In this document: positions 1 to 64,000 of the stretch, in pieces
Layout of the letters: each line of letters begins with the position of its first letter
Numbering within the stretch: the first letter of the stretch is position 1
From: Candidatus Celerinatantimonas neptuna
Lineage (GTDB): Bacteria > Pseudomonadota > Gammaproteobacteria > Enterobacterales > Celerinatantimonadaceae
Length of the DNA: 64,000 nt
NCBI GenBank assembly: GCA_911810475.1
Contig: OU461276.1
Location: forward strand, 1,662,001 to 1,726,000
Reading direction: 5' to 3'
Translations under genes and position numbers: made by a program
Notes under the pieces: model-generated
Seen by the model: the letters and a program-made list of their open reading frames with translations, nothing else
Told to the model about the DNA's origin: nothing
Databases searched by the model: none

Positions 1-24
1 ACTCATCTGTTATCCAAGATGAGT
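1..24. terminator. Stem-loop just downstream of betA
   Basis: Seven-base arms, ACTCATC at 1-7 and GATGAGT at 18-24, enclose a 10-base loop. It lies directly after the betA stop codon on the minus strand, where a transcription terminator would be expected. The sequence beyond the stem is outside the window, so a T-tract cannot be checked. Confidence 0.3.
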
Positions 25-51
25 GATGTTGGTAGAAAGATGACATTAGCG

Positions 52-1749
52 TCAAGGAGTGAGTGACCCGTTACCTTGAATAAGGCGTTGGCGTGTTTGC
101 CAATTCGGATCAAGCCAGATGGGAACGCTGGCTGGAGGGAGAATGGATTTATTGAGTATATGATCAGCTGCTTTTTCAGCGACCATGATGGTTGGCGCAT
201 TTAAATTTCCGTTGGTAATGGTTGGAAATATCGAGGAATCGACGACACGAAGATTTTTGATTCCAAAGACTCTGCATTGTGAATCAACAACGGCATTTGG
301 ATCATCTGCGCTGCCCATTTTACAACTGCATGATGGGTGATAGGCACTTTCAACATTTTGCTTGACCCATGCATCGATTTGTTCATCACTTTGAATATCT
401 ACACTTGGAGCAATGGCTTCGCCACGAAAATTCGATAAGGCCGGTTGATGGAGAATTTCCCGGGTTAACCGGACAACGGATCGCCAGTCTTCGACGTCGC
501 GTTCGGTACTTAAATAATTAAATTGGATGGCTGGAGCATCGGCGACATTACGACTGGTGATCCGAACAGAGCCCCTGCTGGTTGGTTTATTTGGGCCGAC
601 ATGGACCTGAAAGCCGTGACCTTTTACGGCTGCTTTACCGTCATAGCGCATTGCTGCAGGTAGGAAGTGATATTGAATATCTGGCCATTTTACACCGGCG
701 CGCGAGCGAATAAATGCACATGATTCAAAATGATTGGTTGCCCCTAAACCCGATTTGAATAGCAGCCAACGTGCGCCGATAAGGCCCATGCTGAACAGGT
801 TTAATTTGCTGTTCAGTGTAATGGATTGGTGGCACTCGTATTGGAAGTAAACTTCCAGATGATCTTGTAGGTTTTGACCGACACCGGGGAGGTCGACAAT
901 TGGTGTGACGCCTGCTTGTTTAAGAACCTCTTTGGGACCGATGCCTGACAGTTGAAGAAGTTGTGGTGAACCAATCGAGCCACTACTAAGAATAACTTCC
1001 CGTTTTGCTTTAACCTGATGGATGTGATTTTTTTCTTTGAACTCAATGCCATAAGCTGTTGTACCATTGAGTAAAATCTGGGTTACCAAAACGTGTTTTT
1101 TGATGGTTAGATTGGCGCGGTGTTTGGCTCGGGTTAAATAAGCTTTGGCTGTCGAAGCCCGAACACCTTTGTCAACCGTCATTTGCATCGGGCCAAAGCC
1201 TTCTTGTTGGAAACCGTTATAATCTTTGGTGTGGGGGTATCCGGCCTCTTTCCCTGCTTCGATAAAAGCCTGATAAAGTGGATTAAGGCGCATGTCATTG
1301 CCCGCACAGGTCCCCAGAGGTCCTTGTCCCCCGCGATAATTATCCGGGCCCGAAATCCATGTCTCGGCCCGTTTAAAGTAGGGGAGACAATCCTGGTAGT
1401 TCCAACCCTGAGCGCCGTTTTGTTCCCACTCATTAAAGTCTTCGGCATGTCCCCGGACATAGACCATGCCATTGATAGACGAACTACCGCCTAAGACTTT
1501 GCCCCGGGGGCAATGCATCCTGCGTTCGTTCAGGCCGTGTTCAGGCTGAGATTCGAATTGCCAGGCATATTTTTCCGTATTCATTGGGTAAGAGAGAGCG
1601 GTCGGCATTTTAATAAAAATGCTGTGATCACTGCCGCCTGCCTCAAGCAGCAATACGTTATATTGACCGTCTTCGGTTAATCGGTCTGCCAGCACACAAC
1701 CCGCAGAGCCGGCACCAACAATGATGTAATCGAACTGAGTGTTATTCAT
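52..1749 (-). CDS. betA: Choline dehydrogenase (GMC oxidoreductase)
   Basis: FAD-dependent GMC oxidoreductase of 565 aa that would oxidise choline to betaine aldehyde at the membrane. The N-terminal FAD-binding motif GAGSAG is at residues 12-17, the GMC signature ([14 protein letters not shown]) is near residue 85, and the catalytic His lies in the C-terminal [12 protein letters not shown] stretch. The length matches BetA (about 556 aa). It is the last gene of a betI-betB-betA order on the minus strand, which supports the role. It differs from typical BetA more than the second GMC gene at 4236-5912 does, so which paralogue is the main choline oxidase is uncertain. The start ATG is preceded by AGAGAA. 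Confidence 0.85.
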
Positions 1750-1791
1750 GGTATTCTCTATTCTGGTTACATATGACGGAAGCGTTCAGGG

Positions 1792-3249
1792 TTATTCATA
1801 TGGGCTTTCAAATTGGCCAAGCTCAATATAGACACTTTTCGTCTGGGTATAATGTTTGAGTGTCTCGATTCCGTTTTCCCGGCCAATTCCTGACTGCTTA
1901 TAGCCTCCGACAGGCATTGGTGCCGGAGAATCACCCCATGTATTAATCCAGCAAATTCCAGCCTGCATTTGGGCAATCACCCGATGAGCCCGGCTTAGAT
2001 CCCGGGTAAACAAACCGGCTGCTAATCCATAACGAGTCTGGTTCGCGCGTTCTATGACTTCGCTTTCACCATCGAATGGTAAAATCGACATAACTGGACC
2101 AAAAATTTCATTTTTGACATGGGGCATGTCATCCTGGCAATCGGTAAAGATTGTTGGTTCGACAAAAAAGCCATTGGCAAGGGACCCGTCTGGACGTTTC
2201 CCTCCACATAATAAGGTTGCTCCGGACGCTTTTCCGGCATCAATGTATTCGAGTACTTTATTTAAATGGTTTTCACTAATTAGAGCCCCGACCTGGGTTG
2301 TTGGGTCAAGTGGATCACCAACTTTAAGCTTAGCGGTCCGTTGGCTGATTTGCTGAATAAATTGCTTATAAATACCGCTTTGCACAAAGACCCGAGTACC
2401 ATTGGTGCAGACTTCGCCCTGTGTATAGAAGTTAGCAACCATAGCACCTGAAACTGCTGTATCAAGGTCAGCATCATCAAACACGATAAGGGGGGACTTA
2501 CCACCAAGTTCCATGGTAATTTCTTTTAATGTCTGGGCTGCATCGGTCATCACTTTCTTTCCGGTACCGACTTCACCTGTAAATGAAACTTTTGCAATAT
2601 GAGGGTGGCGTGAGAGCATTTGACCAACCCGGTAATCGCCCTGAACGACATTAAATACGCCGTCGGGAACACCAGCCTGGGTGAAGATTTCAGCAAGTTT
2701 TAGTGCAGTAAGTGGCGTTTCTTCGGAAGGTTTAAAGACCATAGCATTCCCTGCTGCAAGTGCTGGGGCTGATTTCCACATGGCGATTTGAATCGGATAA
2801 TTCCAGGCACCTATTCCGGCACAAACACCTAATGGTTCGCGGCAGGTATAGAAGAAGCTGGTTTCACTTAATGGTTGTTGTTCTCCCTGAATTGCGGGAA
2901 TGAGGCCTGCGTAATATTCGATGACATCCGCACCGGTTGTAATATCGACGCAATTGGCTTCCTGAATGGGTTTGCCGGTATCTAACACTTCTAACCGGGC
3001 CAGATCATCGTTTTGTTCACGTAATAATGCGACAGCCTTAAGTAGAATCCGTGAACGCTCGACCGCTGACATTTTTGACCAGATGGCAAATCCCTGTTCA
3101 GCAGAGGCTACTGCTTTATCAACGTCTTTCTGGCTGGCCTGATCGATCTCTGCTAGCTGCTCACCGGTGGCTGGGTTGACAGAAAAGAATGTTTCGCCAG
3201 AGGTTGCCTGTTGGTATTGGCCATGAATATAGAGTAATTCGTGTTTCAT
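1792..3249 (-). CDS. betB: Betaine aldehyde dehydrogenase
   Basis: NAD(P)-dependent aldehyde dehydrogenase of 485 aa that converts betaine aldehyde to the compatible solute glycine betaine in the cytoplasm. The ALDH signatures are present: [16 protein letters not shown] with the active-site Glu, then [12 protein letters not shown] with the catalytic Cys (about residue 285), and a nucleotide-binding [10 protein letters not shown] chose the ATG at 3249 ([12 protein letters not shown]) because BetB proteins begin this way and AGGAACA precedes it; an upstream in-frame ATG at 3285 would add 12 unlikely residues. It sits 42 bp upstream of betA and 47 bp downstream of betI, consistent with one betIBA transcript. 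Confidence 0.92.
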
Positions 3250-3296
3250 TTGTTGTTCCTGTTTGCTTTGATTCGCAGAGCTCAAATGCTAAAAAT

Positions 3297-3881
3297 CTAA
3301 TTGGGCAGTTCTTTGGCTAAATAATCATTGACCAATGTAATGGCTTGTTGTTGGTCGATGCCATTTGGTGTCAAAGCTCCACGGATCCAGATACCATCAA
3401 TGAGTGCCGCAATCCCATGAGCTACGAATCGGGCCCGGGGTTTTGGTAATATCTTTTTCAGTTCTAATTGTAGATGAGATATCAATCTTTGAGCGTTCAC
3501 CCGTTGCAACCGGTGGAGTTTTGGGTCATGTACGGACTGGGCCCAGAATGCCAGCCATGTATGAACAACTTTGCTTTGCAGTTGATGTGAGGTGAAGTTT
3601 CCTTCAATAATGGCTTGAATCCGTTCGATGGCTGCTTGCTGAGGAACAGCATTCAACCGGTCTCTGATTCCTGTAGCCAGTTGATCTAATATGGAGCGTA
3701 TTGTAGCCTCTAACAAACCATGTTTGCCGCTAAAATAGTGATTAATGATTCCTGTCGAGACTCCTGCTTTTCGACTGATTAAAGCAATACTGGTGGCTGA
3801 TAATCCAACTTCATCAATGACTTCCATGGTGGCATTGATCAATTGTGGTCGCCGGATTTCAGGCATCCCTACCTTAGGCAT
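3297..3881 (-). CDS. betI: TetR-family repressor of the bet operon
   Basis: 194-aa TetR-type regulator. The N-terminal sequence [15 protein letters not shown] is close to the start of known BetI, followed by the helix-turn-helix ([15 protein letters not shown], about residues 32-47) and a C-terminal ligand-binding region. In enterobacteria BetI represses bet genes and is relieved by choline. It is first in the betI-betB-betA order, so autoregulation from the upstream AT-rich gap is likely (inference). Confidence 0.9.
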
Positions 3882-4204
3882 AAAATATATTTAATTAATC
3901 ATTCAATAAAAAACAGGATGTCAGAAATATAGTTAGATGTCAAAATGTTAATGGTTATCTAGAAATTTGTTCGATACAATTCGGAACATTGTGTTATTTA
4001 TTAAATAAATGTTAAATATCATTAATGGTTTTATTTTTTTTATTTTAAAATCATAATATTAGTGGTGTTTAGAAAAATTTCATCTATAAATAAAAGGAAT
4101 TATTTAAAAAATTTTTAATATAAATAGTAACAATATATTGATAAATCTTTATCATCTAATCGTTTTTTAACGTATAGATTGATAGAGGGCTAACCTTTTG
4201 GGAA
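3882..4204. promoter_or_regulatory. AT-rich betI upstream region
   Basis: About 320 bp without a credible gene and very AT-rich. As the only space upstream of betI it must hold the bet operon promoter. A candidate TetR-type element, ATTAATCATTCAAT at about 3893-3906, lies just ahead of betI, but its symmetry is imperfect and I do not assign it firmly. Confidence 0.4.
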
Positions 4205-4227
4205 AGAAGTGGCTTGATGCCACTTCT
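4205..4227 (-). terminator. Terminator-like hairpin after the second GMC gene
   Basis: Perfect 9-bp inverted repeat, AGAAGTGGC (4205-4213) and GCCACTTCT (4219-4227), with a 5-base loop. It lies just past the stop codon of the minus-strand gene at 4236-5912. Only a short T run follows, so termination may be partial. Confidence 0.6.
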
Positions 4228-4235
4228 GGGAAGAG

Positions 4236-5912
4236 TTATGAAAAGGTCCTGACCTTAGATTCTTCCGATGAAACTTGATAAAAGCCTGCTTCAGATGGAG
4301 TTAATGGTGTGTTATTTAAGATAAGATCAGCTGCTTTTTCAGCGATCATCATCGTTGGGGCATAAATATTGCCATTTGTAACTGCCGGAAAAACTGATGC
4401 ATCAACGACTCGTAAGTTTCGACAACCATGTACACGTAGTTGGTCATCGACAACGGCCATATCGTCATGACCCATTTTGCAGGTACAGCTTGGATGATAT
4501 GCACTTTCCCCTTCGCGTGCGACGAAGTCGAGAATTTCTTCATCGGTTTGGCATTTTTGACCTGGTGATAATTCTTCACCACGGTATTCATCGAAAGCAG
4601 GCTGCTCCATGATTTTACGGGTACAACGAATTGCTTCAACCCATTCGCGTCGTTCCTGTTCTGTTGACAGGTAATTAAAGCAAATTGCAGGATGCATAAA
4701 TGGATCAGCGCTTTTTAACTTGACACTGCCCCGGACATCAGAATTCATCGGTCCGACATGACATTGATAGCCATGGCCCTTCTGAGGTGATGATCCATCA
4801 TAACGGATCGCTATGGGTAAAAAGTGATATTGAATATTTGGGTATTTGACCTGGTTATTGCTGCGGATGAATCCACCTGCTTCAAAGTGGTTTGTTGCGG
4901 CAAGACCTGTTCCTTTAGTTAGCCATTCCCAGCCGATGGCAGGCTGGTTATACCATTTGAGTGCTGGGTACATGCTCACAGGTTCCTTACAGCTATACTG
5001 TACATAAAGCTCAAGGTGATCTTGCAAGTTTTCACCAACGCCTGGGAGGTCTGTAACAGGTGAAATGCCTAAGGTGGTTAATTCTTCGGCATTACCAATC
5101 CCTGAGAGCTGCAATAACTGGGGTGAGTTGATAGCCCCGCCACAACAAATAATTTCGTGTCCGAAAATTTTCTGTAGTCGTCCATTTTTGCGAAATTCGA
5201 CGCCAATAGCCTGGTTACCATCAAACAGTATTTTACTGGCATGTGCTTTACAGATTGTGGTGAGATTTTTCCGGCTTTTAACGGGATGAACATAGGCCCT
5301 TGCTGCATTGAGGCGACGACCATTAAAGGTGGTTCGTTCAAATTTACCAAAACCTTCCTGACGATAGCCATTGACGTTGGGCGTTAGCGGATATCCTGCT
5401 TCCTGAACGGCTTTAAAGAAAGCATCGAATAGAGGACTTTCGTTACATTCTGGTTCTGTGAGCAGTAATTTACCGTTTGAACCTTTGTATGCATCATCGG
5501 CTCCACTTAAGCTATTTTCAAGACGCTGGAAATAAGGCAGACAATGCGCATAATCCCAGTTTTCCAGGCCAGGGTTGGATGCCCATCTTTGATAGTCCAT
5601 GGCATTACCGCGGATGTAGATCATTCCGTTAATGCAGCTTGAGCCTCCAAGAACTTTTCCTCGAGGTTGGTAGATCCGACGATTATGCATGTAAGGTTCT
5701 GGTTCGGATTCATACCACCAGTTATACATCTTACTTTGCAATGGATACGTTAGTGCGGCCGGCATATGAATCCGAAAATCTGCTTTATAGTCGGGATGTC
5801 CGGCTTCGAGAACTAAGACTCTATGTTTAGGGTTTGTGCTGAGTCGATTGGCAAGTACACTGCCGGCTGAGCCACCACCAATAATAATAAAATCAAAAGT
5901 TTCGTGATTCAT
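4236..5912 (-). CDS. Second choline dehydrogenase-like GMC oxidoreductase
   Basis: 558-aa GMC flavoprotein, a clear paralogue of the betA at 52-1749. FAD motif GGGSAG is at residues 12-17, the GMC signature [14 protein letters not shown] is near residue 85, and SAYHPSCTCKMG carries the catalytic His. By eye its sequence (for example NWWYESEPEPYM, NHFEAGGFIRS, AGFYQVSS at the C-terminus) is closer to E. coli BetA than the operon copy is. It is preceded by a GntR/FadR-type gene 81 bp upstream on the same strand, so it is probably induced by a different signal than the betIBA genes. The substrate could be choline or a related alcohol; this is not settled by sequence. Confidence 0.8.
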   Translation of the reverse strand: MNHETFDFIIIGGGSAGSVLANRLSTNPKHRVLVLEAGHPDYKADFRIHMPAALTYPLQSKMYNWWYESEPEPYMHNRRIYQPRGKVLGGSSCINGMIYIRGNAMDYQRWASNPGLENWDYAHCLPYFQRLENSLSGADDAYKGSNGKLLLTEPECNESPLFDAFFKAVQEAGYPLTPNVNGYRQEGFGKFERTTFNGRRLNAARAYVHPVKSRKNLTTICKAHASKILFDGNQAIGVEFRKNGRLQKIFGHEIICCGGAINSPQLLQLSGIGNAEELTTLGISPVTDLPGVGENLQDHLELYVQYSCKEPVSMYPALKWYNQPAIGWEWLTKGTGLAATNHFEAGGFIRSNNQVKYPNIQYHFLPIAIRYDGSSPQKGHGYQCHVGPMNSDVRGSVKLKSADPFMHPAICFNYLSTEQERREWVEAIRCTRKIMEQPAFDEYRGEELSPGQKCQTDEEILDFVAREGESAYHPSCTCKMGHDDMAVVDDQLRVHGCRNLRVVDASVFPAVTNGNIYAPTMMIAEKAADLILNNTPLTPSEAGFYQVSSEESKVRTFS

Positions 5913-5993
5913 GATTTTTCCCTTTTGTTGTAGTGATCGATGCTGCTCCTTGAACAGAACGTGATAAGTGGAATCAGACGTTGAGTTTTTGGT

Positions 5994-6719
5994 TTAGTCG
6001 TGCGTTTGTACGCATTCACTGAGAAGTAAATAGTGCTTACTTATGTAGGCGTGGGTTTTATGTAGATCACCGGTAGCTAAAGCACCTGCTGTATGTGTCC
6101 AGTTGATGGCTGTCTGTAACCGAAAATCGGCATTCTCATATAATTTATAATCTTGTGAGCTGAACCCCATTTGCATGGCTTGGGTCATCCATTCAAATAC
6201 TGGGTTATGGCTCATATGGGAAAAAGTGATATTGAGTTGACGGTCTTGCTCTCCAAGCTGATGTTGGGTGCTGTCCGAGCTTTGTGCCAGTGTTAGAAAT
6301 TGCTTAGCCATTGTAAGTAGTTGGTCTTTCTCTGTTTTTGATGCTTCGATTAGAGCGATGGTGGCAATGCAATGGTCAACACTTTCACGGTAACGGATAA
6401 TATGTTTGGGTTCGATGTGGTTTTGACGCAAAAATAAGGCTAATGATTCGCTGACCTGAGCGACTTCGATTTGTTTGATATAAGTTCCGCCATGTGCGCC
6501 TTTACGGACCTCGACCATTCCTTTTTGGCGCAGGGTCTGCAGAGCTTCTCGCACTACGCCGCGACCCGTATTAAATGTATGTTGTAATTCCCGCTCACTA
6601 GGCAGGCTTTCTCCGGCCTTTAAATGCCCGGCCATCACAGCAGCTTCTATCTGTAGCGCAATTTCTTCACTGGCACGCCCTGAGTGAACAGGTTTAAAAA
6701 GATTGGGGTGGGAATTCAT
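5994..6719 (-). CDS. GntR-family (FadR/FCD-type) regulator
   Basis: 241-aa transcription factor. The N-terminal winged helix includes SLPSERELQHTFNTGRGVVREALQ, and the C-terminal part is an all-helical FCD-like ligand domain with the typical RxxxD/H pattern (RYRESVDHCIATIA). I chose the ATG at 6719 (MNSHPNLFK); an in-frame upstream ATG at 6755 would place part of operator 6741-6757 inside the gene. It lies 81 bp upstream of the GMC gene on the same strand, so it probably controls itself and that gene. Palindromes of the FadR-family TGGTC-N-GACCA type upstream support this. Confidence 0.85.
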   Translation of the reverse strand: MNSHPNLFKPVHSGRASEEIALQIEAAVMAGHLKAGESLPSERELQHTFNTGRGVVREALQTLRQKGMVEVRKGAHGGTYIKQIEVAQVSESLALFLRQNHIEPKHIIRYRESVDHCIATIALIEASKTEKDQLLTMAKQFLTLAQSSDSTQHQLGEQDRQLNITFSHMSHNPVFEWMTQAMQMGFSSQDYKLYENADFRLQTAINWTHTAGALATGDLHKTHAYISKHYLLLSECVQTHD

Positions 6720-6740
6720 CGTTCTGGCGCTAAAATGATT

Positions 6741-6757
6741 TAATGGTCCTACCATTA
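6741..6757. promoter_or_regulatory. Operator palindrome 1 for the GntR regulator
   Basis: TAATGGTCCTACCATTA is a perfect 7+7 bp inverted repeat with a 3-bp centre. The TGGT..ACCA core is typical of FadR-subfamily GntR operators. It lies 22 bp upstream of the chosen gntR start. The effector is unknown. Confidence 0.75.
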
Positions 6758-6824
6758 TGGTTTATAGATGATTAATATCCAGTCGAAATCACTTTGTGTA
6801 GATGTTTTTTGGTCTATATCAATT

Positions 6825-6843
6825 CTAATGGTCGGACCGTTAG
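6825..6843. promoter_or_regulatory. Operator palindrome 2 for the GntR regulator
   Basis: CTAATGGTCGGACCGTTAG repeats the arms of the site at 6741-6757 with one arm mismatch. Two related palindromes, centred about 85 bp apart upstream of one GntR gene, suggest cooperative autoregulation. Confidence 0.72.
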
Positions 6844-6940
6844 CCGTGACCCTGTTCTGTGAGTCGAAAAAATGGGGGGAGTGAACCATATAATAATAAA
6901 TGGATATCAATTTATGTAGTTCAGTGAAATTAAAGCAATA

Positions 6941-6964
6941 AAAAAAGCGCCAAATGACGCCTTT
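6941..6964 (-). terminator. Intrinsic terminator of the DASS carrier gene
   Basis: On the minus strand the RNA would form GCGUC-AUUU-GGCGC (one G-U pair), flanked by an A run before and a run of seven U after. It lies 48 bp past the stop codon of the gene at 7012-8463 and separates it from the gntR promoter. Confidence 0.8.
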
Positions 6965-7011
6965 ATGATATTAAATCTGAAAAAAAATCAGGATCGTTCT
7001 GTAATCTCGAT

Positions 7012-8463
7012 TTACGAGAAAATCATGTGTAACCATGGAAGACCAAGGCCTAACCAAACGATGAGGTATAGTCCACCGAATATAGCTCCGAGTTTCCACC
7101 AGGTTTTGCCTGGAATAAATCCACTACCATAGTAAACAGGGCTAGGGCCAGTGCCATAAGGTGTCAGAATACCCATCAGACCTAACATTGGAACGAGTAC
7201 AAAGACAAACATCTGCATATTGATACCAGGAATACCTGAAGCTGCTGCAAGAATGACAGGCAACAAGGCTGTGGTATGAGCTGTGACACTGGCGAACAGA
7301 TAATGGAGCAGGAAGAAGATGAGAGCCAGAATGACCATTGCTGTCATTGGGCTCATCCCATCTAGATTATTACCTACCATTTGTCCGAACCAGCTCACAA
7401 AACCAACTTTACTCAGACCACCGGCTAAGGCGACTAAAGTTGCGAACCAAACCAGTGTATTCCAGGCTGCTTTGTTGCTGAGAATGTCATTCCAGGTCAG
7501 AATTTTAAAGATCAGCATCAAAGAGATGACTAACAGTCCAACTAATGCGCCAGAAATATAGTGGCCGGCAAAGATCCACAGAACCAGAGCCATTACAACG
7601 AAACAAAGTAACAGAATTTCGTTTTTGGTGAGTTTACCCATTTCGGCTAATTCTTTTTTCGCCCAGTCTTGAACGGCAGAACCAGATTTAACTTCAGGAG
7701 GGCAGAGCCAGTAGCTCAGCAGAGGGACGATTAAAAGAAGTAAGATACAAACCGGTGCAGCAGCTTCAAACCACTGTCCCCAGCTGATTTCAATACCTGT
7801 AGATGCATGGGTCAGCGCAACGGCTAAAAGGTTTGGAGCAAGGGCTGTTAAGAATAGTGAACTGGTAACGCAAGTGGAGGCAATGGCTGTCCACATCAGA
7901 TAAGTCCCGATACGTTTGCGGCTCTCATCTTCCGGATTGGAATTATAAAGAGGTGGCAGGTTACGTAATACCGGGAAGATGGTACCACCGCTACGTGCTG
8001 TATTAGATGGTGTGAATGGTGCCAGAATAGTATCGGCGATCATAATTGCATAACCTAAGGTAAGGCTTCTTTTGCCCATGGTCTTCACAAGCCATAGTGC
8101 AATACGGCGCCCCAATCCGGTCTTTTCATAGCCGAGTGCGAACATAAAGGCACCGAAGATTAGCCAAACGGTTCCATTAGTGAAGCCTGAAACGGCCCAG
8201 GAAAATGCTGCTTTAGCTGCTTTAAAATGTGGTGCAGCCAGCTGCTCAGGCGAGAACAATGCCCAGTGATTGAGCAAAGCCACGGCAACGACACCGAACA
8301 GACCGATTACAGCACCTGGTAGTGGTTCGAGAATCAAACCGACGACACAACCTATGAATATTGCGAAGTAGCGCCAAGCGTATGCATCTAAACCGGCGGG
8401 AGCCGGTATCAATGCGATCAATATTGCCACCCATAAGGGTGCAAAAGTCTTTATTAGTTTCAT
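7012..8463 (-). CDS. DASS-family (CitT-like) dicarboxylate/citrate carrier
   Basis: 483-aa, strongly hydrophobic protein with about a dozen membrane segments. It carries the divalent anion:sodium symporter (SLC13) hallmarks: PSNTARSGGTIFPV in the first half and TPYGTGPSPVYYGSG in the second. The closest family types are CitT, TtdT and plastid 2-oxoglutarate/malate exchangers (480-490 aa), so it likely exchanges citrate, tartrate or a C4-dicarboxylate for succinate. It is flanked downstream by a terminator and upstream by a perfect FNR-type box, fitting anaerobic use. The exact substrate is not predictable. Confidence 0.85.
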   Translation of the reverse strand: MKLIKTFAPLWVAILIALIPAPAGLDAYAWRYFAIFIGCVVGLILEPLPGAVIGLFGVVAVALLNHWALFSPEQLAAPHFKAAKAAFSWAVSGFTNGTVWLIFGAFMFALGYEKTGLGRRIALWLVKTMGKRSLTLGYAIMIADTILAPFTPSNTARSGGTIFPVLRNLPPLYNSNPEDESRKRIGTYLMWTAIASTCVTSSLFLTALAPNLLAVALTHASTGIEISWGQWFEAAAPVCILLLLIVPLLSYWLCPPEVKSGSAVQDWAKKELAEMGKLTKNEILLLCFVVMALVLWIFAGHYISGALVGLLVISLMLIFKILTWNDILSNKAAWNTLVWFATLVALAGGLSKVGFVSWFGQMVGNNLDGMSPMTAMVILALIFFLLHYLFASVTAHTTALLPVILAAASGIPGINMQMFVFVLVPMLGLMGILTPYGTGPSPVYYGSGFIPGKTWWKLGAIFGGLYLIVWLGLGLPWLHMIFS

Positions 8464-8790
8464 CGTGCATTGTTCCTATTCTTGACTGTTTCTTGTCATT
8501 ATTAATTTCTAACTCTGCCACTATTAAGTAGCAGTACCATGGCCATCTAACAGATACTTTATATATATTCATTATTGTTTGATGGAAGAACTTGGGATGT
8601 CTTGATGGTCATCAAATAGCAGGCGGAAAAATTCAAAGCTTTTTTTGAAAATTGGATGAATATCAAGGATATCTTAGTTCATAAATTTAGATGAATTAAG
8701 GAGAATAACGGCGTTGAAGGCTAGGGTCTTTTTCTGTGAAAATATCTTTAGCCTGCTTTTGCGCTACAGTGTGTATTTTGATCGGTTGTA
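8464..8790. promoter_or_regulatory. Intergenic region upstream of the DASS carrier
   Basis: 327 bp with no credible gene, between the minus-strand carrier and the minus-strand nitrilase gene. It holds an FNR-type box at 8602-8615 and AT-rich sequence (8561-8577) that could contain a minus-strand -10 element about 40 bp downstream of the box. The remainder (8616-8790) has no recognised element. Confidence 0.55.
8602..8615. promoter_or_regulatory. FNR-type binding site
   Basis: TTGATGGTCATCAA matches TTGAT-N4-ATCAA exactly. It is about 140 bp upstream of the carrier start and about 40 bp upstream of an AT-rich -10-like stretch, the spacing of an activating class II FNR site. FNR itself is not in the window. 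Confidence 0.7.
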
Positions 8791-9573
8791 TCATTGTAGC
8801 CATTGCGTTTTTGCCAGATCGAACACTTGGGTCGAGGATGGTTCAGATTTATTCCGGGCCAGTCCCTGACTGATATCCCCGATTAAAAAGGCTGGGTCGC
8901 ATCCAGCTCTGACAAGATCAGTTCCATCAGGTAAGACAATGGCACTTTGCCCTGTATATATTAAACCGTTTTCTTCTCCACAAAGATTGGCATATACGGT
9001 TACTAAGCCATTTTCTAAAGCCCTTGCTCGGACTAATGATAATGGAACCTGAGTATAGGGGTACATATTGGCAGTCGGATTAAAGAGTACCGATGCTCCA
9101 GACTGGGCCATATGGCGGGCCACTTCTGGAAATTCGATGTCGTAACAGATTGAAAGTCCACAACGCTTGCCGGCCAGTTCAAACGTTTTAAATTCATGGC
9201 CCGGGGTAAACAGCACTTTTTCTTCGTCACCAAATAAAAAAACTTTATGGTGGCAGTGGGCAATTTCTCCTTTTTTATCAATAGCAACGGCACTGTTAAA
9301 AACAAATTCATCAACTTTTTCGGGAAATCCACAGATAATGGCTGTTTGATGTCGCCTGGCTATCTGGCGAATTCGGGTGATACCTGGCCCGTCAATTGGT
9401 TCGGCAAGCTGGCGTAGCTGGCCTTTGAGATTATATCCTGTTAAAAACAATTCGGGGAAAATCAGTACATTGACATCAAATGCCTTTGCTCCTGCGGCCA
9501 GGTGCTCGATGGTCGCCAGATTTGCAACTTTATCGGCGTATGTCGCTGCTTGTTGGCAGAGCATTATTTTCAT
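8791..9573 (-). CDS. Carbon-nitrogen hydrolase (nitrilase superfamily)
   Basis: 260-aa cytoplasmic amidase/nitrilase-type enzyme with the Glu-Lys-Cys catalytic triad: Glu in LIFPELFLTGYN (about residue 42), Lys in HHKVFLFGDEEKV, and Cys in GLSICYDIEFPEVAR. The family hydrolyses amides, carbamoyl groups or nitriles. The start lies 11 bp after the pseG stop codon on the same strand, so it is probably the third gene of a pseF-pseG transcript. It may therefore act on an amide in the sugar or acyl pathway, or it may be a bystander. The substrate is unknown. Confidence 0.82.
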   Translation of the reverse strand: MKIMLCQQAATYADKVANLATIEHLAAGAKAFDVNVLIFPELFLTGYNLKGQLRQLAEPIDGPGITRIRQIARRHQTAIICGFPEKVDEFVFNSAVAIDKKGEIAHCHHKVFLFGDEEKVLFTPGHEFKTFELAGKRCGLSICYDIEFPEVARHMAQSGASVLFNPTANMYPYTQVPLSLVRARALENGLVTVYANLCGEENGLIYTGQSAIVLPDGTDLVRAGCDPAFLIGDISQGLARNKSEPSSTQVFDLAKTQWLQ

Positions 9574-9584
9574 GATGGATCCTG

Positions 9585-10601
9585 TTATCTCAGCAAATGA
9601 AGTAATTTTGTAGCGATGCGTATTGCACCTAAGCCATCAATCATGGTTTGTGCATGTTTCCGGAAAAGATTACGATGGCTTTCTAAAGATTTCAATGCGC
9701 TGTCTAATTGCTCCGGTTGTGATAAATCATCTAAAGAGAGAAGTTCAGCCAGCTGATAGCGACGAATCACTGCTTCATTAAACACCTGATTATCCACAAT
9801 AGGAATGGCAAGTGTCGGAATTCCGATGCAGCATCTTTCCCAGGTCATCCCTCCGGCAGCACCTATCGTAAAGTCACATTGTGCAAGTAATCGGGGCATA
9901 TTGGATTCATGGCGTTTGATGTGAATTGCGAGTGAACTGAATTGGACAAGTTCCAGCAAATCCGGCCAATCAGGATTGGCAGCCCCAGCGATAATGTGCC
10001 ACTGGATGGATTTGGCCCTTTCAAGTTTTAGTAGCGCTTCTAATGTGGTTTTGGTCGCATGGACCGGGTCTGCGCCGCCAAAACAGATGAGCCCCTGACG
10101 AAATGGGCCACAGTTTGATCGCCGGTACGAGTGAAACTCTGGTGCAATCAGTGCGAACCGGCTTCCTAACCAAAACTGACACCCCTGATTAACTGATGTG
10201 TAGTCGGTGCTCTGTCGAAGTGGGCCTTGATCCAATAACCAGTTACACTGATGGGAGCGGTTGGCCAAATCATCGATCACTAATAATGGTATTTTCCCAT
10301 AGAGTTGGTTTTCCCAGTTGGCATCTAAACCGTAATGATCGACAATCACGACGTCAGATTGCCAGTCCAAAATGGGATCAATTTTGCTTTGAAGCTGGGC
10401 AGCTTCAAGATATATGTGACCTCGTTTGACGACCCATTCTGCTAACGCGGGGGGTAACTGGTGGCAGTAAAAACAACACGTTAAGGTTTGATTATTGTCC
10501 TTCGCATGTTGGGATAAAGCATCGGCCAAAGTCAGACAACGCATGAGATGGCCTGTGCCAATCTGGCTATTGGCATCTAATCGAAACAGAATCTTAATCA
10601 T
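9585..10601 (-). CDS. pseG: PseG-like UDP-sugar hydrolase of pseudaminic acid synthesis
   Basis: 338-aa GT-B-fold hydrolase that removes UDP from the 2,4-diacetamido-trideoxy-altrose intermediate before condensation to pseudaminic acid. The N-terminal FRLDANSQIGTGHLMRCL and VIVDHYGLDANWE motifs are characteristic of PseG, and CFGGADP plus AAGGMTWERCCIGIPT form the C-terminal nucleotide-binding part. It overlaps the end of pseF by 4 bp, indicating translational coupling. The other pathway enzymes (PseB, PseC, PseI) are not in this window. A legionaminic-type variant cannot be excluded. Confidence 0.85.
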   Translation of the reverse strand: MIKILFRLDANSQIGTGHLMRCLTLADALSQHAKDNNQTLTCCFYCHQLPPALAEWVVKRGHIYLEAAQLQSKIDPILDWQSDVVIVDHYGLDANWENQLYGKIPLLVIDDLANRSHQCNWLLDQGPLRQSTDYTSVNQGCQFWLGSRFALIAPEFHSYRRSNCGPFRQGLICFGGADPVHATKTTLEALLKLERAKSIQWHIIAGAANPDWPDLLELVQFSSLAIHIKRHESNMPRLLAQCDFTIGAAGGMTWERCCIGIPTLAIPIVDNQVFNEAVIRRYQLAELLSLDDLSQPEQLDSALKSLESHRNLFRKHAQTMIDGLGAIRIATKLLHLLR

Positions 10602-11290
10602 TGGGCATGGAGCGCCTGATAAAGGAGTTCGGCAAGCTGCCAGTCTTCGGGTGTATCAATATCAACGACTCGATAACGCGGTAAAATTAATGCTTGGCCG
10701 CTACCGCTAAAGGTGCCAACGCCGGATAACCAAGCTTCACGGGTTCCCCAATAAAATTGTCCTGCATCTTGAAATGCCGGCTCAAGATCCTGGCTTCTCT
10801 GGCCGATATATTCAGGATAGAAAGGCCGCATAAAGCCTTGTTGGTCTCGTTTTAATGCGCGTTGAATCGGAAATGGAAACTCAGCGGCAGAGAAGACATA
10901 ATCAGCACCGCTTTGGGTTAGTAGCGAAAGTCCCTTGGCCAGTGTTTTTGCATCTAATAAAGGGGTGGTTGCATAGATACAGCAATAGATTTTATCGCGA
11001 AGCTGACATTCGCGATCTAAACGCTGAATCGTGTCAATGACAACTGGGGTTGTGCCGACAAAATCATCGGCAAGTGTCGGGTCCCGTAAAAAAGGAACAT
11101 CAGCTCCCAGACTTTGAGCAACTTCGGCGATTTGTGGGTCGTCGGTGGAGACAACGACAGAAGAAAAGCAACCACTCTCAAGAGCTGAATTAACGGCATA
11201 ACTGATCATTGGCTGGCCGCAAAAGGATTTTAAGTTTTTATGTGGGATCCGTTTACTGCCGCCCCGTGCCGGTATAATGGCGATGGCCAT
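10598..11290 (-). CDS. pseF: Pseudaminic acid (nonulosonate) cytidylyltransferase
   Basis: 230-aa CMP-sugar synthetase that activates a nonulosonic acid as CMP-Pse. The N-terminal IIPARGGSKRIPHKNLKSF is the CTP-binding signature, and VVVSTDDPQIAEVAQSLGAD is also typical of the CMP-NeuA/PseF family. I chose the ATG at 11290 (MAIAIIPARGG) because AAAGGGA precedes it at good spacing; an upstream ATG at 11311 lacks support. It is the first gene of the leftward pseF-pseG-nitrilase set and diverges from the GNAT gene at 11402. Confidence 0.87.
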   Translation of the reverse strand: MAIAIIPARGGSKRIPHKNLKSFCGQPMISYAVNSALESGCFSSVVVSTDDPQIAEVAQSLGADVPFLRDPTLADDFVGTTPVVIDTIQRLDRECQLRDKIYCCIYATTPLLDAKTLAKGLSLLTQSGADYVFSAAEFPFPIQRALKRDQQGFMRPFYPEYIGQRSQDLEPAFQDAGQFYWGTREAWLSGVGTFSGSGQALILPRYRVVDIDTPEDWQLAELLYQALHAQ

Positions 11291-11401
11291 AGCTGTCCCT
11301 TTGTTGATCAAAGATGATAGTCAAGAGTAAGGTATTATGGAAAAGATCACCAATAAAGTAACTCGTTATTGTGTAAAGATGAGTCGATATAAGGAGTTTT
11401 T

Positions 11402-11959
11402 TTGAATCAGGAACCCGCTGCCCGAATAAGTGCCTATGGCGTCATGTTAAGGCCAGTATGCCCTGCGGATCTTCCATCGTTACGACGTTGGCGAAATAGT
11501 GAACCGGTTCGTTGTCAGATGCTCAGTCAGCAGATCATTTCCGCTCGTCAGCAGCGATGCTGGTTTGAGAGAATGTATGATGAACCCTCGCGGCGGCATT
11601 GGTGTGTAGAGGTAAATGGTTTGCGGACCGGTTATGCAAATCTGAAAGGATCTGCTTCAGGTAATTTGGCGCACCAGGCCTGTGCTGATAGCGGATTATA
11701 CCTCGGTGATACGCCGGTTCGTCATGGGTTGCTGGCAACAGCGGTTGCATTGTGTCAACTAGATGCTGCATTTGAATTATTACATATTAAAATGATTAAG
11801 ACGCAGGTGAAATGTGATAATTCGGCGGCTTTAAGGCTCAATAGCATGTTGGGATATCAACGTGGTATGCAAGAGCATGAATTTATAACTTTGACGTTGG
11901 TTGCCAAAGATTACTTCGCAGCCCGTCAGTCATTAATGAGATTTTTCCGCCATGTCTGA
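11402..11959 (+). CDS. GNAT N-acetyltransferase, PseH-like
   Basis: 185-aa GNAT-fold acyltransferase. The start region VMLRPVCPADLPSLRRWRNSEPVR matches sugar-amine acetyltransferases such as PseH, which acetylates the 4-amino group of the UDP-altrosamine intermediate. NSAALRLNSMLGYQ near the C-terminus is the usual acetyl-CoA-site helix. Translation starts at TTG behind a strong AAGGAG. It is the first gene of the rightward operon, divergent from pseF, and overlaps the ACP start by 8 bp. The adjacent acyl carrier protein raises the possibility that the donor is acyl-ACP rather than acetyl-CoA (inference). Confidence 0.72.
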   Translation: MNQEPAARISAYGVMLRPVCPADLPSLRRWRNSEPVRCQMLSQQIISARQQRCWFERMYDEPSRRHWCVEVNGLRTGYANLKGSASGNLAHQACADSGLYLGDTPVRHGLLATAVALCQLDAAFELLHIKMIKTQVKCDNSAALRLNSMLGYQRGMQEHEFITLTLVAKDYFAARQSLMRFFRHV

Positions 11960-12194
11960 ATTGAAACCTTTAGCTGATGTTTTTGCCGAGGCGCTTGCTG
12001 TTGATGTTGCCCTGATCCAGGGCGATTTGCAATATCAGGGGATCCCACAATGGGATTCGGTCGCACATATGCAGCTGATTGCTGCAATTGAAGATAGTTA
12101 CGATGTCATGCTCGATACTGATGACATTATTGATATGAGTTCATTCTCCAAGGCCCGAGACATATTGGCTAAATATGGCGTTAGTGTGTCATGA
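11952..12194 (+). CDS. Acyl carrier protein
   Basis: 80-aa acidic protein with the phosphopantetheine attachment serine in PQWDSVAHMQL (about residue 36), followed by a typical ACP helix II and III. It is a dedicated carrier, not the house-keeping AcpP, since it lies inside an overlapping operon with a reductase, an AMP ligase and LuxE/LuxC-like genes. It presumably holds the acyl chain handled by those enzymes. Its end overlaps the next start by 4 bp. Confidence 0.85.
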   Translation: MSELKPLADVFAEALAVDVALIQGDLQYQGIPQWDSVAHMQLIAAIEDSYDVMLDTDDIIDMSSFSKARDILAKYGVSVS

Positions 12195-12940
12195 CCGGTA
12201 TGCTGGATGGTCGACATGTTTTGATTACTGGGGCTTCCCGGGGGATCGGTCGGGCGATTGCTCAGGTTTTTGCCCGTGAACAGGCGACTTTGTATCTCAA
12301 CGGCCGGGATAAAGACAGCTTAGTTGCTCTTGCGGATGAATTGTCTGCACATTATGAGGTGGATTGCTCGGTATTAGCATTTGATGTGGCTGATAGTGAT
12401 GCGGTTAAAGCGGGTTTTCGAGAATTATTTACACAAACGAAAACGCTGGATGTGCTCATCAACAATGCGGGTCTGCGCGATGAAGCACTGCTTGCTATGG
12501 TGACTCCCGAGAGCCTTGAACAGACCTTTGCCGTCAATAGTTTCGGCGCGTTTTACTGTGCCCAGTATGCGGCCCGAATGATGCGTCGCAATGGTGGTGG
12601 CAGTATCGTGAATATGGCATCGGCGATGGCATTGGGTGGTTGTCCGGGGCAAAGTGTATATGCGGCCAGTAAGGCGGCTCTGGTGGGAATGACCCGCTCG
12701 CTGGCGAAAGAGTTGGCTGGCGATAAGATTCGGGTGAATGCCATTGCACCGGGCTTAATTGAAACGGATTTGGTGGCTGATTTAACCCCGGCTCAGCGTG
12801 ATGTGCATATCAGGCAGATTACCTTGGGGCGAATTGGTCAAGCAGAAGAAGTGGCTCGCTGCGCACTGTTTTTAAGTTGTGACTGGTCAGGCTATATGAC
12901 CGGCGAGCTGTTACATGTAGATGGAGGGATGGCGCTTTGA
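12191..12940 (+). CDS. SDR-family 3-oxoacyl-ACP reductase-like protein
   Basis: 249-aa Rossmann-fold short-chain dehydrogenase similar to FabG. Cofactor motif GASRGIGRA is at about residues 14-22, NNAG near residue 90, and the catalytic Ser/Tyr/Lys set lies in NMASAMALGG and YAASKAALVGM; NAIAPGLIETDL is the usual post-catalytic motif. With the ACP immediately upstream it probably reduces a beta-keto acyl-ACP to the 3-hydroxy form. A role on a sugar substrate is possible but less likely. The stop codon overlaps the TTG start of the ligase gene. Confidence 0.85.
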   Translation: MTGMLDGRHVLITGASRGIGRAIAQVFAREQATLYLNGRDKDSLVALADELSAHYEVDCSVLAFDVADSDAVKAGFRELFTQTKTLDVLINNAGLRDEALLAMVTPESLEQTFAVNSFGAFYCAQYAARMMRRNGGGSIVNMASAMALGGCPGQSVYAASKAALVGMTRSLAKELAGDKIRVNAIAPGLIETDLVADLTPAQRDVHIRQITLGRIGQAEEVARCALFLSCDWSGYMTGELLHVDGGMAL

Positions 12941-14304
12941 ATTTACTCAGGCAGATGGAACAGTATCAGGGCGAAGCGATTTGGTATCAGGGCGCTTCAA
13001 TCACCTATCCACAGCTTCTTGAACAAGCTGAGATGATGGTAAAGATGTGGGGGGGAGAGCGACAGCTAATTGCATTAAAGGCTCACCATCACCCGGATAC
13101 CATTGTGATCTATCTGGCTGCTTTACTGGGGCGACATCCTCTGATTCTGATTAACCCGAAATTAGATGAACAGAGTCAGCAGGCGATTATTGAATCGTAT
13201 CAGCCAAACTGGGGGTATTTTGAACGTGGCCAGAGCGGGGTTTCGCTTCACACTAAGCCTCATAATCTGGATCCTGAACTGGCATTATTACTGACGACAT
13301 CCGGCTCCACTGGGGGCGTGAAACTGGTGCAGCTCAGCCTCGCTAACCTTTCGGCGAATGCAGCTTCAATTGCGGACTATTTGCAGATGGATTGCCACTC
13401 CCGGGTCATCAGTGCATTACCGCTTGCCTATTCATATGGATTATCGTTACTTAATAGTCATCTTTGGTGCGGTGGTTCGATGGTTCTGACCGAACCCGAC
13501 CCTATGCGCCGGGACTTCTGGCAATTGCTCAAAGAACAAGGTGTCACACAGCTTGCCGGTGTCCCTTATAGTTATCAAATGTATGAACAGTTGCGAATTC
13601 GCCGCAATGACTGGCCTGACCTGCAAGTTCTGACACAAGCCGGAGGACATCTTGATCGAAAACTGGCCCAGACGTTTGCGCAATGGGCATCCGCGCAGGG
13701 GAAAGATTTTTGCGTGATGTACGGGCAGACTGAAGCCACCGCCCGAATCGCCTATGTGCCGGCAGGTGAAGTGCTTTCCCGCCCCGATAGTATTGGGGTT
13801 GCAATTCCCGGCGGTGAATTAATGATTGTTGATGAACAGGGCCAACCATTACTGGATGACAATCAGGAAGGGGAGCTGGTTTATCGGGGAGCAAATGTCA
13901 TGTTAGGCTATGCCCAGACGCTCTCTGATCTGGCAAAACCGTCACGACCGGGCGTACTCAAAACAGGTGATTTAGGTTACCGGGATGCCGATGGCTTTTT
14001 CTATGTTACCGGGCGCTTAAAACGCATGATTAAACTGGCTGGGACCAGAACTGCGTTAGATGCGCTGGAGCGGACGTTATCAACACCCGAATTACCGGTG
14101 GTTTGTTGTGGCCATGATGATGCTCTGCGCATCGCGGTGACTTCAACAGAACACGTTCTCGACGTGGAAAAGCATCTGCGGGAGCAGTTGGGGCTGCATC
14201 CTCGTTTATTTGCTGTAGCCTGTATTGAGTCACTGCCTCATACCGCCAATGGCAAGTTGGATTATCCCCGTTTAGCGCAGTGGATTGAACATGATGGCTC
14301 TTGA
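12937..14304 (+). CDS. AMP-forming acyl ligase (ANL superfamily)
   Basis: 455-aa adenylating enzyme. It contains the P-loop-like TTSGSTGGVKLVQLS (about residue 120), MYGQTEATARIAYV, KTGDLGYRDADGFFYVTGRLKR and the C-terminal catalytic lysine in HTANGKLDYPR. It is shorter than acyl-CoA synthetases (500-560 aa) and resembles the stand-alone adenylation proteins that load an acid onto an ACP. The start is TTG at 12937 within the SDR stop region, with GGAGGG upstream at good spacing. The acid activated is unknown; the neighbouring ACP is the likely acceptor. Confidence 0.8.
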   Translation: MNLLRQMEQYQGEAIWYQGASITYPQLLEQAEMMVKMWGGERQLIALKAHHHPDTIVIYLAALLGRHPLILINPKLDEQSQQAIIESYQPNWGYFERGQSGVSLHTKPHNLDPELALLLTTSGSTGGVKLVQLSLANLSANAASIADYLQMDCHSRVISALPLAYSYGLSLLNSHLWCGGSMVLTEPDPMRRDFWQLLKEQGVTQLAGVPYSYQMYEQLRIRRNDWPDLQVLTQAGGHLDRKLAQTFAQWASAQGKDFCVMYGQTEATARIAYVPAGEVLSRPDSIGVAIPGGELMIVDEQGQPLLDDNQEGELVYRGANVMLGYAQTLSDLAKPSRPGVLKTGDLGYRDADGFFYVTGRLKRMIKLAGTRTALDALERTLSTPELPVVCCGHDDALRIAVTSTEHVLDVEKHLREQLGLHPRLFAVACIESLPHTANGKLDYPRLAQWIEHDGS

Positions 14305-15358
14305 TGCGCTGTTAAATGCGCCGGTTTATGGTTTGCCTCAGGTGGAAAAACAAGCCTTGTTGCTGGCCCGGCTAAATGAGCTGACGGATCATCATGCACG
14401 TTGCTGTCAACCGTATGACCGGTTATTACAAGCGGGGAATTTTCCCCGGTTTGCGACGCGTGAAGATGAATTGATGCCGTTGGCTATTCGTCTGTTTAAA
14501 CATTTGAAATTAAAAAGTATCGATGATGCCGATGTCTTCAAAACACTGACATCCTCAGGCACAAGTGGTGCAAAATCGCAAATTTTTTTGGATCGGAATG
14601 CTTCAGCACTGCAAAGTAAGGTTTTGGTCAAAATCTTGCAAAATTGGGTCGGTCGACAACGGTTGCCCATGCTGCTGGTTGAGCAGCCGGCACTGCTTTC
14701 CAGCCGACAAGGGTTTTCTGCACGGGGTGCCGGGGCGCTTGGCCTTTCTTTTTTAGGGCGTGATCACAGCTATGCTCTGGATGAACAGATGCAACCCGAC
14801 TGGGCTTTAATTGAACGCTTTTGTGAGCGTTACCATAATCAACCCGTGATCATCTTCGGCTTTACGTTCATGCTCTGGCAGTGTCTGTTAGAGCCGCTGG
14901 CGAAAAGAGGGCTCAAATTACCACTTAATCAAGCCATTATATTCCACAGTGGCGGCTGGAAAAAATTAGAGCATCTGGCAGTTAGTCATCAGGCTTTCAA
15001 TGATCGCTGCCATGATTGGATAGGGAGCGAAACAGTCCATAATTTTTATGGGATGGCCGAGCAGACAGGGAGTATTTTTGTCAGTTGTGAACAAGGGCAT
15101 CTACACACCCCGGTTTTTTCAGACATTTTAATTCGCCATCCAAAGAGCATGGCGGTGCAACCCCGGGGTGAGGCTGGTCTCATTCAGGTTGTCTCCGGGC
15201 TGCCTGAAAGTTACCCGGGCCATAGCTTACTGACGGAAGATTTAGGGATCTGGCTGGGGGATGATGATTGTCCTTGTGGACGCAAAGGTCGCTATTTCAA
15301 AGTGCTCGGACGAGAGCAAACAGCAGAGGTGCGTGGATGCAGCGATACATTCAGTTAA
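14291..15358 (+). CDS. LuxE-like acyl-protein synthetase
   Basis: About 356 aa, of the LuxE acyl-protein synthetase/acyl-CoA reductase-partner family, which adenylates a fatty acid and passes the acyl group to a cysteine and then to LuxC. It shows the ANL-type SSGTSGAKS motif (about residue 92), FYGMAEQTG, and the C-terminal DCPCGRKGR plus RGCSD with the conserved Cys. The ATG at 14291 (or 14294) overlaps the upstream ligase gene; a TTG at 14285 is also in frame. No luciferase genes are nearby, so a bioluminescence role is excluded within this window. It likely supplies the LuxC-like protein encoded next. Confidence 0.78.
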   Translation: MMALDALLNAPVYGLPQVEKQALLLARLNELTDHHARCCQPYDRLLQAGNFPRFATREDELMPLAIRLFKHLKLKSIDDADVFKTLTSSGTSGAKSQIFLDRNASALQSKVLVKILQNWVGRQRLPMLLVEQPALLSSRQGFSARGAGALGLSFLGRDHSYALDEQMQPDWALIERFCERYHNQPVIIFGFTFMLWQCLLEPLAKRGLKLPLNQAIIFHSGGWKKLEHLAVSHQAFNDRCHDWIGSETVHNFYGMAEQTGSIFVSCEQGHLHTPVFSDILIRHPKSMAVQPRGEAGLIQVVSGLPESYPGHSLLTEDLGIWLGDDDCPCGRKGRYFKVLGREQTAEVRGCSDTFS

Positions 15359-16515
15359 CGACCGAACAGTACCAGCAGATTGATGTGTTATGCCCGGCAG
15401 ATGAGGGGCTTCTTTCGTTTAACCGGATGCCACTCCCATGTTATGCGCCGCTTCTTCTTGAGTTTATTCGCGTTTTTAGCCATGAACTGTCTTTACTTGA
15501 GACCGTCCCCAGTGCCAGAGCTCTGGGGTTTTTCTTAAGGGAGCGTGTGTTGCACCATCAAATTGAACAACGCCTGGCTCAGGGAAAACGAGCCCCGCTG
15601 GGTGTTAGTTTTCATTTAGTGCCAGCTAATGTTCCAATGGTTGCGTTTCATTCGGCGATTGCTTCTTTATTGCAGGGAAATCCAACACTCGTGCGTTTAT
15701 CGAGCCGGGAACTGCCTGATCAACAGGCGGTGATCAAGGTTTTAAACCGTTTACTGGCTCAGCCACGCTGGCAGATGGTTGCTGAGCGGCTTCGGATCAT
15801 TCGCTATCCTCATGATGAGGGCCTGACACAATCTCTGAGTGATTATTGTGCCAGCCGGGTGATTTGGGGCGGGGATCAAAGCATTGCCGCCATTCGTCGT
15901 TTACCTTTGCCCGCCGGGGCGAAAGAGCTGACATTTGCCGATCGCCAGTCACTGGCTTTATTTGACGAAGTGGCATTACGCGAACTGCCTGCACGGGCAA
16001 TTCAGTTGCAACTACAGCAACTGGCTGTCGATATTGGTCAGTTTGATCAGCAGTCCTGTTCATCTCCGGGACTTTTGTTGTGGATTGGCCGTGATACAAC
16101 GATGCGCCAGCGGGTTTTTCGTCAGTTGGCCCGTTTTATACCCGATGAACTCAAACGGGCCAGCGAGCAATTGTTGCAACTCCAACAGGCGGCGATTGAT
16201 GGGGACATCAGCCATTATCAACAAGCAGATAGGATTGGTTGGGGCGAATTATCATGGGGAGAGTCATTGCCGATACGCCGTGGCGGCACACTTTATTGGC
16301 AGCAGGTGGAACAGCTTGAAACCTGGCTTGAGACGATGGCAAATTATCAGACCTGTGTCATGGTCGGTGGCTCCCGCCAGAGCCTGCGCGATCAGCTGCT
16401 GGAATACCCCTCTCTTCGGGTGGATCGGGTCGTGGCACCGGGGCAGGCTTTAGCCTTCGACTGGTACTGGGATGGCGTCGATCTACTCAGTGAACTGTCC
16501 CGGGCACAGCGGTAA
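15337..16515 (+). CDS. LuxC-like acyl reductase
   Basis: 392-aa aldehyde-dehydrogenase-fold protein of the LuxC acyl-CoA reductase family, which reduces a protein- or CoA-bound acyl group to the aldehyde with NADPH. The putative catalytic Cys is in QQSCSSPGLLLWIG (about residue 241). I chose the ATG at 15337, preceded by AGAGGT, inside the end of the LuxE-like gene; the longer ORF from 15268 begins without support. It is the last gene of the operon. Together with the ligase, ACP and LuxE-like protein it suggests that a fatty or hydroxy-acyl group is reduced to an aldehyde, probably for decoration of a glycan. Confidence 0.78.
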   Translation: MQRYIQLTTEQYQQIDVLCPADEGLLSFNRMPLPCYAPLLLEFIRVFSHELSLLETVPSARALGFFLRERVLHHQIEQRLAQGKRAPLGVSFHLVPANVPMVAFHSAIASLLQGNPTLVRLSSRELPDQQAVIKVLNRLLAQPRWQMVAERLRIIRYPHDEGLTQSLSDYCASRVIWGGDQSIAAIRRLPLPAGAKELTFADRQSLALFDEVALRELPARAIQLQLQQLAVDIGQFDQQSCSSPGLLLWIGRDTTMRQRVFRQLARFIPDELKRASEQLLQLQQAAIDGDISHYQQADRIGWGELSWGESLPIRRGGTLYWQQVEQLETWLETMANYQTCVMVGGSRQSLRDQLLEYPSLRVDRVVAPGQALAFDWYWDGVDLLSELSRAQR

Positions 16516-16523
16516 ATCCGTGC

Positions 16524-16540
16524 TTGCCATAGAATGGCAA
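16524..16540. terminator. Short hairpin after the LuxC-like gene
   Basis: TTGCCAT and ATGGCAA form a 7-bp stem with a 3-base loop, 8 bp beyond the stop codon. No T run follows, so this is only a weak terminator candidate. The rest of the 16516-16738 gap between convergent genes holds nothing I recognise. Confidence 0.35.
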
Positions 16541-16738
16541 TGGCGGCCCAGATTTACCTTGGATTTGACCTGAGTCCCATATCAGAAAACAAGCCTGACA
16601 CATCACGGAACTAATCGCGATGCATTGTGACTTCTTATCCCAAGTTGGGGTGATTAAACTCAGTCATCAAAACTGCTCTGTGTGATGTGCTCACGTAAAG
16701 GTTATTTGGTTCATCATAAAATTGAGCCGATACTCTGA

Positions 16739-17524
16739 TTACCAATAATTGAAATAGATGTATTTGGATATTTCGGTTCTTTTGTGAAGCTCTTTAACCG
16801 TTAGCTCAGTTTTTATGGGAAGGTGCCCTGCCTGAATCTGTTTCCATATCGCTTGCTTATTTGGGATGGTCAGTTTACAACTAGAAATGCCGATAAAAAT
16901 CAGGGGATGCCATTGTCCATCAGTTAATATGATATGATGAATTCCCAGCCGATTGAGATCGTTAATTGAATAGTACCAGCCCTGATCGCCGCCTCTCTGA
17001 CAGGAAAATTGTCGTTGTTGACCCAGTGTTGGCAGATTTGGGTTGACTCCGATTTCATGATAGAAAGCCGTTTCTGCTTTTCGCCACTTGTTAATGAATT
17101 TTGGTAAATGCTGATGAGGATTATCGTCAGCATTGGTTCGCTGATAAGCACCGCCATGCCATCCTAAAATATCATTTTTAGCTAGATATTTATGGTTTCC
17201 GGCTGGGAAAATGTAATTAGCGCATGAAGATGTACAATAGTTAACAACTTTCACATTCAGATGATGTTGAAAGATCCAGCGACCAAATTTGATCGAAGAC
17301 ATGACTTCCCCACCAAGACTTTCAATCATAACTTCATGAATGGTGTGGCCTTTAGCTAAGGCAATGGCACGATTGACTCGTTTGGGCGTTAAGTCTCCCT
17401 GATAAATAAGTTGATGCTGCTTAATATAGATAGCTTGAGGTAGAAATGTATCTTGCTTTAATGCTGAACAGCCTGTTAAACAGGTGAAAAAAGTAAGCAT
17501 GAATAATATATATGAAGTTTTCAT
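16739..17524 (-). CDS. ClpP/crotonase-fold lipoprotein of unknown role
   Basis: 261 aa with a lipoprotein signal (about residues 1-19, lipobox LTGC). The mature part resembles the periplasmic ClpP-like proteins of the COG3904 type. It has an oxyanion-like IESLGGEVMSS, then CTSSCANYIFPAG, where the second Ser-containing turn is in the position of the catalytic Ser, and ILGWHGGAY with a candidate catalytic His. It would be an envelope hydrolase or a ClpP-fold binding protein; protease activity is not proven. It is transcribed against the surrounding glycan genes and is AT-richer than them, suggesting separate acquisition. Confidence 0.65.
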   Translation of the reverse strand: MKTSYILFMLTFFTCLTGCSALKQDTFLPQAIYIKQHQLIYQGDLTPKRVNRAIALAKGHTIHEVMIESLGGEVMSSIKFGRWIFQHHLNVKVVNYCTSSCANYIFPAGNHKYLAKNDILGWHGGAYQRTNADDNPHQHLPKFINKWRKAETAFYHEIGVNPNLPTLGQQRQFSCQRGGDQGWYYSINDLNRLGIHHIILTDGQWHPLIFIGISSCKLTIPNKQAIWKQIQAGHLPIKTELTVKELHKRTEISKYIYFNYW

Positions 17525-18085
17525 TAATAAGCCTGAAGGATTTTAAATCTGCGAAGTTAATTAAAAGTGAATTCGTTGTTTGTATATTAGGGTTAAATTG
17601 GTTTTCTTGTTATTCCTGTTTTTATTTTATTTTTTATAAATTGTCTGTGGAATATTGAATAAATAGAATTGTGTATATTAATTGAGACATATATTGAGGG
17701 TTTTCCTTTATATAATTTAGGTAATTATACGTTATATAAATGAATTAAAATAAACTAAAAATATAATGTGATTAGTTATCTGAGATGAAGGGATGTCTTT
17801 TTAAAATTATGAGTGTTTGATGAAAGACGTTTAATATTAATTTTCCCATAAATCATGTTAACTATCTAACTGAAGATAGTATCATCCTTTTAAATTGACA
17901 ACAGTTAATAAACCAAATGATCTATTCACTTAATTAATTGTATACTATCCTTATGTGTTTTTTTGTCAATTAGATTATTTACAATATTAACATAGTCTTT
18001 AATTTTTTATTAAAAACTGGCCTGATTTTTGAATATGATTACGAATCATGTAACAATTTTGACGTTTCCTCATCGGGAAGAGATT
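17525..18085. other. AT-rich intergenic gap inside the glycan region
   Basis: About 560 bp of very AT-rich sequence between the divergent ClpP-like lipoprotein and GT2 genes, with no credible ORF. A TTGACA at 17895-17900 and an extended -10-like TTGTATACT around 17938-17946 are possible plus-strand promoter parts, but their spacing does not form one standard promoter. CTATCT/AGATAG near 17863-17880 could form a small hairpin. Such composition often marks nucleoid-protein-silenced, transferred DNA (inference). Confidence 0.45.
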
Positions 18086-19039
18086 ATGAAACTATCAGTG
18101 ATTGTTCCGGCCTATAATCTGGAAGACTATATTGGGCCGTGCCTTGGGAGCTTGCTTGGTCAGGTGTGCCATTTTGAATATGAGGTGATTGTTTGTAATG
18201 ACACCTCAACGGATGGCACTGCTTTAGCCATTGAGAAGGTTAAAGACTGCTATCCTGGGCTTTTTGTGATGACCAATCCAGTGAATCTGGGGTTAGTGGC
18301 AACAATGGCCCGGTTACTTGAGGCGGCCAGTGGGGATTATATTGCGTATCTGGATGGCGATGATCTTGCTTTGCCGGGTAAGTTGCAGGTGTTGGTCGAT
18401 TATCTTGACGCTCACCCTGATTGTGCGATTGCTTATCATGAAGCAGAAGTATTTGATAGTGATACGGGCCAGACTCTTAAGCATTATAGCTGTGATTTTT
18501 ATAATGCCTGCTATATCCCTAAACAGGCGGGTATCGAGCATTTGATTCGTTACGGTACTTTTTTACAGGCCAGTAGTATTGCTTTTCGTCGCCATCATTC
18601 ATTAATTAGAGCACTAGAGCATGATTGCTCGATTATTTGTGATTATCCCTGGCATATTATGAATGCAGGATTTTTACAGGGTTCGATTGATCGTATTGAT
18701 ACAGTGTTAGGGCGCTATCGTGTCCATTCTAATAGTTTTGGTGCGCAGACGGCCCGTGATACCCGCCGGCGTTTAAAAGTGACCGATGAGTTGGAAAAGG
18801 CCTGTCGTTTAGGTGAGCGCTTTGGTGTGGAGCAAGCAATTGTTGATGCCGGTGTGGCTCATGTGCGTTTTGCTGCAGCGCTTTATTTTCTTCGTCAGGG
18901 AGAAGATGCATTATTTAGCGATATGATTCAGGCTTCAGCTAATGGTGATTTATTTTTTGACGACAGGCATCGCCATGCCGTCGATTTACGCCGTAATCCT
19001 CAGGCTGTCCGGCAGATGCTGGGGTGGAATATCGCATGA
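18086..19039 (+). CDS. Family 2 glycosyltransferase
   Basis: 317-aa GT-A-fold glycosyltransferase. It has MKLSVIVPAYN at the N-terminus, VIVCNDTSTDGT, and the nucleotide-sugar/metal motif YLDGDD (about residues 90-95). The GT2 domain ends near residue 220 and is followed by a helical tail. The ATG at 18086 is chosen over 18029 because GGGAAGAG precedes it and the GT2 fold begins there. It overlaps the next gene by 4 bp and is the first of four genes that probably assemble or modify a surface glycan. The sugar donor is unknown. Confidence 0.83.
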   Translation: MKLSVIVPAYNLEDYIGPCLGSLLGQVCHFEYEVIVCNDTSTDGTALAIEKVKDCYPGLFVMTNPVNLGLVATMARLLEAASGDYIAYLDGDDLALPGKLQVLVDYLDAHPDCAIAYHEAEVFDSDTGQTLKHYSCDFYNACYIPKQAGIEHLIRYGTFLQASSIAFRRHHSLIRALEHDCSIICDYPWHIMNAGFLQGSIDRIDTVLGRYRVHSNSFGAQTARDTRRRLKVTDELEKACRLGERFGVEQAIVDAGVAHVRFAAALYFLRQGEDALFSDMIQASANGDLFFDDRHRHAVDLRRNPQAVRQMLGWNIA

Positions 19040-20247
19040 TGCAGGTTCGCTCGATAGGTTTTGATGATCTGGACGGGCAGCCTTATCAGATCTTAGGAAC
19101 AGGTGGTTTTACTCTCGAGTTACTTTCTCAGTTAAAAGCCCATCATCAACCGTTACCCATATCCATCTTAAATCCGCATGATGGTGGTGTGACAGATATG
19201 GAGGGGATTGCGGTTGTCGGGTTGGCACAGATCCAACCTGATTTGCCGATTGTTCTTGGATCGGATGTTTTTCAGCCTCAGCTAATCGGTCATTTGCAGC
19301 GAGTTGGTATTTTGCAGGCTACACTTTGGGATCTTAGTGATATCGTTCAGTGTGTTCGTCAGCACCAGCCTCAGGTTGCACTGTCCCGGGAGAATATGAC
19401 ATCTCGCTATATGGTGATGTTTACGGTTGGCGCAAGTGTTCCTATAAGTGCCTGGATGGGAAATTTCAGGGCATGGCTCAACGGGCGGGGTATCGAGCTG
19501 ATTGCCCGGCATCCACTGGATCTGGCGGATGATCATTTTTTGAAGAATGCGCAGGGATTGCTAGCCTGGAATGGCAGCAGTCCATTGTTTGATCCTCTTA
19601 AAACCCAATTACAGCGTCTTGGGTTATCTTTAACCTATGCCGAATGTGGATTTTTCCCACAGAAAGAGCATTTTTATTTTGATAGGGCTGGCGTTAATCT
19701 GGCTTCACAGCTTTGGATCGATGATCTGAGTTGGTTGGAAAAACGCCACGAAATGCTGTGTTGTGAGCGTCGCAATGCATTATTTGGCGATCTTACTCTT
19801 GTGGATAAGGGCTACTTATTTGTGCCTTTACAGATTGAATCGGACAGTAATATTCAACTTTATTCGCGTTTTAAGCAGGGTATGCAAGAATATATTGACT
19901 GGATTGCCATTCAGGAGCCGGATCTTCCGATTTTATTTAAACCCCATCCGAAAGATCCCAATCCAGAGCGTTATCAAATGCCAGCTAATGGAACACTGAC
20001 ATCAGACGATACGTTGATGCTGATTGCACAAAGTTCGCGGGTAAGGGGAATTACCTCATCCGTTCTGTTTGAAGCTGCGTTGCTTGGAAAAGAAGTCAGC
20101 TGTGATGGACAAAGTTTGTTAAACCATCCATATGGTACGCCATTACAGGTTGTGACCGCATTAATTTCCCGTCAGTACCACCGGGAAGAAACTGAATTTT
20201 TGGACGAACGATTTGAACGTTTTACCCATTTTGCCTTCAAGGAGTGA
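19036..20247 (+). CDS. Unrecognised protein with GT-B-like C-terminal motifs
   Basis: About 403 aa, not confidently assigned. The N-terminal half (ILGTGGFTLELLSQL, VVGLAQIQPDLPIVLGSD) looks like a Rossmann-type nucleotide- or sugar-binding region. The C-terminal half has ILFKPHPKDPNPERY and SSRVRGITSSVLFEAALLGKE, a pattern seen in capsule, CDP-glycerol or polysialic-acid-type GT-B transferases, where these segments bind the donor. The start is the ATG at 19036 (or 19039) overlapping the GT2 stop. Translational coupling with GT2 suggests they act on the same glycan. Function is inferred only at the level of a probable glycosyl- or phosphosugar transferase. Confidence 0.5.
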   Translation: MMQVRSIGFDDLDGQPYQILGTGGFTLELLSQLKAHHQPLPISILNPHDGGVTDMEGIAVVGLAQIQPDLPIVLGSDVFQPQLIGHLQRVGILQATLWDLSDIVQCVRQHQPQVALSRENMTSRYMVMFTVGASVPISAWMGNFRAWLNGRGIELIARHPLDLADDHFLKNAQGLLAWNGSSPLFDPLKTQLQRLGLSLTYAECGFFPQKEHFYFDRAGVNLASQLWIDDLSWLEKRHEMLCCERRNALFGDLTLVDKGYLFVPLQIESDSNIQLYSRFKQGMQEYIDWIAIQEPDLPILFKPHPKDPNPERYQMPANGTLTSDDTLMLIAQSSRVRGITSSVLFEAALLGKEVSCDGQSLLNHPYGTPLQVVTALISRQYHREETEFLDERFERFTHFAFKE

Positions 20248-20249
20248 TT

Positions 20250-21362
20250 ATGAGCAAATTGGAGCTGCAATACTGTCAGGATGCGACAGTACTGCAGCAA
20301 TTGGAGCAATGGGATGCTCCGCGGTGTAGTTTAGCCTGGGAATTGGATCCCTGTTGTGTCGGGTTATCAGAGATTACCAGTCATGACCATCTGCAATATC
20401 TAACCAATATGGAAGCTGATAGCTGCCTGCATGCGATGTTTAACGCATTGGTGGTTGGCGGCCATCTGTCACTCAGTGTACCTGATTTAGATGCCTTAGC
20501 CAGGCAATGGCTCAAAGCAGACTGGAATGAATCAACCCTTCGTGATGCAACCTCAGATGCTCAACAGGCGTTCCAGGGGATTTTTGGTCCCCAGGAGGGG
20601 ACGAATCCGATGTGGCCGGACTATCAGGCCCGGCATCGGGCCAGGCATCTGAGTGGTTACAATAGTCGGCGGTTGAAGTTTTTGCTGGAACGGGCTGGTT
20701 TTATTGATGTCGATGTGCAAGCGCGCCAGGGCACTCTTTATGCCGATGCGACTAAATCGATGAATCAGGGGGAGCGGCAGATTGCGACAAACTATACTCA
20801 AATCCGCGTGGATCATTTATCCCGTTATCGCTTTGCCGTTGAGCAGTTTTCAGGTGAAGAAAGGTTGAAGCTTCTCGATCTGGCATGTGGAATCGGTTAT
20901 GGCTCGAAGTTGTTGGCAGAGCAGTTAAAGGCGCATGTAAATGGCGTTGATATTGACCGTGGAGCCATTGATTATGCGAAACACTACTATGCTCATCCCC
21001 AAGTTCACTATATCTGTCAAGATGCCAGGGAGCTTGCTATTGAGCATGATTCTTTAGATGGTATTATTTCGTTTGAAACGATTGAACATATTGATTTTGC
21101 TAAAACGTTACTGGCCCATTTTTATCAGTGGTTAAGACCGGGTGGGCGATTGATTGCTTCAACGCCAAATCAGGCCATGCTTCCATATGATGAAAAACGT
21201 TTCCCATTTCATCTGCGTCATTACCATGTGGATCAGATGCAGGCTTTACTTGAAGATGCAGGGTTTGAAATTGAACAAATTCAGTTTCAAAGTGACCAGT
21301 ATAGCGAGCAAATCAGCAAACAACCGGGTGAGTTTACTATAATGGTGGCAATGAAAGGATGA
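20250..21362 (+). CDS. Two-domain protein: degenerate plus intact class I methyltransferase
   Basis: 370 aa. Residues 1 to about 165 resemble the C-terminal two-thirds of the 176-aa protein at 21455 (shared: LTNMEADSCLHAMFNALVVGG versus LTCMEADAALADWFRALEPG, then SDA, and a SGYN-R-FLL segment) but lack a glycine-rich SAM motif. The rest is a complete SAM methyltransferase: LLDLACGIGYGSKLL (motif I), VDIDRGAIDYA (motif II), and a WLRPGGRLIASTPN stretch. The ATG at 20250 follows AAGGAG; a GTG at 20244 is less likely. It probably methylates a sugar hydroxyl, with the N-terminal domain serving as a partner or binding module. Confidence 0.65.
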   Translation: MSKLELQYCQDATVLQQLEQWDAPRCSLAWELDPCCVGLSEITSHDHLQYLTNMEADSCLHAMFNALVVGGHLSLSVPDLDALARQWLKADWNESTLRDATSDAQQAFQGIFGPQEGTNPMWPDYQARHRARHLSGYNSRRLKFLLERAGFIDVDVQARQGTLYADATKSMNQGERQIATNYTQIRVDHLSRYRFAVEQFSGEERLKLLDLACGIGYGSKLLAEQLKAHVNGVDIDRGAIDYAKHYYAHPQVHYICQDARELAIEHDSLDGIISFETIEHIDFAKTLLAHFYQWLRPGGRLIASTPNQAMLPYDEKRFPFHLRHYHVDQMQALLEDAGFEIEQIQFQSDQYSEQISKQPGEFTIMVAMKG

Positions 21363-21454
21363 CAGAAACATCAAGGTTGTTTTCAGGCATGATTGTCATA
21401 TAAAAAGTAATTTAGAAGTCGTCTGAACAGCCTTAAACCTAAGGACGGGGTACA

Positions 21455-21985
21455 TTGAAAGCGGTATATGTGGGGTGCGGTTCGGATCGCCGCAAAGGAT
21501 TTATTCATTGTGATCTTCGGGCGTTGCAGGGGATAGATATTGTCTGTTCGGCATGGCATTTGTCTGATTATATCGGGGGGGTGTCACTGATTTATTCCCG
21601 GCATATGCTCGAACATCTTACCTGTATGGAAGCGGATGCGGCGCTGGCAGACTGGTTTCGGGCGTTAGAGCCCGGTGGACACATTGAAATCTGGGTTCCG
21701 AATATGGATTATCATATTCGTCAGTGGCAGAACGCCATATGGGATGATGGCCATTTAGCGGATCCCCATTCAGATGCCCGGCACTCACTGGCTGGTTTTT
21801 GGGGATGGCAACGTCAGTGCCGTCCCGGGCGTGATGACTATGAGACCAGTTACTGGGATGTTCATAAGTCAGGATATAACAAACCCCGAATACAGTTTTT
21901 ATTGCAACGACAGGGGTTTATGAATATCGAGACCGAAATCGTTGATGATGTGCATCTTCGAGCATGTGCGCAGCGGCTGGAGTGA
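21455..21985 (+). CDS. Small methyltransferase-like protein (COG4627 type)
   Basis: 176 aa from a TTG start behind AAGGACGGGG. It keeps a reduced SAM-binding N-terminus (MKAVYVGCGSDRRKGFIHCDL), then RHMLEHLTCMEADAALADWF and LEPGGHIEIWVPNMD, as in short predicted SAM-dependent methyltransferases found in polysaccharide clusters. It is homologous to the N-terminal domain of the protein encoded just upstream (20250-21362), so the pair arose by duplication and fusion. It is the last gene of the glycan region, convergent with fhlA. Confidence 0.6.
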   Translation: MKAVYVGCGSDRRKGFIHCDLRALQGIDIVCSAWHLSDYIGGVSLIYSRHMLEHLTCMEADAALADWFRALEPGGHIEIWVPNMDYHIRQWQNAIWDDGHLADPHSDARHSLAGFWGWQRQCRPGRDDYETSYWDVHKSGYNKPRIQFLLQRQGFMNIETEIVDDVHLRACAQRLE

Positions 21986-22003
21986 CGTCAGTTCGAAGGC
22001 CGT

Positions 22004-24100
22004 TTAACGAGCTAGAACTTCGTTTTTATCGATGCCTAAACGTTTCATACGTGAGAGCAATGTGGTGCGTTTTAGCCCCAGTTTTTGAGCGGCTCCCCGT
22101 GGCCCGGAGACAATGCCATTGGTTTCCAGTAACACATTGATAATTTGCTGATATTCCTCTTCCAATGAAGGTTTTTTAGGCGGTATCGGTTTGGCATGAA
22201 TCGTTGATGGTGAGCTCAATGAAGGAGGATTAAGCTCTGGCGGAAGTTGCAGCACTTTGCCCTGTGAAAGTAATACCGCACGTTCGATAACATTTTGCAG
22301 CTCCCTCACATTACCCGGCCATTCCATCCGCTGAAGCGTATCGATGATTTTAGCTGGAATACTGTCGATAGAACGTCCTAATTGCTGGCAAGCTTTGAAG
22401 ACAAAAAATTTCACCAGACTGGGGATATCTTCCAGTCGCTCGCGAAGTGGTGGTAGCCGGATAGGGAAGACATTGAGCCGGTAAAACAGATCCCCCCGGA
22501 AGGCTTTTTCAGTCACCATTTGTTTGAGATCGCGGTTCGTTGCCGCAACCAGACGAACATCGACGTGGATGAGTTTATTGCCTCCGACTTTTTCAAACTC
22601 CTGTTCCTGGAGTACACGCAACAGTTTCGGTTGGAGTTCCAGTGGCATATCGCCGACTTCATCTAAAAAAAGTGTACTTTGATGGGCCAGTTCAAAACGG
22701 CCCATTCGATCTTTCGATGCGCCGGTAAATGCGCCTTTTTCATGGCCGAACAGGTCACTTTCCAGTAATCCTGCTGGCATGGCTGCACAATTCATTTTAA
22801 TCATGCGGTTTTCATTGCGGGGACTCAGACGATGAATTGCCCGGGCGAAAAGTTCTTTACCTGTACCTGTTTCACCTAACAGAAGAACACTACAATTTGT
22901 TTTGGCAACAATTTCTATTTGTTCTAAAACATGGCTGATGGCCTGACTGCGACCGACAATTTCGTCAAACTGGCGGTGATCCAGGGTTTCTATTTGTTCG
23001 CTCAAGTAGCGATTTTCATGAACCAGATTATCTTTCAGTCGCTTAATTTCCCGATAAGCTCTGGCATTATCGACGGCGATGGCTGTTCTTTCTGCAATCT
23101 GTCCTAATAATTTGAGTTTAGCCGGAGTCAGGCTTTCAGGAGCGGCTTGGGCCAGTTTTAAAACCCCACGGATTTGGCCGGCAAATTTAAGTGGAATCAA
23201 ACACACTGAGTGGAAACTTTGTGGCCAGAGTTTAAATAAAGCAGCTTCACCTTTGGCAAAGGGGGTGTTCTGATGGATCTCACATAAGCGCATTTCGCCG
23301 CTTTCGAGTACCTTTTGACAGATACTTTGAGCCGCTTCGATACGTCGGTGGAGATAAGTTGGTTTTTCCAGTTGATGAAAAAACAGATTATAGAGGTTCA
23401 GATATTCCGAATCATGGTCGGGAAGGGCAATACTAACGGCACTGATATTGAAATAACGATGAATTTCCCGGGCGATTTTACCGACGAGTCCTTCAATATC
23501 TAACTGGGCTAGAACAGCATTGGTCACATTGACCAGTACGTGGAAATTATCGCGTTCTTCACAAAGCTGGCATTGCTCGATACGTAGCGCTTGACGGGCT
23601 TTAAGATGTTCTAATGCAATGCCAAGCGATTCACAGATAAGCTCCAGGTAGGCTATTTCTTCTTGTGCAAAAAGGGTCTGATCATTTCGGGTAATGGAAC
23701 AGATCCCAAGCAGTTGCTGGTGGTTTAAAATCGGTAACGCCAGATAATGAGAAAATGCCTGGAAGCGGTATTGCTGATTTAATGCCTGATAACGGCTTCT
23801 GAATTCGTCTGCTGTTAATAAAAGTGGCTGGAGCGTTGCCTGAATCAGTCGATAGGGTCCATTTTCAAGTGGGGTGTCGTCCGTTTCTACTGTAGGTGCT
23901 GTCTTTCCTTGATTTTGAAAAAGTGTCAGTCCGTCATAGGGTAGATCGATGACTAACGACAATTGATAGGCTAATTCGCATTCCTCAAAATGTTGTTTTA
24001 ATGCCTGTAGTATTCCATCAATATGGGGTTGATCGAGCAGCATGTGGGTTAAACGTAAACAGCTTTTCTGTTCGGTTAGGTAACGGAGCCGATTCACCAT
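22004..24100 (-). CDS. fhlA: Formate hydrogenlyase transcriptional activator
   Basis: 698-aa sigma-54 activator. The N-terminal two-thirds of the sensory part contains two GAF-like regions (about residues 20-170 and 190-345) that bind formate in FhlA. The AAA+ domain has Walker A GETGTGKELFARAIH and the sigma-54-contact loop GAFTGA, and the C-terminus has a Fis-type helix-turn-helix (AAQKLGLKRTTLLSRMKRLG). The length matches E. coli FhlA (692 aa) when starting at MVNRLRYL (24100); the ORF extension to 24205 is not FhlA-like. It follows hypE on the same strand, the same order as E. coli hypABCDE-fhlA. It would activate the three sigma-54 promoters noted here. Confidence 0.93.
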   Translation of the reverse strand: MVNRLRYLTEQKSCLRLTHMLLDQPHIDGILQALKQHFEECELAYQLSLVIDLPYDGLTLFQNQGKTAPTVETDDTPLENGPYRLIQATLQPLLLTADEFRSRYQALNQQYRFQAFSHYLALPILNHQQLLGICSITRNDQTLFAQEEIAYLELICESLGIALEHLKARQALRIEQCQLCEERDNFHVLVNVTNAVLAQLDIEGLVGKIAREIHRYFNISAVSIALPDHDSEYLNLYNLFFHQLEKPTYLHRRIEAAQSICQKVLESGEMRLCEIHQNTPFAKGEAALFKLWPQSFHSVCLIPLKFAGQIRGVLKLAQAAPESLTPAKLKLLGQIAERTAIAVDNARAYREIKRLKDNLVHENRYLSEQIETLDHRQFDEIVGRSQAISHVLEQIEIVAKTNCSVLLLGETGTGKELFARAIHRLSPRNENRMIKMNCAAMPAGLLESDLFGHEKGAFTGASKDRMGRFELAHQSTLFLDEVGDMPLELQPKLLRVLQEQEFEKVGGNKLIHVDVRLVAATNRDLKQMVTEKAFRGDLFYRLNVFPIRLPPLRERLEDIPSLVKFFVFKACQQLGRSIDSIPAKIIDTLQRMEWPGNVRELQNVIERAVLLSQGKVLQLPPELNPPSLSSPSTIHAKPIPPKKPSLEEEYQQIINVLLETNGIVSGPRGAAQKLGLKRTTLLSRMKRLGIDKNEVLAR

Positions 24101-24257
24101 AGAGTTTCTCTTGAGCTTGAGGATGCAAAAAGTTGTGGGCGAGCTGCAAGATAAACAGCTCAATGTGTCGTCCTTAGAACACCAGCTAACACCTCCATGT
24201 GTCACTGTTTCATTGAGTTAATATACATCTTTCAGATGGTAGGTTAGTCCAACTGGA

Positions 24258-25274
24258 TCAACAAATACGGGGTAATTGCTCATAGTGAGGTAGCGTAAGT
24301 GTGCGCTCTATCCCAAATTGTCCCTGAATGGTAATCCGGTTGCGGTCGTTTACATGACCAATGATACTGGCATCTTGACCTAATGGATGTGCGTGGAGCT
24401 TGTCCAATACGTCAGCGGCGCATTGTTCTTTGACACACAGAATGAGTTTTCCTTCGTTGGCCAGGTTGAGAGGATCCAGACCGAGTAGCTCGCACATGCC
24501 CTGAACGGGAGCCGATAGGGGCAACGAAGTTTCGCTGACTTGCATACCGAACCCGGATGTCTGGGCAAATTCATGCAAGATGGCATTCACTCCACCCCGG
24601 GTTGCATCACGTAGTGCGTGAACGCCGTCGATATCTAATAGGGGTTCGATCATTGGCCACAAGACGGCACAGTCACTCAGCAGTGCTGATTCCAGCCCCA
24701 GATTTTCCCGGGCATTGAGAATGGCAGCGCCATGATCGCCTAGTGTTCCTGTCGTGATAATCACATCACCATCGCAGATGCGATCCATACCCCATTTTGC
24801 GCGATGATCGATTGTTCCTATTCCCGCAGTGTTAATAAAGATCTTATCGGCACAGCCGTGTCCGACGACTTTTGTGTCTCCAGTGACAATTTTGATTCCG
24901 GCCGCTTTAGATGTTTGAGCCATGCTGATGACAATATTTTCTAAAGTGGCCATGGCTAAACCTTCTTCTAAAATGAAGCTACAGGTCAGGTAGCGTGGGC
25001 GAGCACCACCGACAGCCAGATCATTAGCTGTTCCGCAAATTGCGAGTTTACCAATGTCACCTCCGGGAAATTCGATAGGATCAATCACAAAACTGTCGGT
25101 TGTGAAGGCTAGTGTTTTTCCATTTTGGCTCAGTTTGGCTAACGGAATACGGGCTTGGTCTTCACCTTGTTTCAGATAGGAATTGTCGAATTTTTCGACC
25201 ATCAATTTCTGAATCAAATTCTGCATGGCCTGGCTACCACTGCCATGTGCGAGTGTAATGATATCGGATGACAT
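24258..25274 (-). CDS. hypE: Hydrogenase maturation protein HypE
   Basis: 338-aa protein of the AIR-synthase-like fold that dehydrates the carbamoyl group on its C-terminal cysteine to form the CN ligand of the [NiFe] site. The C-terminus PHYEQLPRIC ends in the required PRIC cysteine. DTKVVGHGCADKIFINTAGIG and DATRGGVNAILHEFA are typical HypE motifs. It follows hypD by 9 bp on the same strand. Confidence 0.95.
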   Translation of the reverse strand: MSSDIITLAHGSGSQAMQNLIQKLMVEKFDNSYLKQGEDQARIPLAKLSQNGKTLAFTTDSFVIDPIEFPGGDIGKLAICGTANDLAVGGARPRYLTCSFILEEGLAMATLENIVISMAQTSKAAGIKIVTGDTKVVGHGCADKIFINTAGIGTIDHRAKWGMDRICDGDVIITTGTLGDHGAAILNARENLGLESALLSDCAVLWPMIEPLLDIDGVHALRDATRGGVNAILHEFAQTSGFGMQVSETSLPLSAPVQGMCELLGLDPLNLANEGKLILCVKEQCAADVLDKLHAHPLGQDASIIGHVNDRNRITIQGQFGIERTLTLPHYEQLPRIC

Positions 25275-25283
25275 CCGTTCTCC

Positions 25284-26393
25284 TTAATTTTGCCGATACT
25301 GATAACAGGCTGCACAAGCTCCTTCAGATGAAACCATTAGAGCGCCTGTCGGCGATTGAGGTGTGCATTGTGATGCGAATAATGGGCACTCATGTGGTTT
25401 GCATCGTCCGGTCAGCACTTCAGAACAACGTGCCTGAGGTTGCTCTTCGGGGTGATATTGTGCCGGGTTGAAATGCTGCTCTGCATCGAAACCGGCAAAA
25501 GCCTGAGTAAATTGCATGCCGGAATAAGCGATCTCACCTAAACCTCGCCATTCGCTGTTTTTCTTGAGTCTGAATACTTCGGTGATAGCGGCTAAGGCCT
25601 GAGGATTCCCTTCCTGGCGCACAACTCGGGCATACTGATTTTCTACTTCACAACGCTCTTCTTTTATTTGTCTGACAATCATCAGGATGCTTTGCAACAT
25701 ATCAACCGGTTCAAATCCACTGATCACCAGCGGTTTGTGATATTTATGACACAATGGTTCGTAAGGTTTTGCACCGATCACCATGCTCACGTGGCCCGGA
25801 CCAAGCAAAGCATCAATTTGTTGATCCGGGGCACTGAGAAGTCCTTCCAGAGCCGGAATAATGGTAATGTGCTGACAAAATCCAAAGAGATTGGTTAGCC
25901 CCATGTCCTTAGCCCGGATGAATGTCATTGCGGTGGCCGGCATGGTTGTTTCAAAACCCAAAGCAAAAAAGACTATTCTTTTATTAGGATGTTCTGTTGC
26001 AATGGTTAGAGCATCCAGTGGGGAGTAAACCATCCGGATATCCGCTCCCTCCCGTTTTGCGTCAAGGAATGAGCCAAATTGTCCGGGGACGCGCATAGCG
26101 TCGCCAAATGTCAGAAAAACTACGTCGTTATGTTTAGCGATTTCGATACAGCTGTCGATTCGACCCGATGGCAAAACACAAACCGGGCAGCCCGGGCCAT
26201 GAATAAAATCGATGCTATCAGGAAGGAGTTTATCCAATCCGAAACGAAAGATAGCATGGGTGTGACCACCGCAGACTTCCATAACTTGCAAAGGATGTTT
26301 TGCGCTGAAATCAAGTGCATTCATTTCATGTTTGATGGCAGTTAACAGTTCGCTGACCTGTTCCTGTGTGCGATATTCATCAATGAATTTCAC
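25284..26393 (-). CDS. hypD: Hydrogenase maturation protein HypD
   Basis: About 369 aa. The 4Fe-4S scaffold protein on which Fe(CN)2CO is assembled together with HypC. Conserved cysteine motifs are seen: CGGHTHAIFRFGLDKLLP, GPGCPVCVLPSGRID and the C-terminal CACGxC-like set (CKPHECPLFASQC...GACAACYQY). I place the start at GTG 26393 (MKFIDEYRTQEQV), where HypD proteins begin; an in-frame GTG at 26405 would add four residues. It overlaps the end of hypC. Confidence 0.93.
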   Translation of the reverse strand: MKFIDEYRTQEQVSELLTAIKHEMNALDFSAKHPLQVMEVCGGHTHAIFRFGLDKLLPDSIDFIHGPGCPVCVLPSGRIDSCIEIAKHNDVVFLTFGDAMRVPGQFGSFLDAKREGADIRMVYSPLDALTIATEHPNKRIVFFALGFETTMPATAMTFIRAKDMGLTNLFGFCQHITIIPALEGLLSAPDQQIDALLGPGHVSMVIGAKPYEPLCHKYHKPLVISGFEPVDMLQSILMIVRQIKEERCEVENQYARVVRQEGNPQALAAITEVFRLKKNSEWRGLGEIAYSGMQFTQAFAGFDAEQHFNPAQYHPEEQPQARCSEVLTGRCKPHECPLFASQCTPQSPTGALMVSSEGACAACYQYRQN

Positions 26394-26676
26394 GAGCTCC
26401 CCCACCGGTATTTAAAAAATGGCCGACATCAGGCTCGACTTCTTCCATAGCTGCCAGGGCATCCAGGGTCTTTTGGGCTTCATCGGCATCGATAAGGCTC
26501 ATTGCAAAACCGACATGGACTATGACCCATTGACCAATTCGCAGATTCCCCTGTTCATCATGACTGCCGATTAAGCTCAGATCGACTTCACGCATAATGC
26601 CGGCAATTGCTGCTTTGGCTAAATTTGGGCAGGTCTCGTCTTGCGCTATGATTTGAGCCGGAGTGCCTATGCACAT
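26380..26676 (-). CDS. hypC: Hydrogenase maturation chaperone HypC
   Basis: 98-aa chaperone that delivers Fe(CN)2CO from HypD to the hydrogenase large subunit. It starts MCIGTPAQI, with the essential Cys2 exposed after Met removal, and ATG 26676 is preceded by GGAGG. The ORF could be extended to 26703, but that would bury Cys2, so the shorter form is correct. It overlaps hypB by 10 bp and hypD by about 14 bp. It is the only HypC/HybG-type gene in the window. Confidence 0.95.
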   Translation of the reverse strand: MCIGTPAQIIAQDETCPNLAKAAIAGIMREVDLSLIGSHDEQGNLRIGQWVIVHVGFAMSLIDADEAQKTLDALAAMEEVEPDVGHFLNTGGGAREIH

Positions 26677-27557
26677 TGTTGAGCCTCCAGCCACTGCAAC
26701 CATTCATTCATCCCTTCCCCGGTTGTGGCACTGATTGGAATAATTGTAAGTTCAGGATTGACCTGATGGGCATATTGCATACAACGGGTTAAATCAAAAT
26801 CCAGATGTTCTAACAGATCAATTTTATTAATTAACAGTAGTGACGATGCAGCGAACATATGTGGGTATTTGAGAGGTTTATCTTCACCTTCGGTGACGGA
26901 TAAAACGGCGACTTTATGTTTTTCCCCAAGATCAAAACTGGCAGGGCAAACCAGATTGCCGACATTTTCGATAAACAGGTAACTGCCCTGAACTGCATCG
27001 AGCTGATGCATTGCATCATGGACCATTTTGGCATCCAGATGACATCCTTTACCGGTATTGATTTGAATGGCTGGTGCGCCGGTTGCGTCAATTCGTTTTG
27101 CATCGTTCTGAGTTTGTTGGTCACCTTCGATGACCTGGCAATGATGCTCAGGCAGGATGCGTTTAAGTGTTTCACATAAGAGCGTTGTTTTGCCAGACCC
27201 CGGGCTTGAAACAAAATTTAATGCGGTGATATTGGCTTCTTTGAAATGGTGGCGGTTATGTGCAGCTATTTCATTGTTTTTAGCCAGAACATCTTCTTCA
27301 ATATCGATGATTCGTTTAACCGGTTGTGCAGGTGTTAAATGTGCATCTTCTGTTTCTGGCAGAGCACTTACATGGTAGTGAATGTGATGATGTACATCGC
27401 CCTGATGATAATAATGGTGATGGACGATCACCGGGGAAGCATTCATGTTTTCATGATGATGGGCATGTCCATGATCGTGATGATGTTCGTGGTCATGATG
27501 GTGGTGTGCAGGTGTGATGGTGACATCACCCTCGCTGCATCCGCAAGTACTACACAT
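26667..27557 (-). CDS. hypB: Hydrogenase nickel-incorporation GTPase HypB
   Basis: 296-aa GTPase that inserts nickel with HypA. It has an N-terminal CSTCGC motif (high-affinity Ni site of E. coli type) followed by an extended His-rich stretch (about residues 17-60) as in HypB proteins that store nickel. The G domain has SSPGSGKTTLLCETL (P-loop), a Cys/His metal site and INKIDL (G4). A region of 187 bp separates it from hypA. Confidence 0.95.
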   Translation of the reverse strand: MCSTCGCSEGDVTITPAHHHHDHEHHHDHGHAHHHENMNASPVIVHHHYYHQGDVHHHIHYHVSALPETEDAHLTPAQPVKRIIDIEEDVLAKNNEIAAHNRHHFKEANITALNFVSSPGSGKTTLLCETLKRILPEHHCQVIEGDQQTQNDAKRIDATGAPAIQINTGKGCHLDAKMVHDAMHQLDAVQGSYLFIENVGNLVCPASFDLGEKHKVAVLSVTEGEDKPLKYPHMFAASSLLLINKIDLLEHLDFDLTRCMQYAHQVNPELTIIPISATTGEGMNEWLQWLEAQQCA

Positions 27558-27570
27558 AACAATTATCCTT

Positions 27571-27626
27571 AAGGCATGATGCCTTGATTCATTTGTAATT
27601 TGTTAAAGGAACAAGCATTTGTTCCT
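27571..27626. repeat. Two palindromic hairpins between hypB and hypA
   Basis: A perfect palindrome AAGGCATGATGCCTT (27571-27585) sits just upstream of the hypB ribosome-binding site. A second hairpin, AGGAACAA-gcat-TTGTTCCT (27607-27626), follows. Neither has a T run on the minus strand, so they are more likely RNA-processing or translational elements, or protein sites, than terminators. Confidence 0.45.
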
Positions 27627-27743
27627 GTTATCTCCTAACCTGGAATAAGAACACCTGTTTATACAAACAAAATTAATTTTTGTATTAAGGCGTACCTTCT
27701 TATTGATATCAGGAGGCATCGTCTGAGTTGTTCCCGGAAGCGA

Positions 27744-28088
27744 TTAGATAATTTCAATTCGTTTAATGGTCAGCCCGTCGTCGGCATCGATTTTTAAATC
27801 ATGGCTACCACAATTAGGGCAAATTTTAACCTTACTGGACAGAAGTTCTATTGATTTGTGGCAATGACGACAGAAACAGAGTGCCGATTGAATGGCTAAA
27901 TGAAGTTGACACCCTTGAGCAAGTGTTTCTCGACAAACCAACTCGAAACAAAATTCCATAGCTGAAGGCTCAACACAGGAAAATGCTCCGACCTCAACCC
28001 ATACATCCGTAATTTGCTTTGCGCCGTTTCGACGAGCGTGGGATTCGATGGTTTCCAGTGTTCGCTGACATAAGGTTATTTCGTGCAC
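27744..28088 (-). CDS. hypA: Hydrogenase nickel-insertion protein HypA
   Basis: 114-aa zinc protein that hands nickel to hydrogenase with HypB. The GTG at 28088 gives fMet-His-Glu at the N-terminus, the residues HypA uses to bind nickel; the longer ORF to 28139 would destroy this site and run into the sigma-54 promoter. The zinc site is the pair CRHC and CPNC (about residues 75-95). It heads hypABCDE-fhlA and diverges from hyfA. Confidence 0.93.
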   Translation of the reverse strand: MHEITLCQRTLETIESHARRNGAKQITDVWVEVGAFSCVEPSAMEFCFELVCRETLAQGCQLHLAIQSALCFCRHCHKSIELLSSKVKICPNCGSHDLKIDADDGLTIKRIEII

Positions 28089-28122
28089 GAAGCTGTGCCT
28101 TTTTAAATTATATATTGAATAC

Positions 28123-28138
28123 AGCATAAGCAAAACCA
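28123..28138 (-). promoter_or_regulatory. Sigma-54 promoter of hypA
   Basis: On the minus strand TGGTTTTGCTTATGCT has GG and GC separated by exactly 10 bases (GG at 28137-28136, GC at 28125-28124), matching the -24/-12 pattern. Transcription would start near 28111, about 23 bases before the hypA GTG. Confidence 0.72.
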
Positions 28139-28180
28139 ATGCCAGAGCATAAAAATGGGGGGAATTGACTGCCTCAGATA

Positions 28181-28198
28181 GACATAACTGTCGAAAAT
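28181..28198 (+). promoter_or_regulatory. Candidate FhlA upstream site, copy A
   Basis: GACATAACTGTCGAAAAT. It shares the core with copies at 28470-28487 and, inverted, at 39816-39833. It lies between the divergent hypA and hyfA sigma-54 promoters, about 75 bp from the predicted hypA start and about 110 bp upstream of the hyf -24 element, where an enhancer-binding activator would sit. Confidence 0.55.
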
Positions 28199-28290
28199 TT
28201 CAAATTTTATTTTTGTTGGAATGGGATCTTTTATCTGGTTGTTATCATAACCATTTGATTATAAATAAGTTATTTGTTTTACGCGTTATC

Positions 28291-28306
28291 TGGTATGGAA
28301 AATGCT
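28291..28306 (+). promoter_or_regulatory. Sigma-54 promoter of the hyf operon
   Basis: TGGTATGGAAAATGCT has GG (28292-28293) and GC (28304-28305) separated by 10 bases and agrees with the TGGCAC-N5-TTGCW consensus in most other positions. Predicted transcription start near 28317, leaving a leader of about 230 bases before hyfA. Confidence 0.72.
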
Positions 28307-28469
28307 GAATTCATAGCCTCATTCGTATTCGTTTATGAGTTATCAAAAATAACGGCTGGGTTCTCCGGACAAATCTGAGTTAGATGATTGAATCATTTTC
28401 TGCTTTTCCGGCTAGAAGCCCCGTCATTTGGGAAGTCACCCCGAATTTCGTCTGTTTTTTTTAAATCTC

Positions 28470-28487
28470 GACAAAACTGTCAAAGAT
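28470..28487 (+). promoter_or_regulatory. Candidate FhlA site, copy B, in the hyf leader
   Basis: GACAAAACTGTCAAAGAT matches copies A and C. Unusually it lies downstream of the sigma-54 promoter and 63 bp ahead of the hyfA ATG. Sigma-54 enhancers can act from downstream, but another regulator is possible. Confidence 0.45.
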
Positions 28488-28494
28488 AGTGGTG

Positions 28495-28510
28495 TCGTCA
28501 AAAGTGACGA
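28495..28510. promoter_or_regulatory. TCGTCA-AAAG-TGACGA palindrome upstream of hyfA
   Basis: Six-base inverted arms with a 4-base spacer. The 10-mer AAGTGACGAA within it (28502-28511) recurs twice upstream of hydN (39835-39844 and, inverted, 39872-39881). Shared by two co-regulated hydrogenase promoters, it is a probable binding site; FhlA or a second regulator could own it. Confidence 0.5.
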
Positions 28511-28549
28511 AAACAGTCGACGTCGGGATTAAGTGCTTAGAGAGAGTGT

Positions 28550-29167
28550 ATGAACCGTTTTGTCATTGCCGATCCCAGTTTATGTATCGGTTGCAATACC
28601 TGTATGGCCGCGTGTTCGCAAGCTCATCAACAGCAAGGTTTGCAAAGTGAGCCAAGGTTGGTAGTGATGCGAAGTGCCGATGAATCGGCGCCGCAGATGT
28701 GTCATCAGTGTGAAGACGCACCGTGTGCCACGGTCTGTCCGGTCGGAGCTATTCGACATGAAAACGATGCCATCGTATTAAATGAAAGTTTATGTATTGG
28801 CTGTAAGTTATGTGCAATTGCTTGTCCTTTCGGCGCAATTACTATGAGTGGCTCTAAGCCATTGGATATACCTGAGGGCGTCAATACACCGTTGGCGGCG
28901 CCAGCACCAAGAGAACCCAGACCCATCAGCCCATTACTGGACTGGCGGCCGGGTATTCGCTCGGTTGCTGTGAAATGCGACCTTTGCAGTTTTCGTGAGC
29001 AGGGGCCTGCCTGTGAACAAGCGTGCCCAACCGATGCGATCATTCAGGTAAGCGATGAAGCATTGGAACATGCGAATCAACGTAAACGCCGTCAGGCATC
29101 ACTGCCAAAACCAGATGAGTGGTCAACATCTTCATCTACGGCATTTAAAGGGGAGCGGAATCTATGA
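28550..29167 (+). CDS. hyfA: Hydrogenase-4 electron-transfer subunit HyfA
   Basis: 205-aa ferredoxin-like protein with four 4Fe-4S binding motifs (CIGCNTCMAAC, CHQCEDAPCATVC, CIGCKLCAIAC, CDLCSFREQGPACEQAC), the same length as E. coli HyfA. It would carry electrons between formate dehydrogenase and the hydrogenase on the cytoplasmic side. It is the first gene of the ten-gene hyf set; its end overlaps hyfB by 4 bp. Confidence 0.93.
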   Translation: MNRFVIADPSLCIGCNTCMAACSQAHQQQGLQSEPRLVVMRSADESAPQMCHQCEDAPCATVCPVGAIRHENDAIVLNESLCIGCKLCAIACPFGAITMSGSKPLDIPEGVNTPLAAPAPREPRPISPLLDWRPGIRSVAVKCDLCSFREQGPACEQACPTDAIIQVSDEALEHANQRKRRQASLPKPDEWSTSSSTAFKGERNL

Positions 29168-31191
29168 TGACGCCATTATCGTGGTTGGGCTGGTCTTTAG
29201 TCCTTTATCTGGTTGGCGCTTTGGCTTCTCTTGTGTTCTGTCGCCAAGAGTCATCAGCAATTCGCTTCAGTGGGGTTTTGACCTTATTGGGCGGATGCTG
29301 CGGGGTTATTTCAGCCATTCCTGTTTTGCTGGGTGGGCCAACGGTTAGTGCGGTTTTTGCCGGACCATTTGATGCATTTGCTCATTTGACGCTGCGAATT
29401 GATATGTTGGCGGCATTTATGGTTCTGGTTATTTCTCTGTTGGTTGTTGTGACCTCTATTTATTCTTTTGCATATGTGCAGGAATATCGTGGACGAGGAG
29501 CCTGGGCGATTGGATTCTTTATGAATCTGTTTATAGCCTCTATGGTTTCTCTGGTTGTCGTCGACAATGCTTTCTACTTCATTGTGTTATTTGAAGCAAT
29601 GTCCCTGACCTCTTATTTTTTGGTGATAGCAGAACAAGACAAAGAAGCGGTGAATGCTGGATTGTTGTATTTCTTCATTGCTCATGCTGGTTCTGTGTTG
29701 ATCATGATTGCGTTTTTCATGCTTTATCGTCAGACCGGTAGTCTTGATTTCTCATCATTTCGTCATGCTTCTCTGCCTGCCTGGCAGTCTTCCGTTGTCT
29801 TCCTGTTGGCCTTTTTCGGTTTTGGTGCCAAAGCCGGCATGTTACCACTACATGGCTGGCTTCCGCGGGCTCACCCGGCTGCGCCTTCCCATGCATCAGC
29901 TTTAATGTCGGGCGTAATGGTTAAAATCGGGATTTTCGGGATTATTAAAGTCGGTATTGATTTATTAGGCGCTAACCAACTCTGGTGGGGTGTCGTTGTT
30001 CTGGTATTTGGCGCTGTATCCTCGGTATTGGGCGTACTCTATGCGTTGGCAGAGCATGATATCAAACGGTTGTTGGCTTACCATACTGTCGAAAATATCG
30101 GCATTATTTTAATGGGTGTCGGTGTGGGCATGATTGGTATTGCGACGCATCATCCGCTTTTGGCTGTTTTAGGGTTGCTGGGCGGTTTGTATCACCTGCT
30201 TAACCATGCTGTATTTAAAGGGCTATTGTTCTTGGGCGCCGGGGCAGTTATTTATCGTTTGCATACCAAAGATATGGAGCAGATGGGCGGTCTGGCTCGT
30301 TTGATGCCTCGTACGGCGATGGCTTTTCTAATTGGTTGTATGGCCATTTCAGCATTGCCACCTTTAAATGGTTTTGTCAGTGAATGGTTTACCTATCAGT
30401 CTTTATTCACACTGAGTCATCATGGAAGTATCGGGCTGCGATTGGTGGGCCCTATCGCTATTGTTATGCTGGCTATTACCGGTGCACTGGCAGCTATGTG
30501 TTTCGTGAAAGTATATGGTGTCAGTTTCTGCGGGGCGCCACGCAGTGAAAAAGCCGCTAATGCCAGAGAAGTTCCCTGGTCTATGACAACAGCGATGTTA
30601 CTGCTTGCTCTGCTATGTATTTTACTTGGGCTCGGTGCGAGTGTGATTGCGCCAGTGATTACTCATATTGCAGTTTCTCTGATACATACTCATGCGGTTC
30701 CTGTTGCTGGTAATTTATATGTTTTCCCTGGAAATGCGGCTCAAACCCGTTTGAATACACCGCTTGTCTTTATTTTATTGTTGGCGTTGCCTTTATTGCC
30801 GTTAATTTTGTACAGCATGTTTAAAGGTCAACGGCTTGGCTTCCGGCGCAAAGTCAATGACACCCCCTGGGCTTGTGGCTACGGCTATGAACAGGCGATG
30901 TCTGTTTCTGCCGGTAGCTTCACTCAACCGCTGCGAGCCATGTTTGCCCCGCTTTATCAAATGCGTAAGACACTTGATCCTGCTCCGGCGATGCATTGTA
31001 CGTTGCAGTGGGCTACTCGCGGCGCAGCCTGGGTCGAACCCGTTTGGGATGACTATATCGTGATGCCTATTGTGCGGGGGATAAATCGGATTAGCCGTGT
31101 TGTCCAGTGGATCCAGTATGGTGATTTCCGGGCTTATTGCTTGTATGTGGTCGCTGCTCTGGTGATTCTGTTATTGGTCACCATGAGTTAA
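29164..31191 (+). CDS. hyfB: Hydrogenase-4 membrane subunit HyfB
   Basis: 675-aa polytopic protein of the NuoL/MrpA antiporter-like family, with about 15 membrane segments and the conserved motif of proton-pumping subunits (KAGMLPLHGWLPRAHPAAPSHASALMSG). It anchors the hydrogenase to the membrane arm. Length agrees with E. coli HyfB (672 aa). Confidence 0.93.
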   Translation: MMTPLSWLGWSLVLYLVGALASLVFCRQESSAIRFSGVLTLLGGCCGVISAIPVLLGGPTVSAVFAGPFDAFAHLTLRIDMLAAFMVLVISLLVVVTSIYSFAYVQEYRGRGAWAIGFFMNLFIASMVSLVVVDNAFYFIVLFEAMSLTSYFLVIAEQDKEAVNAGLLYFFIAHAGSVLIMIAFFMLYRQTGSLDFSSFRHASLPAWQSSVVFLLAFFGFGAKAGMLPLHGWLPRAHPAAPSHASALMSGVMVKIGIFGIIKVGIDLLGANQLWWGVVVLVFGAVSSVLGVLYALAEHDIKRLLAYHTVENIGIILMGVGVGMIGIATHHPLLAVLGLLGGLYHLLNHAVFKGLLFLGAGAVIYRLHTKDMEQMGGLARLMPRTAMAFLIGCMAISALPPLNGFVSEWFTYQSLFTLSHHGSIGLRLVGPIAIVMLAITGALAAMCFVKVYGVSFCGAPRSEKAANAREVPWSMTTAMLLLALLCILLGLGASVIAPVITHIAVSLIHTHAVPVAGNLYVFPGNAAQTRLNTPLVFILLLALPLLPLILYSMFKGQRLGFRRKVNDTPWACGYGYEQAMSVSAGSFTQPLRAMFAPLYQMRKTLDPAPAMHCTLQWATRGAAWVEPVWDDYIVMPIVRGINRISRVVQWIQYGDFRAYCLYVVAALVILLLVTMS

Positions 31192-31203
31192 GGAGAAAGG
31201 ATC

Positions 31204-32151
31204 ATGACTCAACCTTCTATGTATACACTGGCGGCCTGTGCATTGATTCAAGCTGTCGTTTTAATGGCTCTATCGCCTTTATTCAGCGGTTTTTCCCGTG
31301 TGATGCGGGCTAAAATGCAATCGCGTCAGGGACCGGGGATTCTTCAGGATTATCGGGATATTTTTAAACTGCTGCGCAGGCAAGACGTTGCTCCTGAGCA
31401 CAGTGGTGGTGTCTTTCGGTGTATGCCATTTGTTTTGCTCGCGACCATGCTGGTGGTTGCGATGGCTTTGCCAATGATTACTGATTTCTCCCCGTTTGGT
31501 GGGGGCGGTGACATTATCACGTTGCTTTATTTGTTTGCTGTATTCCGCTTCTTTTTCTGCTTAGCCGGATTAGATTCGGGGAGCCCATTTGCTGGTATTG
31601 GTGCCAGTCGTGAGCTGACTCTGGGGATTTTGGTTGAACCGACATTGTTTCTGGCTTTACTGGTCGTTGCGCTGATTGCAGGTTCAACCAATATCGGCAA
31701 CATCAGCATTGATCTGGCCAATGGTCACTGGGCATTTCCAACGGCAACGGCTTTGGCTTTAGTCGCTTGTGCTTTTGCTACATTTGTTGAAATGGGCAAG
31801 ATTCCATTTGATGTCGCTGAAGCTGAGCAGGAACTTCAGGAAGGACCATTGACTGAGTATTCCGGTGCAGGGCTTGCTCTGGTGAAATGGGGAATCAGTC
31901 TCAAGCAAGTCGTGGTGGCGGCTCTGTTTTTATCTATCTTTATTCCGTTTGGTAAGGCAACTTCATTTTCGGCGTTAGGACTGCTTTGGGGCAGTGTTGC
32001 TCTGTTCATCAAATTAGTTGTGGTGTTTTTCCTGGCTGGTTTGGTTGAAAACAGTTTAGCCCGGGGTCGTTTCTTGCTGACCGGACGAGTCACCTGGTTG
32101 GGCTTCGGCGTTGCGGCGCTGGCGTTCGTCTTCTATCTGACCGGTCTATAA
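31204..32151 (+). CDS. hyfC: Hydrogenase-4 membrane subunit HyfC
   Basis: 315-aa NuoH-like membrane protein (8 predicted segments), identical in length to E. coli HyfC. Conserved loops MQSRQGPGILQDYRD and EMGKIPFDVAEAEQELQEG are the quinone-site/Q-module contacts of NuoH homologues. It connects the peripheral arm with the antiporter-like subunits. RBS AAGGAGAAAGG precedes the ATG. Confidence 0.94.
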   Translation: MTQPSMYTLAACALIQAVVLMALSPLFSGFSRVMRAKMQSRQGPGILQDYRDIFKLLRRQDVAPEHSGGVFRCMPFVLLATMLVVAMALPMITDFSPFGGGGDIITLLYLFAVFRFFFCLAGLDSGSPFAGIGASRELTLGILVEPTLFLALLVVALIAGSTNIGNISIDLANGHWAFPTATALALVACAFATFVEMGKIPFDVAEAEQELQEGPLTEYSGAGLALVKWGISLKQVVVAALFLSIFIPFGKATSFSALGLLWGSVALFIKLVVVFFLAGLVENSLARGRFLLTGRVTWLGFGVAALAFVFYLTGL

Positions 32152-32167
32152 GGGGTTAGCATTTATC

Positions 32168-33607
32168 ATGGAAAATATTGCTCTTGCGACCTTGCTTCTA
32201 CCATTTCTTGGTGCTTTGCTGATCGCCTTTTCGCCGCGTCGGTTTGCTAAAGGCCTGTGTGTGTTCTTTTCGCTGATTGCCACATTAGGTATGGGGGCAT
32301 TGGCTTACGTTTATTACTGTCATGGCAAAACCGATGTAACGATAGTTCTTTATCACTATGGACCGGTTGAATTATTCGGCTTCATTATGGATAGAGTGAG
32401 CCTGTTGATAGGCTTCGCTGTCGTTTCTCTGGGGCTGTTGGTCAGCCTTTACTCTTGTGGCTACATGTCCAAAGGTAACCGCGAACATCCCCAGGAAGGT
32501 GATAATCGTTATTTTGCTTTTTTGCTGATTTTTATCGGTGCGATGGCAGGTTTAACCCTTTCATCGACGATTCTCGGACAGTTGTTGTTCTTTGAAATCA
32601 CCGGTGCCTGTTCATGGGCGTTGATCGGCTATTATCAGAAAGCGAAGTCACTGCGTTCTGCATTAAAAGCGTTACTGGTAACTCACATCGCTTCTATCGG
32701 GTTATATCTGGCGGCCGCCTGGTTGTTCGCTTGTACCGGAACATTCGCGTTAAGTGCTATGTCTCAACTGACCATGACCAGCAAATTAGTCGTTTTCGGC
32801 GGTATTCTGTTTGCTGCCTGGGGTAAATCGGCGCAGTTACCATTGCATGTCTGGCTACCGGACGCGATGGAAGCACCGACACCTGTGAGTGCTTATTTAC
32901 ATGCGGCATCGATGGTGAAAGTCGGGGTTTACATTTTTGCCCGGGCCATCTTAAGTGCGGGTGAAGTTCCTCATGTGATTGGTGTGGTCGGTGTCATTAT
33001 GGCCATGATTACTTTGATCTATGGTTTCATGATGTATCTGCCGCAAAAAGACATGAAACGCTTACTGGCTTATTCAACCATCACTCAACTTTCATACATT
33101 TTCTTAGCCTTATCTCTTTCGATCTTTGGCTCTCATATGGCCTTTGATGCTGGGGTTGCGTATATATTCAACCATGCTTATGCGAAAAGCCTGTTCTTCT
33201 TAGTTGCCGGTGCGTTGAGCTTCAGTTGTGGAACCCGGATGTTGCCTAAATTACGAGGGATGTTGAAGCGGTTGCCGTTATTAGGTATTGGCTTTTGTGT
33301 CGCAGCTCTGGCGATCGCCGGGGTGCCGCCATTTAACGGTTTCTTCAGTAAGTTTCCGTTGTTTGCTGCCGGATTCGCTCTTTCTCGTGAATATAGCTGG
33401 ATGACGCCATTATTGGTGATTGCCTTGATTGAATCGGTGGCAACATTCGCCTGGTTCCTTTGGTGGTTTGGCCGGACAGTTCCCGGGGAACCATCGGATG
33501 AAGTCGCAAGTGCATCTGCTGTACCGGTATCGATGAAAGTGGTTGTGGTGGTCTTAATTATCATGTCGCTGTGTTCGAGCGTGATTGCATCGTATTGGCT
33601 TAAATAA
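32168..33607 (+). CDS. hyfD: Hydrogenase-4 membrane subunit HyfD
   Basis: 479-aa antiporter-like subunit (NuoL/M/N family), same length as E. coli HyfD. It contains KSAQLPLHVWLPDAMEAPTPVSAYLHAASMVKVG with the conserved lysines of proton channels. HyfD is one of the subunits that distinguish FHL-2 from the smaller FHL-1 (Hyc) and could add proton-pumping capacity. Confidence 0.94.
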   Translation: MENIALATLLLPFLGALLIAFSPRRFAKGLCVFFSLIATLGMGALAYVYYCHGKTDVTIVLYHYGPVELFGFIMDRVSLLIGFAVVSLGLLVSLYSCGYMSKGNREHPQEGDNRYFAFLLIFIGAMAGLTLSSTILGQLLFFEITGACSWALIGYYQKAKSLRSALKALLVTHIASIGLYLAAAWLFACTGTFALSAMSQLTMTSKLVVFGGILFAAWGKSAQLPLHVWLPDAMEAPTPVSAYLHAASMVKVGVYIFARAILSAGEVPHVIGVVGVIMAMITLIYGFMMYLPQKDMKRLLAYSTITQLSYIFLALSLSIFGSHMAFDAGVAYIFNHAYAKSLFFLVAGALSFSCGTRMLPKLRGMLKRLPLLGIGFCVAALAIAGVPPFNGFFSKFPLFAAGFALSREYSWMTPLLVIALIESVATFAWFLWWFGRTVPGEPSDEVASASAVPVSMKVVVVVLIIMSLCSSVIASYWLK

Positions 33608-33616
33608 GGAACGAAT

Positions 33617-34267
33617 ATGACTGGAACTCTTCTTGTCAATAATTTGGCCGCACTTCTGATTGTCACCTCAATGTTGGTGATCGCGGTCAGAAAACCAACC
33701 CTGTCGGCTTTGCTGTATGCGGTGCAATCGTTGGTGTTGGTGCTGACGTTTATCGCATTAGGTAAGTTGCTTGGTTCACACGAACTTTATCTGTGGTCGA
33801 TGAGTGCTTTTGTAACCAAAGTTGTTTTGGTGCCATCGATTATGTTTTTTGCATTTCGCAAAATGTCTGATCCAAAAGCCGATAAAGGCGTGATTAGTAC
33901 GCCCATACTGATTTTGATTGCGGCCATTATTGTGATGGTGAGCTTTGTGGCGGTTTCGCCAGTTCATCTACCGATGATGGACGATTTAAAACCTGTTCTG
34001 GCGGTTTCTCTGGGACATTTTTTGATTGGTATTCTCTGCATTGTCAGTCAACGGAATATTCTTAAACAGATTTTCGGCTACTGCCTGATGGAAAACGGTG
34101 CACATTTGACGCTGGCATTGCTGGCTCATGGTGCCCCTGAGCTGGTTGAAATTGGTATTGCTACCGATTCGATTTTTGCTGTGATCATCATGGTGTTATT
34201 GGCCCGCCAAATCTATCGTAAGTTGAACACGCTAGATGTTCGACAGTTAACTTCTTTGAAAGGGTGA
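33617..34267 (+). CDS. hyfE: Hydrogenase-4 membrane subunit HyfE
   Basis: 216-aa membrane protein with about 6-7 helices, the same length as E. coli HyfE and related to NuoK/MrpC proteins in its C-terminal part ([26 protein letters not shown]). It is specific to Hyd-4-type complexes. The stop overlaps the region of the hyfF start. Confidence 0.92.
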
Positions 34268-34272
34268 TCGAT

Positions 34273-35874
34273 ATGACAACATTGGAGCTTTTTCTCACCC
34301 TGTTGGCGGTACCGCTGGTGGCTGCACTTTTGTCTTTCGCCTGTCGGTTTACCGGGTCAGGGGCTCGGGCACTGGTAAGCCTGATTCACCTGATTGGTAT
34401 TGTTTTATTACTGATTGTTTCATTGTCTGCTGTTTGGGCCGTTTATCAGCATGGGTCTTTGACCAGTGCAGATGAATGGCTGCATTTGGACGGTTTAAGT
34501 GCGCTATTCCTGGCTATTTTGGGGATTATCGGTTTTATCTGCGGCCTTCATTCCATGGGCTATATGCGTCATGAACTGGAATCGCATGATATTAACGTGG
34601 CAACGCTTTGTAACTACTATGGTTTTTACCATCTGTTTTTGTTCACCATGCTATTGGTGATTACCAGTAATAACCTGATCCTGATGTGGGCTGCTATTGA
34701 AGCCACAACGCTAAGCTCAGCATTTTTGGTGGGTGTTTATGGTAAACGGACGTCACTTGAAGCCGCCTGGAAGTACATCATCATCTGTACTGTCGGCGTT
34801 GCATTTGGGTTATACGGTACGATTTTAGTGTACTCCAATGCAGCCAGTGTGATGGCGGATCCGAGTCAGGCAATTTTCTGGACTCAGGTGGTCAAACATG
34901 CCGGACTACTGGACCCGACGCTGATGCATCTGGCGTTTATTTTTATCTTAATCGGATTTGGTACCAAAACCGGGTTGTTTCCGATGCATGCCTGGTTACC
35001 TGATGCGCATAGTGAAGCCGCCAGTCCAACCAGTGCATTGTTGTCTGCGGTTTTGCTGAACTGTGCGTTGCTGGTGATCATTCGTTATAGCATTTTAGTG
35101 AGTGCCGCCATTGGTCCGCAGTTCCCGCATCTTCTGTTATTGATCTTCGGATTACTGTCCGTCGGTGTGGCAGCCTTCCTGATTTTGGTTCAGCGTGATA
35201 TGAAACGACTGTTGGCCTATTCCAGTATGGAAAACATGGGATTGATTGCTGTAGGGCTTGGTATTGGTGGCCCGTTAGGTGTTTTAGCGGCCATGTTACA
35301 TACCTTGAACCACAGTTTGGCAAAAACTTTATTGTTCTGTGGTTCCGGGAATGTGCTTTTAAAATACGGTTCTCGTGATATGAACGTTGTCAAAGGCATG
35401 CTGCGGGTAATGCCTCTGAGTGCGACATTATTAGCGGGTGGTGCATTAGCTTTAGGGGGGGTACCGCCGTTTAATGTGTTCCTGAGTGAATTTATGACCG
35501 TGACAGCCGGTATCCATGCCGGACATATTTGGGTTGTATTACTCCTGCTTGCCTTGTTAACCATTGTTCTTGCCGGACTGGTCCGGATGGTTGTGATGTC
35601 AGTTCTTGGTAAGCCGCCTGAAAATATGAAACGCGGTGAGCTGGGTTGGCTGACGACTGTCCCGATGGTGATCCTGATGGTGATGATGGTGACTATGGGA
35701 ACCTGTATTCCTAAGTCGGTGACTCATTTACTTGAACAGGCTTCAACCGTTGTGCTGAATCAACCGCAAGATTATCAACAATTACCGAAGACATTAGGGT
35801 GGTCATCAGTGGGCAATCATGCAACCGACGGGTTGACAGCAGCTCAGAGCTCACCTTTAACCCCTTCCCATTAG
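34273..35874 (+). CDS. hyfF: Hydrogenase-4 membrane subunit HyfF
   Basis: About 533 aa, the third antiporter-like subunit (NuoN/M type). [31 protein letters not shown] and [18 protein letters not shown] carry the conserved Lys and His residues of the family. The start ATG at 34273 has AAAGGG upstream; a GTG at 34264 overlapping hyfE is also possible. E. coli HyfF is 526 aa. With HyfB and HyfD it gives the membrane arm three antiporter-like subunits. Confidence 0.93.
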
Positions 35875-35887
35875 GAGATGTATCGTG

Positions 35888-37600
35888 ATGAATCAAACTA
35901 ACCATTTGGGCTCGGGTTACGTGGCCAAGGTTCGGGAACAATTTCCGAACGCGATCTTAGAAGAAGAGCGTCAAACCAAAGACCAGCTGACGATTACTGT
36001 GAAATTGCAGTCATTGCCTGATGTCGTGAAGTATTTATATTATGACCTGGGCGGTTGGTTACCCGTTTTGTTCGGTAACGATGAGCGTTCTTTAAACGGT
36101 CATTATGCCGTGTATTACGTCTTGTCGATGGAGCAGGGCGAAAAATGCTGGATTACTGTTAAAGGTCTGGTGAATCCAACCGTTCCTGAATTTCCATCGG
36201 TGACCCCTTATGTCCCTGCTGCGGTATGGGGTGAACGTGAATTACGGGATATGTATGGTTTAATCCCTGTTGGCTTGCCCGATGAACGGCGTCTGGTTTT
36301 GCCTGATGACTGGCCTGAAAATCTGTATCCACTGCGTAAAGACAGTATGGATTACCGGCAGCGTCCGGCACCGACCACCGATCAGGAAACTTACCCATTT
36401 GTGAATGAACTGGGTGATGATAGCAACCGGGTTGTACCGATTGGTCCATTGCATGTGACATCCGATGAACCGGGCCATTTCCGCTTGTTTGTGGATGGTG
36501 AACGGATTATCGATGCCGATTATCGTTTGTTTTATGTGCATCGTGGCATGGAAAAACTCGCTGAAACCCGAATGGGTTATAACGAAGTGACTTTCCTTTC
36601 TGATCGGGTATGCGGCATTTGTGGTTTTGCTCATAGTACGGCGTATACCACATCAGTTGAAAATGCACTTGGAATCGAGATCCCGCAACGGGCTCAGATG
36701 ATTCGGGCTATTTTGCTTGAAGTCGAACGACTGCATAGTCATCTGCTGAACTTGGGGCTGGCCTGTCACTTTACCGGCTTCGATTCTGGCTTTATGCAGT
36801 TTTTCCGGGTTCGTGAAAAATCGATGAAGATGGCAGAGATCCTGACCGGTGCGCGTAAAACATATGGCCTGAATCTTATCGGCGGGATCCGTCGAGATAT
36901 GCTTAAAGATGACATGGTTGCGACCCGTAAACTCGCCCAGGAAATGAGAAAAGAAGTCCAGGAGCTGGTTGATGTGCTTCTGAGTACGCCGAATATCGAG
37001 CAACGTACCGTAGGGGTCGGGATTCTGGATCCGCAAATTGCCCGTGATTTCAGTAATGTTGGGCCAATGGTGCGAGCCAGTGGACATGCCCGTGATGCTC
37101 GTTATGACCACCCGTTCGTCGGATATGGCTTGCTGCCGATGGAAGTTCATTCAGAAAATGGCTGTGATGTTTTATCCCGTCTAAAAGTTCGAATCAACGA
37201 AGTATATACCAGCCTGAATATGATCGACTTTGGTCTGGATAACCTGCCTTCAGGGCCACTGGCTGTAGAGGGTTTCACTTATCAGCCCCATAAATTTGCA
37301 TTGGGCTTTACTGAAGCCCCCAGGGGAGATGATATTCACTGGAGTATGACCGGAGATAACCAGAAGCTGTTCCGCTGGCGCTGCCGTGCGGCAACTTATG
37401 CCAATTGGCCGACTTTACGCTATATGCTAAGAGGCAATACAGTCTCTGATGCGCCTCTGATTATCGGTAGTCTCGACCCTTGTTATTCCTGTACCGACCG
37501 GGTGACCTTTATCGATATTAACAAACGTAGTAGCAAAACAGTGCCGTACAAAGAAGTGGAGCGCTATGGTATTGAGCGCACTAATTCGCCACTGAAGTAG
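35888..37600 (+). CDS. hyfG: Hydrogenase-4 large subunit HyfG
   Basis: 570-aa catalytic [NiFe] subunit. Residues 1 to about 170 are a NuoC-like domain, followed by a NuoD/large-subunit domain. Nickel ligands are in RVCGICGFAHS (about residue 238) and in the C-terminal DPCYSCTDR, after which a 32-residue tail (VTFIDINKRS...NSPLK) would be removed by HycI once nickel is inserted. GTG 35885 directly before ATG 35888 is an alternative start. E. coli HyfG is 555 aa. Confidence 0.95.
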   Translation: MNQTNHLGSGYVAKVREQFPNAILEEERQTKDQLTITVKLQSLPDVVKYLYYDLGGWLPVLFGNDERSLNGHYAVYYVLSMEQGEKCWITVKGLVNPTVPEFPSVTPYVPAAVWGERELRDMYGLIPVGLPDERRLVLPDDWPENLYPLRKDSMDYRQRPAPTTDQETYPFVNELGDDSNRVVPIGPLHVTSDEPGHFRLFVDGERIIDADYRLFYVHRGMEKLAETRMGYNEVTFLSDRVCGICGFAHSTAYTTSVENALGIEIPQRAQMIRAILLEVERLHSHLLNLGLACHFTGFDSGFMQFFRVREKSMKMAEILTGARKTYGLNLIGGIRRDMLKDDMVATRKLAQEMRKEVQELVDVLLSTPNIEQRTVGVGILDPQIARDFSNVGPMVRASGHARDARYDHPFVGYGLLPMEVHSENGCDVLSRLKVRINEVYTSLNMIDFGLDNLPSGPLAVEGFTYQPHKFALGFTEAPRGDDIHWSMTGDNQKLFRWRCRAATYANWPTLRYMLRGNTVSDAPLIIGSLDPCYSCTDRVTFIDINKRSSKTVPYKEVERYGIERTNSPLK

Positions 37601-37618
37601 CGCATCAAGGAGCTTATC

Positions 37619-38167
37619 ATGCTGAAATTTTTGAAAAAAGCGATGCAAACTGGTGTGGTGACCGGCACAGATCCGTTAACCCCACCAGAGGTGGATAAAA
37701 ACTTTAGAGGCAAGCCGGAGCACGATCCGTCTCAATGTATTGCCTGTTCTGCTTGTATCAATGTGTGTCCTGCAAATGCACTGACGGTTGAAACCAATCG
37801 TAAGACCGGTATGCAGGAGTGGTCGTTGTTTCTTGGCCGCTGCATTTTTTGCGGTCGGTGTGAAGAAGTCTGCCCGACAGCGGCTATTAAACTAACTTCG
37901 GAAGTTCAGTTAGCGGCCTGGAGTAAAGAGGATCTTTATCAACGCTCTGATTTTCCAATTCAGAACTGTGTGGAATGCGGTAAGCCATTTGCTGTTGAAA
38001 AAGAGCTGGATTATGCCGAACAGTTATTACTGAAAACCGGACAATATCAGGATAAAGATGCTTTACATAAACAGCTGTGTACCTGTCCCCAGTGTAAACG
38101 TCGGGAAAACATTACCGAGTCTCACCGAATTGCCATCAGTCGCTTGTTACGGGAGCAATTGTCATGA
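37619..38167 (+). CDS. hyfH: Hydrogenase-4 iron-sulfur subunit HyfH
   Basis: 182-aa NuoI-like protein with two 4Fe-4S motifs ([26 protein letters not shown]) plus a C-terminal cysteine-rich region ([17 protein letters not shown]). It links the electron chain to HyfI/HyfG. It is almost the same length as E. coli HyfH (181 aa). The RBS AAGGAG precedes ATG. Confidence 0.94.
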
Positions 38168-38937
38168 GTGATATGATTATCGGACCACGTGATGAACAGG
38201 GCATGCCTGTCCCTGTTAGTGTTGATGAGAGTGTTGCTCGCATGAAGCAATCACTTTTGAAAAATATCGGGCGTTCAGCTTATGTTTACCGTGTCGATTG
38301 TGGTGGTTGTAATGGCTGTGAAATTGAAATCTTTGCCAGTATTTCACCTTTGTTCGATGCAGAGCGGTTTGGAATTAAAGTGGTTCCATCGCCCCGGCAT
38401 GCTGATATTTTATTGTATACCGGAGCGGTAACCCGTTCCATGCGTGTTCCTGCCATAAGGGCTTATGAGTCAGCCCCTGATCCGAAAATTGTGGTTTCTT
38501 ATGGTGCCTGTGGCAATAGCGGTGGGATCTTCCATGATCTCTACTGTGTCTGGGGAGGAACCGATAAGATCGTCCCTGTTGATGTCTATATTCCCGGATG
38601 TCCTCCGACTCCGGCTGCGACACTTTATGGCTTTGCTATGGCTCTGGGATTATTAGAACAGAAAATTCAGGCGCGGGTGCCATCTGACCGTGATACTCAG
38701 CACGCTCAGTTACGTCATCCCGAAGTCGCCCCACAGCTGCGTGTTGCGATTGAACGTAAGGCACGCCAGTTAGCCGGATATCGCTATGGTTATCAGATTG
38801 CAGATAAGTATCTGGATCTTTTGATCCAGCCTCATTCACCGCAAGTGATCAAGCAATATCTGGCACAAGCGGATGATCCACGTTTAACTGAAATTGTTGG
38901 TCAATTGCAACAACTGACCCAAGAGATGCGTGTATGA
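38164..38937 (+). CDS. hyfI: Hydrogenase-4 small subunit HyfI
   Basis: 257-aa NuoB-like small subunit that holds the proximal 4Fe-4S cluster. Its cysteine ligands appear in [26 protein letters not shown] and IPGCPPTP. It overlaps hyfH and hyfJ by 4 bp each, indicating coupled translation. Confidence 0.94.
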
Positions 38938-39338
38938 AAGAGACGGTGACCTTTTTTATTCTGAATCGAAAATTCGTTGATGAGAAAGATGCAGATCCAC
39001 AGGCGAAGCAACTGGTGTATTACGGATTAGCCATTGGCCACCATCTGGGAGTGATCGACTGCTTTAAGCCGGCTTTAGAATGTCCTTATGACCGTTATAT
39101 CGAATGGCTTGACTTGATCCCGGGTGAAAAAGCCCGCCATAAACTGGCAGGTATTCCCCGTTACGGCGAAATTGTCATTGATAGCTCTCATGTGACAATG
39201 CTGGCAAAAGCTCTGGCGGCGATGACTGATGATGTTGAATTGGAATTTTTAGGTTGGCGTGATGAATTAATGAAAATGCTGGCAATGATTCAAGAAGAAC
39301 CAGCTATTCATCTGGTTGTCAGGAGGCTCAATGACTGA
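38934..39338 (+). CDS. hyfJ: Hydrogenase-4 assembly/accessory protein HyfJ
   Basis: 134-aa HycH/HyfJ-family protein, thought to help mature the large subunit. No metal motif is visible. The length (E. coli HyfJ 137 aa), its position after hyfI and the 8-bp overlap with hycI fit. Assignment is by family resemblance and position. Confidence 0.88.
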
Positions 39339-39816
39339 ACAGACTAAAGCGTTGTTGTGTGTTGGCAATAGCATGATGGGTGATGATGGTGCTGGCCCTT
39401 TGCTTGCTGAGCGGTTACAAAAATCTCCTGTTGCAGGCTGGCAGGTTTTTGATGGGGGCAGCGCTCCTGAAACGGAAACTGTGCGTGTTCGTGAGTTACA
39501 TCCTCAGTTACTTGTCATTATTGATGCTACAGAAATGGGGCTTAACCCGGGCGAAATTCGCCAGGTGGACCCAGATACCATTGCTGAAATGATGCTGATG
39601 AATACACATAGCATGCCGCTTAACTTTTTAATTGATGATCTAAGAGATGATGTCGGTGAAATTATCATGCTGGGTATTCAACCCGATATTGTTGGATTTT
39701 GTTATCCGATGACTGAAGCAGTGAATCAGGCTGTTGAGCAGATTTATCAGGCCATTGAAGCGGGCAATTTATCTGAATCATTTGCGCCACTGGATATTCC
39801 GACCGTGGAATCGTGA
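39331..39816 (+). CDS. hycI: Hydrogenase large-subunit maturation protease HycI
   Basis: 161-aa endopeptidase that removes the C-terminal tail of HyfG after nickel insertion. It has the family's VGNSMMGDDGAGPLLAERL near the N-terminus with the metal-binding Asp, GGSAPE, and IIDATEMGLNPGEIR. The ATG at 39331 has AGGAGG upstream; the ORF start at 39316 lacks a signal. In E. coli hycI is in the hyc operon, whereas here it ends the hyf set. Confidence 0.93.
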   Translation: MTEQTKALLCVGNSMMGDDGAGPLLAERLQKSPVAGWQVFDGGSAPETETVRVRELHPQLLVIIDATEMGLNPGEIRQVDPDTIAEMMLMNTHSMPLNFLIDDLRDDVGEIIMLGIQPDIVGFCYPMTEAVNQAVEQIYQAIEAGNLSESFAPLDIPTVES

Positions 39817-39833
39817 ATTTCGACAGTTTTGAC
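39816..39833 (-). promoter_or_regulatory. Candidate FhlA site, copy C, upstream of hydN
   Basis: Read on the minus strand, GTCAAAACTGTCGAAATT matches copies A (28181) and B (28470). It overlaps the hycI stop and lies about 90-107 bp upstream of the hydN -24 element, a normal enhancer position. Confidence 0.55.
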
Positions 39834-39834
39834 G

Positions 39835-39881
39835 AAGTGACGAATATGGTGATGTCGAGAAATGATGTGAATTCGTCACTT
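39835..39881. promoter_or_regulatory. Inverted pair of AAGTGACGAA upstream of hydN
   Basis: AAGTGACGAA at 39835-39844 and its exact reverse complement TTCGTCACTT at 39872-39881, centres 37 bp apart. A further TGACGA at 39830-39835 forms a direct repeat. The same 10-mer occurs upstream of hyfA (28502-28511). Confidence 0.55.
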
Positions 39882-39922
39882 TATTAATAACTATATGAAA
39901 AATATACTAAAAATAGTTGGCT

Positions 39923-39938
39923 TGGAATATGTATAGCT
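39923..39938 (+). promoter_or_regulatory. Sigma-54 promoter of hydN-fdhF
   Basis: TGGAATATGTATAGCT: GG (39924-39925) and GC (39936-39937) are 10 bases apart. Predicted transcription start near 39949, about 36 bases before the hydN ATG, with an RBS (CGGAG) between. Confidence 0.7.
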
Positions 39939-39984
39939 ATAAAAAACGCTACTTTTTGTAAGCTTATAAAAACCGGAGTGTTCT

Positions 39985-40527
39985 ATGAATCGTTTTATTT
40001 TGGCTGATGCCAACAAGTGCATAGGCTGTCGAACCTGTGAGGTCGCTTGTGCGGTTGCGCATAGACCGGATGGGGATGTGGCTGCTTTGAATCCGGCTAA
40101 TTTCACACCTCGTATCCATGTCATTATTGGTGAAAATGTGAGTACAGCAACTCAGTGTCGCCAGTGTGAAGATGCGCCTTGCGCGAACGTCTGCCCTAAT
40201 GGCGCGATTCGCCGTGAAAATGGTTTTGTTCATGTTTTGCAGGACCGCTGTATTGGTTGTAAAACCTGTGTTGTTGCGTGTCCTTATGGTGCGATGGAAG
40301 TGGTTACTCATCCTGTTGTCCGTGACACTGGTGCGTCAGTGAATGTGCTGGTTGATAAAGCTGAGGCGAATAAATGTGACCTTTGCTTTGATCGGGAAGG
40401 TGGTCCTGCTTGTGTCGAAGTTTGCCCGACTAAAGCACTGAAATGTGTCGATCGTAGTGATTTGGCGGCGATGAACGCCGAAAAACGTCGTCGTGCAGCG
40501 CTCGATGCGAGTGCTTCGCTTCTTTAA
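39985..40527 (+). CDS. hydN: Electron-transfer protein HydN
   Basis: 180-aa ferredoxin-type protein with four 4Fe-4S motifs (CIGCRTCEVAC, CRQCEDAPCANVC, CIGCKTCVVAC, CDLCFDREGGPACVEVC), the usual partner of formate dehydrogenase-H (E. coli 175 aa). It is 23 bp upstream of fdhF and surely co-transcribed from the sigma-54 promoter upstream. It is related to HyfA, which has the same MNRF start. Confidence 0.93.
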   Translation: MNRFILADANKCIGCRTCEVACAVAHRPDGDVAALNPANFTPRIHVIIGENVSTATQCRQCEDAPCANVCPNGAIRRENGFVHVLQDRCIGCKTCVVACPYGAMEVVTHPVVRDTGASVNVLVDKAEANKCDLCFDREGGPACVEVCPTKALKCVDRSDLAAMNAEKRRRAALDASASLL

Positions 40528-40550
40528 AGAATTTCCAGGGTAGAGAAAAG

Positions 40551-42716
40551 ATGAAAAAAGTAACGACTGTGTGTCCCTATTGTGGGGCTGGTTGCAAATT
40601 AAATCTGGTAGTTGATAACGGTAAAATTATCCGTGCCGAAGGTGCTGACGGTGCAACCAACCAGGGTGAACTTTGTTTAAAAGGATACTACGGCTGGGAT
40701 TTTCTAAATGATACCAAGCTGTTGACACCTCGTTTGACCCAACCGATGATTCGCCGGAAAAAAGGTGGACGTTTTGAAGCGGTATCCTGGGATGAAGCAA
40801 TTAGCTATACAGCAAAACGTTTGTCTGAAATTAAAGAAAAATATGGTCCCCGTTCGATCATGACGACAGGTTCTTCTCGTGGTACCGGGAATGAAACCAA
40901 TTTCGTGATGCAAAAATTTGCACGTGCCGTTATTGGTAGCAATAACGTTGACTGCTGTGCCAGGGTTTGTCATGGCCCATCTGTTGCCGGGTTGCGTGAA
41001 ACTCTGGGCAACGGTGCTATGAGTTTATCCATTGAAGACCTTGAAAAATCAAAATGCCTGTTTGTCTTTGGTTACAACTGTGCTGATTCTCACCCAATTG
41101 TGGCCCGTCGGGTTGTCAAAGCGCGTGAGAATGGTGCAAAAATCATTGTTTGTGATCCTCGTAAAATTGAAACCGCTCGTATTGCGGATCAGCATTTGCA
41201 GTTACGTAATGGCTGCAATATGGCGCTGGTTAATTCGTTCATCCATACGTTGATTGAAGAAAATCTGTACGATAAAGAATATGTTGCCAAATATACAGAA
41301 GGCTTCGACAAATTGTGGGATGTTGTTAAAGATTACGCACCAGAAAAAGTTGAAGAAGTGACTGGTTTGACTGCCAACCAGATCCGCCAGGCAATGCGCA
41401 CTTATGCTGCGGCTCCAACCGCAGTTATCATGTGGGGTATGGGAGTGACTCAATTCGGTCAGGGTACCGAAGTGGTTAAAGGCCTGGCAACGATTGCTGA
41501 ATTGACCGGTAACTTAGGTCGTGAAGGTGCGGGTGTTGCGCCTGTTCGTGGTCAGAATAACGTACAGGGCGGCTGTGACATGGGCGTTCTGCCTGACTTG
41601 TTCCCGGGGTATCAGAAAGTTACTGATGCGAAAGTTCGTGAGAAATTTGCCAAAGCCTGGGGTATCGATCCTGAAAAAATGGATGAAGAAGAAGGCGTTC
41701 GCATCACTCAGGTTCCTCATCTGGCACTGGAAGGTAAAATTAAAGCCTACTACATCATGGGTGAAGATCCTCTGCAAACTGAAGCGGATTTAAGTCTGGT
41801 TCGTAAAGGGATTGAAGCGCTTGATTTTCTGGTCGTTCAGGATATCTTTATGACGAAAACCGCTGAACAGGCGGATGTTATTCTGCCAGCGACTTCATGG
41901 GGTGAACATGGTGGTGTCTTCACCTGCGCAGACCGTGGTTTCCAACGTTTTGAAAAAGCAATTGAACCTCAGTATAACGTCAAACGTGACTGGGATATTA
42001 TTTCACAGATTGCAACCAAAATGGGTTATCCGATGCATTATGAAGATAACAAGCAAATCTGGGATGAGTTGCGCGAACTTTGCCCTCTGTACTATGGTGC
42101 GACCTATGAAAAAATGGAAGGCCTGGGACATGTTCAATGGCCTTGTACAACACTTGATGATCCAGGTACACAGTATCTTTATAAAGATAATGTGTTTGCG
42201 ACTCCAAGTGGTAAAGGTCAATTGTTTGCAACAGCTTGGCGTGCCCCTGCGGAAAAACCAGATGGTGATTATCCATTAGTGCTGTGTACGGTTCGTGAAG
42301 TTGGCCATTATTCTTGCCGTTCAATGACCGGTAACTGCGCAGCATTAAAAACGCTGGCTGATGAACCAGGATTTGTTCAGATTAATCCAAAAGATGCTAA
42401 AGAATTGGGTATCGGCGATCAGGATCTGGTTTGGGTTGAATCACGTCGGGGTAAAGTGATTACCCGTGCCAACTATAATGAACGGATCAATCAGGGCGCT
42501 GTTTATATGACTTATCAGTGGTGGATTGGTGCTTGTAACGAGTTGACTCAGGATAATCTGGACCCAACGTCTAAAACACCAGAAACTAAATACTGTGCTG
42601 TGAAAGTTTCGGCTATTGATGATCAGAATTGGGCTGAAAATCATACGGCTCAAGTTTATAGCGAACTTAAAGCTCGCCTACGTGATGCGGTCGAAAATAC
42701 TGAAACCAGTGCTTAA
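40551..42716 (+). CDS. fdhF: Formate dehydrogenase-H, selenium-free (Cys140) form
   Basis: 721-aa molybdopterin oxidoreductase that oxidises formate to CO2 in the formate hydrogenlyase complex. The N-terminal 4Fe-4S site uses CPYCGAGC and a later Cys (about residue 43). The active-site segment CCARVCHGPSVAGL has a TGT codon at 40968-40970, residue 140, exactly where E. coli FdhF has selenocysteine, so no UGA recoding is needed. The C-terminal MPT-binding domain (REVGHYSCRSMTGNC) is present and the length is normal (E. coli 715 aa). A selenium-free FdhF paired with FHL-2 is known from Pectobacterium atrosepticum. Confidence 0.95.
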   Translation: MKKVTTVCPYCGAGCKLNLVVDNGKIIRAEGADGATNQGELCLKGYYGWDFLNDTKLLTPRLTQPMIRRKKGGRFEAVSWDEAISYTAKRLSEIKEKYGPRSIMTTGSSRGTGNETNFVMQKFARAVIGSNNVDCCARVCHGPSVAGLRETLGNGAMSLSIEDLEKSKCLFVFGYNCADSHPIVARRVVKARENGAKIIVCDPRKIETARIADQHLQLRNGCNMALVNSFIHTLIEENLYDKEYVAKYTEGFDKLWDVVKDYAPEKVEEVTGLTANQIRQAMRTYAAAPTAVIMWGMGVTQFGQGTEVVKGLATIAELTGNLGREGAGVAPVRGQNNVQGGCDMGVLPDLFPGYQKVTDAKVREKFAKAWGIDPEKMDEEEGVRITQVPHLALEGKIKAYYIMGEDPLQTEADLSLVRKGIEALDFLVVQDIFMTKTAEQADVILPATSWGEHGGVFTCADRGFQRFEKAIEPQYNVKRDWDIISQIATKMGYPMHYEDNKQIWDELRELCPLYYGATYEKMEGLGHVQWPCTTLDDPGTQYLYKDNVFATPSGKGQLFATAWRAPAEKPDGDYPLVLCTVREVGHYSCRSMTGNCAALKTLADEPGFVQINPKDAKELGIGDQDLVWVESRRGKVITRANYNERINQGAVYMTYQWWIGACNELTQDNLDPTSKTPETKYCAVKVSAIDDQNWAENHTAQVYSELKARLRDAVENTETSA

Positions 42717-42745
42717 AATATGATGTCTTAATTCATCATTTGAAT

Positions 42746-42774
42746 AAAACGGCGATTTTTATATCGCCGTTTTG
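42746..42774 (+). terminator. Rho-independent terminator after fdhF
   Basis: AAAACGGCGAT / ATCGCCGTTTT form an 11-bp stem with a 6-base loop, 30 bp after the fdhF stop codon, ending in a T run. The A run makes it active in both directions in principle. Confidence 0.9.
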
Positions 42775-42923
42775 TATTGAAATAGAAAAGTCTGCCTGTT
42801 TCAGGGAATTAAGATGCGTTTAACAGCAGAGAATCGGCCCTGTGTAATGAATTGCTCATGTTATGATGACCTGCGAAGTCGATTGCTGTTCCTGTTTTAT
42901 TTCATCATCTATTGAGGGATGTT

Positions 42924-43949
42924 ATGAACCGTTCATGGTTTTCTAGTCGTCAGCGTGCTTATGCATTAATCGGTACTCTGGTGATTGCTAATGTGTTGGC
43001 CTGGATTTGGGCTTTTTTAGCTTTTCATGGTCATACGGCATTAATTAGTACAGCATTGCTGGCGTGGACATATGGATTACGCCATGCAGTGGATGCAGAT
43101 CATATTGCTGCCATTGACAATGTGACCCGTAAATTGATGCAGCAGAAGAAAAAACCGGTTGCTGTTGGTGCTTTTTTCTCATTAGGGCATTCGACTATTG
43201 TCGTACTGGCATCGGTGGGAATAGCTATTGCAACCAGTAAAATGACGGCTGACTGGCAGTGGTTTCACAATGTGGGCGGAGTCATTGGAACCAGTGTTTC
43301 GGCGTTATTCTTATTTATTCTGGCTGTGGTTAACCTGAATATTCTACGCGAAGTCTGGCGCCGGTTTAATGCTGTGAAACGAGGCGAAGCGCAAACTCAG
43401 TTTAATTTGGAACAAACGATCCCAGGTGGTGTGATGAGTCGTTTGTACCGCCACTTGTTTAAGTTGATTAATCATAGCTGGCAAATGTATTTGGTGGGTT
43501 TTTTGTTTGGACTCGGGTTTGATACAGCAACGGAAGTGGGCTTGTTAGGCATTTCTGCAGCAGGTTCTTCCAGTGGTTTATCCGTATGGTCCATCATGGT
43601 GTTTCCTGCTTTGTTTACCGCCGGGATGGCATTGATTGATTCGCTTGATAATCTGGTGATGGTCAGGGCCTATGGCTGGGCATTTGAAAAACCATTACGT
43701 AAGCTTTATTACAATATTACGATTACAGCGACGTCTGTTGTTGTCGCTGTATTTATCGGTGGTTTGGAAGCATTAGGGTTGATGGCTGATCAACTTCATT
43801 TAACCGGGAACTTTTGGAATAGAGTCGGCATGATCAACGATCATTTAGGGAATGCTGGTTTCGTTGTCATTGCTATTATGGTGGCTTGCTGGTTGATTTC
43901 TCTGCTGAATTATCGTCTGCGTGGTTACGATAAAATTGCTATTTCGTAG
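42924..43949 (+). CDS. NiCoT-family nickel/cobalt permease
   Basis: 341-aa inner-membrane transporter with eight predicted helices. The NiCoT signatures are clear: RHAVDADHIAAIDN (helix II metal site), FFSLGHSTIVVL and LGFDTATEVGLLG. The ATG at 42924 follows GAGGG; the TTG at 42912 is not favoured. Located between the formate dehydrogenase terminator and its own terminator, it is a single gene next to the hydrogenase locus, and its likely job is nickel supply for the HyfG active site. Cobalt selectivity cannot be excluded. Confidence 0.9.
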   Translation: MNRSWFSSRQRAYALIGTLVIANVLAWIWAFLAFHGHTALISTALLAWTYGLRHAVDADHIAAIDNVTRKLMQQKKKPVAVGAFFSLGHSTIVVLASVGIAIATSKMTADWQWFHNVGGVIGTSVSALFLFILAVVNLNILREVWRRFNAVKRGEAQTQFNLEQTIPGGVMSRLYRHLFKLINHSWQMYLVGFLFGLGFDTATEVGLLGISAAGSSSGLSVWSIMVFPALFTAGMALIDSLDNLVMVRAYGWAFEKPLRKLYYNITITATSVVVAVFIGGLEALGLMADQLHLTGNFWNRVGMINDHLGNAGFVVIAIMVACWLISLLNYRLRGYDKIAIS

Positions 43950-44003
43950 GTATTATTCTTTACATTCTGGTGAATTGATTCATCAAAAAAAATGATTTAA
44001 GTC

Positions 44004-44048
44004 AAAGCCGTTGTTCCCGATTTGTATTGCCTGAAACAACGGCTTTTT
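44004..44048. terminator. Hairpin terminator between nickel permease and MFS gene
   Basis: AAAGCCGTTGTT (44004-44015) pairs with AACAACGGCTTT (44035-44046), followed by T. The gap between convergent genes is short, and the T run overlaps the stop codon of the MFS gene. It should terminate the permease transcript and perhaps both. Confidence 0.85.
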
Positions 44049-45435
44049 ATGATGCCATCTTTGCTTTACGGATGTTGTCTCCAGCATCGGACGGAAGTCG
44101 CAGTAGGTTCAACCAGGCGATTGTTGTGATACCCGCTAAAATATAGATGATCATCGAAAACAGCGATGTCTGTTGAGTCAGAGCTGATTTTATCTGAGGC
44201 AGCCATTGCAACAATAGACCACAAATTGCGATGCCCAGAGCCATACTCATTTGCCTTAAAACAGAACTTAATGTTGTTGCATCTTTGAGATGATGTTTGG
44301 GTATGTCAGCAAAACTTAGCGTGGTTAATGCGGTGTATTGCATCGAGCGGGTCATACCACAGAAAAGCAGCAGTAATGCTATCCAAATCATAGCTGTGTG
44401 AGCGGTTAGCTGCGCGCAGGCCAACATACCTAAGATGACAAGTAATCCATTGATATGCAATATATTTCTAAAGCCAAATTGTTGCAGTAGCCAGGTTGTC
44501 ATGGTTTTCATCAATAAATTCCCGGCAAATAACCACAATAGCATGGCACCGGCTTGTACTGGCGTTTGTCCGAATCCCAACTGAAACATCAGAGGAAGAA
44601 TAAATGGCATGCTGCTGATGGTCAGACGGAATAGGGAGCCGGTAAGATTGCTGGCACGGAATGTTGTAATCGAAAGGGATGATAGCCGAAATAAAGGCGC
44701 CGGTTTGTGGCATAAATGGTAAACTGCCCAGCCTAATAAGCTAAGTGAAACAGCCAATAAAATTTCCCAGCTGATGAGACTGAGCTGCTCTGCCAGCTCA
44801 ATACAGCCCATAAATAAGCCGATACCACCTGTCACAATTAAAAAGCCCAAGACATCGAAAGGCTGATGCTTTTGGGGCAGACGTTCCATAAAAAAGAAAA
44901 CACTCACGAGTAGGATAATCCCCAGAGGGATATTGATCAGGAAGATCCACGGCCAGCTCCAGTGAGTGCAAATCCAGCCACCGATTAACGGACCGAGTAC
45001 CGGAGCAATCAGGCCTGGCCAGGTGAGTGTCGCGATGGCGGAAATCGTGTCTGTTTTCGGTGTTTGTTGCAAAACGATGATCCGGCCGACCGGAACCATC
45101 ATGGCACCTGATAATCCCTGAAAGATACGCATCAGAATAAAAATATCAGCAGTATGGCTCATTGCGCAACCAACCGATGACAGAGTGAAAAGGGCAATCG
45201 CAACGGAGAAAACCCGCTTGGCTCCCAACCGCTCTGCAGCCCAGCCTGCCAATGGAATAAATAGCGTCATCGCGACCAGATATGAGGCAATCGCGATAGA
45301 TAATGCCGCTGTTGTTGTCATTAAGTCATGAGCAATCGTAGGCAGTGCTGTCGTAATGACTGTTGCATCCAGATTTTCCATAAAAAATGCGGCAGCGACT
45401 AATATGGCACTGATTTTATAGTGGTGATTTTGCAT
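44047..45435 (-). CDS. MFS drug exporter, DHA2 (EmrB/QacA-like) family
   Basis: About 462 aa with roughly 14 membrane segments. Near the N-terminus it has the DHA2 motif LDATVITTALPTIAHDL, then the loop WAAERLGAKRVF (motif A) and the LGPLIGGW motif C. It would export drugs or other small organic compounds with protons. The proposed ATG is 45435 (MQNHHYKIS), because the longer ORF to 45504 overlaps the NCS1 remnant. No membrane-fusion partner is adjacent. Confidence 0.82.
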   Translation of the reverse strand: MQNHHYKISAILVAAAFFMENLDATVITTALPTIAHDLMTTTAALSIAIASYLVAMTLFIPLAGWAAERLGAKRVFSVAIALFTLSSVGCAMSHTADIFILMRIFQGLSGAMMVPVGRIIVLQQTPKTDTISAIATLTWPGLIAPVLGPLIGGWICTHWSWPWIFLINIPLGIILLVSVFFFMERLPQKHQPFDVLGFLIVTGGIGLFMGCIELAEQLSLISWEILLAVSLSLLGWAVYHLCHKPAPLFRLSSLSITTFRASNLTGSLFRLTISSMPFILPLMFQLGFGQTPVQAGAMLLWLFAGNLLMKTMTTWLLQQFGFRNILHINGLLVILGMLACAQLTAHTAMIWIALLLLFCGMTRSMQYTALTTLSFADIPKHHLKDATTLSSVLRQMSMALGIAICGLLLQWLPQIKSALTQQTSLFSMIIYILAGITTIAWLNLLRLPSDAGDNIRKAKMAS

Positions 45436-46121
45436 TGATAAAACGCATGAACAGAACATCGTATTCTGTTCATGATAACTGAGTAGATGGATAAAAACAG
45501 CCAAATGTTAACATGCCCTTGATAACTCAATGCCGCTGTTGCACCACTAATAAAAAGTGCGTAACTATTTAAAGCGGAGAACACGAATGTGGTGAGAATA
45601 GAGACAATTGCTGAAATAAGTAATGCCTGGATTGCTATTCGGTTGATACCGTTTTGATACCAATAACGATCAGTAGGTAATTCGCTATAGAGTGCTGAAA
45701 TATCGATCTGTTGGTTTTTAATCTTAAAATAATCAACCAGAATGATGCCATATAATGGGCCGATGAGTGCGGCTAGAAAGTCGACAGTATAGTGAATCAT
45801 GTCCGGGTTATTGAATAAATTCCAGGGCGTTATCAGTAGTGAGCCAAAGGCAGCAATGAATCCACCTCTCTTAAAGCTGATTTTTTGGGGAGCGACATTG
45901 GAAAAATCGGATGCCGGAGAGACAAAGTTAGCGACAATATTGATACCGATTGTCGCAAATATAAATGGGGTAGAACCCATTTTGAATTCTGCCGTATGAA
46001 CGGCACGCTTTGTCCTGTTACTCAAGTTTACCTCGCTAGGTGATTGTAATTCACTTAGCTCGGTGTCCAAAGCTATTGGATCAGAGCATAGAGAGTGATT
46101 TTCATATTTCGAAAAATACAT
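45399..46121 (-). pseudogene. NCS1 permease remnant (C-terminal half only)
   Basis: The open frame spans 240 codons, but only the part from about residue 44 to 215 is recognisable as the C-terminal half of a nucleobase/allantoin NCS1 permease (GINIVANFVSPASDFSNVAPQKIS, GPLYGIILVDYFKIKNQQID). A functional NCS1 protein has about 480-500 residues and 12 membrane segments; the first half is missing. The first 40 codons resemble no permease and the end runs into the MFS start. It is most likely a decayed gene. Confidence 0.7.
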
Positions 46122-46270
46122 ATGATATAAGAGGGATATCTCCCATTGATGAAATTTCTTCGAAAATATATCTTTAGGGAATCATAGGGATTATTGATAA
46201 TAATCAAGGATGATAATTGTCATGGTTAGATTACGCATTTGAGGTAATCTATGTGTGGATATAAAAAGTA

Positions 46271-46310
46271 ATGTCATCATCTGATCACCGAGATGTCATT
46301 GAATTGTCAT
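46271..46310 (+). promoter_or_regulatory. Pho-box-like repeats upstream of gpdQ
   Basis: ATGTCAT (46271-46277), ATGTCAT (46293-46299) and TTGTCAT (46304-46310) fall on an 11-bp register (22 bp and 11 bp apart), with a degenerate CTGATCA between. This is the PhoB direct-repeat pattern. A TATAGAT at 46336-46342 could be the -10. The operon is therefore probably induced by phosphate limitation. Confidence 0.72.
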
Positions 46311-46361
46311 TGCCGCTGACTACCTTGTGCACATGTATAGATAAGCGTGTTTTGAGATGTC

Positions 46362-47174
46362 ATGCGAATAGTCCAATTGAGCGATATGCACTTTTGTGCA
46401 GCCGGGGAGCGGCTATATGAAAGTATTGATATCAATGCACGCAATGCCGATATCATTCATCAACTGAATTCGTTTCCTGATCCTATCGATGCGGTGGTGA
46501 TTACGGGGGATATTGCAGATGAAGGGTCTTCTGCTCAATATCAACAGGTCGAGCGGGTTCTCTCTTATTTACAGGCTCCTGTTTATATTATTAATGGCAA
46601 TCATGATCATCGTGAGAATTTTATTGAAGGGCTTTGTGGAGTTTGTCCTTTATTAAAGCAAGATGAGCCGGTTCGATATGCTGTAGATACTCATTCAAGT
46701 CGAATGCTTTTTATTGATTCCTCAGTGGCGGGTGAAACATGGGGACGAGTGAGTACTGATCAGATTGACTGGCTGGAAAGTCAGATGGCGACAACGGACA
46801 AAACAGTGGTCGTCTTCTTGCATCATCCGCCACTATCGATGAATTCGGCACATATGGACCCGATTAGCTGTAAAAATGGCGATATGCTATTGGCATTAGC
46901 GGATCGTTATTCTCATTTTACAGGGGTCTATTGCGGTCATAATCACTGTTTATCAATTACGCAGTATCGTCAGCTTGTCATTGCTGTTGCGCCAGCCTGT
47001 TCTGTTCAGATCCCGGTATATCAGAATAACGCTACCCCGCTTTATCGGTTTAGCGAACCGGCCTGTTTGATTCATTCGGTCACTGATGATGGCCGCTGGG
47101 TGAGTTATCAGCATAGTTTCGATATTCATTATGGTGAGCGTCAGTTCCCCTGGGTTCGTCGGGGGAGTTGCTGA
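46362..47174 (+). CDS. gpdQ: GpdQ-like glycerophosphodiesterase (metallophosphoesterase)
   Basis: 270-aa binuclear metallophosphoesterase. Metal-binding motifs: SDMHF (Asp8, His10), TGDIADE, NGNHDHR, VFLHHPPL and CGHNHCL. The sequence closely resembles GpdQ of Enterobacter aerogenes in length and in shared stretches such as QLN, GNHD, MDPI-C-NG and GHNH-L--TQYRQ, so it probably hydrolyses glycerophosphodiesters. A CpdA-type cyclic-AMP role is less likely given the downstream ugp-like transporter. It overlaps that transporter's ATPase gene by 1 bp. Confidence 0.85.
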   Translation: MRIVQLSDMHFCAAGERLYESIDINARNADIIHQLNSFPDPIDAVVITGDIADEGSSAQYQQVERVLSYLQAPVYIINGNHDHRENFIEGLCGVCPLLKQDEPVRYAVDTHSSRMLFIDSSVAGETWGRVSTDQIDWLESQMATTDKTVVVFLHHPPLSMNSAHMDPISCKNGDMLLALADRYSHFTGVYCGHNHCLSITQYRQLVIAVAPACSVQIPVYQNNATPLYRFSEPACLIHSVTDDGRWVSYQHSFDIHYGERQFPWVRRGSC

Positions 47175-48250
47175 TGAGTCGGGTCGTTTTAGATAAAATC
47201 AAAAAGAATTTTGGTGATACAACCGTTCTTAAAGAGCTGACTTTACGTATCGAAGATGGTGAGTTTTTAGTCCTTGTCGGCGCATCTGGCTGCGGGAAAT
47301 CAACATTATTGCGGATTGTTGCCGGGCTGGAAAAAGCATCTGAAGGTGAGCTGATTTGTGATGATGAAGTCATTACAGATAGTTCTCCCAGAGAGCGTAA
47401 CTTTTCGATGATTTTTCAAAGTTATGCCCTATTTCCGCATATGTCGGTCGAGCAGAATATTACTTTTGGTATGCGCGTGCGCGGTGAAAATTTGCGTCAG
47501 AATCGTGAGTTAGTGGCTCAAACGGTTGAAATGTTGCAGCTTGAATCATTATTGAAGCGGCGGCCTAAAGCTTTGTCTGGTGGGCAAAGGCAACGGGTGG
47601 CAATGGCCAGGGCAATTGTTCGTAATCCCAGACTATTTTTGATGGATGAGCCTCTTTCAAATCTGGATGCTAAGTTACGCCATGATGTCCGTAATGGGAT
47701 TATGGCGCTCCATCAACGACTGAAAACAACAACGATTTATGTGACGCACGATCAGATCGAAGCAATGACGATGGCGGATCGGATTGTGGTGCTTGATCAG
47801 GGGCAAATTCAGCAGATTGGCACACCTGAACAATTGTATCGCCAGCCAGATAATCTATTTGTGGCTCGTTTTATCGGTTCACCCAGTATGAATTTATGGC
47901 ATCGGGAACTTATTGCAGAGCAACTTCATTTCGCTGGCTGGCATCAGTCATTTCGCTCTCATTGTATTCCTGATTCGGTATGGATTGGGATTCGTCCTGA
48001 GCATATAAAGCTAGGTGCGGGGAATGATTCGCGATGCCAATTGACCGGTAGGCTCGAACGATGTGAGCTACTTGGGCATGTCCAGTTACTGCATCTGGAA
48101 ACGTCTTTAGGATCGTTACAGATGTTTTGTGAAAATGAAGCGACGTTACCTGAATTGGGTGACACGTTAATCTGTCACTTTTTGCCAGAACGGATTCATC
48201 TGTTTTCTGGTGCTACTGAACAACGGATATCCGACAAGGACCTTTTATGA
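47174..48250 (+). CDS. ugpC: ABC transporter ATPase, UgpC/MalK type
   Basis: 358-aa ATP-binding subunit. Walker A GASGCGKSTLL (about residues 36-46), signature LSGGQRQRVAMARA, Walker B LFLMDEPLSNLDA, switch His in VTHDQIEAM, and a C-terminal TOBE-like regulatory domain. It energises import of a sn-glycerol-3-phosphate-type substrate, judging by the neighbours. It overlaps gpdQ and ugpB ends by 1 and 4 bp. Confidence 0.88.
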   Translation: MSRVVLDKIKKNFGDTTVLKELTLRIEDGEFLVLVGASGCGKSTLLRIVAGLEKASEGELICDDEVITDSSPRERNFSMIFQSYALFPHMSVEQNITFGMRVRGENLRQNRELVAQTVEMLQLESLLKRRPKALSGGQRQRVAMARAIVRNPRLFLMDEPLSNLDAKLRHDVRNGIMALHQRLKTTTIYVTHDQIEAMTMADRIVVLDQGQIQQIGTPEQLYRQPDNLFVARFIGSPSMNLWHRELIAEQLHFAGWHQSFRSHCIPDSVWIGIRPEHIKLGAGNDSRCQLTGRLERCELLGHVQLLHLETSLGSLQMFCENEATLPELGDTLICHFLPERIHLFSGATEQRISDKDLL

Positions 48251-49554
48251 AAATGCATGCTTTAATTGCTGCGGTTATCGCGGCCGGCTCTGTGTCGTCT
48301 GCATTTGCGGCGACGCATATTGATATGATGTTTCCTGCGCCGGTTGATGGGAAGCTGACGGTTGAGATGAACAAAATTATTCGTCATTTCAACCGTGACC
48401 ATAAAGATATTAAAGTTCGGCCAATTTTTACTGGAAGTTATGATACAACCAAACAGAAGGCAGAAGCCGCAGCTAAAGCAGGACATCCACCGGCATTGGT
48501 GATTATGTCTGCAAACTATACAGTTGATTTAGCCATTAATGGTGAAATTTTGCCGATGAAAGCGTTGTTTAAATATGGTCCTGACAAAAATGCGACCCGC
48601 TTTTTGAAAACAAATTTCTGGAAGGCGGTTCAGAAGAATGCGATGTACCAGGGCAAGGCGTATGCCATGCCGTTTCATAACTCGACCCCGGTTCTTTACT
48701 ACAACAAAGACTTGTTTAAGAAAGCCGGAATTTCGCATCCCCCTCAGACATGGCAAGAGCTCCGTGAAGATGCGCGTAAATTGACCGATCATGACCACGG
48801 ACGATGGGGAATTATGCTGCCATCGACCAATAATGACTATGGTGGTTGGGTGCTCTCTTCTTTTGTACATGCCAACGGTGGGTATTTTAACAATCCGGAT
48901 TACCCAGGTGAAGTTTACTATAATTCGGTTACGACGATTGGGGCTTTATCCTTGTATAAGAATTTGATTTTCAAAGATAAAACGATGCCCAAAGGGGTGC
49001 TTGATGCCAAGCAGATCGATGCTCAGTTCCTGTCAGGGCGCCTTGGTATGACCGTTATGTCGACCGGTTCACTCGGATTTATTCGCTCTCACGCTAAGTC
49101 ATTTCATTTAGGTGTTGCGATGCTGCCCAAAAACGTACGTCGGGGCGTTATTATTGGCGGTGCATCATTGGTCTCATTTAAAGGAATTAGCGATGCCCAG
49201 AAAAAAGCGGCGTATACATTGCTTCGCTATTTGATTAGTCCGAAGATTAATGGCCAATGGTCTCGTTTTACCGGTTATTTTTCACCACGTAAAGCGGCTT
49301 ATGATACTCCGGAAATGAAGTCGTATCTGGCGAAACATCCACATGCTTTGGTTGCTTTCCATCAGCTCAAATATGCATATCCCTGGTATTCAACCTATGA
49401 AACGGTGGCTGTTCGCCAGGCGATGGAAAATCAGTTAGCAGCGGTGATCTCAAGTGCCAACGTTACGCCAAAACAGGCGGCTGAAACAGCGCAGAAAACC
49501 GCTGATCGCATTTTAGCACCCTATCAAAAACAGACTGCTCTGAATCAGCAGTAA
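48247..49554 (+). CDS. ugpB: Periplasmic binding protein, UgpB type
   Basis: 435-aa solute-binding protein of the family-1 (CUT1) class with signal peptide cleaved after SAFA (about residue 21). Like UgpB it binds glycerol-3-phosphate or glycerophosphodiesters: segments such as AMPFHNSTPVLYYNKDLFKKAG and GGWVLSSFVHANGG match UgpB. It starts 4 bp before the ATPase stop. A hairpin downstream may raise its level relative to the permeases. Confidence 0.87.
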   Translation: MKMHALIAAVIAAGSVSSAFAATHIDMMFPAPVDGKLTVEMNKIIRHFNRDHKDIKVRPIFTGSYDTTKQKAEAAAKAGHPPALVIMSANYTVDLAINGEILPMKALFKYGPDKNATRFLKTNFWKAVQKNAMYQGKAYAMPFHNSTPVLYYNKDLFKKAGISHPPQTWQELREDARKLTDHDHGRWGIMLPSTNNDYGGWVLSSFVHANGGYFNNPDYPGEVYYNSVTTIGALSLYKNLIFKDKTMPKGVLDAKQIDAQFLSGRLGMTVMSTGSLGFIRSHAKSFHLGVAMLPKNVRRGVIIGGASLVSFKGISDAQKKAAYTLLRYLISPKINGQWSRFTGYFSPRKAAYDTPEMKSYLAKHPHALVAFHQLKYAYPWYSTYETVAVRQAMENQLAAVISSANVTPKQAAETAQKTADRILAPYQKQTALNQQ

Positions 49555-49556
49555 TT

Positions 49557-49585
49557 AAAACAGGCCCTTTTCAGGGGCTGTTTTC
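49557..49585 (+). terminator. Hairpin between ugpB and ugpA
   Basis: AAAACAG...CTGTTTT arms plus an inner CCC/GGG, with one internal mismatch, followed by a T-containing stretch 30 bp after ugpB. It resembles a leaky terminator that gives more binding protein than permease, an arrangement common in ABC operons. Confidence 0.65.
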
Positions 49586-49677
49586 TTTGGTGGGTTTTGT
49601 TTGGCTGCAATGAAAAAGGTTCAAATGAAAATATCACTAAAGTTAAATAGACCCTGCGGGCTTTTTGAGGAGAGCTC

Positions 49678-50550
49678 ATGGGTTCGCGTGTTCGTCCATA
49701 TCTGTTAATGCTGCCGACATTGATTTTTTTAGGGTTATTTACTTACCTGCCATTGGTACGTTCGATTTTTGATAGCCTGTACGATACCCGGTTGACCGAA
49801 CATACCGTGTTTTCCGGGTGGGGAAACTATCAACGGTTATTTACCGATCCGGTTTTCTGGACAGCCTGTTATAACAATGTGCTTTATATTTTGATGACGT
49901 TGATCCCTAGTTTGTTATTGGCATTAGGGCTTGCTTTGATTCTGACCCGGAATAATCGTTTTAACCAATTTCTGCGGGCTGTGATTTTTATGCCGATGGT
50001 GCTGCCTTTGGTGAGTGTTGCGACACTGTTCCTTTTTGTTTATTTACCGTCTATCGGTTTGCTTGATTACTACTTAAGTCAGATATTTGGGTGGATGAAT
50101 AATAACTATCTGGGACTTAAGAGCAGTGCGCTTATTTCATTAGCGGTGTTAGGTGTCTGGAAATTTACCGGTTATTACATGCTTTTTTTCCTGGCGGGAT
50201 TACAGGCGATTCCTGATGATGTGAAAGAAGCCGCCCGGATGGAAGGTGCCAATTGCTTTCAGGTGTTCTGGCATGTCACTTTGCCACTGCTGCGCCCGAC
50301 GATTAACTTTGTGGTAACCATTGCCTTTATTTACGCTGTGACCCAGATTGATCATGTGGCTGTGATGACTCAGGGGGGGCCGGATCAGGCAACTAATACA
50401 CTCCTGTATTACATTACCCAATTAGCGACTCAAACCAATGATTATGGTAAAGCATCTGCTGCAACGTTAGTGATGCTTGTGGTGCTGTTAGGCGTGACGG
50501 TGGTTAATTTACGGTTGCTGGAGAAAGGGACTCATTATGCGCATCATTAA
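49678..50550 (+). CDS. ugpA: ABC transporter permease, UgpA type
   Basis: 290-aa inner-membrane permease, six helices, with the ATPase-contact EAA loop (EAARMEGANCFQVFWHVTLPLL). It is separated from ugpB by 123 bp including a leaky-terminator-like hairpin, and GAGGAGAG precedes the ATG. It pairs with ugpE, which it overlaps by 14 bp. Confidence 0.88.
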   Translation: MGSRVRPYLLMLPTLIFLGLFTYLPLVRSIFDSLYDTRLTEHTVFSGWGNYQRLFTDPVFWTACYNNVLYILMTLIPSLLLALGLALILTRNNRFNQFLRAVIFMPMVLPLVSVATLFLFVYLPSIGLLDYYLSQIFGWMNNNYLGLKSSALISLAVLGVWKFTGYYMLFFLAGLQAIPDDVKEAARMEGANCFQVFWHVTLPLLRPTINFVVTIAFIYAVTQIDHVAVMTQGGPDQATNTLLYYITQLATQTNDYGKASAATLVMLVVLLGVTVVNLRLLEKGTHYAHH

Positions 50551-51373
50551 AGCAATACCTGTTGGAGTCTGGCTTGGCATTTTACTTTTAAGTTGCCTGG
50601 CAATTTTGTGGCTATCCCCGATATTGTGGATGGTTAAATCTTCTTTTGGCGAAACCCTTTTTAATGGGCAGATGGCATCATTGATTCCAAATACGCCGTT
50701 TACACTGAGCCATTTTAAGGAGGCATGGGAGAGTGCTGACTGGATCCAGTTGTATGCGAATACTCTGTTTTTTACGTTTGGGACACTGGTTGTCCAGTTA
50801 GTGGCAATCACCATTGTTGGCTATGTTTTCGCCTATTATGAGTTTGCCGGAAAGCAATTTCTGTTTTATGGCTTTTTAATGCAGATGATGATTATGCCAG
50901 TGATGGTGATGGTGCCTAATTTGCTAACCTTAAAATCGATGGGGCTGCTGGATACATTAATTGGGGCAATGATGCCTTATTTTGCATCAGGGATCGGAAT
51001 TTTTCTGATGCGCCAGACCTTTTTAAATATCCCTAAAGAACTGGAAGATGCTGCTATTTTGGAAGGGGCCTGCTGGTGGCAGGTGATTTGGTATGTGTTG
51101 CTTCCTATGGCAAGACCCGCAATGCTGGCATTTGCTGTAGTGAGTGTGACGTATCACTGGAATGAATATCTGTGGCCTTTGATGGTCTTAAGTGATCCCA
51201 GCAAACAGTTGCTGACGATTGGACTGGTTTCATTTGCGATGGGAGCAGAATCAGGGGGGGATTGGGGGCTGGTGAGTGCGGGTACATTAATGGTTTGCGC
51301 TCCTTTGGTGATTGCTTTTCTGTTATTTCAGAAGCAGTTTATACGCAGTTTCGGTTTCTCAGGAATTAAATAA
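50537..51373 (+). CDS. ugpE: ABC transporter permease, UgpE type
   Basis: 278-aa permease with six predicted helices and the EAA loop EDAAILEGACWWQVIWYVLLP. It forms the translocation pore with the ugpA product. It is the last gene of the gpdQ-ugpCBAE set. The order differs from E. coli ugpBAECQ, where a GlpQ-type phosphodiesterase is used. Confidence 0.88.
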   Translation: MRIIKAIPVGVWLGILLLSCLAILWLSPILWMVKSSFGETLFNGQMASLIPNTPFTLSHFKEAWESADWIQLYANTLFFTFGTLVVQLVAITIVGYVFAYYEFAGKQFLFYGFLMQMMIMPVMVMVPNLLTLKSMGLLDTLIGAMMPYFASGIGIFLMRQTFLNIPKELEDAAILEGACWWQVIWYVLLPMARPAMLAFAVVSVTYHWNEYLWPLMVLSDPSKQLLTIGLVSFAMGAESGGDWGLVSAGTLMVCAPLVIAFLLFQKQFIRSFGFSGIK

Positions 51374-51378
51374 CCTCA

Positions 51379-51407
51379 ATTCGGGAAACGGCTTTTTTAC
51401 CCGAATT
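51379..51407. terminator. Hairpin between ugpE and the polygalacturonase gene
   Basis: AATTCGGG (51379-51386) and CCCGAATT (51400-51407) form an 8-bp stem in the gap between convergent genes. No long T run follows, so it is a modest terminator candidate for either direction. Confidence 0.5.
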
Positions 51408-51471
51408 AAGATTGTCTTCTCCGACTTAGTTACACTTGCTTCAAGTCGGGGGATGTTTCTTTTATCGATGA

Positions 51472-53274
51472 TTAATCTACGGTTTTACCATCGACAGTTA
51501 CCGAATCTACCTCACTGAATTTCCAAGCAGTTTTGCCTTTTTTTAGATTGGTAAAAACAACCTGATTAAAGTGGCTATTTTTTAGATCGTTAATATCGGT
51601 TGGCATCACATTATCGAGTTTCACATCATCAAAATTGATTTGTTTATTCCAGATATTATGTGTGCTGTCACCGGTTATTTTAATGGAAGGTTTTTTACCG
51701 GTTGTTCCTGCAACAGTCACATGGCGAACCTCAAAATCTTCAAAGTGAGCTGATGTTTTCGCTGCCGGATAATCTATCGATGCATTTGAGTCACTATATT
51801 TGAGCGTGACAATGACGGCATTGCGAACCAGATTGGCCATTGCTGTATTGCGAAAAACAATTTGGCTGGCTCCACCGCCAATGACTTTACTACTTTTAGC
51901 TCGAAGGCCAATATTTGAGCCGTCTACCACATTGTTTTCAGCCAGAATATTGGTGATGGTTGCTCCGGTATGACTTCCTATAACGACAGCTCCATGGCCG
52001 TGATGGAAGAAGTTGTTAAATAACCAAGCTTGTTTCATCGCGGGTTGTTTTGTCGCAAGTTGTCCGGTTCCTGCTGCAAAATTGATGCTATCGTCCCCGG
52101 TATCAAAGTAGCTGTTGAAAACCATTGCATTGCTACTGTTTCCCAGCTCAATGCCGTCACCATTGTTGGCATCATAGGTTCTGAAAGTTACCCCATTTAC
52201 GGCGATATTTTTACTGGTTAACACCATGATGCCATGATTAGCCGGATTTTGGACGGTAATGCCAGCAATATAAAGGTGGTTGACGCCCCTTAAGGTCATC
52301 AGGCTAGAGCGCATCTGTCCATAGGCAATTTTAAGAGATAAGCCATCGGTGATGGCTTGATCAACTTGGTTTTTAGCCAGTATCCCATCTTTTTTATAGC
52401 GGCTTCTGTTGCTTTTCAGATAGTTAGGATGAGTTTGATTTAATGTATCTTTGTAGGTACTGCTGCTGTGTTTCCAACCATTGCCGTCAATGACTCCATG
52501 TCCAACGATACGAATGTTATTAAATGTACCTGCTTTACGATTCGTTGAATCAATGGCATTGATAAGTGATGCTGGACGCTTTGTTTTGGAATATGTGTAC
52601 AGTTTATAGGTTGAGGGATAATCACTGGCATTGGTTGAACCCAGCAAAATAGCTCCTTTAGCCAGATACAAAGTCATATTACTTTTAAGATATAAGGCGC
52701 CGGTTTTAAATGTCCCCTTAGGAATAAGGACTTCACAATTATCATTGGTACAGGCATTGATGGCATTTTGAATTTCATCGGTGTTGAGTGTTTTCCCGTC
52801 CCCCTTGGCTCCGAAATTTGTGATATTTAGGACTGTCGGCTTGGCTGTAGTCGTAACAGTAATGGATTGACTCAGCGGTGAGTAGTTCCCTTTTTTATCA
52901 ACGGCTCTCACTTGAAATTGATAAGAGTGACTGGGTTTGAGATTATCGATTGTGGCACTTTCCCAGACAATTTGTTTGGCAAAATCTGTGCTGTCACGTT
53001 TATAAAATGCGTCAATATAAGCCCTGGCCGGGGCGTGTTGTTTACTACTTTTTAAGGCAGTGGCGACGACTTTGTTATTCTGGAGAATTCGATAATCTGC
53101 TATCTGAGACGTATTTGCTGGCGCTTTCCATGTGAGTACGATGCTGTGGGCATCCGAAGATAAAGGTGGAACCTGAAGTTTTTGTGGTGCGGTGAGAGTT
53201 GCTGAGGCTACGCCGGAAAATGCGCAGGTGAATCCACTAATTAATAAAAGAGTGGTTTTGCTATACGTTAGCAT
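51472..53274 (-). CDS. Exo-polygalacturonase (GH28) with FN3 domain
   Basis: 600-aa secreted pectinase like PehX of Dickeya (602 aa). Signal peptide is about residues 1-26 (SGVASA). A fibronectin type III domain covers about 30-140. A GH28 beta-helix follows with NGDGIELGNSS and TGDDSINFAAG (catalytic Asp residues), HHGHGAVVIGSHTG with His, and GLRAKSS in place of the common RIK motif, as in exo enzymes. It would release di- or monogalacturonate from polygalacturonate. No other pectin genes are in the window, so it is an isolated unit. Confidence 0.85.
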   Translation of the reverse strand: MLTYSKTTLLLISGFTCAFSGVASATLTAPQKLQVPPLSSDAHSIVLTWKAPANTSQIADYRILQNNKVVATALKSSKQHAPARAYIDAFYKRDSTDFAKQIVWESATIDNLKPSHSYQFQVRAVDKKGNYSPLSQSITVTTTAKPTVLNITNFGAKGDGKTLNTDEIQNAINACTNDNCEVLIPKGTFKTGALYLKSNMTLYLAKGAILLGSTNASDYPSTYKLYTYSKTKRPASLINAIDSTNRKAGTFNNIRIVGHGVIDGNGWKHSSSTYKDTLNQTHPNYLKSNRSRYKKDGILAKNQVDQAITDGLSLKIAYGQMRSSLMTLRGVNHLYIAGITVQNPANHGIMVLTSKNIAVNGVTFRTYDANNGDGIELGNSSNAMVFNSYFDTGDDSINFAAGTGQLATKQPAMKQAWLFNNFFHHGHGAVVIGSHTGATITNILAENNVVDGSNIGLRAKSSKVIGGGASQIVFRNTAMANLVRNAVIVTLKYSDSNASIDYPAAKTSAHFEDFEVRHVTVAGTTGKKPSIKITGDSTHNIWNKQINFDDVKLDNVMPTDINDLKNSHFNQVVFTNLKKGKTAWKFSEVDSVTVDGKTVD

Positions 53275-53434
53275 CTAGATATTCCTAATTATATTATTAG
53301 ATAGTGCTCATAATATAACCAATTATATTGACAAAAATATTATTTTTGTGCGCCAGTTGGCAAAATTCATATTGACCTCAACCTGAGCTTAATCCTTAGC
53401 TGAAAAGGTCTCTTTATTCCGGGGTTAGGTTATA
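53275..53434. promoter_or_regulatory. Upstream region of the polygalacturonase gene
   Basis: 160 bp of AT-rich DNA between the polygalacturonase and frlR-like genes, both on the minus strand. It contains a perfect 17-bp palindrome, CAAAAATA-T-TATTTTTG at 53332-53348, about 58 bp upstream of the start codon, as an operator candidate. No match to the known KdgR box was found. Confidence 0.4.
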
Positions 53435-54166
53435 TTAATCGGTAGGCTGGTGGCTAAAGCGAAATGCGACCAGTTTAGGATGATTAATGGATACGAGGTA
53501 CTCGATGGGATTATGGTGCGTATCACAGATGAGTCCACGATAAACTAATGCTTGATGATCCTCGGGTAATATTAAAAAGCGGGCGTCTTCTTCGCTCAGT
53601 ATTTCCAGACGAATTTGACCACTATCACCGCCAAAATAGATATGATAGCGATTTTGTAATAGTCGGTAGAGAGAGCAACCTCCTCTTATATCATCCTCTT
53701 GTAACCCTGGGACACGTTCTGCCGGAAGATAACTGATCTCCAAACATACTGGTGTATCATCGGCTTGGCGCAGGCGTTTGATAGCAACCAAGGATTGGTT
53801 TTTTCGAATTTTAAGTAGCTCTGACATTTGTTGGCTTGCTCTGGTATAACGAAATGAGAGAAGCCGACTTTGAGGAAGTGCTCCGTTGATTTGAGTAATC
53901 CAGCTCATTCCATAACCGATAGAGGATGCAACAGGCCTTGCGACCATGGCTGGGCGGACAAAAGTGCCCTGATTCGGGCGACGTTCTAATACACCTTCTC
54001 GTTGTAATTGATCAATTGCTTTTCGAAGGGTCATTCGACTGACATGAAGCTGATTGGCCAGATATCGTTCGGCAGGTAATTTGGTTCCGGGTCGATAGTC
54101 CGGCTGTACAAGTAATTGCAAAAGCCCTTGATAAGCTCGGGATGTTGCCTGATAAAACCCATGCAT
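53435..54166 (-). CDS. GntR/HutC-family (UTRA) regulator, FrlR-like
   Basis: 243-aa regulator, the same length as E. coli FrlR. The N-terminal wHTH contains TKLPAERYLANQLHVSRMTLRKAIDQL (about residues 26-52), and the C-terminal UTRA domain binds a small ligand. It diverges from the solute-binding protein gene and lies next to frlB- and frlD-like genes, so it probably represses that set and responds to a fructosamine or its phosphate. Operator-like sequences flank its promoter. Confidence 0.8.
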   Translation of the reverse strand: MHGFYQATSRAYQGLLQLLVQPDYRPGTKLPAERYLANQLHVSRMTLRKAIDQLQREGVLERRPNQGTFVRPAMVARPVASSIGYGMSWITQINGALPQSRLLSFRYTRASQQMSELLKIRKNQSLVAIKRLRQADDTPVCLEISYLPAERVPGLQEDDIRGGCSLYRLLQNRYHIYFGGDSGQIRLEILSEEDARFLILPEDHQALVYRGLICDTHHNPIEYLVSINHPKLVAFRFSHQPTD

Positions 54167-54211
54167 TGTGTGCTCTTTTCGATCAGTTGATGGATCACTA
54201 ATTTTGTAAAA

Positions 54212-54228
54212 TGGTCTAATTTATATGA
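54212..54228. promoter_or_regulatory. Operator half-site upstream of frlR
   Basis: TGGTCTAATTTATATGA carries one good TGGTCTAA arm; the opposite arm is degenerate. It is 46 bp upstream of the frlR-like start and resembles the site at 54339-54355. Confidence 0.5.
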
Positions 54229-54338
54229 AACGGGAGGTTATGTGATCCAGAGGATATTTCTGGGAGAGTTGACGTTATATTGAGTGACCATTCCTACAAA
54301 AAGCATCTTTAACTATCGATAGACTATTATTTTGTTAT

Positions 54339-54355
54339 TGATCTAATTTAGACCA
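54339..54355. promoter_or_regulatory. Operator palindrome for the UTRA regulator
   Basis: TGATCTAATTTAGACCA is an 8+8 bp inverted repeat with one mismatch, of the TGGTCTAGACCA type recognised by HutC-subfamily GntR proteins. It lies between the divergent regulator and binding-protein genes. Confidence 0.65.
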
Positions 54356-54449
54356 TTTTTGATAATTTTGTCATTCATTATTGAATATTTTGCATCATGC
54401 TCGTATATATCCTGGAAATTATGCAGACGTTATAGATGAAGGAATATGT

Positions 54450-55223
54450 ATGAAACGAGCTGTATTTATCGTCATGACAGTTTATCTGGCGTTCGTTGCA
54501 TCGGTGGTGCAGGCGAAAGTGATTCGTATCGGTGTGGACCCAACCTATCCGCCTTTTGAATATCTTAAAGCAAATGGAAAACTAGCTGGGTTTGATATTG
54601 ATATAGGAAATGCATTGTGTGCTCAAATACATGTGAAATGTCAGTGGGTTCAAAATAGTTTTGATTCCATTATTCCGGCGCTTAAAGCCAGAAAATTTGA
54701 TGCGATTATCTCATCTCTATCCATAACAAAAACCCGTGAAAAACAGATTAGTTTTAGCGATAAAATCTTTAATACCCCGGTTCATCTGATTGCTCCCAGA
54801 GGGAGTGCTTTACGGCCAAATGCTCAATCGCTTGAAGGGAAGCGTGTCGGCGTATTGCAAGGGTCTGTGTTTGAAAGATACGCTCGTAAATACTGGCAGC
54901 CAAAAGGTGTTCAAATGATCACTTATGGTAGTTCAGAGGCTATTTTTGCTGATTTGGTAAATGGGCGTTTAGATGCAGCTCTAGATGATACTATTGTTGC
55001 TGAGCGTAGTTTTCTGACGAAGCCTCAAGGGGAAAATTTTCAGTTAGTTGGTAAACGTGTTTATGATGAAGTGATTTTTGGCCCAGGTACAGGGATCGGA
55101 TTTCGTAAGTCAAATATTCAGTTAAGGCAGCGCTTTAATCAGGCTATTACAGCCATTTTGCATAATGGAATTTATCAGAAAATTGCCCATCGGTATTTCG
55201 ATTTTAATGTCTATGGCAGTTAA
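54450..55223 (+). CDS. Periplasmic amino-acid-type binding protein
   Basis: 257-aa family-3 (polar amino acid) solute-binding protein. Signal peptide ends at VQA (about residue 25), then IRIGVDPTYPPFEYLKANGKLAGFDIDIG, the classic first motif of lysine/arginine/histidine-type binding proteins, and KTREKQISFSDKIF. ATG 54450 follows AAGGAA; the ORF start at 54381 is unlikely. No permease or ATPase gene is near, so it must use components encoded elsewhere. In the frl-like context it may bind fructosyl-amino acids such as fructoselysine. Confidence 0.8.
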   Translation: MKRAVFIVMTVYLAFVASVVQAKVIRIGVDPTYPPFEYLKANGKLAGFDIDIGNALCAQIHVKCQWVQNSFDSIIPALKARKFDAIISSLSITKTREKQISFSDKIFNTPVHLIAPRGSALRPNAQSLEGKRVGVLQGSVFERYARKYWQPKGVQMITYGSSEAIFADLVNGRLDAALDDTIVAERSFLTKPQGENFQLVGKRVYDEVIFGPGTGIGFRKSNIQLRQRFNQAITAILHNGIYQKIAHRYFDFNVYGS

Positions 55224-55622
55224 GTCTGCTATATCACGTTTGTTTATGGTGGGGTGTGATAAGTATAAATAATAAGCGGCCTGAATAAGGCGTGCTGTGA
55301 TAATAAAGTGAGAAATACAGTACGTTGAATCGTTTTAGGTGAAGTAACAGGCAAAACTGACTCAGAGCGTGCTCTAATGGTCATTAATAAAAAGTAACAA
55401 GCGATTTCATGTGGCAGATTTCTGCCACTTTTTTTGTTAAGCATATCGAAGTGTAAGTTTGTATTTTGCCCAATTTTTTATTGGGCTGCGTTCAATTAAT
55501 CACTCGTTATCACACCTGTTCTAAATGGTAGCTTCTGTCTGGCGGTAATCATCCTCATATGATGTGCCAATGAATCTAACACACTCTTTTTTATAGGATA
55601 ATGATAAAAATATAATAGGGAA
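55224..55622. other. Intergenic region with terminator, upstream of frlB-like gene
   Basis: About 400 bp without a gene. It contains a strong terminator (55411-55436) and a second hairpin, GCCCAAT/ATTGGGC (55468-55486), without a T run. The stretch from the stop codon to the terminator is 188 bases, long for a simple 3' end, and might be a 3'-UTR-derived RNA. The promoter of the frlB-like gene must lie after 55486. Confidence 0.4.
55411..55436 (+). terminator. Strong rho-independent terminator
   Basis: GTGGCAG-ATTT-CTGCCAC stem with a run of seven or more T. It ends the binding-protein transcript, 188 bp after its stop codon. Confidence 0.9.
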
Positions 55623-55628
55623 TTGCGT

Positions 55629-56600
55629 ATGAGTCATATCGACGAAATTCGCCGTACACTGTCTTCTGGGTCTTACCGGCATTGCAGACAACTTTTTCTT
55701 GTTGCATGTGGCGGTTCATTAGTCGATATGTATCCGGCCAGATTTTTGCTCGAGACTGAAGCGGTTATGCTTCGGCCTTTTTTATATACAGCGAATGAAT
55801 TTGTTCATGTCCCTCCGAAAAGTTTGACTGAAAGGTCATTGGTTATCGTATGCTCACATGGGGGCAATACACCAGAAGTAGTTGCCTCTGCATGTTTAGC
55901 AAAGCAGCGTCAGGCAAAGGTCATAACGCTGACACACAATACCAGTGCCTCTGTTGCAGAATATAGTGATTGCCATATTACCTATCCTTGGGGAGATGAA
56001 AGTCGGATTGTTGATCAGCCAATGGCGATTATTTTGAAATTAGTGGTATCAGTATTGGAGCAGGTTGAAGGTTATGAACATTCAGCTGCATTTCGTCGGG
56101 CGATGGCTAATATCGATTCAATTGTTGATAAGGCCTGTCGGCAAATCAGATCCCGATGTTTCGAATTTGCCAAACAGTATCGCCAGGAATCTCTGTATTA
56201 CATTCTTTCTAGTGGTGCTTCGTTTGGACACGCATATGGTTTAGCTATCTGTTCGCTCATGGAGATGCAACGACTTGATGCATCAGTGGTTCATAGTGGC
56301 GAGTTTTTCCATGGTCCCCTTGAAATTACCGATGAACACAGAATGTTTATTTTGCTTAAAAATGTTGGCAAGACTCGTGTGCTCGATGAGCGTGTGGAAC
56401 GGTTCTTAGAACGCTATGCGCGAAAATATGAAGTGATTGATGCTCAAATATTAGGTCTGGGTGTCATCGATACTGCAGTCGTTGATTATTTTAATCCACT
56501 GCTGTTTTATCAGATATCCTGTGAGTACCGAAGTGCTTTGGCAATAAGTCGTCATCATCCGTTGGAAACCAGACGTTATATGGGGCTTGTTGACTATTGA
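55629..56600 (+). CDS. FrlB-like fructosamine-6-phosphate deglycase (SIS domain)
   Basis: 323 aa with two SIS domains. It resembles FrlB in LFLVACGGSLVDM near the start, SGEFFHGPLEITDE in the second domain (the catalytic Glu/His region) and the C-terminal RHHPLETRRYMGLVDY. FrlB splits fructoselysine-6-phosphate into glucose-6-phosphate and lysine; the amine partner here is not known. ATG 55629 follows AGGG. It is 52 bp upstream of the kinase gene and probably co-transcribed with it. Confidence 0.8.
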   Translation: MSHIDEIRRTLSSGSYRHCRQLFLVACGGSLVDMYPARFLLETEAVMLRPFLYTANEFVHVPPKSLTERSLVIVCSHGGNTPEVVASACLAKQRQAKVITLTHNTSASVAEYSDCHITYPWGDESRIVDQPMAIILKLVVSVLEQVEGYEHSAAFRRAMANIDSIVDKACRQIRSRCFEFAKQYRQESLYYILSSGASFGHAYGLAICSLMEMQRLDASVVHSGEFFHGPLEITDEHRMFILLKNVGKTRVLDERVERFLERYARKYEVIDAQILGLGVIDTAVVDYFNPLLFYQISCEYRSALAISRHHPLETRRYMGLVDY

Positions 56601-56652
56601 TCCGGCTAAGAGCCGTATCATCTTATTTGGTCTGAATAGGTAAGGAGTCATG

Positions 56653-57483
56653 ATGAAAGTGGTCGGAATTGGCGATAATGTTGCAGATTGCTATGAACAT
56701 TGTCAGATGATGTATCCTGGAGGTAATGCACTGAATTTTAGTGTATATGCTCATATGTTAGGGATCGATTCGGCCTATGTCGGTGTATTTGGTAACGATG
56801 GGATTGCAGATTTTATTCAGACGCAGCTTAGGCGATTGGATGTGGATTTTTCCCTGTGTAAGCAAGTGCCTGGTGAAAATGGCTATGCGCGTTTAACAAT
56901 CGAGCAGGGTGAACGGGTCTTTTTAGGTTCAAATGCCGGTGGAATTGCGCAACAGACATCCATGTCATTTATCCGGGAATACTCTGATTATCTGACATCT
57001 TTTAGCTTGGCTCATTGCGGATGTTACGGCTATATGGATGATCAACTGGCGTTTTTGAAGACTCTTGGTGTATTGGTTTCATATGATTTTTCCGATGATT
57101 TTGATCTCAAAGCGGCTTTACGGCTGTGTTCAATGATTGATTTTGGTTTCTTTTCGTGCAGTGACTACTCTGAGCAACAGACTGTGAAAATTTTACAGCA
57201 GGCTCATGCCAATGGATGCTCTGTAGCCATTGCGACTCGGGCAAGTGATGATGTTATTGCCTGGGATGGTTATCAGATGATTCGGTATTCACCTAAACCC
57301 ATTACACCGGTTGATACACTGGGGGCCGGTGATGCGTTTATTTGCGCATTCTTAATGAACTATCTACAAAAAGGGGCATCGTCTCAATGCATAGATGAAA
57401 GTCTTAAAAAAGGATGTGAGTTTGCTGAAAAAATTTGCGGTTTAAACGGCGCGTTTGGGCAGGGCATAGTGATTCATAGATAA
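56653..57483 (+). CDS. FrlD-like fructosamine kinase (PfkB family)
   Basis: 276-aa sugar kinase. PGGNALNFSVYAHMLG is the N-terminal PfkB signature, SYDFSDDFD matches FrlD-type kinases, and DTLGAGDAFICAFLM is the C-terminal ATP/catalytic motif with Asp. FrlD phosphorylates fructoselysine at C6 of the sugar before the deglycase acts. The ATG at 56653 is favoured over 56650 because of spacing to AAGGAG. It lies immediately after the frlB-like gene. Confidence 0.78.
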   Translation: MKVVGIGDNVADCYEHCQMMYPGGNALNFSVYAHMLGIDSAYVGVFGNDGIADFIQTQLRRLDVDFSLCKQVPGENGYARLTIEQGERVFLGSNAGGIAQQTSMSFIREYSDYLTSFSLAHCGCYGYMDDQLAFLKTLGVLVSYDFSDDFDLKAALRLCSMIDFGFFSCSDYSEQQTVKILQQAHANGCSVAIATRASDDVIAWDGYQMIRYSPKPITPVDTLGAGDAFICAFLMNYLQKGASSQCIDESLKKGCEFAEKICGLNGAFGQGIVIHR

Positions 57484-57547
57484 GAGTATTGAAGTCTGAT
57501 TTGAACATCATGTATATTAGTATTATCTAAAATAACAGGTGAACATG

Positions 57548-58147
57548 ATGTGGGATCAAATTTTTGCTAAAGAAACCTATGTATATGGACGTCAGCCCAG
57601 CGAATTTTTAGTTGAACAATGCCGCCAATGGTTGCCCGGGGATCCTTTAGATGTGTTGTGTTTAGGTGAAGGAGAAGGGCGTAATAGTGTCTTTTTAGCA
57701 GGATTAGGACATCATGTGCATGCTGTCGATGGTTCATCCGTTGCCCGTGATAAAGCGAGGCAGCTTGCCTGTGAATCACAGGTTGAATTAACGTACGATG
57801 TTGCGGATTTAGGTCATTATCCATTCAGGAAGACATATCAGCTGATGGTCATGATTTTTTGTCATCTTCCGTTATCTGTTCGTCAGGCGCTTCACCGCCA
57901 GATGGTATCTCACCTTGGCCCCGGCGGCTTTTTGATCTATCAGGCATATACACCACAGCAGTTGAGTTTAGGAACCGGCGGGCCCAAACAGCTTGATATG
58001 TTAGTTAAATTATCAGAATTAGAGCGTGATTTTTCATCGTTCGACGTTTTGTTGAGTCGTCAAAATCGGCGCATGTTGACAGAAGGTATTAATCATACAG
58101 GACTGGGTGATGTCGCTGAGTTTGTAGCACGAAAACCTCTGGCTTGA
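57548..58147 (+). CDS. Class I SAM-dependent methyltransferase
   Basis: 199 aa, similar to short TehB-like/UbiE-type methyltransferases, with LDVLCLGEGEGRNSVFLAGLG (SAM motif I), VHAVDGS, and a HLGPGGFLIYQAY motif. A family start (MWDQIFAKETYVYG) supports ATG 57548; ATG 57545 is possible. It is 65 bp after the kinase gene on the same strand, but a link to fructosamine use is not obvious. The substrate is unknown. Confidence 0.7.
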   Translation: MWDQIFAKETYVYGRQPSEFLVEQCRQWLPGDPLDVLCLGEGEGRNSVFLAGLGHHVHAVDGSSVARDKARQLACESQVELTYDVADLGHYPFRKTYQLMVMIFCHLPLSVRQALHRQMVSHLGPGGFLIYQAYTPQQLSLGTGGPKQLDMLVKLSELERDFSSFDVLLSRQNRRMLTEGINHTGLGDVAEFVARKPLA

Positions 58148-58308
58148 TGGCATCGCTTGATTGATTCTTTCTTCTTGTCTTTAAACCTTTAGTTGTTAAC
58201 TGCCTGAATAAGGTGCCTAAATTTGATAAGAGATATGTTCAATTTGCTCATTTTAAGCCACTATCATTCATCGTCTTTATGAAGCATTGAGGTTTGTATA
58301 AAAACGTT

Positions 58309-58674
58309 ATGAAATACTTGAAAAAAGGGTTCGAAGTCATATTTGTTGTTATGCTTGTCGGTTGCTCAAGCGTTAAAAAAAACCCATCGACCACTTTTGT
58401 TCCGGTTCAGTCTCATGACCGGTGCAATCAGATTTATTCTTATGATCTTGGTAGCCGTGATTTTCAACGTATGGATGCTATATTAGAGCAGATTGCTCAT
58501 GAAACGGGATGTTTTATTGAATATTCTGATCCGAAAATATCATCGATGAAACCTCACCCGGTGATTGGACGAATGTCCATTCGCCAGGCTGTATTAACGG
58601 CTATTCAGGGAACGCCTATTCAATTTAAGGATGTCGCTCCCGGAGAACTCAGTCTGCACCTGCCGCATCATTGA
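58309..58674 (+). CDS. Orphan STN-domain lipoprotein
   Basis: 121 aa with a lipoprotein signal (VMLVGC) and a single STN (secretin/TonB N-terminal) fold: LEQIAHETGCFIEYSDPKI, then IGRMSIRQAVLTAIQGTPIQF. STN domains normally sit at the start of TonB receptors or secretins and bind a partner; here the domain stands alone with no receptor gene attached. The start is uncertain (ATG 58309, or TTG 58294), with a weak RBS. Function unknown. Confidence 0.55.
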   Translation: MKYLKKGFEVIFVVMLVGCSSVKKNPSTTFVPVQSHDRCNQIYSYDLGSRDFQRMDAILEQIAHETGCFIEYSDPKISSMKPHPVIGRMSIRQAVLTAIQGTPIQFKDVAPGELSLHLPHH

Positions 58675-58688
58675 ATCTGATGGTTACT

Positions 58689-58712
58689 AAAGGGCTACCG
58701 AATGTAGCCTTT
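58689..58712 (+). terminator. Terminator after the STN lipoprotein gene
   Basis: GGCTAC/GTAGCC with flanking A and T forms a stem of about 9 bp, 15 bp after the stop codon, with a short T run. Confidence 0.55.
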
Positions 58713-58874
58713 CATCATTACCATGTTAAATCCTGCCTTTTTGCGTAGCTTATCCGATACTCCATTAGTTTATAAGATTACTTTTGTCAACCTTGAATCC
58801 TAAATAGTGTGTTCTATGGCACATATATTGCTAATAATTTAGATAGTAAGTTAAAAATTGATAAGGAGTATCTT

Positions 58875-60857
58875 ATGGGTAAGTCACTGATGATCAGGAC
58901 GAAAGCGGTTTATATGAGTACCGCCTTATTAGTGGTTGCTATCCTGGTGATTTACGGTGTTATCCAGACCCTGGTGTTACCAATTATGCAAAGAGAAGCT
59001 GAACAGAAAGAATCTGTTCGGGTGGAATCGATGGCCAATCAGATTCGAACGACATTGATGCGTGGGGCTGTTCTGACCCGAAGTACAGCGGCTCTGGCTG
59101 CACATCTTCCTCTTGATGATCATCTTTTTAAAACACTATTACCTCATGAAATTAATCAGTTTAAAGATATGAGAATTGCTGGTGGTGGCGTTTGGCCAGA
59201 ACCCGATGCATTTAAAGCGAATGTCGATCGTCATTCATTTTTCTGGGGAAGAGATGCTCAAGGTAAATTACAACTGATCAATAATTACAATGATCCTTCT
59301 GGCAATGGGTATCACCATGAAAGCTGGTATACCGTTGGACGAGAACTTTCTCCGGGGGAATGTAGCTGGTCAGATGCCTATACCGACCCGGCAAGTGGGA
59401 CGGCAATGATTACCTGCACGGTGGCTATTCACCGGAGTGGACAATTTTGGGGTGTTGCAACAACGGATATGGTGTTGCAGGGTTTGAATCAAATGCTTCG
59501 TCAACAAAATAAAATCTCGAAAGGGTATGGTTTCTTGTTGGGTCGCCACAATCAGATTATTAGCTTCCCCGACTTTCGCAGACAGTCGATTGATATGAAG
59601 TCTCTGGCGACTTTAGCTAATCAGGATCATAAGTTACAGTCATTACTTGATGCAATTCAAAGTGGCAGGCCGTTAGTGCGTCTCCCCCAAGGGGTGATCC
59701 CGGGCGAGAAATCGTTTTTATCGATTGTCAGCCTTCCCAAATATGGTTTGAAAGTTGGTATTGTTTTGCCACTTAATGTCGTGATGCAACCTGTCTTTGA
59801 TATGGCATGGAGTCTTTATTTAACGATTATTCCGATGTTATTGATATTCTGTGCAGTTTTGATTTTCTATGCCCGTCAGGTGATGTCATGGATTACCCAA
59901 ACGACTTCGCAAATTTATCATCTTACTCAGGGTGGAACGTCTGCAACACTGGTCATTCAGCGTCATGATGAAATTGGTCTTTTGAAGCAGGCTGTGAATG
60001 ACTATGGTCATCATTTGAGCCAGCTATTTGAGCAGATAACTGACGAGGCAACAAAGGCCAGAACAAATGCTCAGAATCTTCATGGGCTGGCGCAATCGTT
60101 GATGGTTCGATCTGATAAACAACTCAATGATAATACCATGCTGGCCAGTGCGATTACGCAAATGGCGAGTAGTGCTGAGGAAGTGGCTCAGACGACTCAA
60201 CATACGTCCTTATCGGTTGAGCAGACCCAGCAGCTCATTGATGCACGGATGCAGGATGTGACGGCTAATAATGAAGCCAGTCTGCATCTGTTGCAGGAGC
60301 TGCAAAAAACGGCAACGATGATCAATCAGCTTGCTGACGATGCAGGTCAGATGGGAACCATGCTAGATGTGATTAAAGGAATCGCTGAGCAAACCAATTT
60401 GCTGGCATTAAATGCAGCAATTGAAGCTGCTCGGGCGGGAGAACAAGGGAGAGGTTTTGCTGTGGTTGCTGATGAAGTTCGCACCCTTGCCGGGCGCTCG
60501 CAAACATCGGCATCAGAGATTGAGTCGGTTATTCAGCAATTGCAGGTATCCGCGAAACAGGGGGTAGACATTATTGAACAGGCGCATGGTTTCTCGAAAG
60601 ATTCTGTGACACGTTCTGAACAGGTGATTGATGGATTCAGAGAAATTATGAATGTTTTTCACTCTATTTCAGAGAGCTCATCTCAGATTGTTGCTGCTGT
60701 GGGTGAGCAGGCCAGTGTCAGTAGTGAAATTCATCAGTTAGCGGAAGGGATCAAAACAATCAATGAAGAAAATGCTGCAACAGCGAAAGATTTGAGTCAA
60801 CTCAGTGAAGTGTCTCAGCAATCCTCTGAACGGCTTTACTCGTTAAGTCGTCACTAG
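58875..60857 (+). CDS. Methyl-accepting chemotaxis protein
   Basis: 660-aa chemoreceptor. A first membrane segment at about residues 15-40, a periplasmic double-Cache-like sensor (about 45-305), a second segment near 310-335, HAMP, then the cytoplasmic signalling domain with the hairpin tip [20 protein letters not shown] followed by [24 protein letters not shown] precedes ATG 58875, so the longer ORF from 58809 is discarded. No C-terminal NWETF-type pentapeptide is present. The ligand is not predictable; a small organic acid or amino acid is typical for dCache. Confidence 0.88.
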
Positions 60858-61169
60858 AGTTGTCTTGGGTGATTGAATTTTGTTTAAATGAAACGTGTTT
60901 TGGGTTCAACGTGGGCAGTGAAGCTTCGTATTCTAAGAGAGCTGGCCGCAACGAAGCACAAAATGCGTATCAATGAGCCAAAGGACAATGTTTGCTGTTT
61001 ATTTATTCATCGTTTGGTCCTGATTTGTATCGATTGTTACATGGCACAGAACTTGTCTTGTCTAAATAAACAGTAAAAACTGTCGCCAAATGTCAGCATG
61101 CCCGAGAAATAATCCGTGCATACAACCAGCTTTAACATTAGATGGTTGTATGTACGACTGGTCTGAAAA
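60858..61169. other. Gap between chemoreceptor and fructanase genes
   Basis: About 310 bp between convergent genes. An unsupported 62-codon frame at 60888-61076 has no RBS and is not annotated. A hairpin with a 10-bp perfect stem, CATACAACCA/TGGTTGTATG (61119-61152), extendable to 13 bp with a G-U pair (61116-61155), is the only clear element and may terminate both transcripts. Confidence 0.45.
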
Positions 61170-63359
61170 TTACGGATTTGATTTTTTAGTCCATATCGAA
61201 TTTAGTTTCCAGATCGTTAATCCTTCAATGGATGCACTTCCTCCTTCACTGAACATATCCATGCCGGTACTGCTTGGGTCAGGGAAAATCTGATCGGTCA
61301 GAACCACTTCACCTTTATCGGCAAACACGCTAACCGATGATGTGTCGACGATAATTCGCAGGTTGAGTTTCCCATCTTTTTCTAATGTAACCGGTGCATT
61401 ATGCCGGGTCGCAAATGTCGTTGAAAATGAGCTGTCACCCGAATGGGTTCGATCGATATACACGGTTCCTGCCAGTGCATCGTAACCTACACGTGTGATT
61501 TGTCCTTGTCCGTTGGTGCGGATTTTAAAACCTATATTGTCTGCGCCTGCCGGATTAAGGGTTGCCTGAATTTCAAATACTTTTGCTTTGATCTGGTGAT
61601 TGGATAATAACGTATCATCTGAATTGATCATTATTGCTCTTTGGTGATGGAATAACATTTGCCTACGTAATTGATTGAAGGCGTGAACAGGAACTTGAGT
61701 TAGTCGAATGCGGCCATTGATTTTTTGCAGTTCCAGCTCCCTGATAAACGTCTGTGTTCCCCGCCAAGGGGATGTCGGAATATTTCCGGCATAACTCCAG
61801 TTACTCATCCAGCCTACCCAGAGACGTTTGTCATTGGGAACGTTATTCCAGGATGAGGCTGCATAGAAGTCAGAGCCGAAATCTGACCAGTTTGCTGTGA
61901 TTTTTGGGGCATCACTTTGGATGATATGATCAAGCAGGATATGCCCCCAGCTTCCGGTGTTCTGATCGATAACCTGAATTTGCGCCCGTTTTCCCAAAAA
62001 TGCAGCTACATTCCAGGAGCGCCAGCTCATCGTTTCAGTGTTTGTGCCTGTTGAACTGCGAACAACTTTATTGTGGATTAGTAAGTTGATACTGGTTTCT
62101 GTCGAAACAGATTGTGCAGGATTATGTGCGTGATTACCTCCACCAATCATGAAATCGATATATTTTTTCTGGATAGTAAATGATGGTGAGGTAATGGTTC
62201 CGGTCGGTGTATCAGAGCCGTTGGCTGAATCGCTGCCGGGAACTGCCGTATACGTATTTAAAATTTTGTTGCCCTGATAATTTTTAACACCTTGCTGTCC
62301 GGTTTGATTTCCATAAGCCAGATATTGGCCCGGGAAATCCCCTGTTGCTGTCCAGGCGATAGAGTCGTAACTTCCTTCAAAATTCTCGATGAGGTTACCG
62401 AACGGAGGGGTATTATCATATTGACTCTCTTTATCGGCAACGAAACGGGTTCCATCGAAATCGCCAATAAAATATTGTGATCCTGAACCTCCTGCTGGTC
62501 CTCCTGGATTGATATTAATGATGAGAACCCATTTTTTATGGGCTAAATGGCCATCGATGGGTAGCTCAAACAGATCAGGACATTCCCAAAGTCCATTTGC
62601 GGCATTCATTGGACCAAATTCACTCATAAAGTGCCAGTTCACCAGATCGTGCGACTCATAGAAAAGCGCTTTATGTTGTTTGGCTAACACCGCGACCATA
62701 ATCCACTTATTGTATTTTCCTGACCAGAACATTTTGGGGTCACGGAAGTTTTTGTATTCACTTTCATAATTGATAGGAAATGCAGGCGGTTTTTCGATCA
62801 CCGGATTGTTCGCATATTGGATCCAGGTACGGCCTTTATCGAGGCTGTAGGCAATTGACTGAGCCTGCATTCCCGCCAGAATTTTTTTCCCGTTATATAA
62901 TGTGATGGCTTGCGGGTAATTACTGGTATACATGGCGACCATCGGCGGGTTATCTTTTGTCCCGAACCCACTGGTATTGCGAGCATCAACGACCGCACTC
63001 CCAGAGAAAAACATCTCAGTAGCCTCATCTTCCTCATCTTTTTTCACGGTTAATGCAATAGGAAGTGTTTCCCAGTGAATTTTATCGTGACTAACTGCAT
63101 GTCCCCAGGACATATCCCCCCAACTATTTCCATTTGGGTTATATTGATAAAACATATGGTATTCACCATTGTAAAAAACTAACCCATTTGGATCGTTCAT
63201 CCAGTATTTTGCTGGGGAAAACTGGAGCTGTGGGCGGTAATTCTCCTGGTAATGGCTTTGAACTGTTTTTACATAACATCCGTTTATTGCTGAGATGACA
63301 GCAAATGTAATCAGGCTGGTTTTTATGTGTTTTTTTGTGAGTAATCTGCAATATGACAT
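61170..63359 (-). CDS. GH32 fructan hydrolase (levanase-type) lipoprotein
   Basis: 729 aa with a lipoprotein-like signal (NGC near residue 28), so probably anchored at the envelope. The GH32 catalytic motifs are present: WMNDPNG (nucleophile Asp about residue 56), FRDPKMFW, and WECPDLF (acid/base Glu). An insertion of about 140 residues resembles that of SacC-type levanases, and the C-terminal beta-sandwich completes the fold. It would hydrolyse levan, inulin or sucrose outside the cytoplasm. ATG 63359 follows GGGAG; the 63374 start is less likely. No fructose transporter is in the window. Confidence 0.85.
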   Translation of the reverse strand: MSYCRLLTKKHIKTSLITFAVISAINGCYVKTVQSHYQENYRPQLQFSPAKYWMNDPNGLVFYNGEYHMFYQYNPNGNSWGDMSWGHAVSHDKIHWETLPIALTVKKDEEDEATEMFFSGSAVVDARNTSGFGTKDNPPMVAMYTSNYPQAITLYNGKKILAGMQAQSIAYSLDKGRTWIQYANNPVIEKPPAFPINYESEYKNFRDPKMFWSGKYNKWIMVAVLAKQHKALFYESHDLVNWHFMSEFGPMNAANGLWECPDLFELPIDGHLAHKKWVLIININPGGPAGGSGSQYFIGDFDGTRFVADKESQYDNTPPFGNLIENFEGSYDSIAWTATGDFPGQYLAYGNQTGQQGVKNYQGNKILNTYTAVPGSDSANGSDTPTGTITSPSFTIQKKYIDFMIGGGNHAHNPAQSVSTETSINLLIHNKVVRSSTGTNTETMSWRSWNVAAFLGKRAQIQVIDQNTGSWGHILLDHIIQSDAPKITANWSDFGSDFYAASSWNNVPNDKRLWVGWMSNWSYAGNIPTSPWRGTQTFIRELELQKINGRIRLTQVPVHAFNQLRRQMLFHHQRAIMINSDDTLLSNHQIKAKVFEIQATLNPAGADNIGFKIRTNGQGQITRVGYDALAGTVYIDRTHSGDSSFSTTFATRHNAPVTLEKDGKLNLRIIVDTSSVSVFADKGEVVLTDQIFPDPSSTGMDMFSEGGSASIEGLTIWKLNSIWTKKSNP

Positions 63360-64000
63360 GTGTTCTTCTCCCAAATCATCGTAGAATCCATTTTTTATTA
63401 CAGGTGATTGATCACGGCTTGAAATCCCAGTTGTTATGCATGTTGATGCATTTTATGAAGGTGAAAATATGTAAAATTTATCGATGTCTTTTAATGACCA
63501 ATTATTACTGAATCTATTTACTTATATTTTAGTAATGACAGAAATTGAAAATTAACTTTCATAATTTAATGCGATATATGTCATTAAACAGTGAGCTTTT
63601 GTGAGAGTAAATGTGATCATTATCCATAATGATTTTCAATAAAATTTGCGAAGTGGATCAGCCATTATAGGTAGACTATTAAAGTAACCATTTAATAAAT
63701 ATGTAATTTTTATTGGTTGTTCTTTCTTAGTTTAATGGGAGAAACAGAATATCAGTGAAGCTATCTCGTGATTATGCTTATGGAATCATCGAGGAGAATT
63801 CATAAAAAAACTATCTGAAATAGGATGTTAAATTCCTTTTGTTTACTGAAGCGATTTGGTTTGACATGCATAAAATACGTATAATTTTTAGAGTCGAGCA
63901 GGGTTACCCAATTCATTTTTATTGAAAGAATGATGTATTTGCTGAATTTAACGTTTTGATTATTAGCTTATAATGTGGGTGATCGATGGATAAAATGAGC
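63360..64000. other. AT-rich region upstream of the fructanase gene
   Basis: About 640 bp with no credible gene. ATGCAT repeated with a 4-base spacer (63436-63451) forms a palindromic pair about 80 bp upstream of the start codon, a possible regulatory site. The last bases contain an ATG at about 63986 (MDKMS...) that could begin a further gene, but too little is present to tell. Confidence 0.4.

Follow-up and report, generated by a model that had tools for sequence, protein, structure and literature searches.

We find that a 64,000-nucleotide stretch of the Candidatus Celerinatantimonas neptuna genome (hereafter the window) carries a cassette of six genes, for a GNAT acyltransferase, an acyl carrier protein (ACP), an SDR, an AMP-forming (ANL) ligase, and LuxE- and LuxC-like proteins, in overlapping head-to-tail open reading frames divergent from pseF and pseG. 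We propose, with a probability of about 0.6, that this cassette makes a small hydroxyacyl thioester on its dedicated ACP together with a PseH-type transferase that uses it, dihydroxybutyryl (C4H6O3) being the likeliest group. If true, pseudaminic acid (Pse) biosynthesis gains a hydroxyacyl branch, and the lux-like genes in the flagellin islands of Aeromonas, marine Gammaproteobacteria and enterobacteria are explained.

Gene content of the cassette

Open reading frames combined with Pfam and NCBIfam searches bear out the gene set that the original prediction had placed at 11402-16515 (Table 1). Going from GNAT to LuxC, successive genes overlap by 8, 4, 4, 20 and 22 bases, the last value assuming the LuxC ATG at 15337. 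A 261-residue open reading frame on the opposite strand sits between luxC and the GT2 gene. Inspection by eye found no convincing flagellar sigma-28 site before the GNAT gene, and behind luxC the segment 16505-16600 forms a hairpin whose folding is moderately better than that of shuffled sequences (z = -2.2).

Table 1. Features of the cassette and its neighborhood in the window
Predicted product	Position	Strand	Evidence
PseH-like GNAT N-acyltransferase	11402..11959	+	Pfam GNAT 1.1e-8; TTG start behind AAGGAG
Acyl carrier protein	11952..12194	+	NCBIfam ACP 6.4e-5; Ser in QWDSV
FabG-like SDR (carbonyl or 3-oxoacyl-ACP reductase)	12191..12940	+	Pfam SDR 4e-65; PDB FabG 2p68 3e-50
AMP-forming (ANL) acyl ligase	12937..14304	+	Pfam AMP-binding 1.3e-41
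LuxE-like acyl-protein synthetase	14285..15358	+	Pfam LuxE 3.2e-46; Cys in RGCS
LuxC-like acyl reductase	15268..16515	+	Pfam LuxC 3e-29; DQQSC; likelier start ATG 15337
PseF, CMP-pseudaminic acid synthetase	10598..11311	-	NCBIfam PseF 309 bits, above cut-off
PseG, UDP-sugar hydrolase	9585..10601	-	NCBIfam PseG 244 bits, above cut-off
GT2 glycosyltransferase, Fgi-1-like	18029..19039	+	Pfam GT2; 45-54% identity to GT2s behind luxC elsewhere
Capsule-synthesis-like (PF05159) protein, possible further glycan enzyme	19024..20247	+	Pfam
Methyltransferase, possible glycan methylation	20244..21362	+	Pfam
Methyltransferase-like, weak	21455..21985	+	23.1 bits, below cut-off 27

The ACP has no match in Pfam and matches two NCBIfam ACP models weakly (6.4e-5 and 1.1e-4), and the SDR reaches 238 bits against NCBIfam FabG, below the cut-off of 296. 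In the PDB ranking for the ANL ligase an NRPS protein and DltA take the first two places, followed by luciferases and CoA ligases; the ligase probably loads the ACP. The Cys in the RGCS motif of the window LuxE aligns with a Cys of LuxE in the LuxC-LuxE structure 7xc6, and DQQSC of the window LuxC aligns with DQQAC of 7xc6 LuxC. We take the aligned cysteines of 7xc6 to be the catalytic ones. Both window proteins score far below the NCBIfam cut-offs for the luminescent equivalogs (39.5 of 750 bits for LuxC, 48 of 550 bits for LuxE), and there is no luciferase among the window products given to Pfam. On these two grounds we reject luminescence, in agreement with the original prediction that light production is not the purpose of these genes.

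The window GNAT has a PseH fold. Its AlphaFold model (pLDDT 93.4) places H. pylori PseH (4ri1) at PDB fold ranks 1-3 (TM 0.75-0.80), with many other GNATs coming close behind, and the profile of its family has 4xpk as its top PDB match (1.2e-19). A PDB search with the single sequence gives spermidine acetyltransferases only and no PseH, so the likeness to PseH shows only with the family profile or in the fold. Against the NCBIfam PseH model (TIGR03585) the GNAT scores 59.3 bits; this is under the curated cut-off of 93.1, though it is the top PseH match among ten in its own genome. A Gly precedes helix a3 in 13 of 13 PseH, whereas that position is aliphatic in 42 of 44 GNATs of the module and a one-residue shift turns it into Ala in 32. 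GNATs outside the module also lack this Gly. Since the residue in the Gly column changes with the placement of a one-residue gap, this comparison is no more than a hint of a donor other than acetyl-CoA. The stretch from Y100 to N140 is 41 long in 43 of the 44 module GNATs versus 39, 40 or 42 in PseH. These 44 rows are 46 minus two GNATs outside the module; L064 and L112 were kept though off-motif, as were the duplicates L020, L021 and L027, which were left out of the LuxE clade analysis and the locus counts. At the PseH general-acid position Tyr is changed to Asn; we draw no argument from this, since the over-cut-off PseH of relatives mostly lack the Tyr too. The window GNAT may take its acyl group from acyl-ACP; counting against this donor, the related hydroxyacyl GNAT FdhC had its structure solved with CoA.

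Recurrence beside pseudaminic acid genes

The order GNAT-ACP-SDR-ANL-LuxE-LuxC recurs in at least 26 of 93 sources (window included), at least 24 of them with PseG or PseF, and an order shared by so many sources is not chance. The search for ACP-SDR-ANL-LuxE-LuxC beside pse genes that had been suggested with the original prediction found all six genes in at least 40 of the 93 sources and PseG or PseF in the same stretch in at least 31 of those 40, a linkage that is over-represented in these loci because the query, an alignment of twelve LuxE, held nine with PseG or PseF in their stretch and because the 80 loci named here ranked first among at least 529 matches. Genes were called as longest non-overlapping open reading frames and antisense frames displace some real genes, so gene counts in the loci are lower bounds. 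Of the 73 loci that have ANL, LuxE and LuxC genes, 13 lack both PseG/PseF and a DegT gene; this counts against the proposed role, though gene calling may miss genes. Among 119 genomes, 52 are PseI-positive; 13 of these have a PseH over cut-off, 11 have the six-gene set (ligase and LuxE being fused in one), and none has both, compared to an expected overlap of 2.75 (hypergeometric P = 0.028, kinship ignored).

The window LuxE falls in a starred clade of ten rows with its congener, Tolumonas and Aeromonas, and the GT2s behind luxC that resemble the window GT2 are those of Aeromonas (L039, L042-L045), Shewanella, Paraglaciecola and Marinobacterium loci. A two-subunit transketolase lies beside the set in Bacillota, Bacteroidota, Melainabacteria and some enterobacterial versions. 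With the window LuxE as query, 35 plasmid records were found, all below 60% identity, including 14 from Priestia and 10 from Rhizobium; in E. coli genomes the one query used, Kosakonia luxE in distant mode, had no match. The statement in the original prediction that similar sets occur at flagellin glycosylation loci is right for Aeromonas (PMC7874193). For Shewanella it holds in S. mangrovi and Shewanella sp. NIFS-20-20 and fails in S. oneidensis, where sfmABCDE, rejected here as the same system, is described as a different set with NeuB, a TPP enzyme, an SDR, a methyltransferase and an ATP-grasp protein instead, and with moieties of 236, 250 and 264 Da of C9-C11 (PMC3765264).

Glycan masses, proposed route and alternatives

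Among published systems, the Aeromonas Group II flagella glycosylation island (pseHFGI, orf1-3, luxE, luxC, fgi-1) comes closest to the window cassette; in the passages that describe its genes, the authors propose just a 'liposugar' (PMC7874193). Strain AH-3, which has the set, is reported to carry a Pse derivative of 376.14 Da together with an 'unknown 102 Da moiety' (PMC7874193). We find that mono-acetyl Pse (274.1165) plus C4H6O3 (102.0317) gives 376.148, and that the whole AH-3 glycan computes to 1491.49 versus the reported 1491.5 (PMC7874193). This arithmetic, based on formulas of up to C8, N3, O5, S1 and P1, points to a dihydroxyacyl group. Together with the pse linkage it favors the hydroxy form of the ACP-borne acyl substituent on a nonulosonic acid that the original prediction had put forward; the aldehyde-bearing form found no support. 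One review calls the AH-3 lateral-flagellin derivative 'probably phosphorylated' (PMC3958885), a reading for which Pse5Ac7Ac plus HPO3 would be 396.09. Two further strains are known here by their glycans only: A. caviae Sch3, with plain Pse5Ac7Ac (PMC9290775), and the single-sugar strain A. hydrophila AH-1, with an unexplained 403 Da derivative. In the open-licence literature we found no experiments on these genes, no paper describing the acyl chemistry (which the original prediction had also taken to be undescribed), and no paper that, in connection with nonulosonic or pseudaminic acid, assigns dihydroxybutyryl to Aeromonas flagellin.

We consider it possible but rather doubtful that the cassette instead makes another short hydroxyacyl group on the ACP for Pse, such as 3- or 4-hydroxybutyryl, O-methylglyceryl or similar. 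Hydroxybutyryl on Pse would give 360.15 Da, not 376, and there is no ketosynthase domain (including ketosynthase III) among the six products in Pfam, although the SDR is FabG-like and bacterial amino sugars and nonulosonic acids can carry hydroxybutyryl and malyl groups (PMC3210612, PMC3927599). C4H6O3 fits O-methylglyceryl as well, but that group needs an O-methyltransferase and leaves the carboxylate reductase without a role.

The Pse pathway of the genome is single-copy and divided between the window operon and the flagellin locus. PseF, PseG and PseI are each found once over cut-off: PseF and PseG in the window alone, this PseG being the sole PseG match in the genome, and PseI at C1:353 kb. 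The latter belongs to a region (C1:353-372 kb) that also contains PseB, PseC, the flagellins and the sole Maf gene of the genome, as searched with both Maf domains. Given this distribution, flagellar Pse should pass through the window operon. The same distribution argues against a role in lipopolysaccharide or capsule, with the pse link reflecting a shared sugar supply, as does the presence of a FliS or Maf gene in the stretch with LuxE in at least 23 of 93 sources. We hold such a role to be unlikely, even though the cassette lies 1.3 Mb from the flagellin locus, a capsule-synthesis-like protein and methyltransferases are encoded downstream, and some other loci pair the set with DegT and LbH genes without pse genes. 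Luminescent LuxC and LuxE act on long-chain acyl groups, which counts for a channelling of fatty acids into a fatty acyl or aldehyde on the flagellar glycan. This liposugar, as proposed by the Aeromonas, enterobacterial and Dickeya authors (PMC7874193, PMC4875605, PMC7575072), is very improbable because the mass reported for the AH-3 glycan adds up with no fatty chain in it, the window pair is far below the luminescent cut-offs, and the window LuxE is nearer to a tetronate-type fusion (BLASTP, 190 bits; 32% identity to the LuxE part of the L031 fusion) than to the solved LuxE (43.5 bits in a different program, phmmer).

For the dihydroxybutyryl group that we favor, we propose that LuxE would activate one carboxylate of a C4 dicarboxylate, most likely malate, and pass the thioester to LuxC, which would reduce it to the semialdehyde, and that the SDR would reduce this to 2,4- or 3,4-dihydroxybutyrate. 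Either before or after reduction, the ANL ligase would attach the remaining carboxylate to the ACP, and the GNAT would acylate N4 of UDP-4-amino-4,6-dideoxy-beta-L-AltNAc. PseG, PseI and PseF could then convert the acylated sugar to CMP-Pse5Ac7(dihydroxybutyryl), from which Maf would transfer Pse5Ac7(dihydroxybutyryl) to flagellin and the Fgi-1-like GT2 may extend it. The malate substrate, the isomer, the order of steps, the acyl-ACP donor and the flagellin target are the parts of this route that we infer. An LDH-family gene lies directly behind luxC in three of its five loci, with Arg at the malate-type position in all five; of the two LDH-like proteins tested, each finds its best score with L-LDH and one exceeds the L-LDH cut-off. 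If the route is true, it predicts +102.032 Da on mono-acetyl pseudaminic acid and identifies the 376 Da sugar, and perhaps also the 102 Da cap, of Aeromonas flagellin. In a tentative extension that we regard as unlikely, LuxE and LuxC would act on the carrier and reduce the distal carboxyl of a dicarboxyl-ACP, the GNAT would represent an unrecognised class of sugar N-acyltransferases that depend on acyl-ACP, and the transketolase in the Bacillota, Bacteroidota, Melainabacteria and enterobacterial versions noted above would lengthen the LuxC-made aldehyde by a C2 ketol unit. A single cassette would then give rise to several related, chain-extended polyhydroxyacyl groups that decorate surface sugars.

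Comparison with known systems

The tetronate genes of V. cholerae O1 (VC0248-VC0252, rfbKLMNO), whose roles we partly assume, resemble the window cassette in keeping ACP, ANL ligase, LuxE and LuxC homologues together with a dehydrogenase. There, LuxE and LuxC are presumably one protein and the dehydrogenase presumably of the Fe-ADH type, as in L031, a tetronate-like set with a LuxE-LuxC fusion and an Fe-ADH; compared via L031, the window has separate LuxE and LuxC and an SDR. The tetronate product is a C4 dihydroxyacyl group whose mass fits the AH-3 derivative. Its acceptor is perosamine, acylated with (S)-2,4-dihydroxybutyryl (PMC6562859), versus the Pse precursor proposed for the window, and RfbL is reported as the enzyme that activates 2,4-dihydroxybutanoic acid, either for CoA or for the carrier RfbK (PMC12208996). 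If our reading is true, a carboxylate-reducing acyl-ACP cassette is common to different amino-sugar pathways.

The viosamine island of P. syringae likewise has an ACP, a FabG-like SDR and an N-acyltransferase, genes that lead to N-3-hydroxybutyryl viosamine on flagellin as followed by mass spectrometry of mutants (PMC3927599). However, it differs in having a ketosynthase III (VioS) and in its 3-hydroxybutyryl product, and its seven genes include no ligase, LuxE or LuxC. Enterobacterial and Dickeya flagellin islands share ACP, FabG, ligase, LuxE and LuxC with the window; in the published descriptions the Dickeya island has VioA as its aminotransferase and additional transketolase genes, and pse genes are unlisted (PMC4875605, PMC7575072). 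The fatty acid reductase of the lux operon has homologous LuxC and LuxE with the aligned cysteines, but its equivalog scores set it far apart from the window pair. Lastly, the Aeromonas Group II island shares all six genes and their order with the window, and likewise has adjacent pse genes and a GT2 behind luxC. There, the GT2 (Fgi-1) follows luxC, pseF, pseG and pseI are adjacent, and Maf-2 lies beside them, whereas the window GT2 is downstream without being directly adjacent to luxC, and pseI, pseB, pseC and the single Maf lie at the distant flagellin locus.

A recurring six-gene cassette beside pseudaminic acid genes

We find that the six-gene cassette of the window is real and recurring. 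Overlapping genes for a GNAT, an ACP, a FabG-like reductase (SDR), an AMP-forming ligase (ANL), LuxE and LuxC had been predicted to diverge from pseF and pseG, and Pfam and NCBIfam matches bear this out. The window pseF and pseG, each above its own NCBIfam cut-off, are oriented opposite to the set across an intergenic gap of 90 bases. The GNAT begins at a TTG codon (11402) with AAGGAG upstream; for LuxC, ATG 15337 is a more likely start than the first TTG. A minus-strand ORF separates luxC from a GT2 gene, which is followed by genes for a capsule-synthesis-like protein, a methyltransferase and a weaker methyltransferase-like protein. Further along, a long run of plus-strand genes probably encodes a hydrogenase or a complex resembling complex I.

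Features of the window and of compared loci of relatives (L handles)
Feature	Position	Strand	Remark
Six-gene set (GNAT, ACP, SDR, ligase, LuxE, LuxC)	window 11402-16515	+	head-to-tail overlaps
Carbon-nitrogen hydrolase	window 8791-9573		immediately after pseG; outside families common to at least 5 loci
261-aa ORF	window 16739-17524	-	no match in Pfam or NCBIfam
4Fe-4S protein and Proton_antipo_M membrane subunit	window 28550-31191	+	first in long gene run
LDH-family gene	L073:12256-13209		directly after luxC; malate-type Arg in substrate loop
LDH-family gene	L091:12286-13290		directly after luxC; malate-type Arg in substrate loop
LDH-family gene	L115:12295-13317		directly after luxC; malate-type Arg in substrate loop
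LDH-family gene	L099:13130-14083		near luxC; malate-type Arg in substrate loop
LDH-family gene	L113:13507-14463		near luxC; malate-type Arg in substrate loop
ACP-ANL-FeADH with 825-aa LuxE-LuxC fusion	L031:2105-15036		same-family genome; near NeuB, NeuC, LegC and NeuD genes
877-aa ORF	L029:10838-13471		matches ligase and LuxE; apparent natural fusion
Two-subunit transketolase	L025:13367-15153		inside or beside ACP-ligase-LuxE-LuxC

LuxC-like genes occur in 16 of 119 genomes, own genome counted. To the window and 15 regions of relatives we added the best 80 of 529 confirmed LuxE relatives, from a search biased toward pse-linked members. These 96 sources hold ANL in 90, LuxE in 86, LuxC in 83, ACP in 79, SDR in 72, GNAT in 55, a DegT aminotransferase in 52, PseI-like in 47, PseG in 45, PseB-like in 40 and PseF in 34. 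With three duplicates removed, 93 sources remain (best 80 of 529 included), of which 26 have the exact window order (24 with PseG or PseF); another 6 differ from it by an exchange of SDR and ACP. All six genes are found in 40 of the 93 sources, and in 31 of these the stretch also holds PseG or PseF. ANL, LuxE and LuxC are together in 73 of the 93. PseG/F or DegT accompanies them in 60 of these 73, and a GNAT or LbH-type transferase in 55. LuxE shares its stretch with a FliS or Maf gene in 23 of the 93. In Gammaproteobacteria the genes often run pseB-C-F, next pseG and pseI (whichever comes first) and finally GNAT-ACP-SDR-ANL-luxE-luxC; in other lineages DegT and LbH genes take the place of the pse genes. 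The "pse" label requires 7 changes on the LuxE tree, against 27.6 in shuffles. Based on these counts and the tree, the cassette mostly moves with amino-sugar and N-acyltransferase genes, its usual companions. The window LuxE clusters with its congener, Tolumonas and Aeromonas and not with Aliagarivorans, which suggests that the island was acquired by transfer.

Enzymes and the flagellar pathway

Judged by sequence, the enzymes of the set look intact. Aligned with the solved pair 7xc6, LuxE (RGCS with KGCS) and LuxC (DQQSC with DQQAC) retain the cysteines that we take to be catalytic, and the ACP has a Ser within QWDSV. The top two solved relatives of the ligase are an NRPS protein and DltA, types that load carrier proteins, followed by luciferases and CoA ligases.

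The genome is 4.13 Mb in one contig (C1; window, C1:1662001-1726000). PseI is isolated at 353 kb, and PseB and PseC lie at 360-363 kb, adjoining a Maf gene (the only one in searches with either Maf domain), FliS and two flagellins. PseF and PseG over cut-off are present once each, both inside the window, and the best of ten PseH matches is the window GNAT (59 bits versus a cut-off of 93.1). Therefore, the flagellar pseudaminic acid (Pse) pathway should pass through the window operon.

PseI is over cut-off in 52 of the 119 genomes; 13 of these have PseH over cut-off, 11 have the six-gene set (one with ligase and LuxE fused) and none has both (2.75 expected; hypergeometric 0.028, kinship ignored). 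The predicted GNAT model (pLDDT 93.4) has H. pylori PseH as its first fold match, with many other GNATs close. Against PDB sequences, a profile of module GNATs first matches C. jejuni PseH (1.2e-19), and the window GNAT as single query weakly matches spermidine acetyltransferases only. All 13 PseH proteins over cut-off have Gly immediately ahead of helix a3, in our reading the counterpart of Gly103 in H. pylori PseH, which reportedly binds the pyrophosphate of CoA through its main chain (PMC4363471, in part). At this position 42 of 44 module GNATs have Leu, Val or Ile (e.g., YRGNILAF, VRHGLLATA), or Ala in 32 if the alignment is shifted by one residue. Given this one-residue uncertainty, and that some GNATs outside the module likewise have no such Gly, the sequences are no more than compatible with a carrier-protein acyl donor.

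Identity of the acyl group

Aeromonas AH-3 has the same genes as the cassette, and its flagellin carries a 376.14 Da Pse derivative and a chain-end "unknown 102 Da moiety" (total 1491.5), according to excerpts of PMC7874193. Mono-acetyl Pse (274.1165) plus C4H6O3 (102.0317) gives 376.148, and the chain with a second C4H6O3 gives 1491.49 versus the reported 1491.5. Of the listed formulas that fall within 0.02 Da, C4H6O3 makes the most plausible acyl group; C3H6N2O2 is also just within tolerance. The excerpted reports on two strains described as single-sugar give plain Pse5Ac7Ac for A. caviae Sch3 (PMC9290775) and an unexplained 403 Da derivative for AH-1 (PMC4691044).

Dihydroxybutyryl is C4H6O3, and in V. 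cholerae O1 this group is attached to perosamine (PMC6562859); RfbL reportedly activates 2,4-dihydroxybutanoic acid for transfer to CoA or to the carrier RfbK (PMC12208996; both sources in part). The L031 set, from its genes, looks tetronate-type.

In five loci an LDH-family gene encodes Arg at the position held by Gln in lactate enzymes, a substrate-loop difference linked to malate specificity; the two proteins tested score best as L-LDH. Malate would be a fair candidate precursor. Besides L025, two-subunit transketolases lie inside or beside ACP-ligase-LuxE-LuxC in L061, L071, L088, L091, L096, L097, L102, L106 and L114, and both parts occur in 17 of the 93 sources (best 80 of 529 included). 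They could extend the LuxC-made aldehyde.

Comparison with known systems

In excerpts, the gene set is listed for Aeromonas Group II (98 strains; PMC7874193), enterobacterial flagellin islands (PMC4875605) and, together with transketolase genes, Dickeya zeae (PMC7575072); all three suggest a liposugar. The open-licence papers searched do not name the acyl group of the LuxE/LuxC version. Among demonstrated pathways, the P. syringae viosamine island comes nearest in logic: its genes lead to N-3-hydroxybutyryl viosamine on flagellin (PMC3927599, in part).
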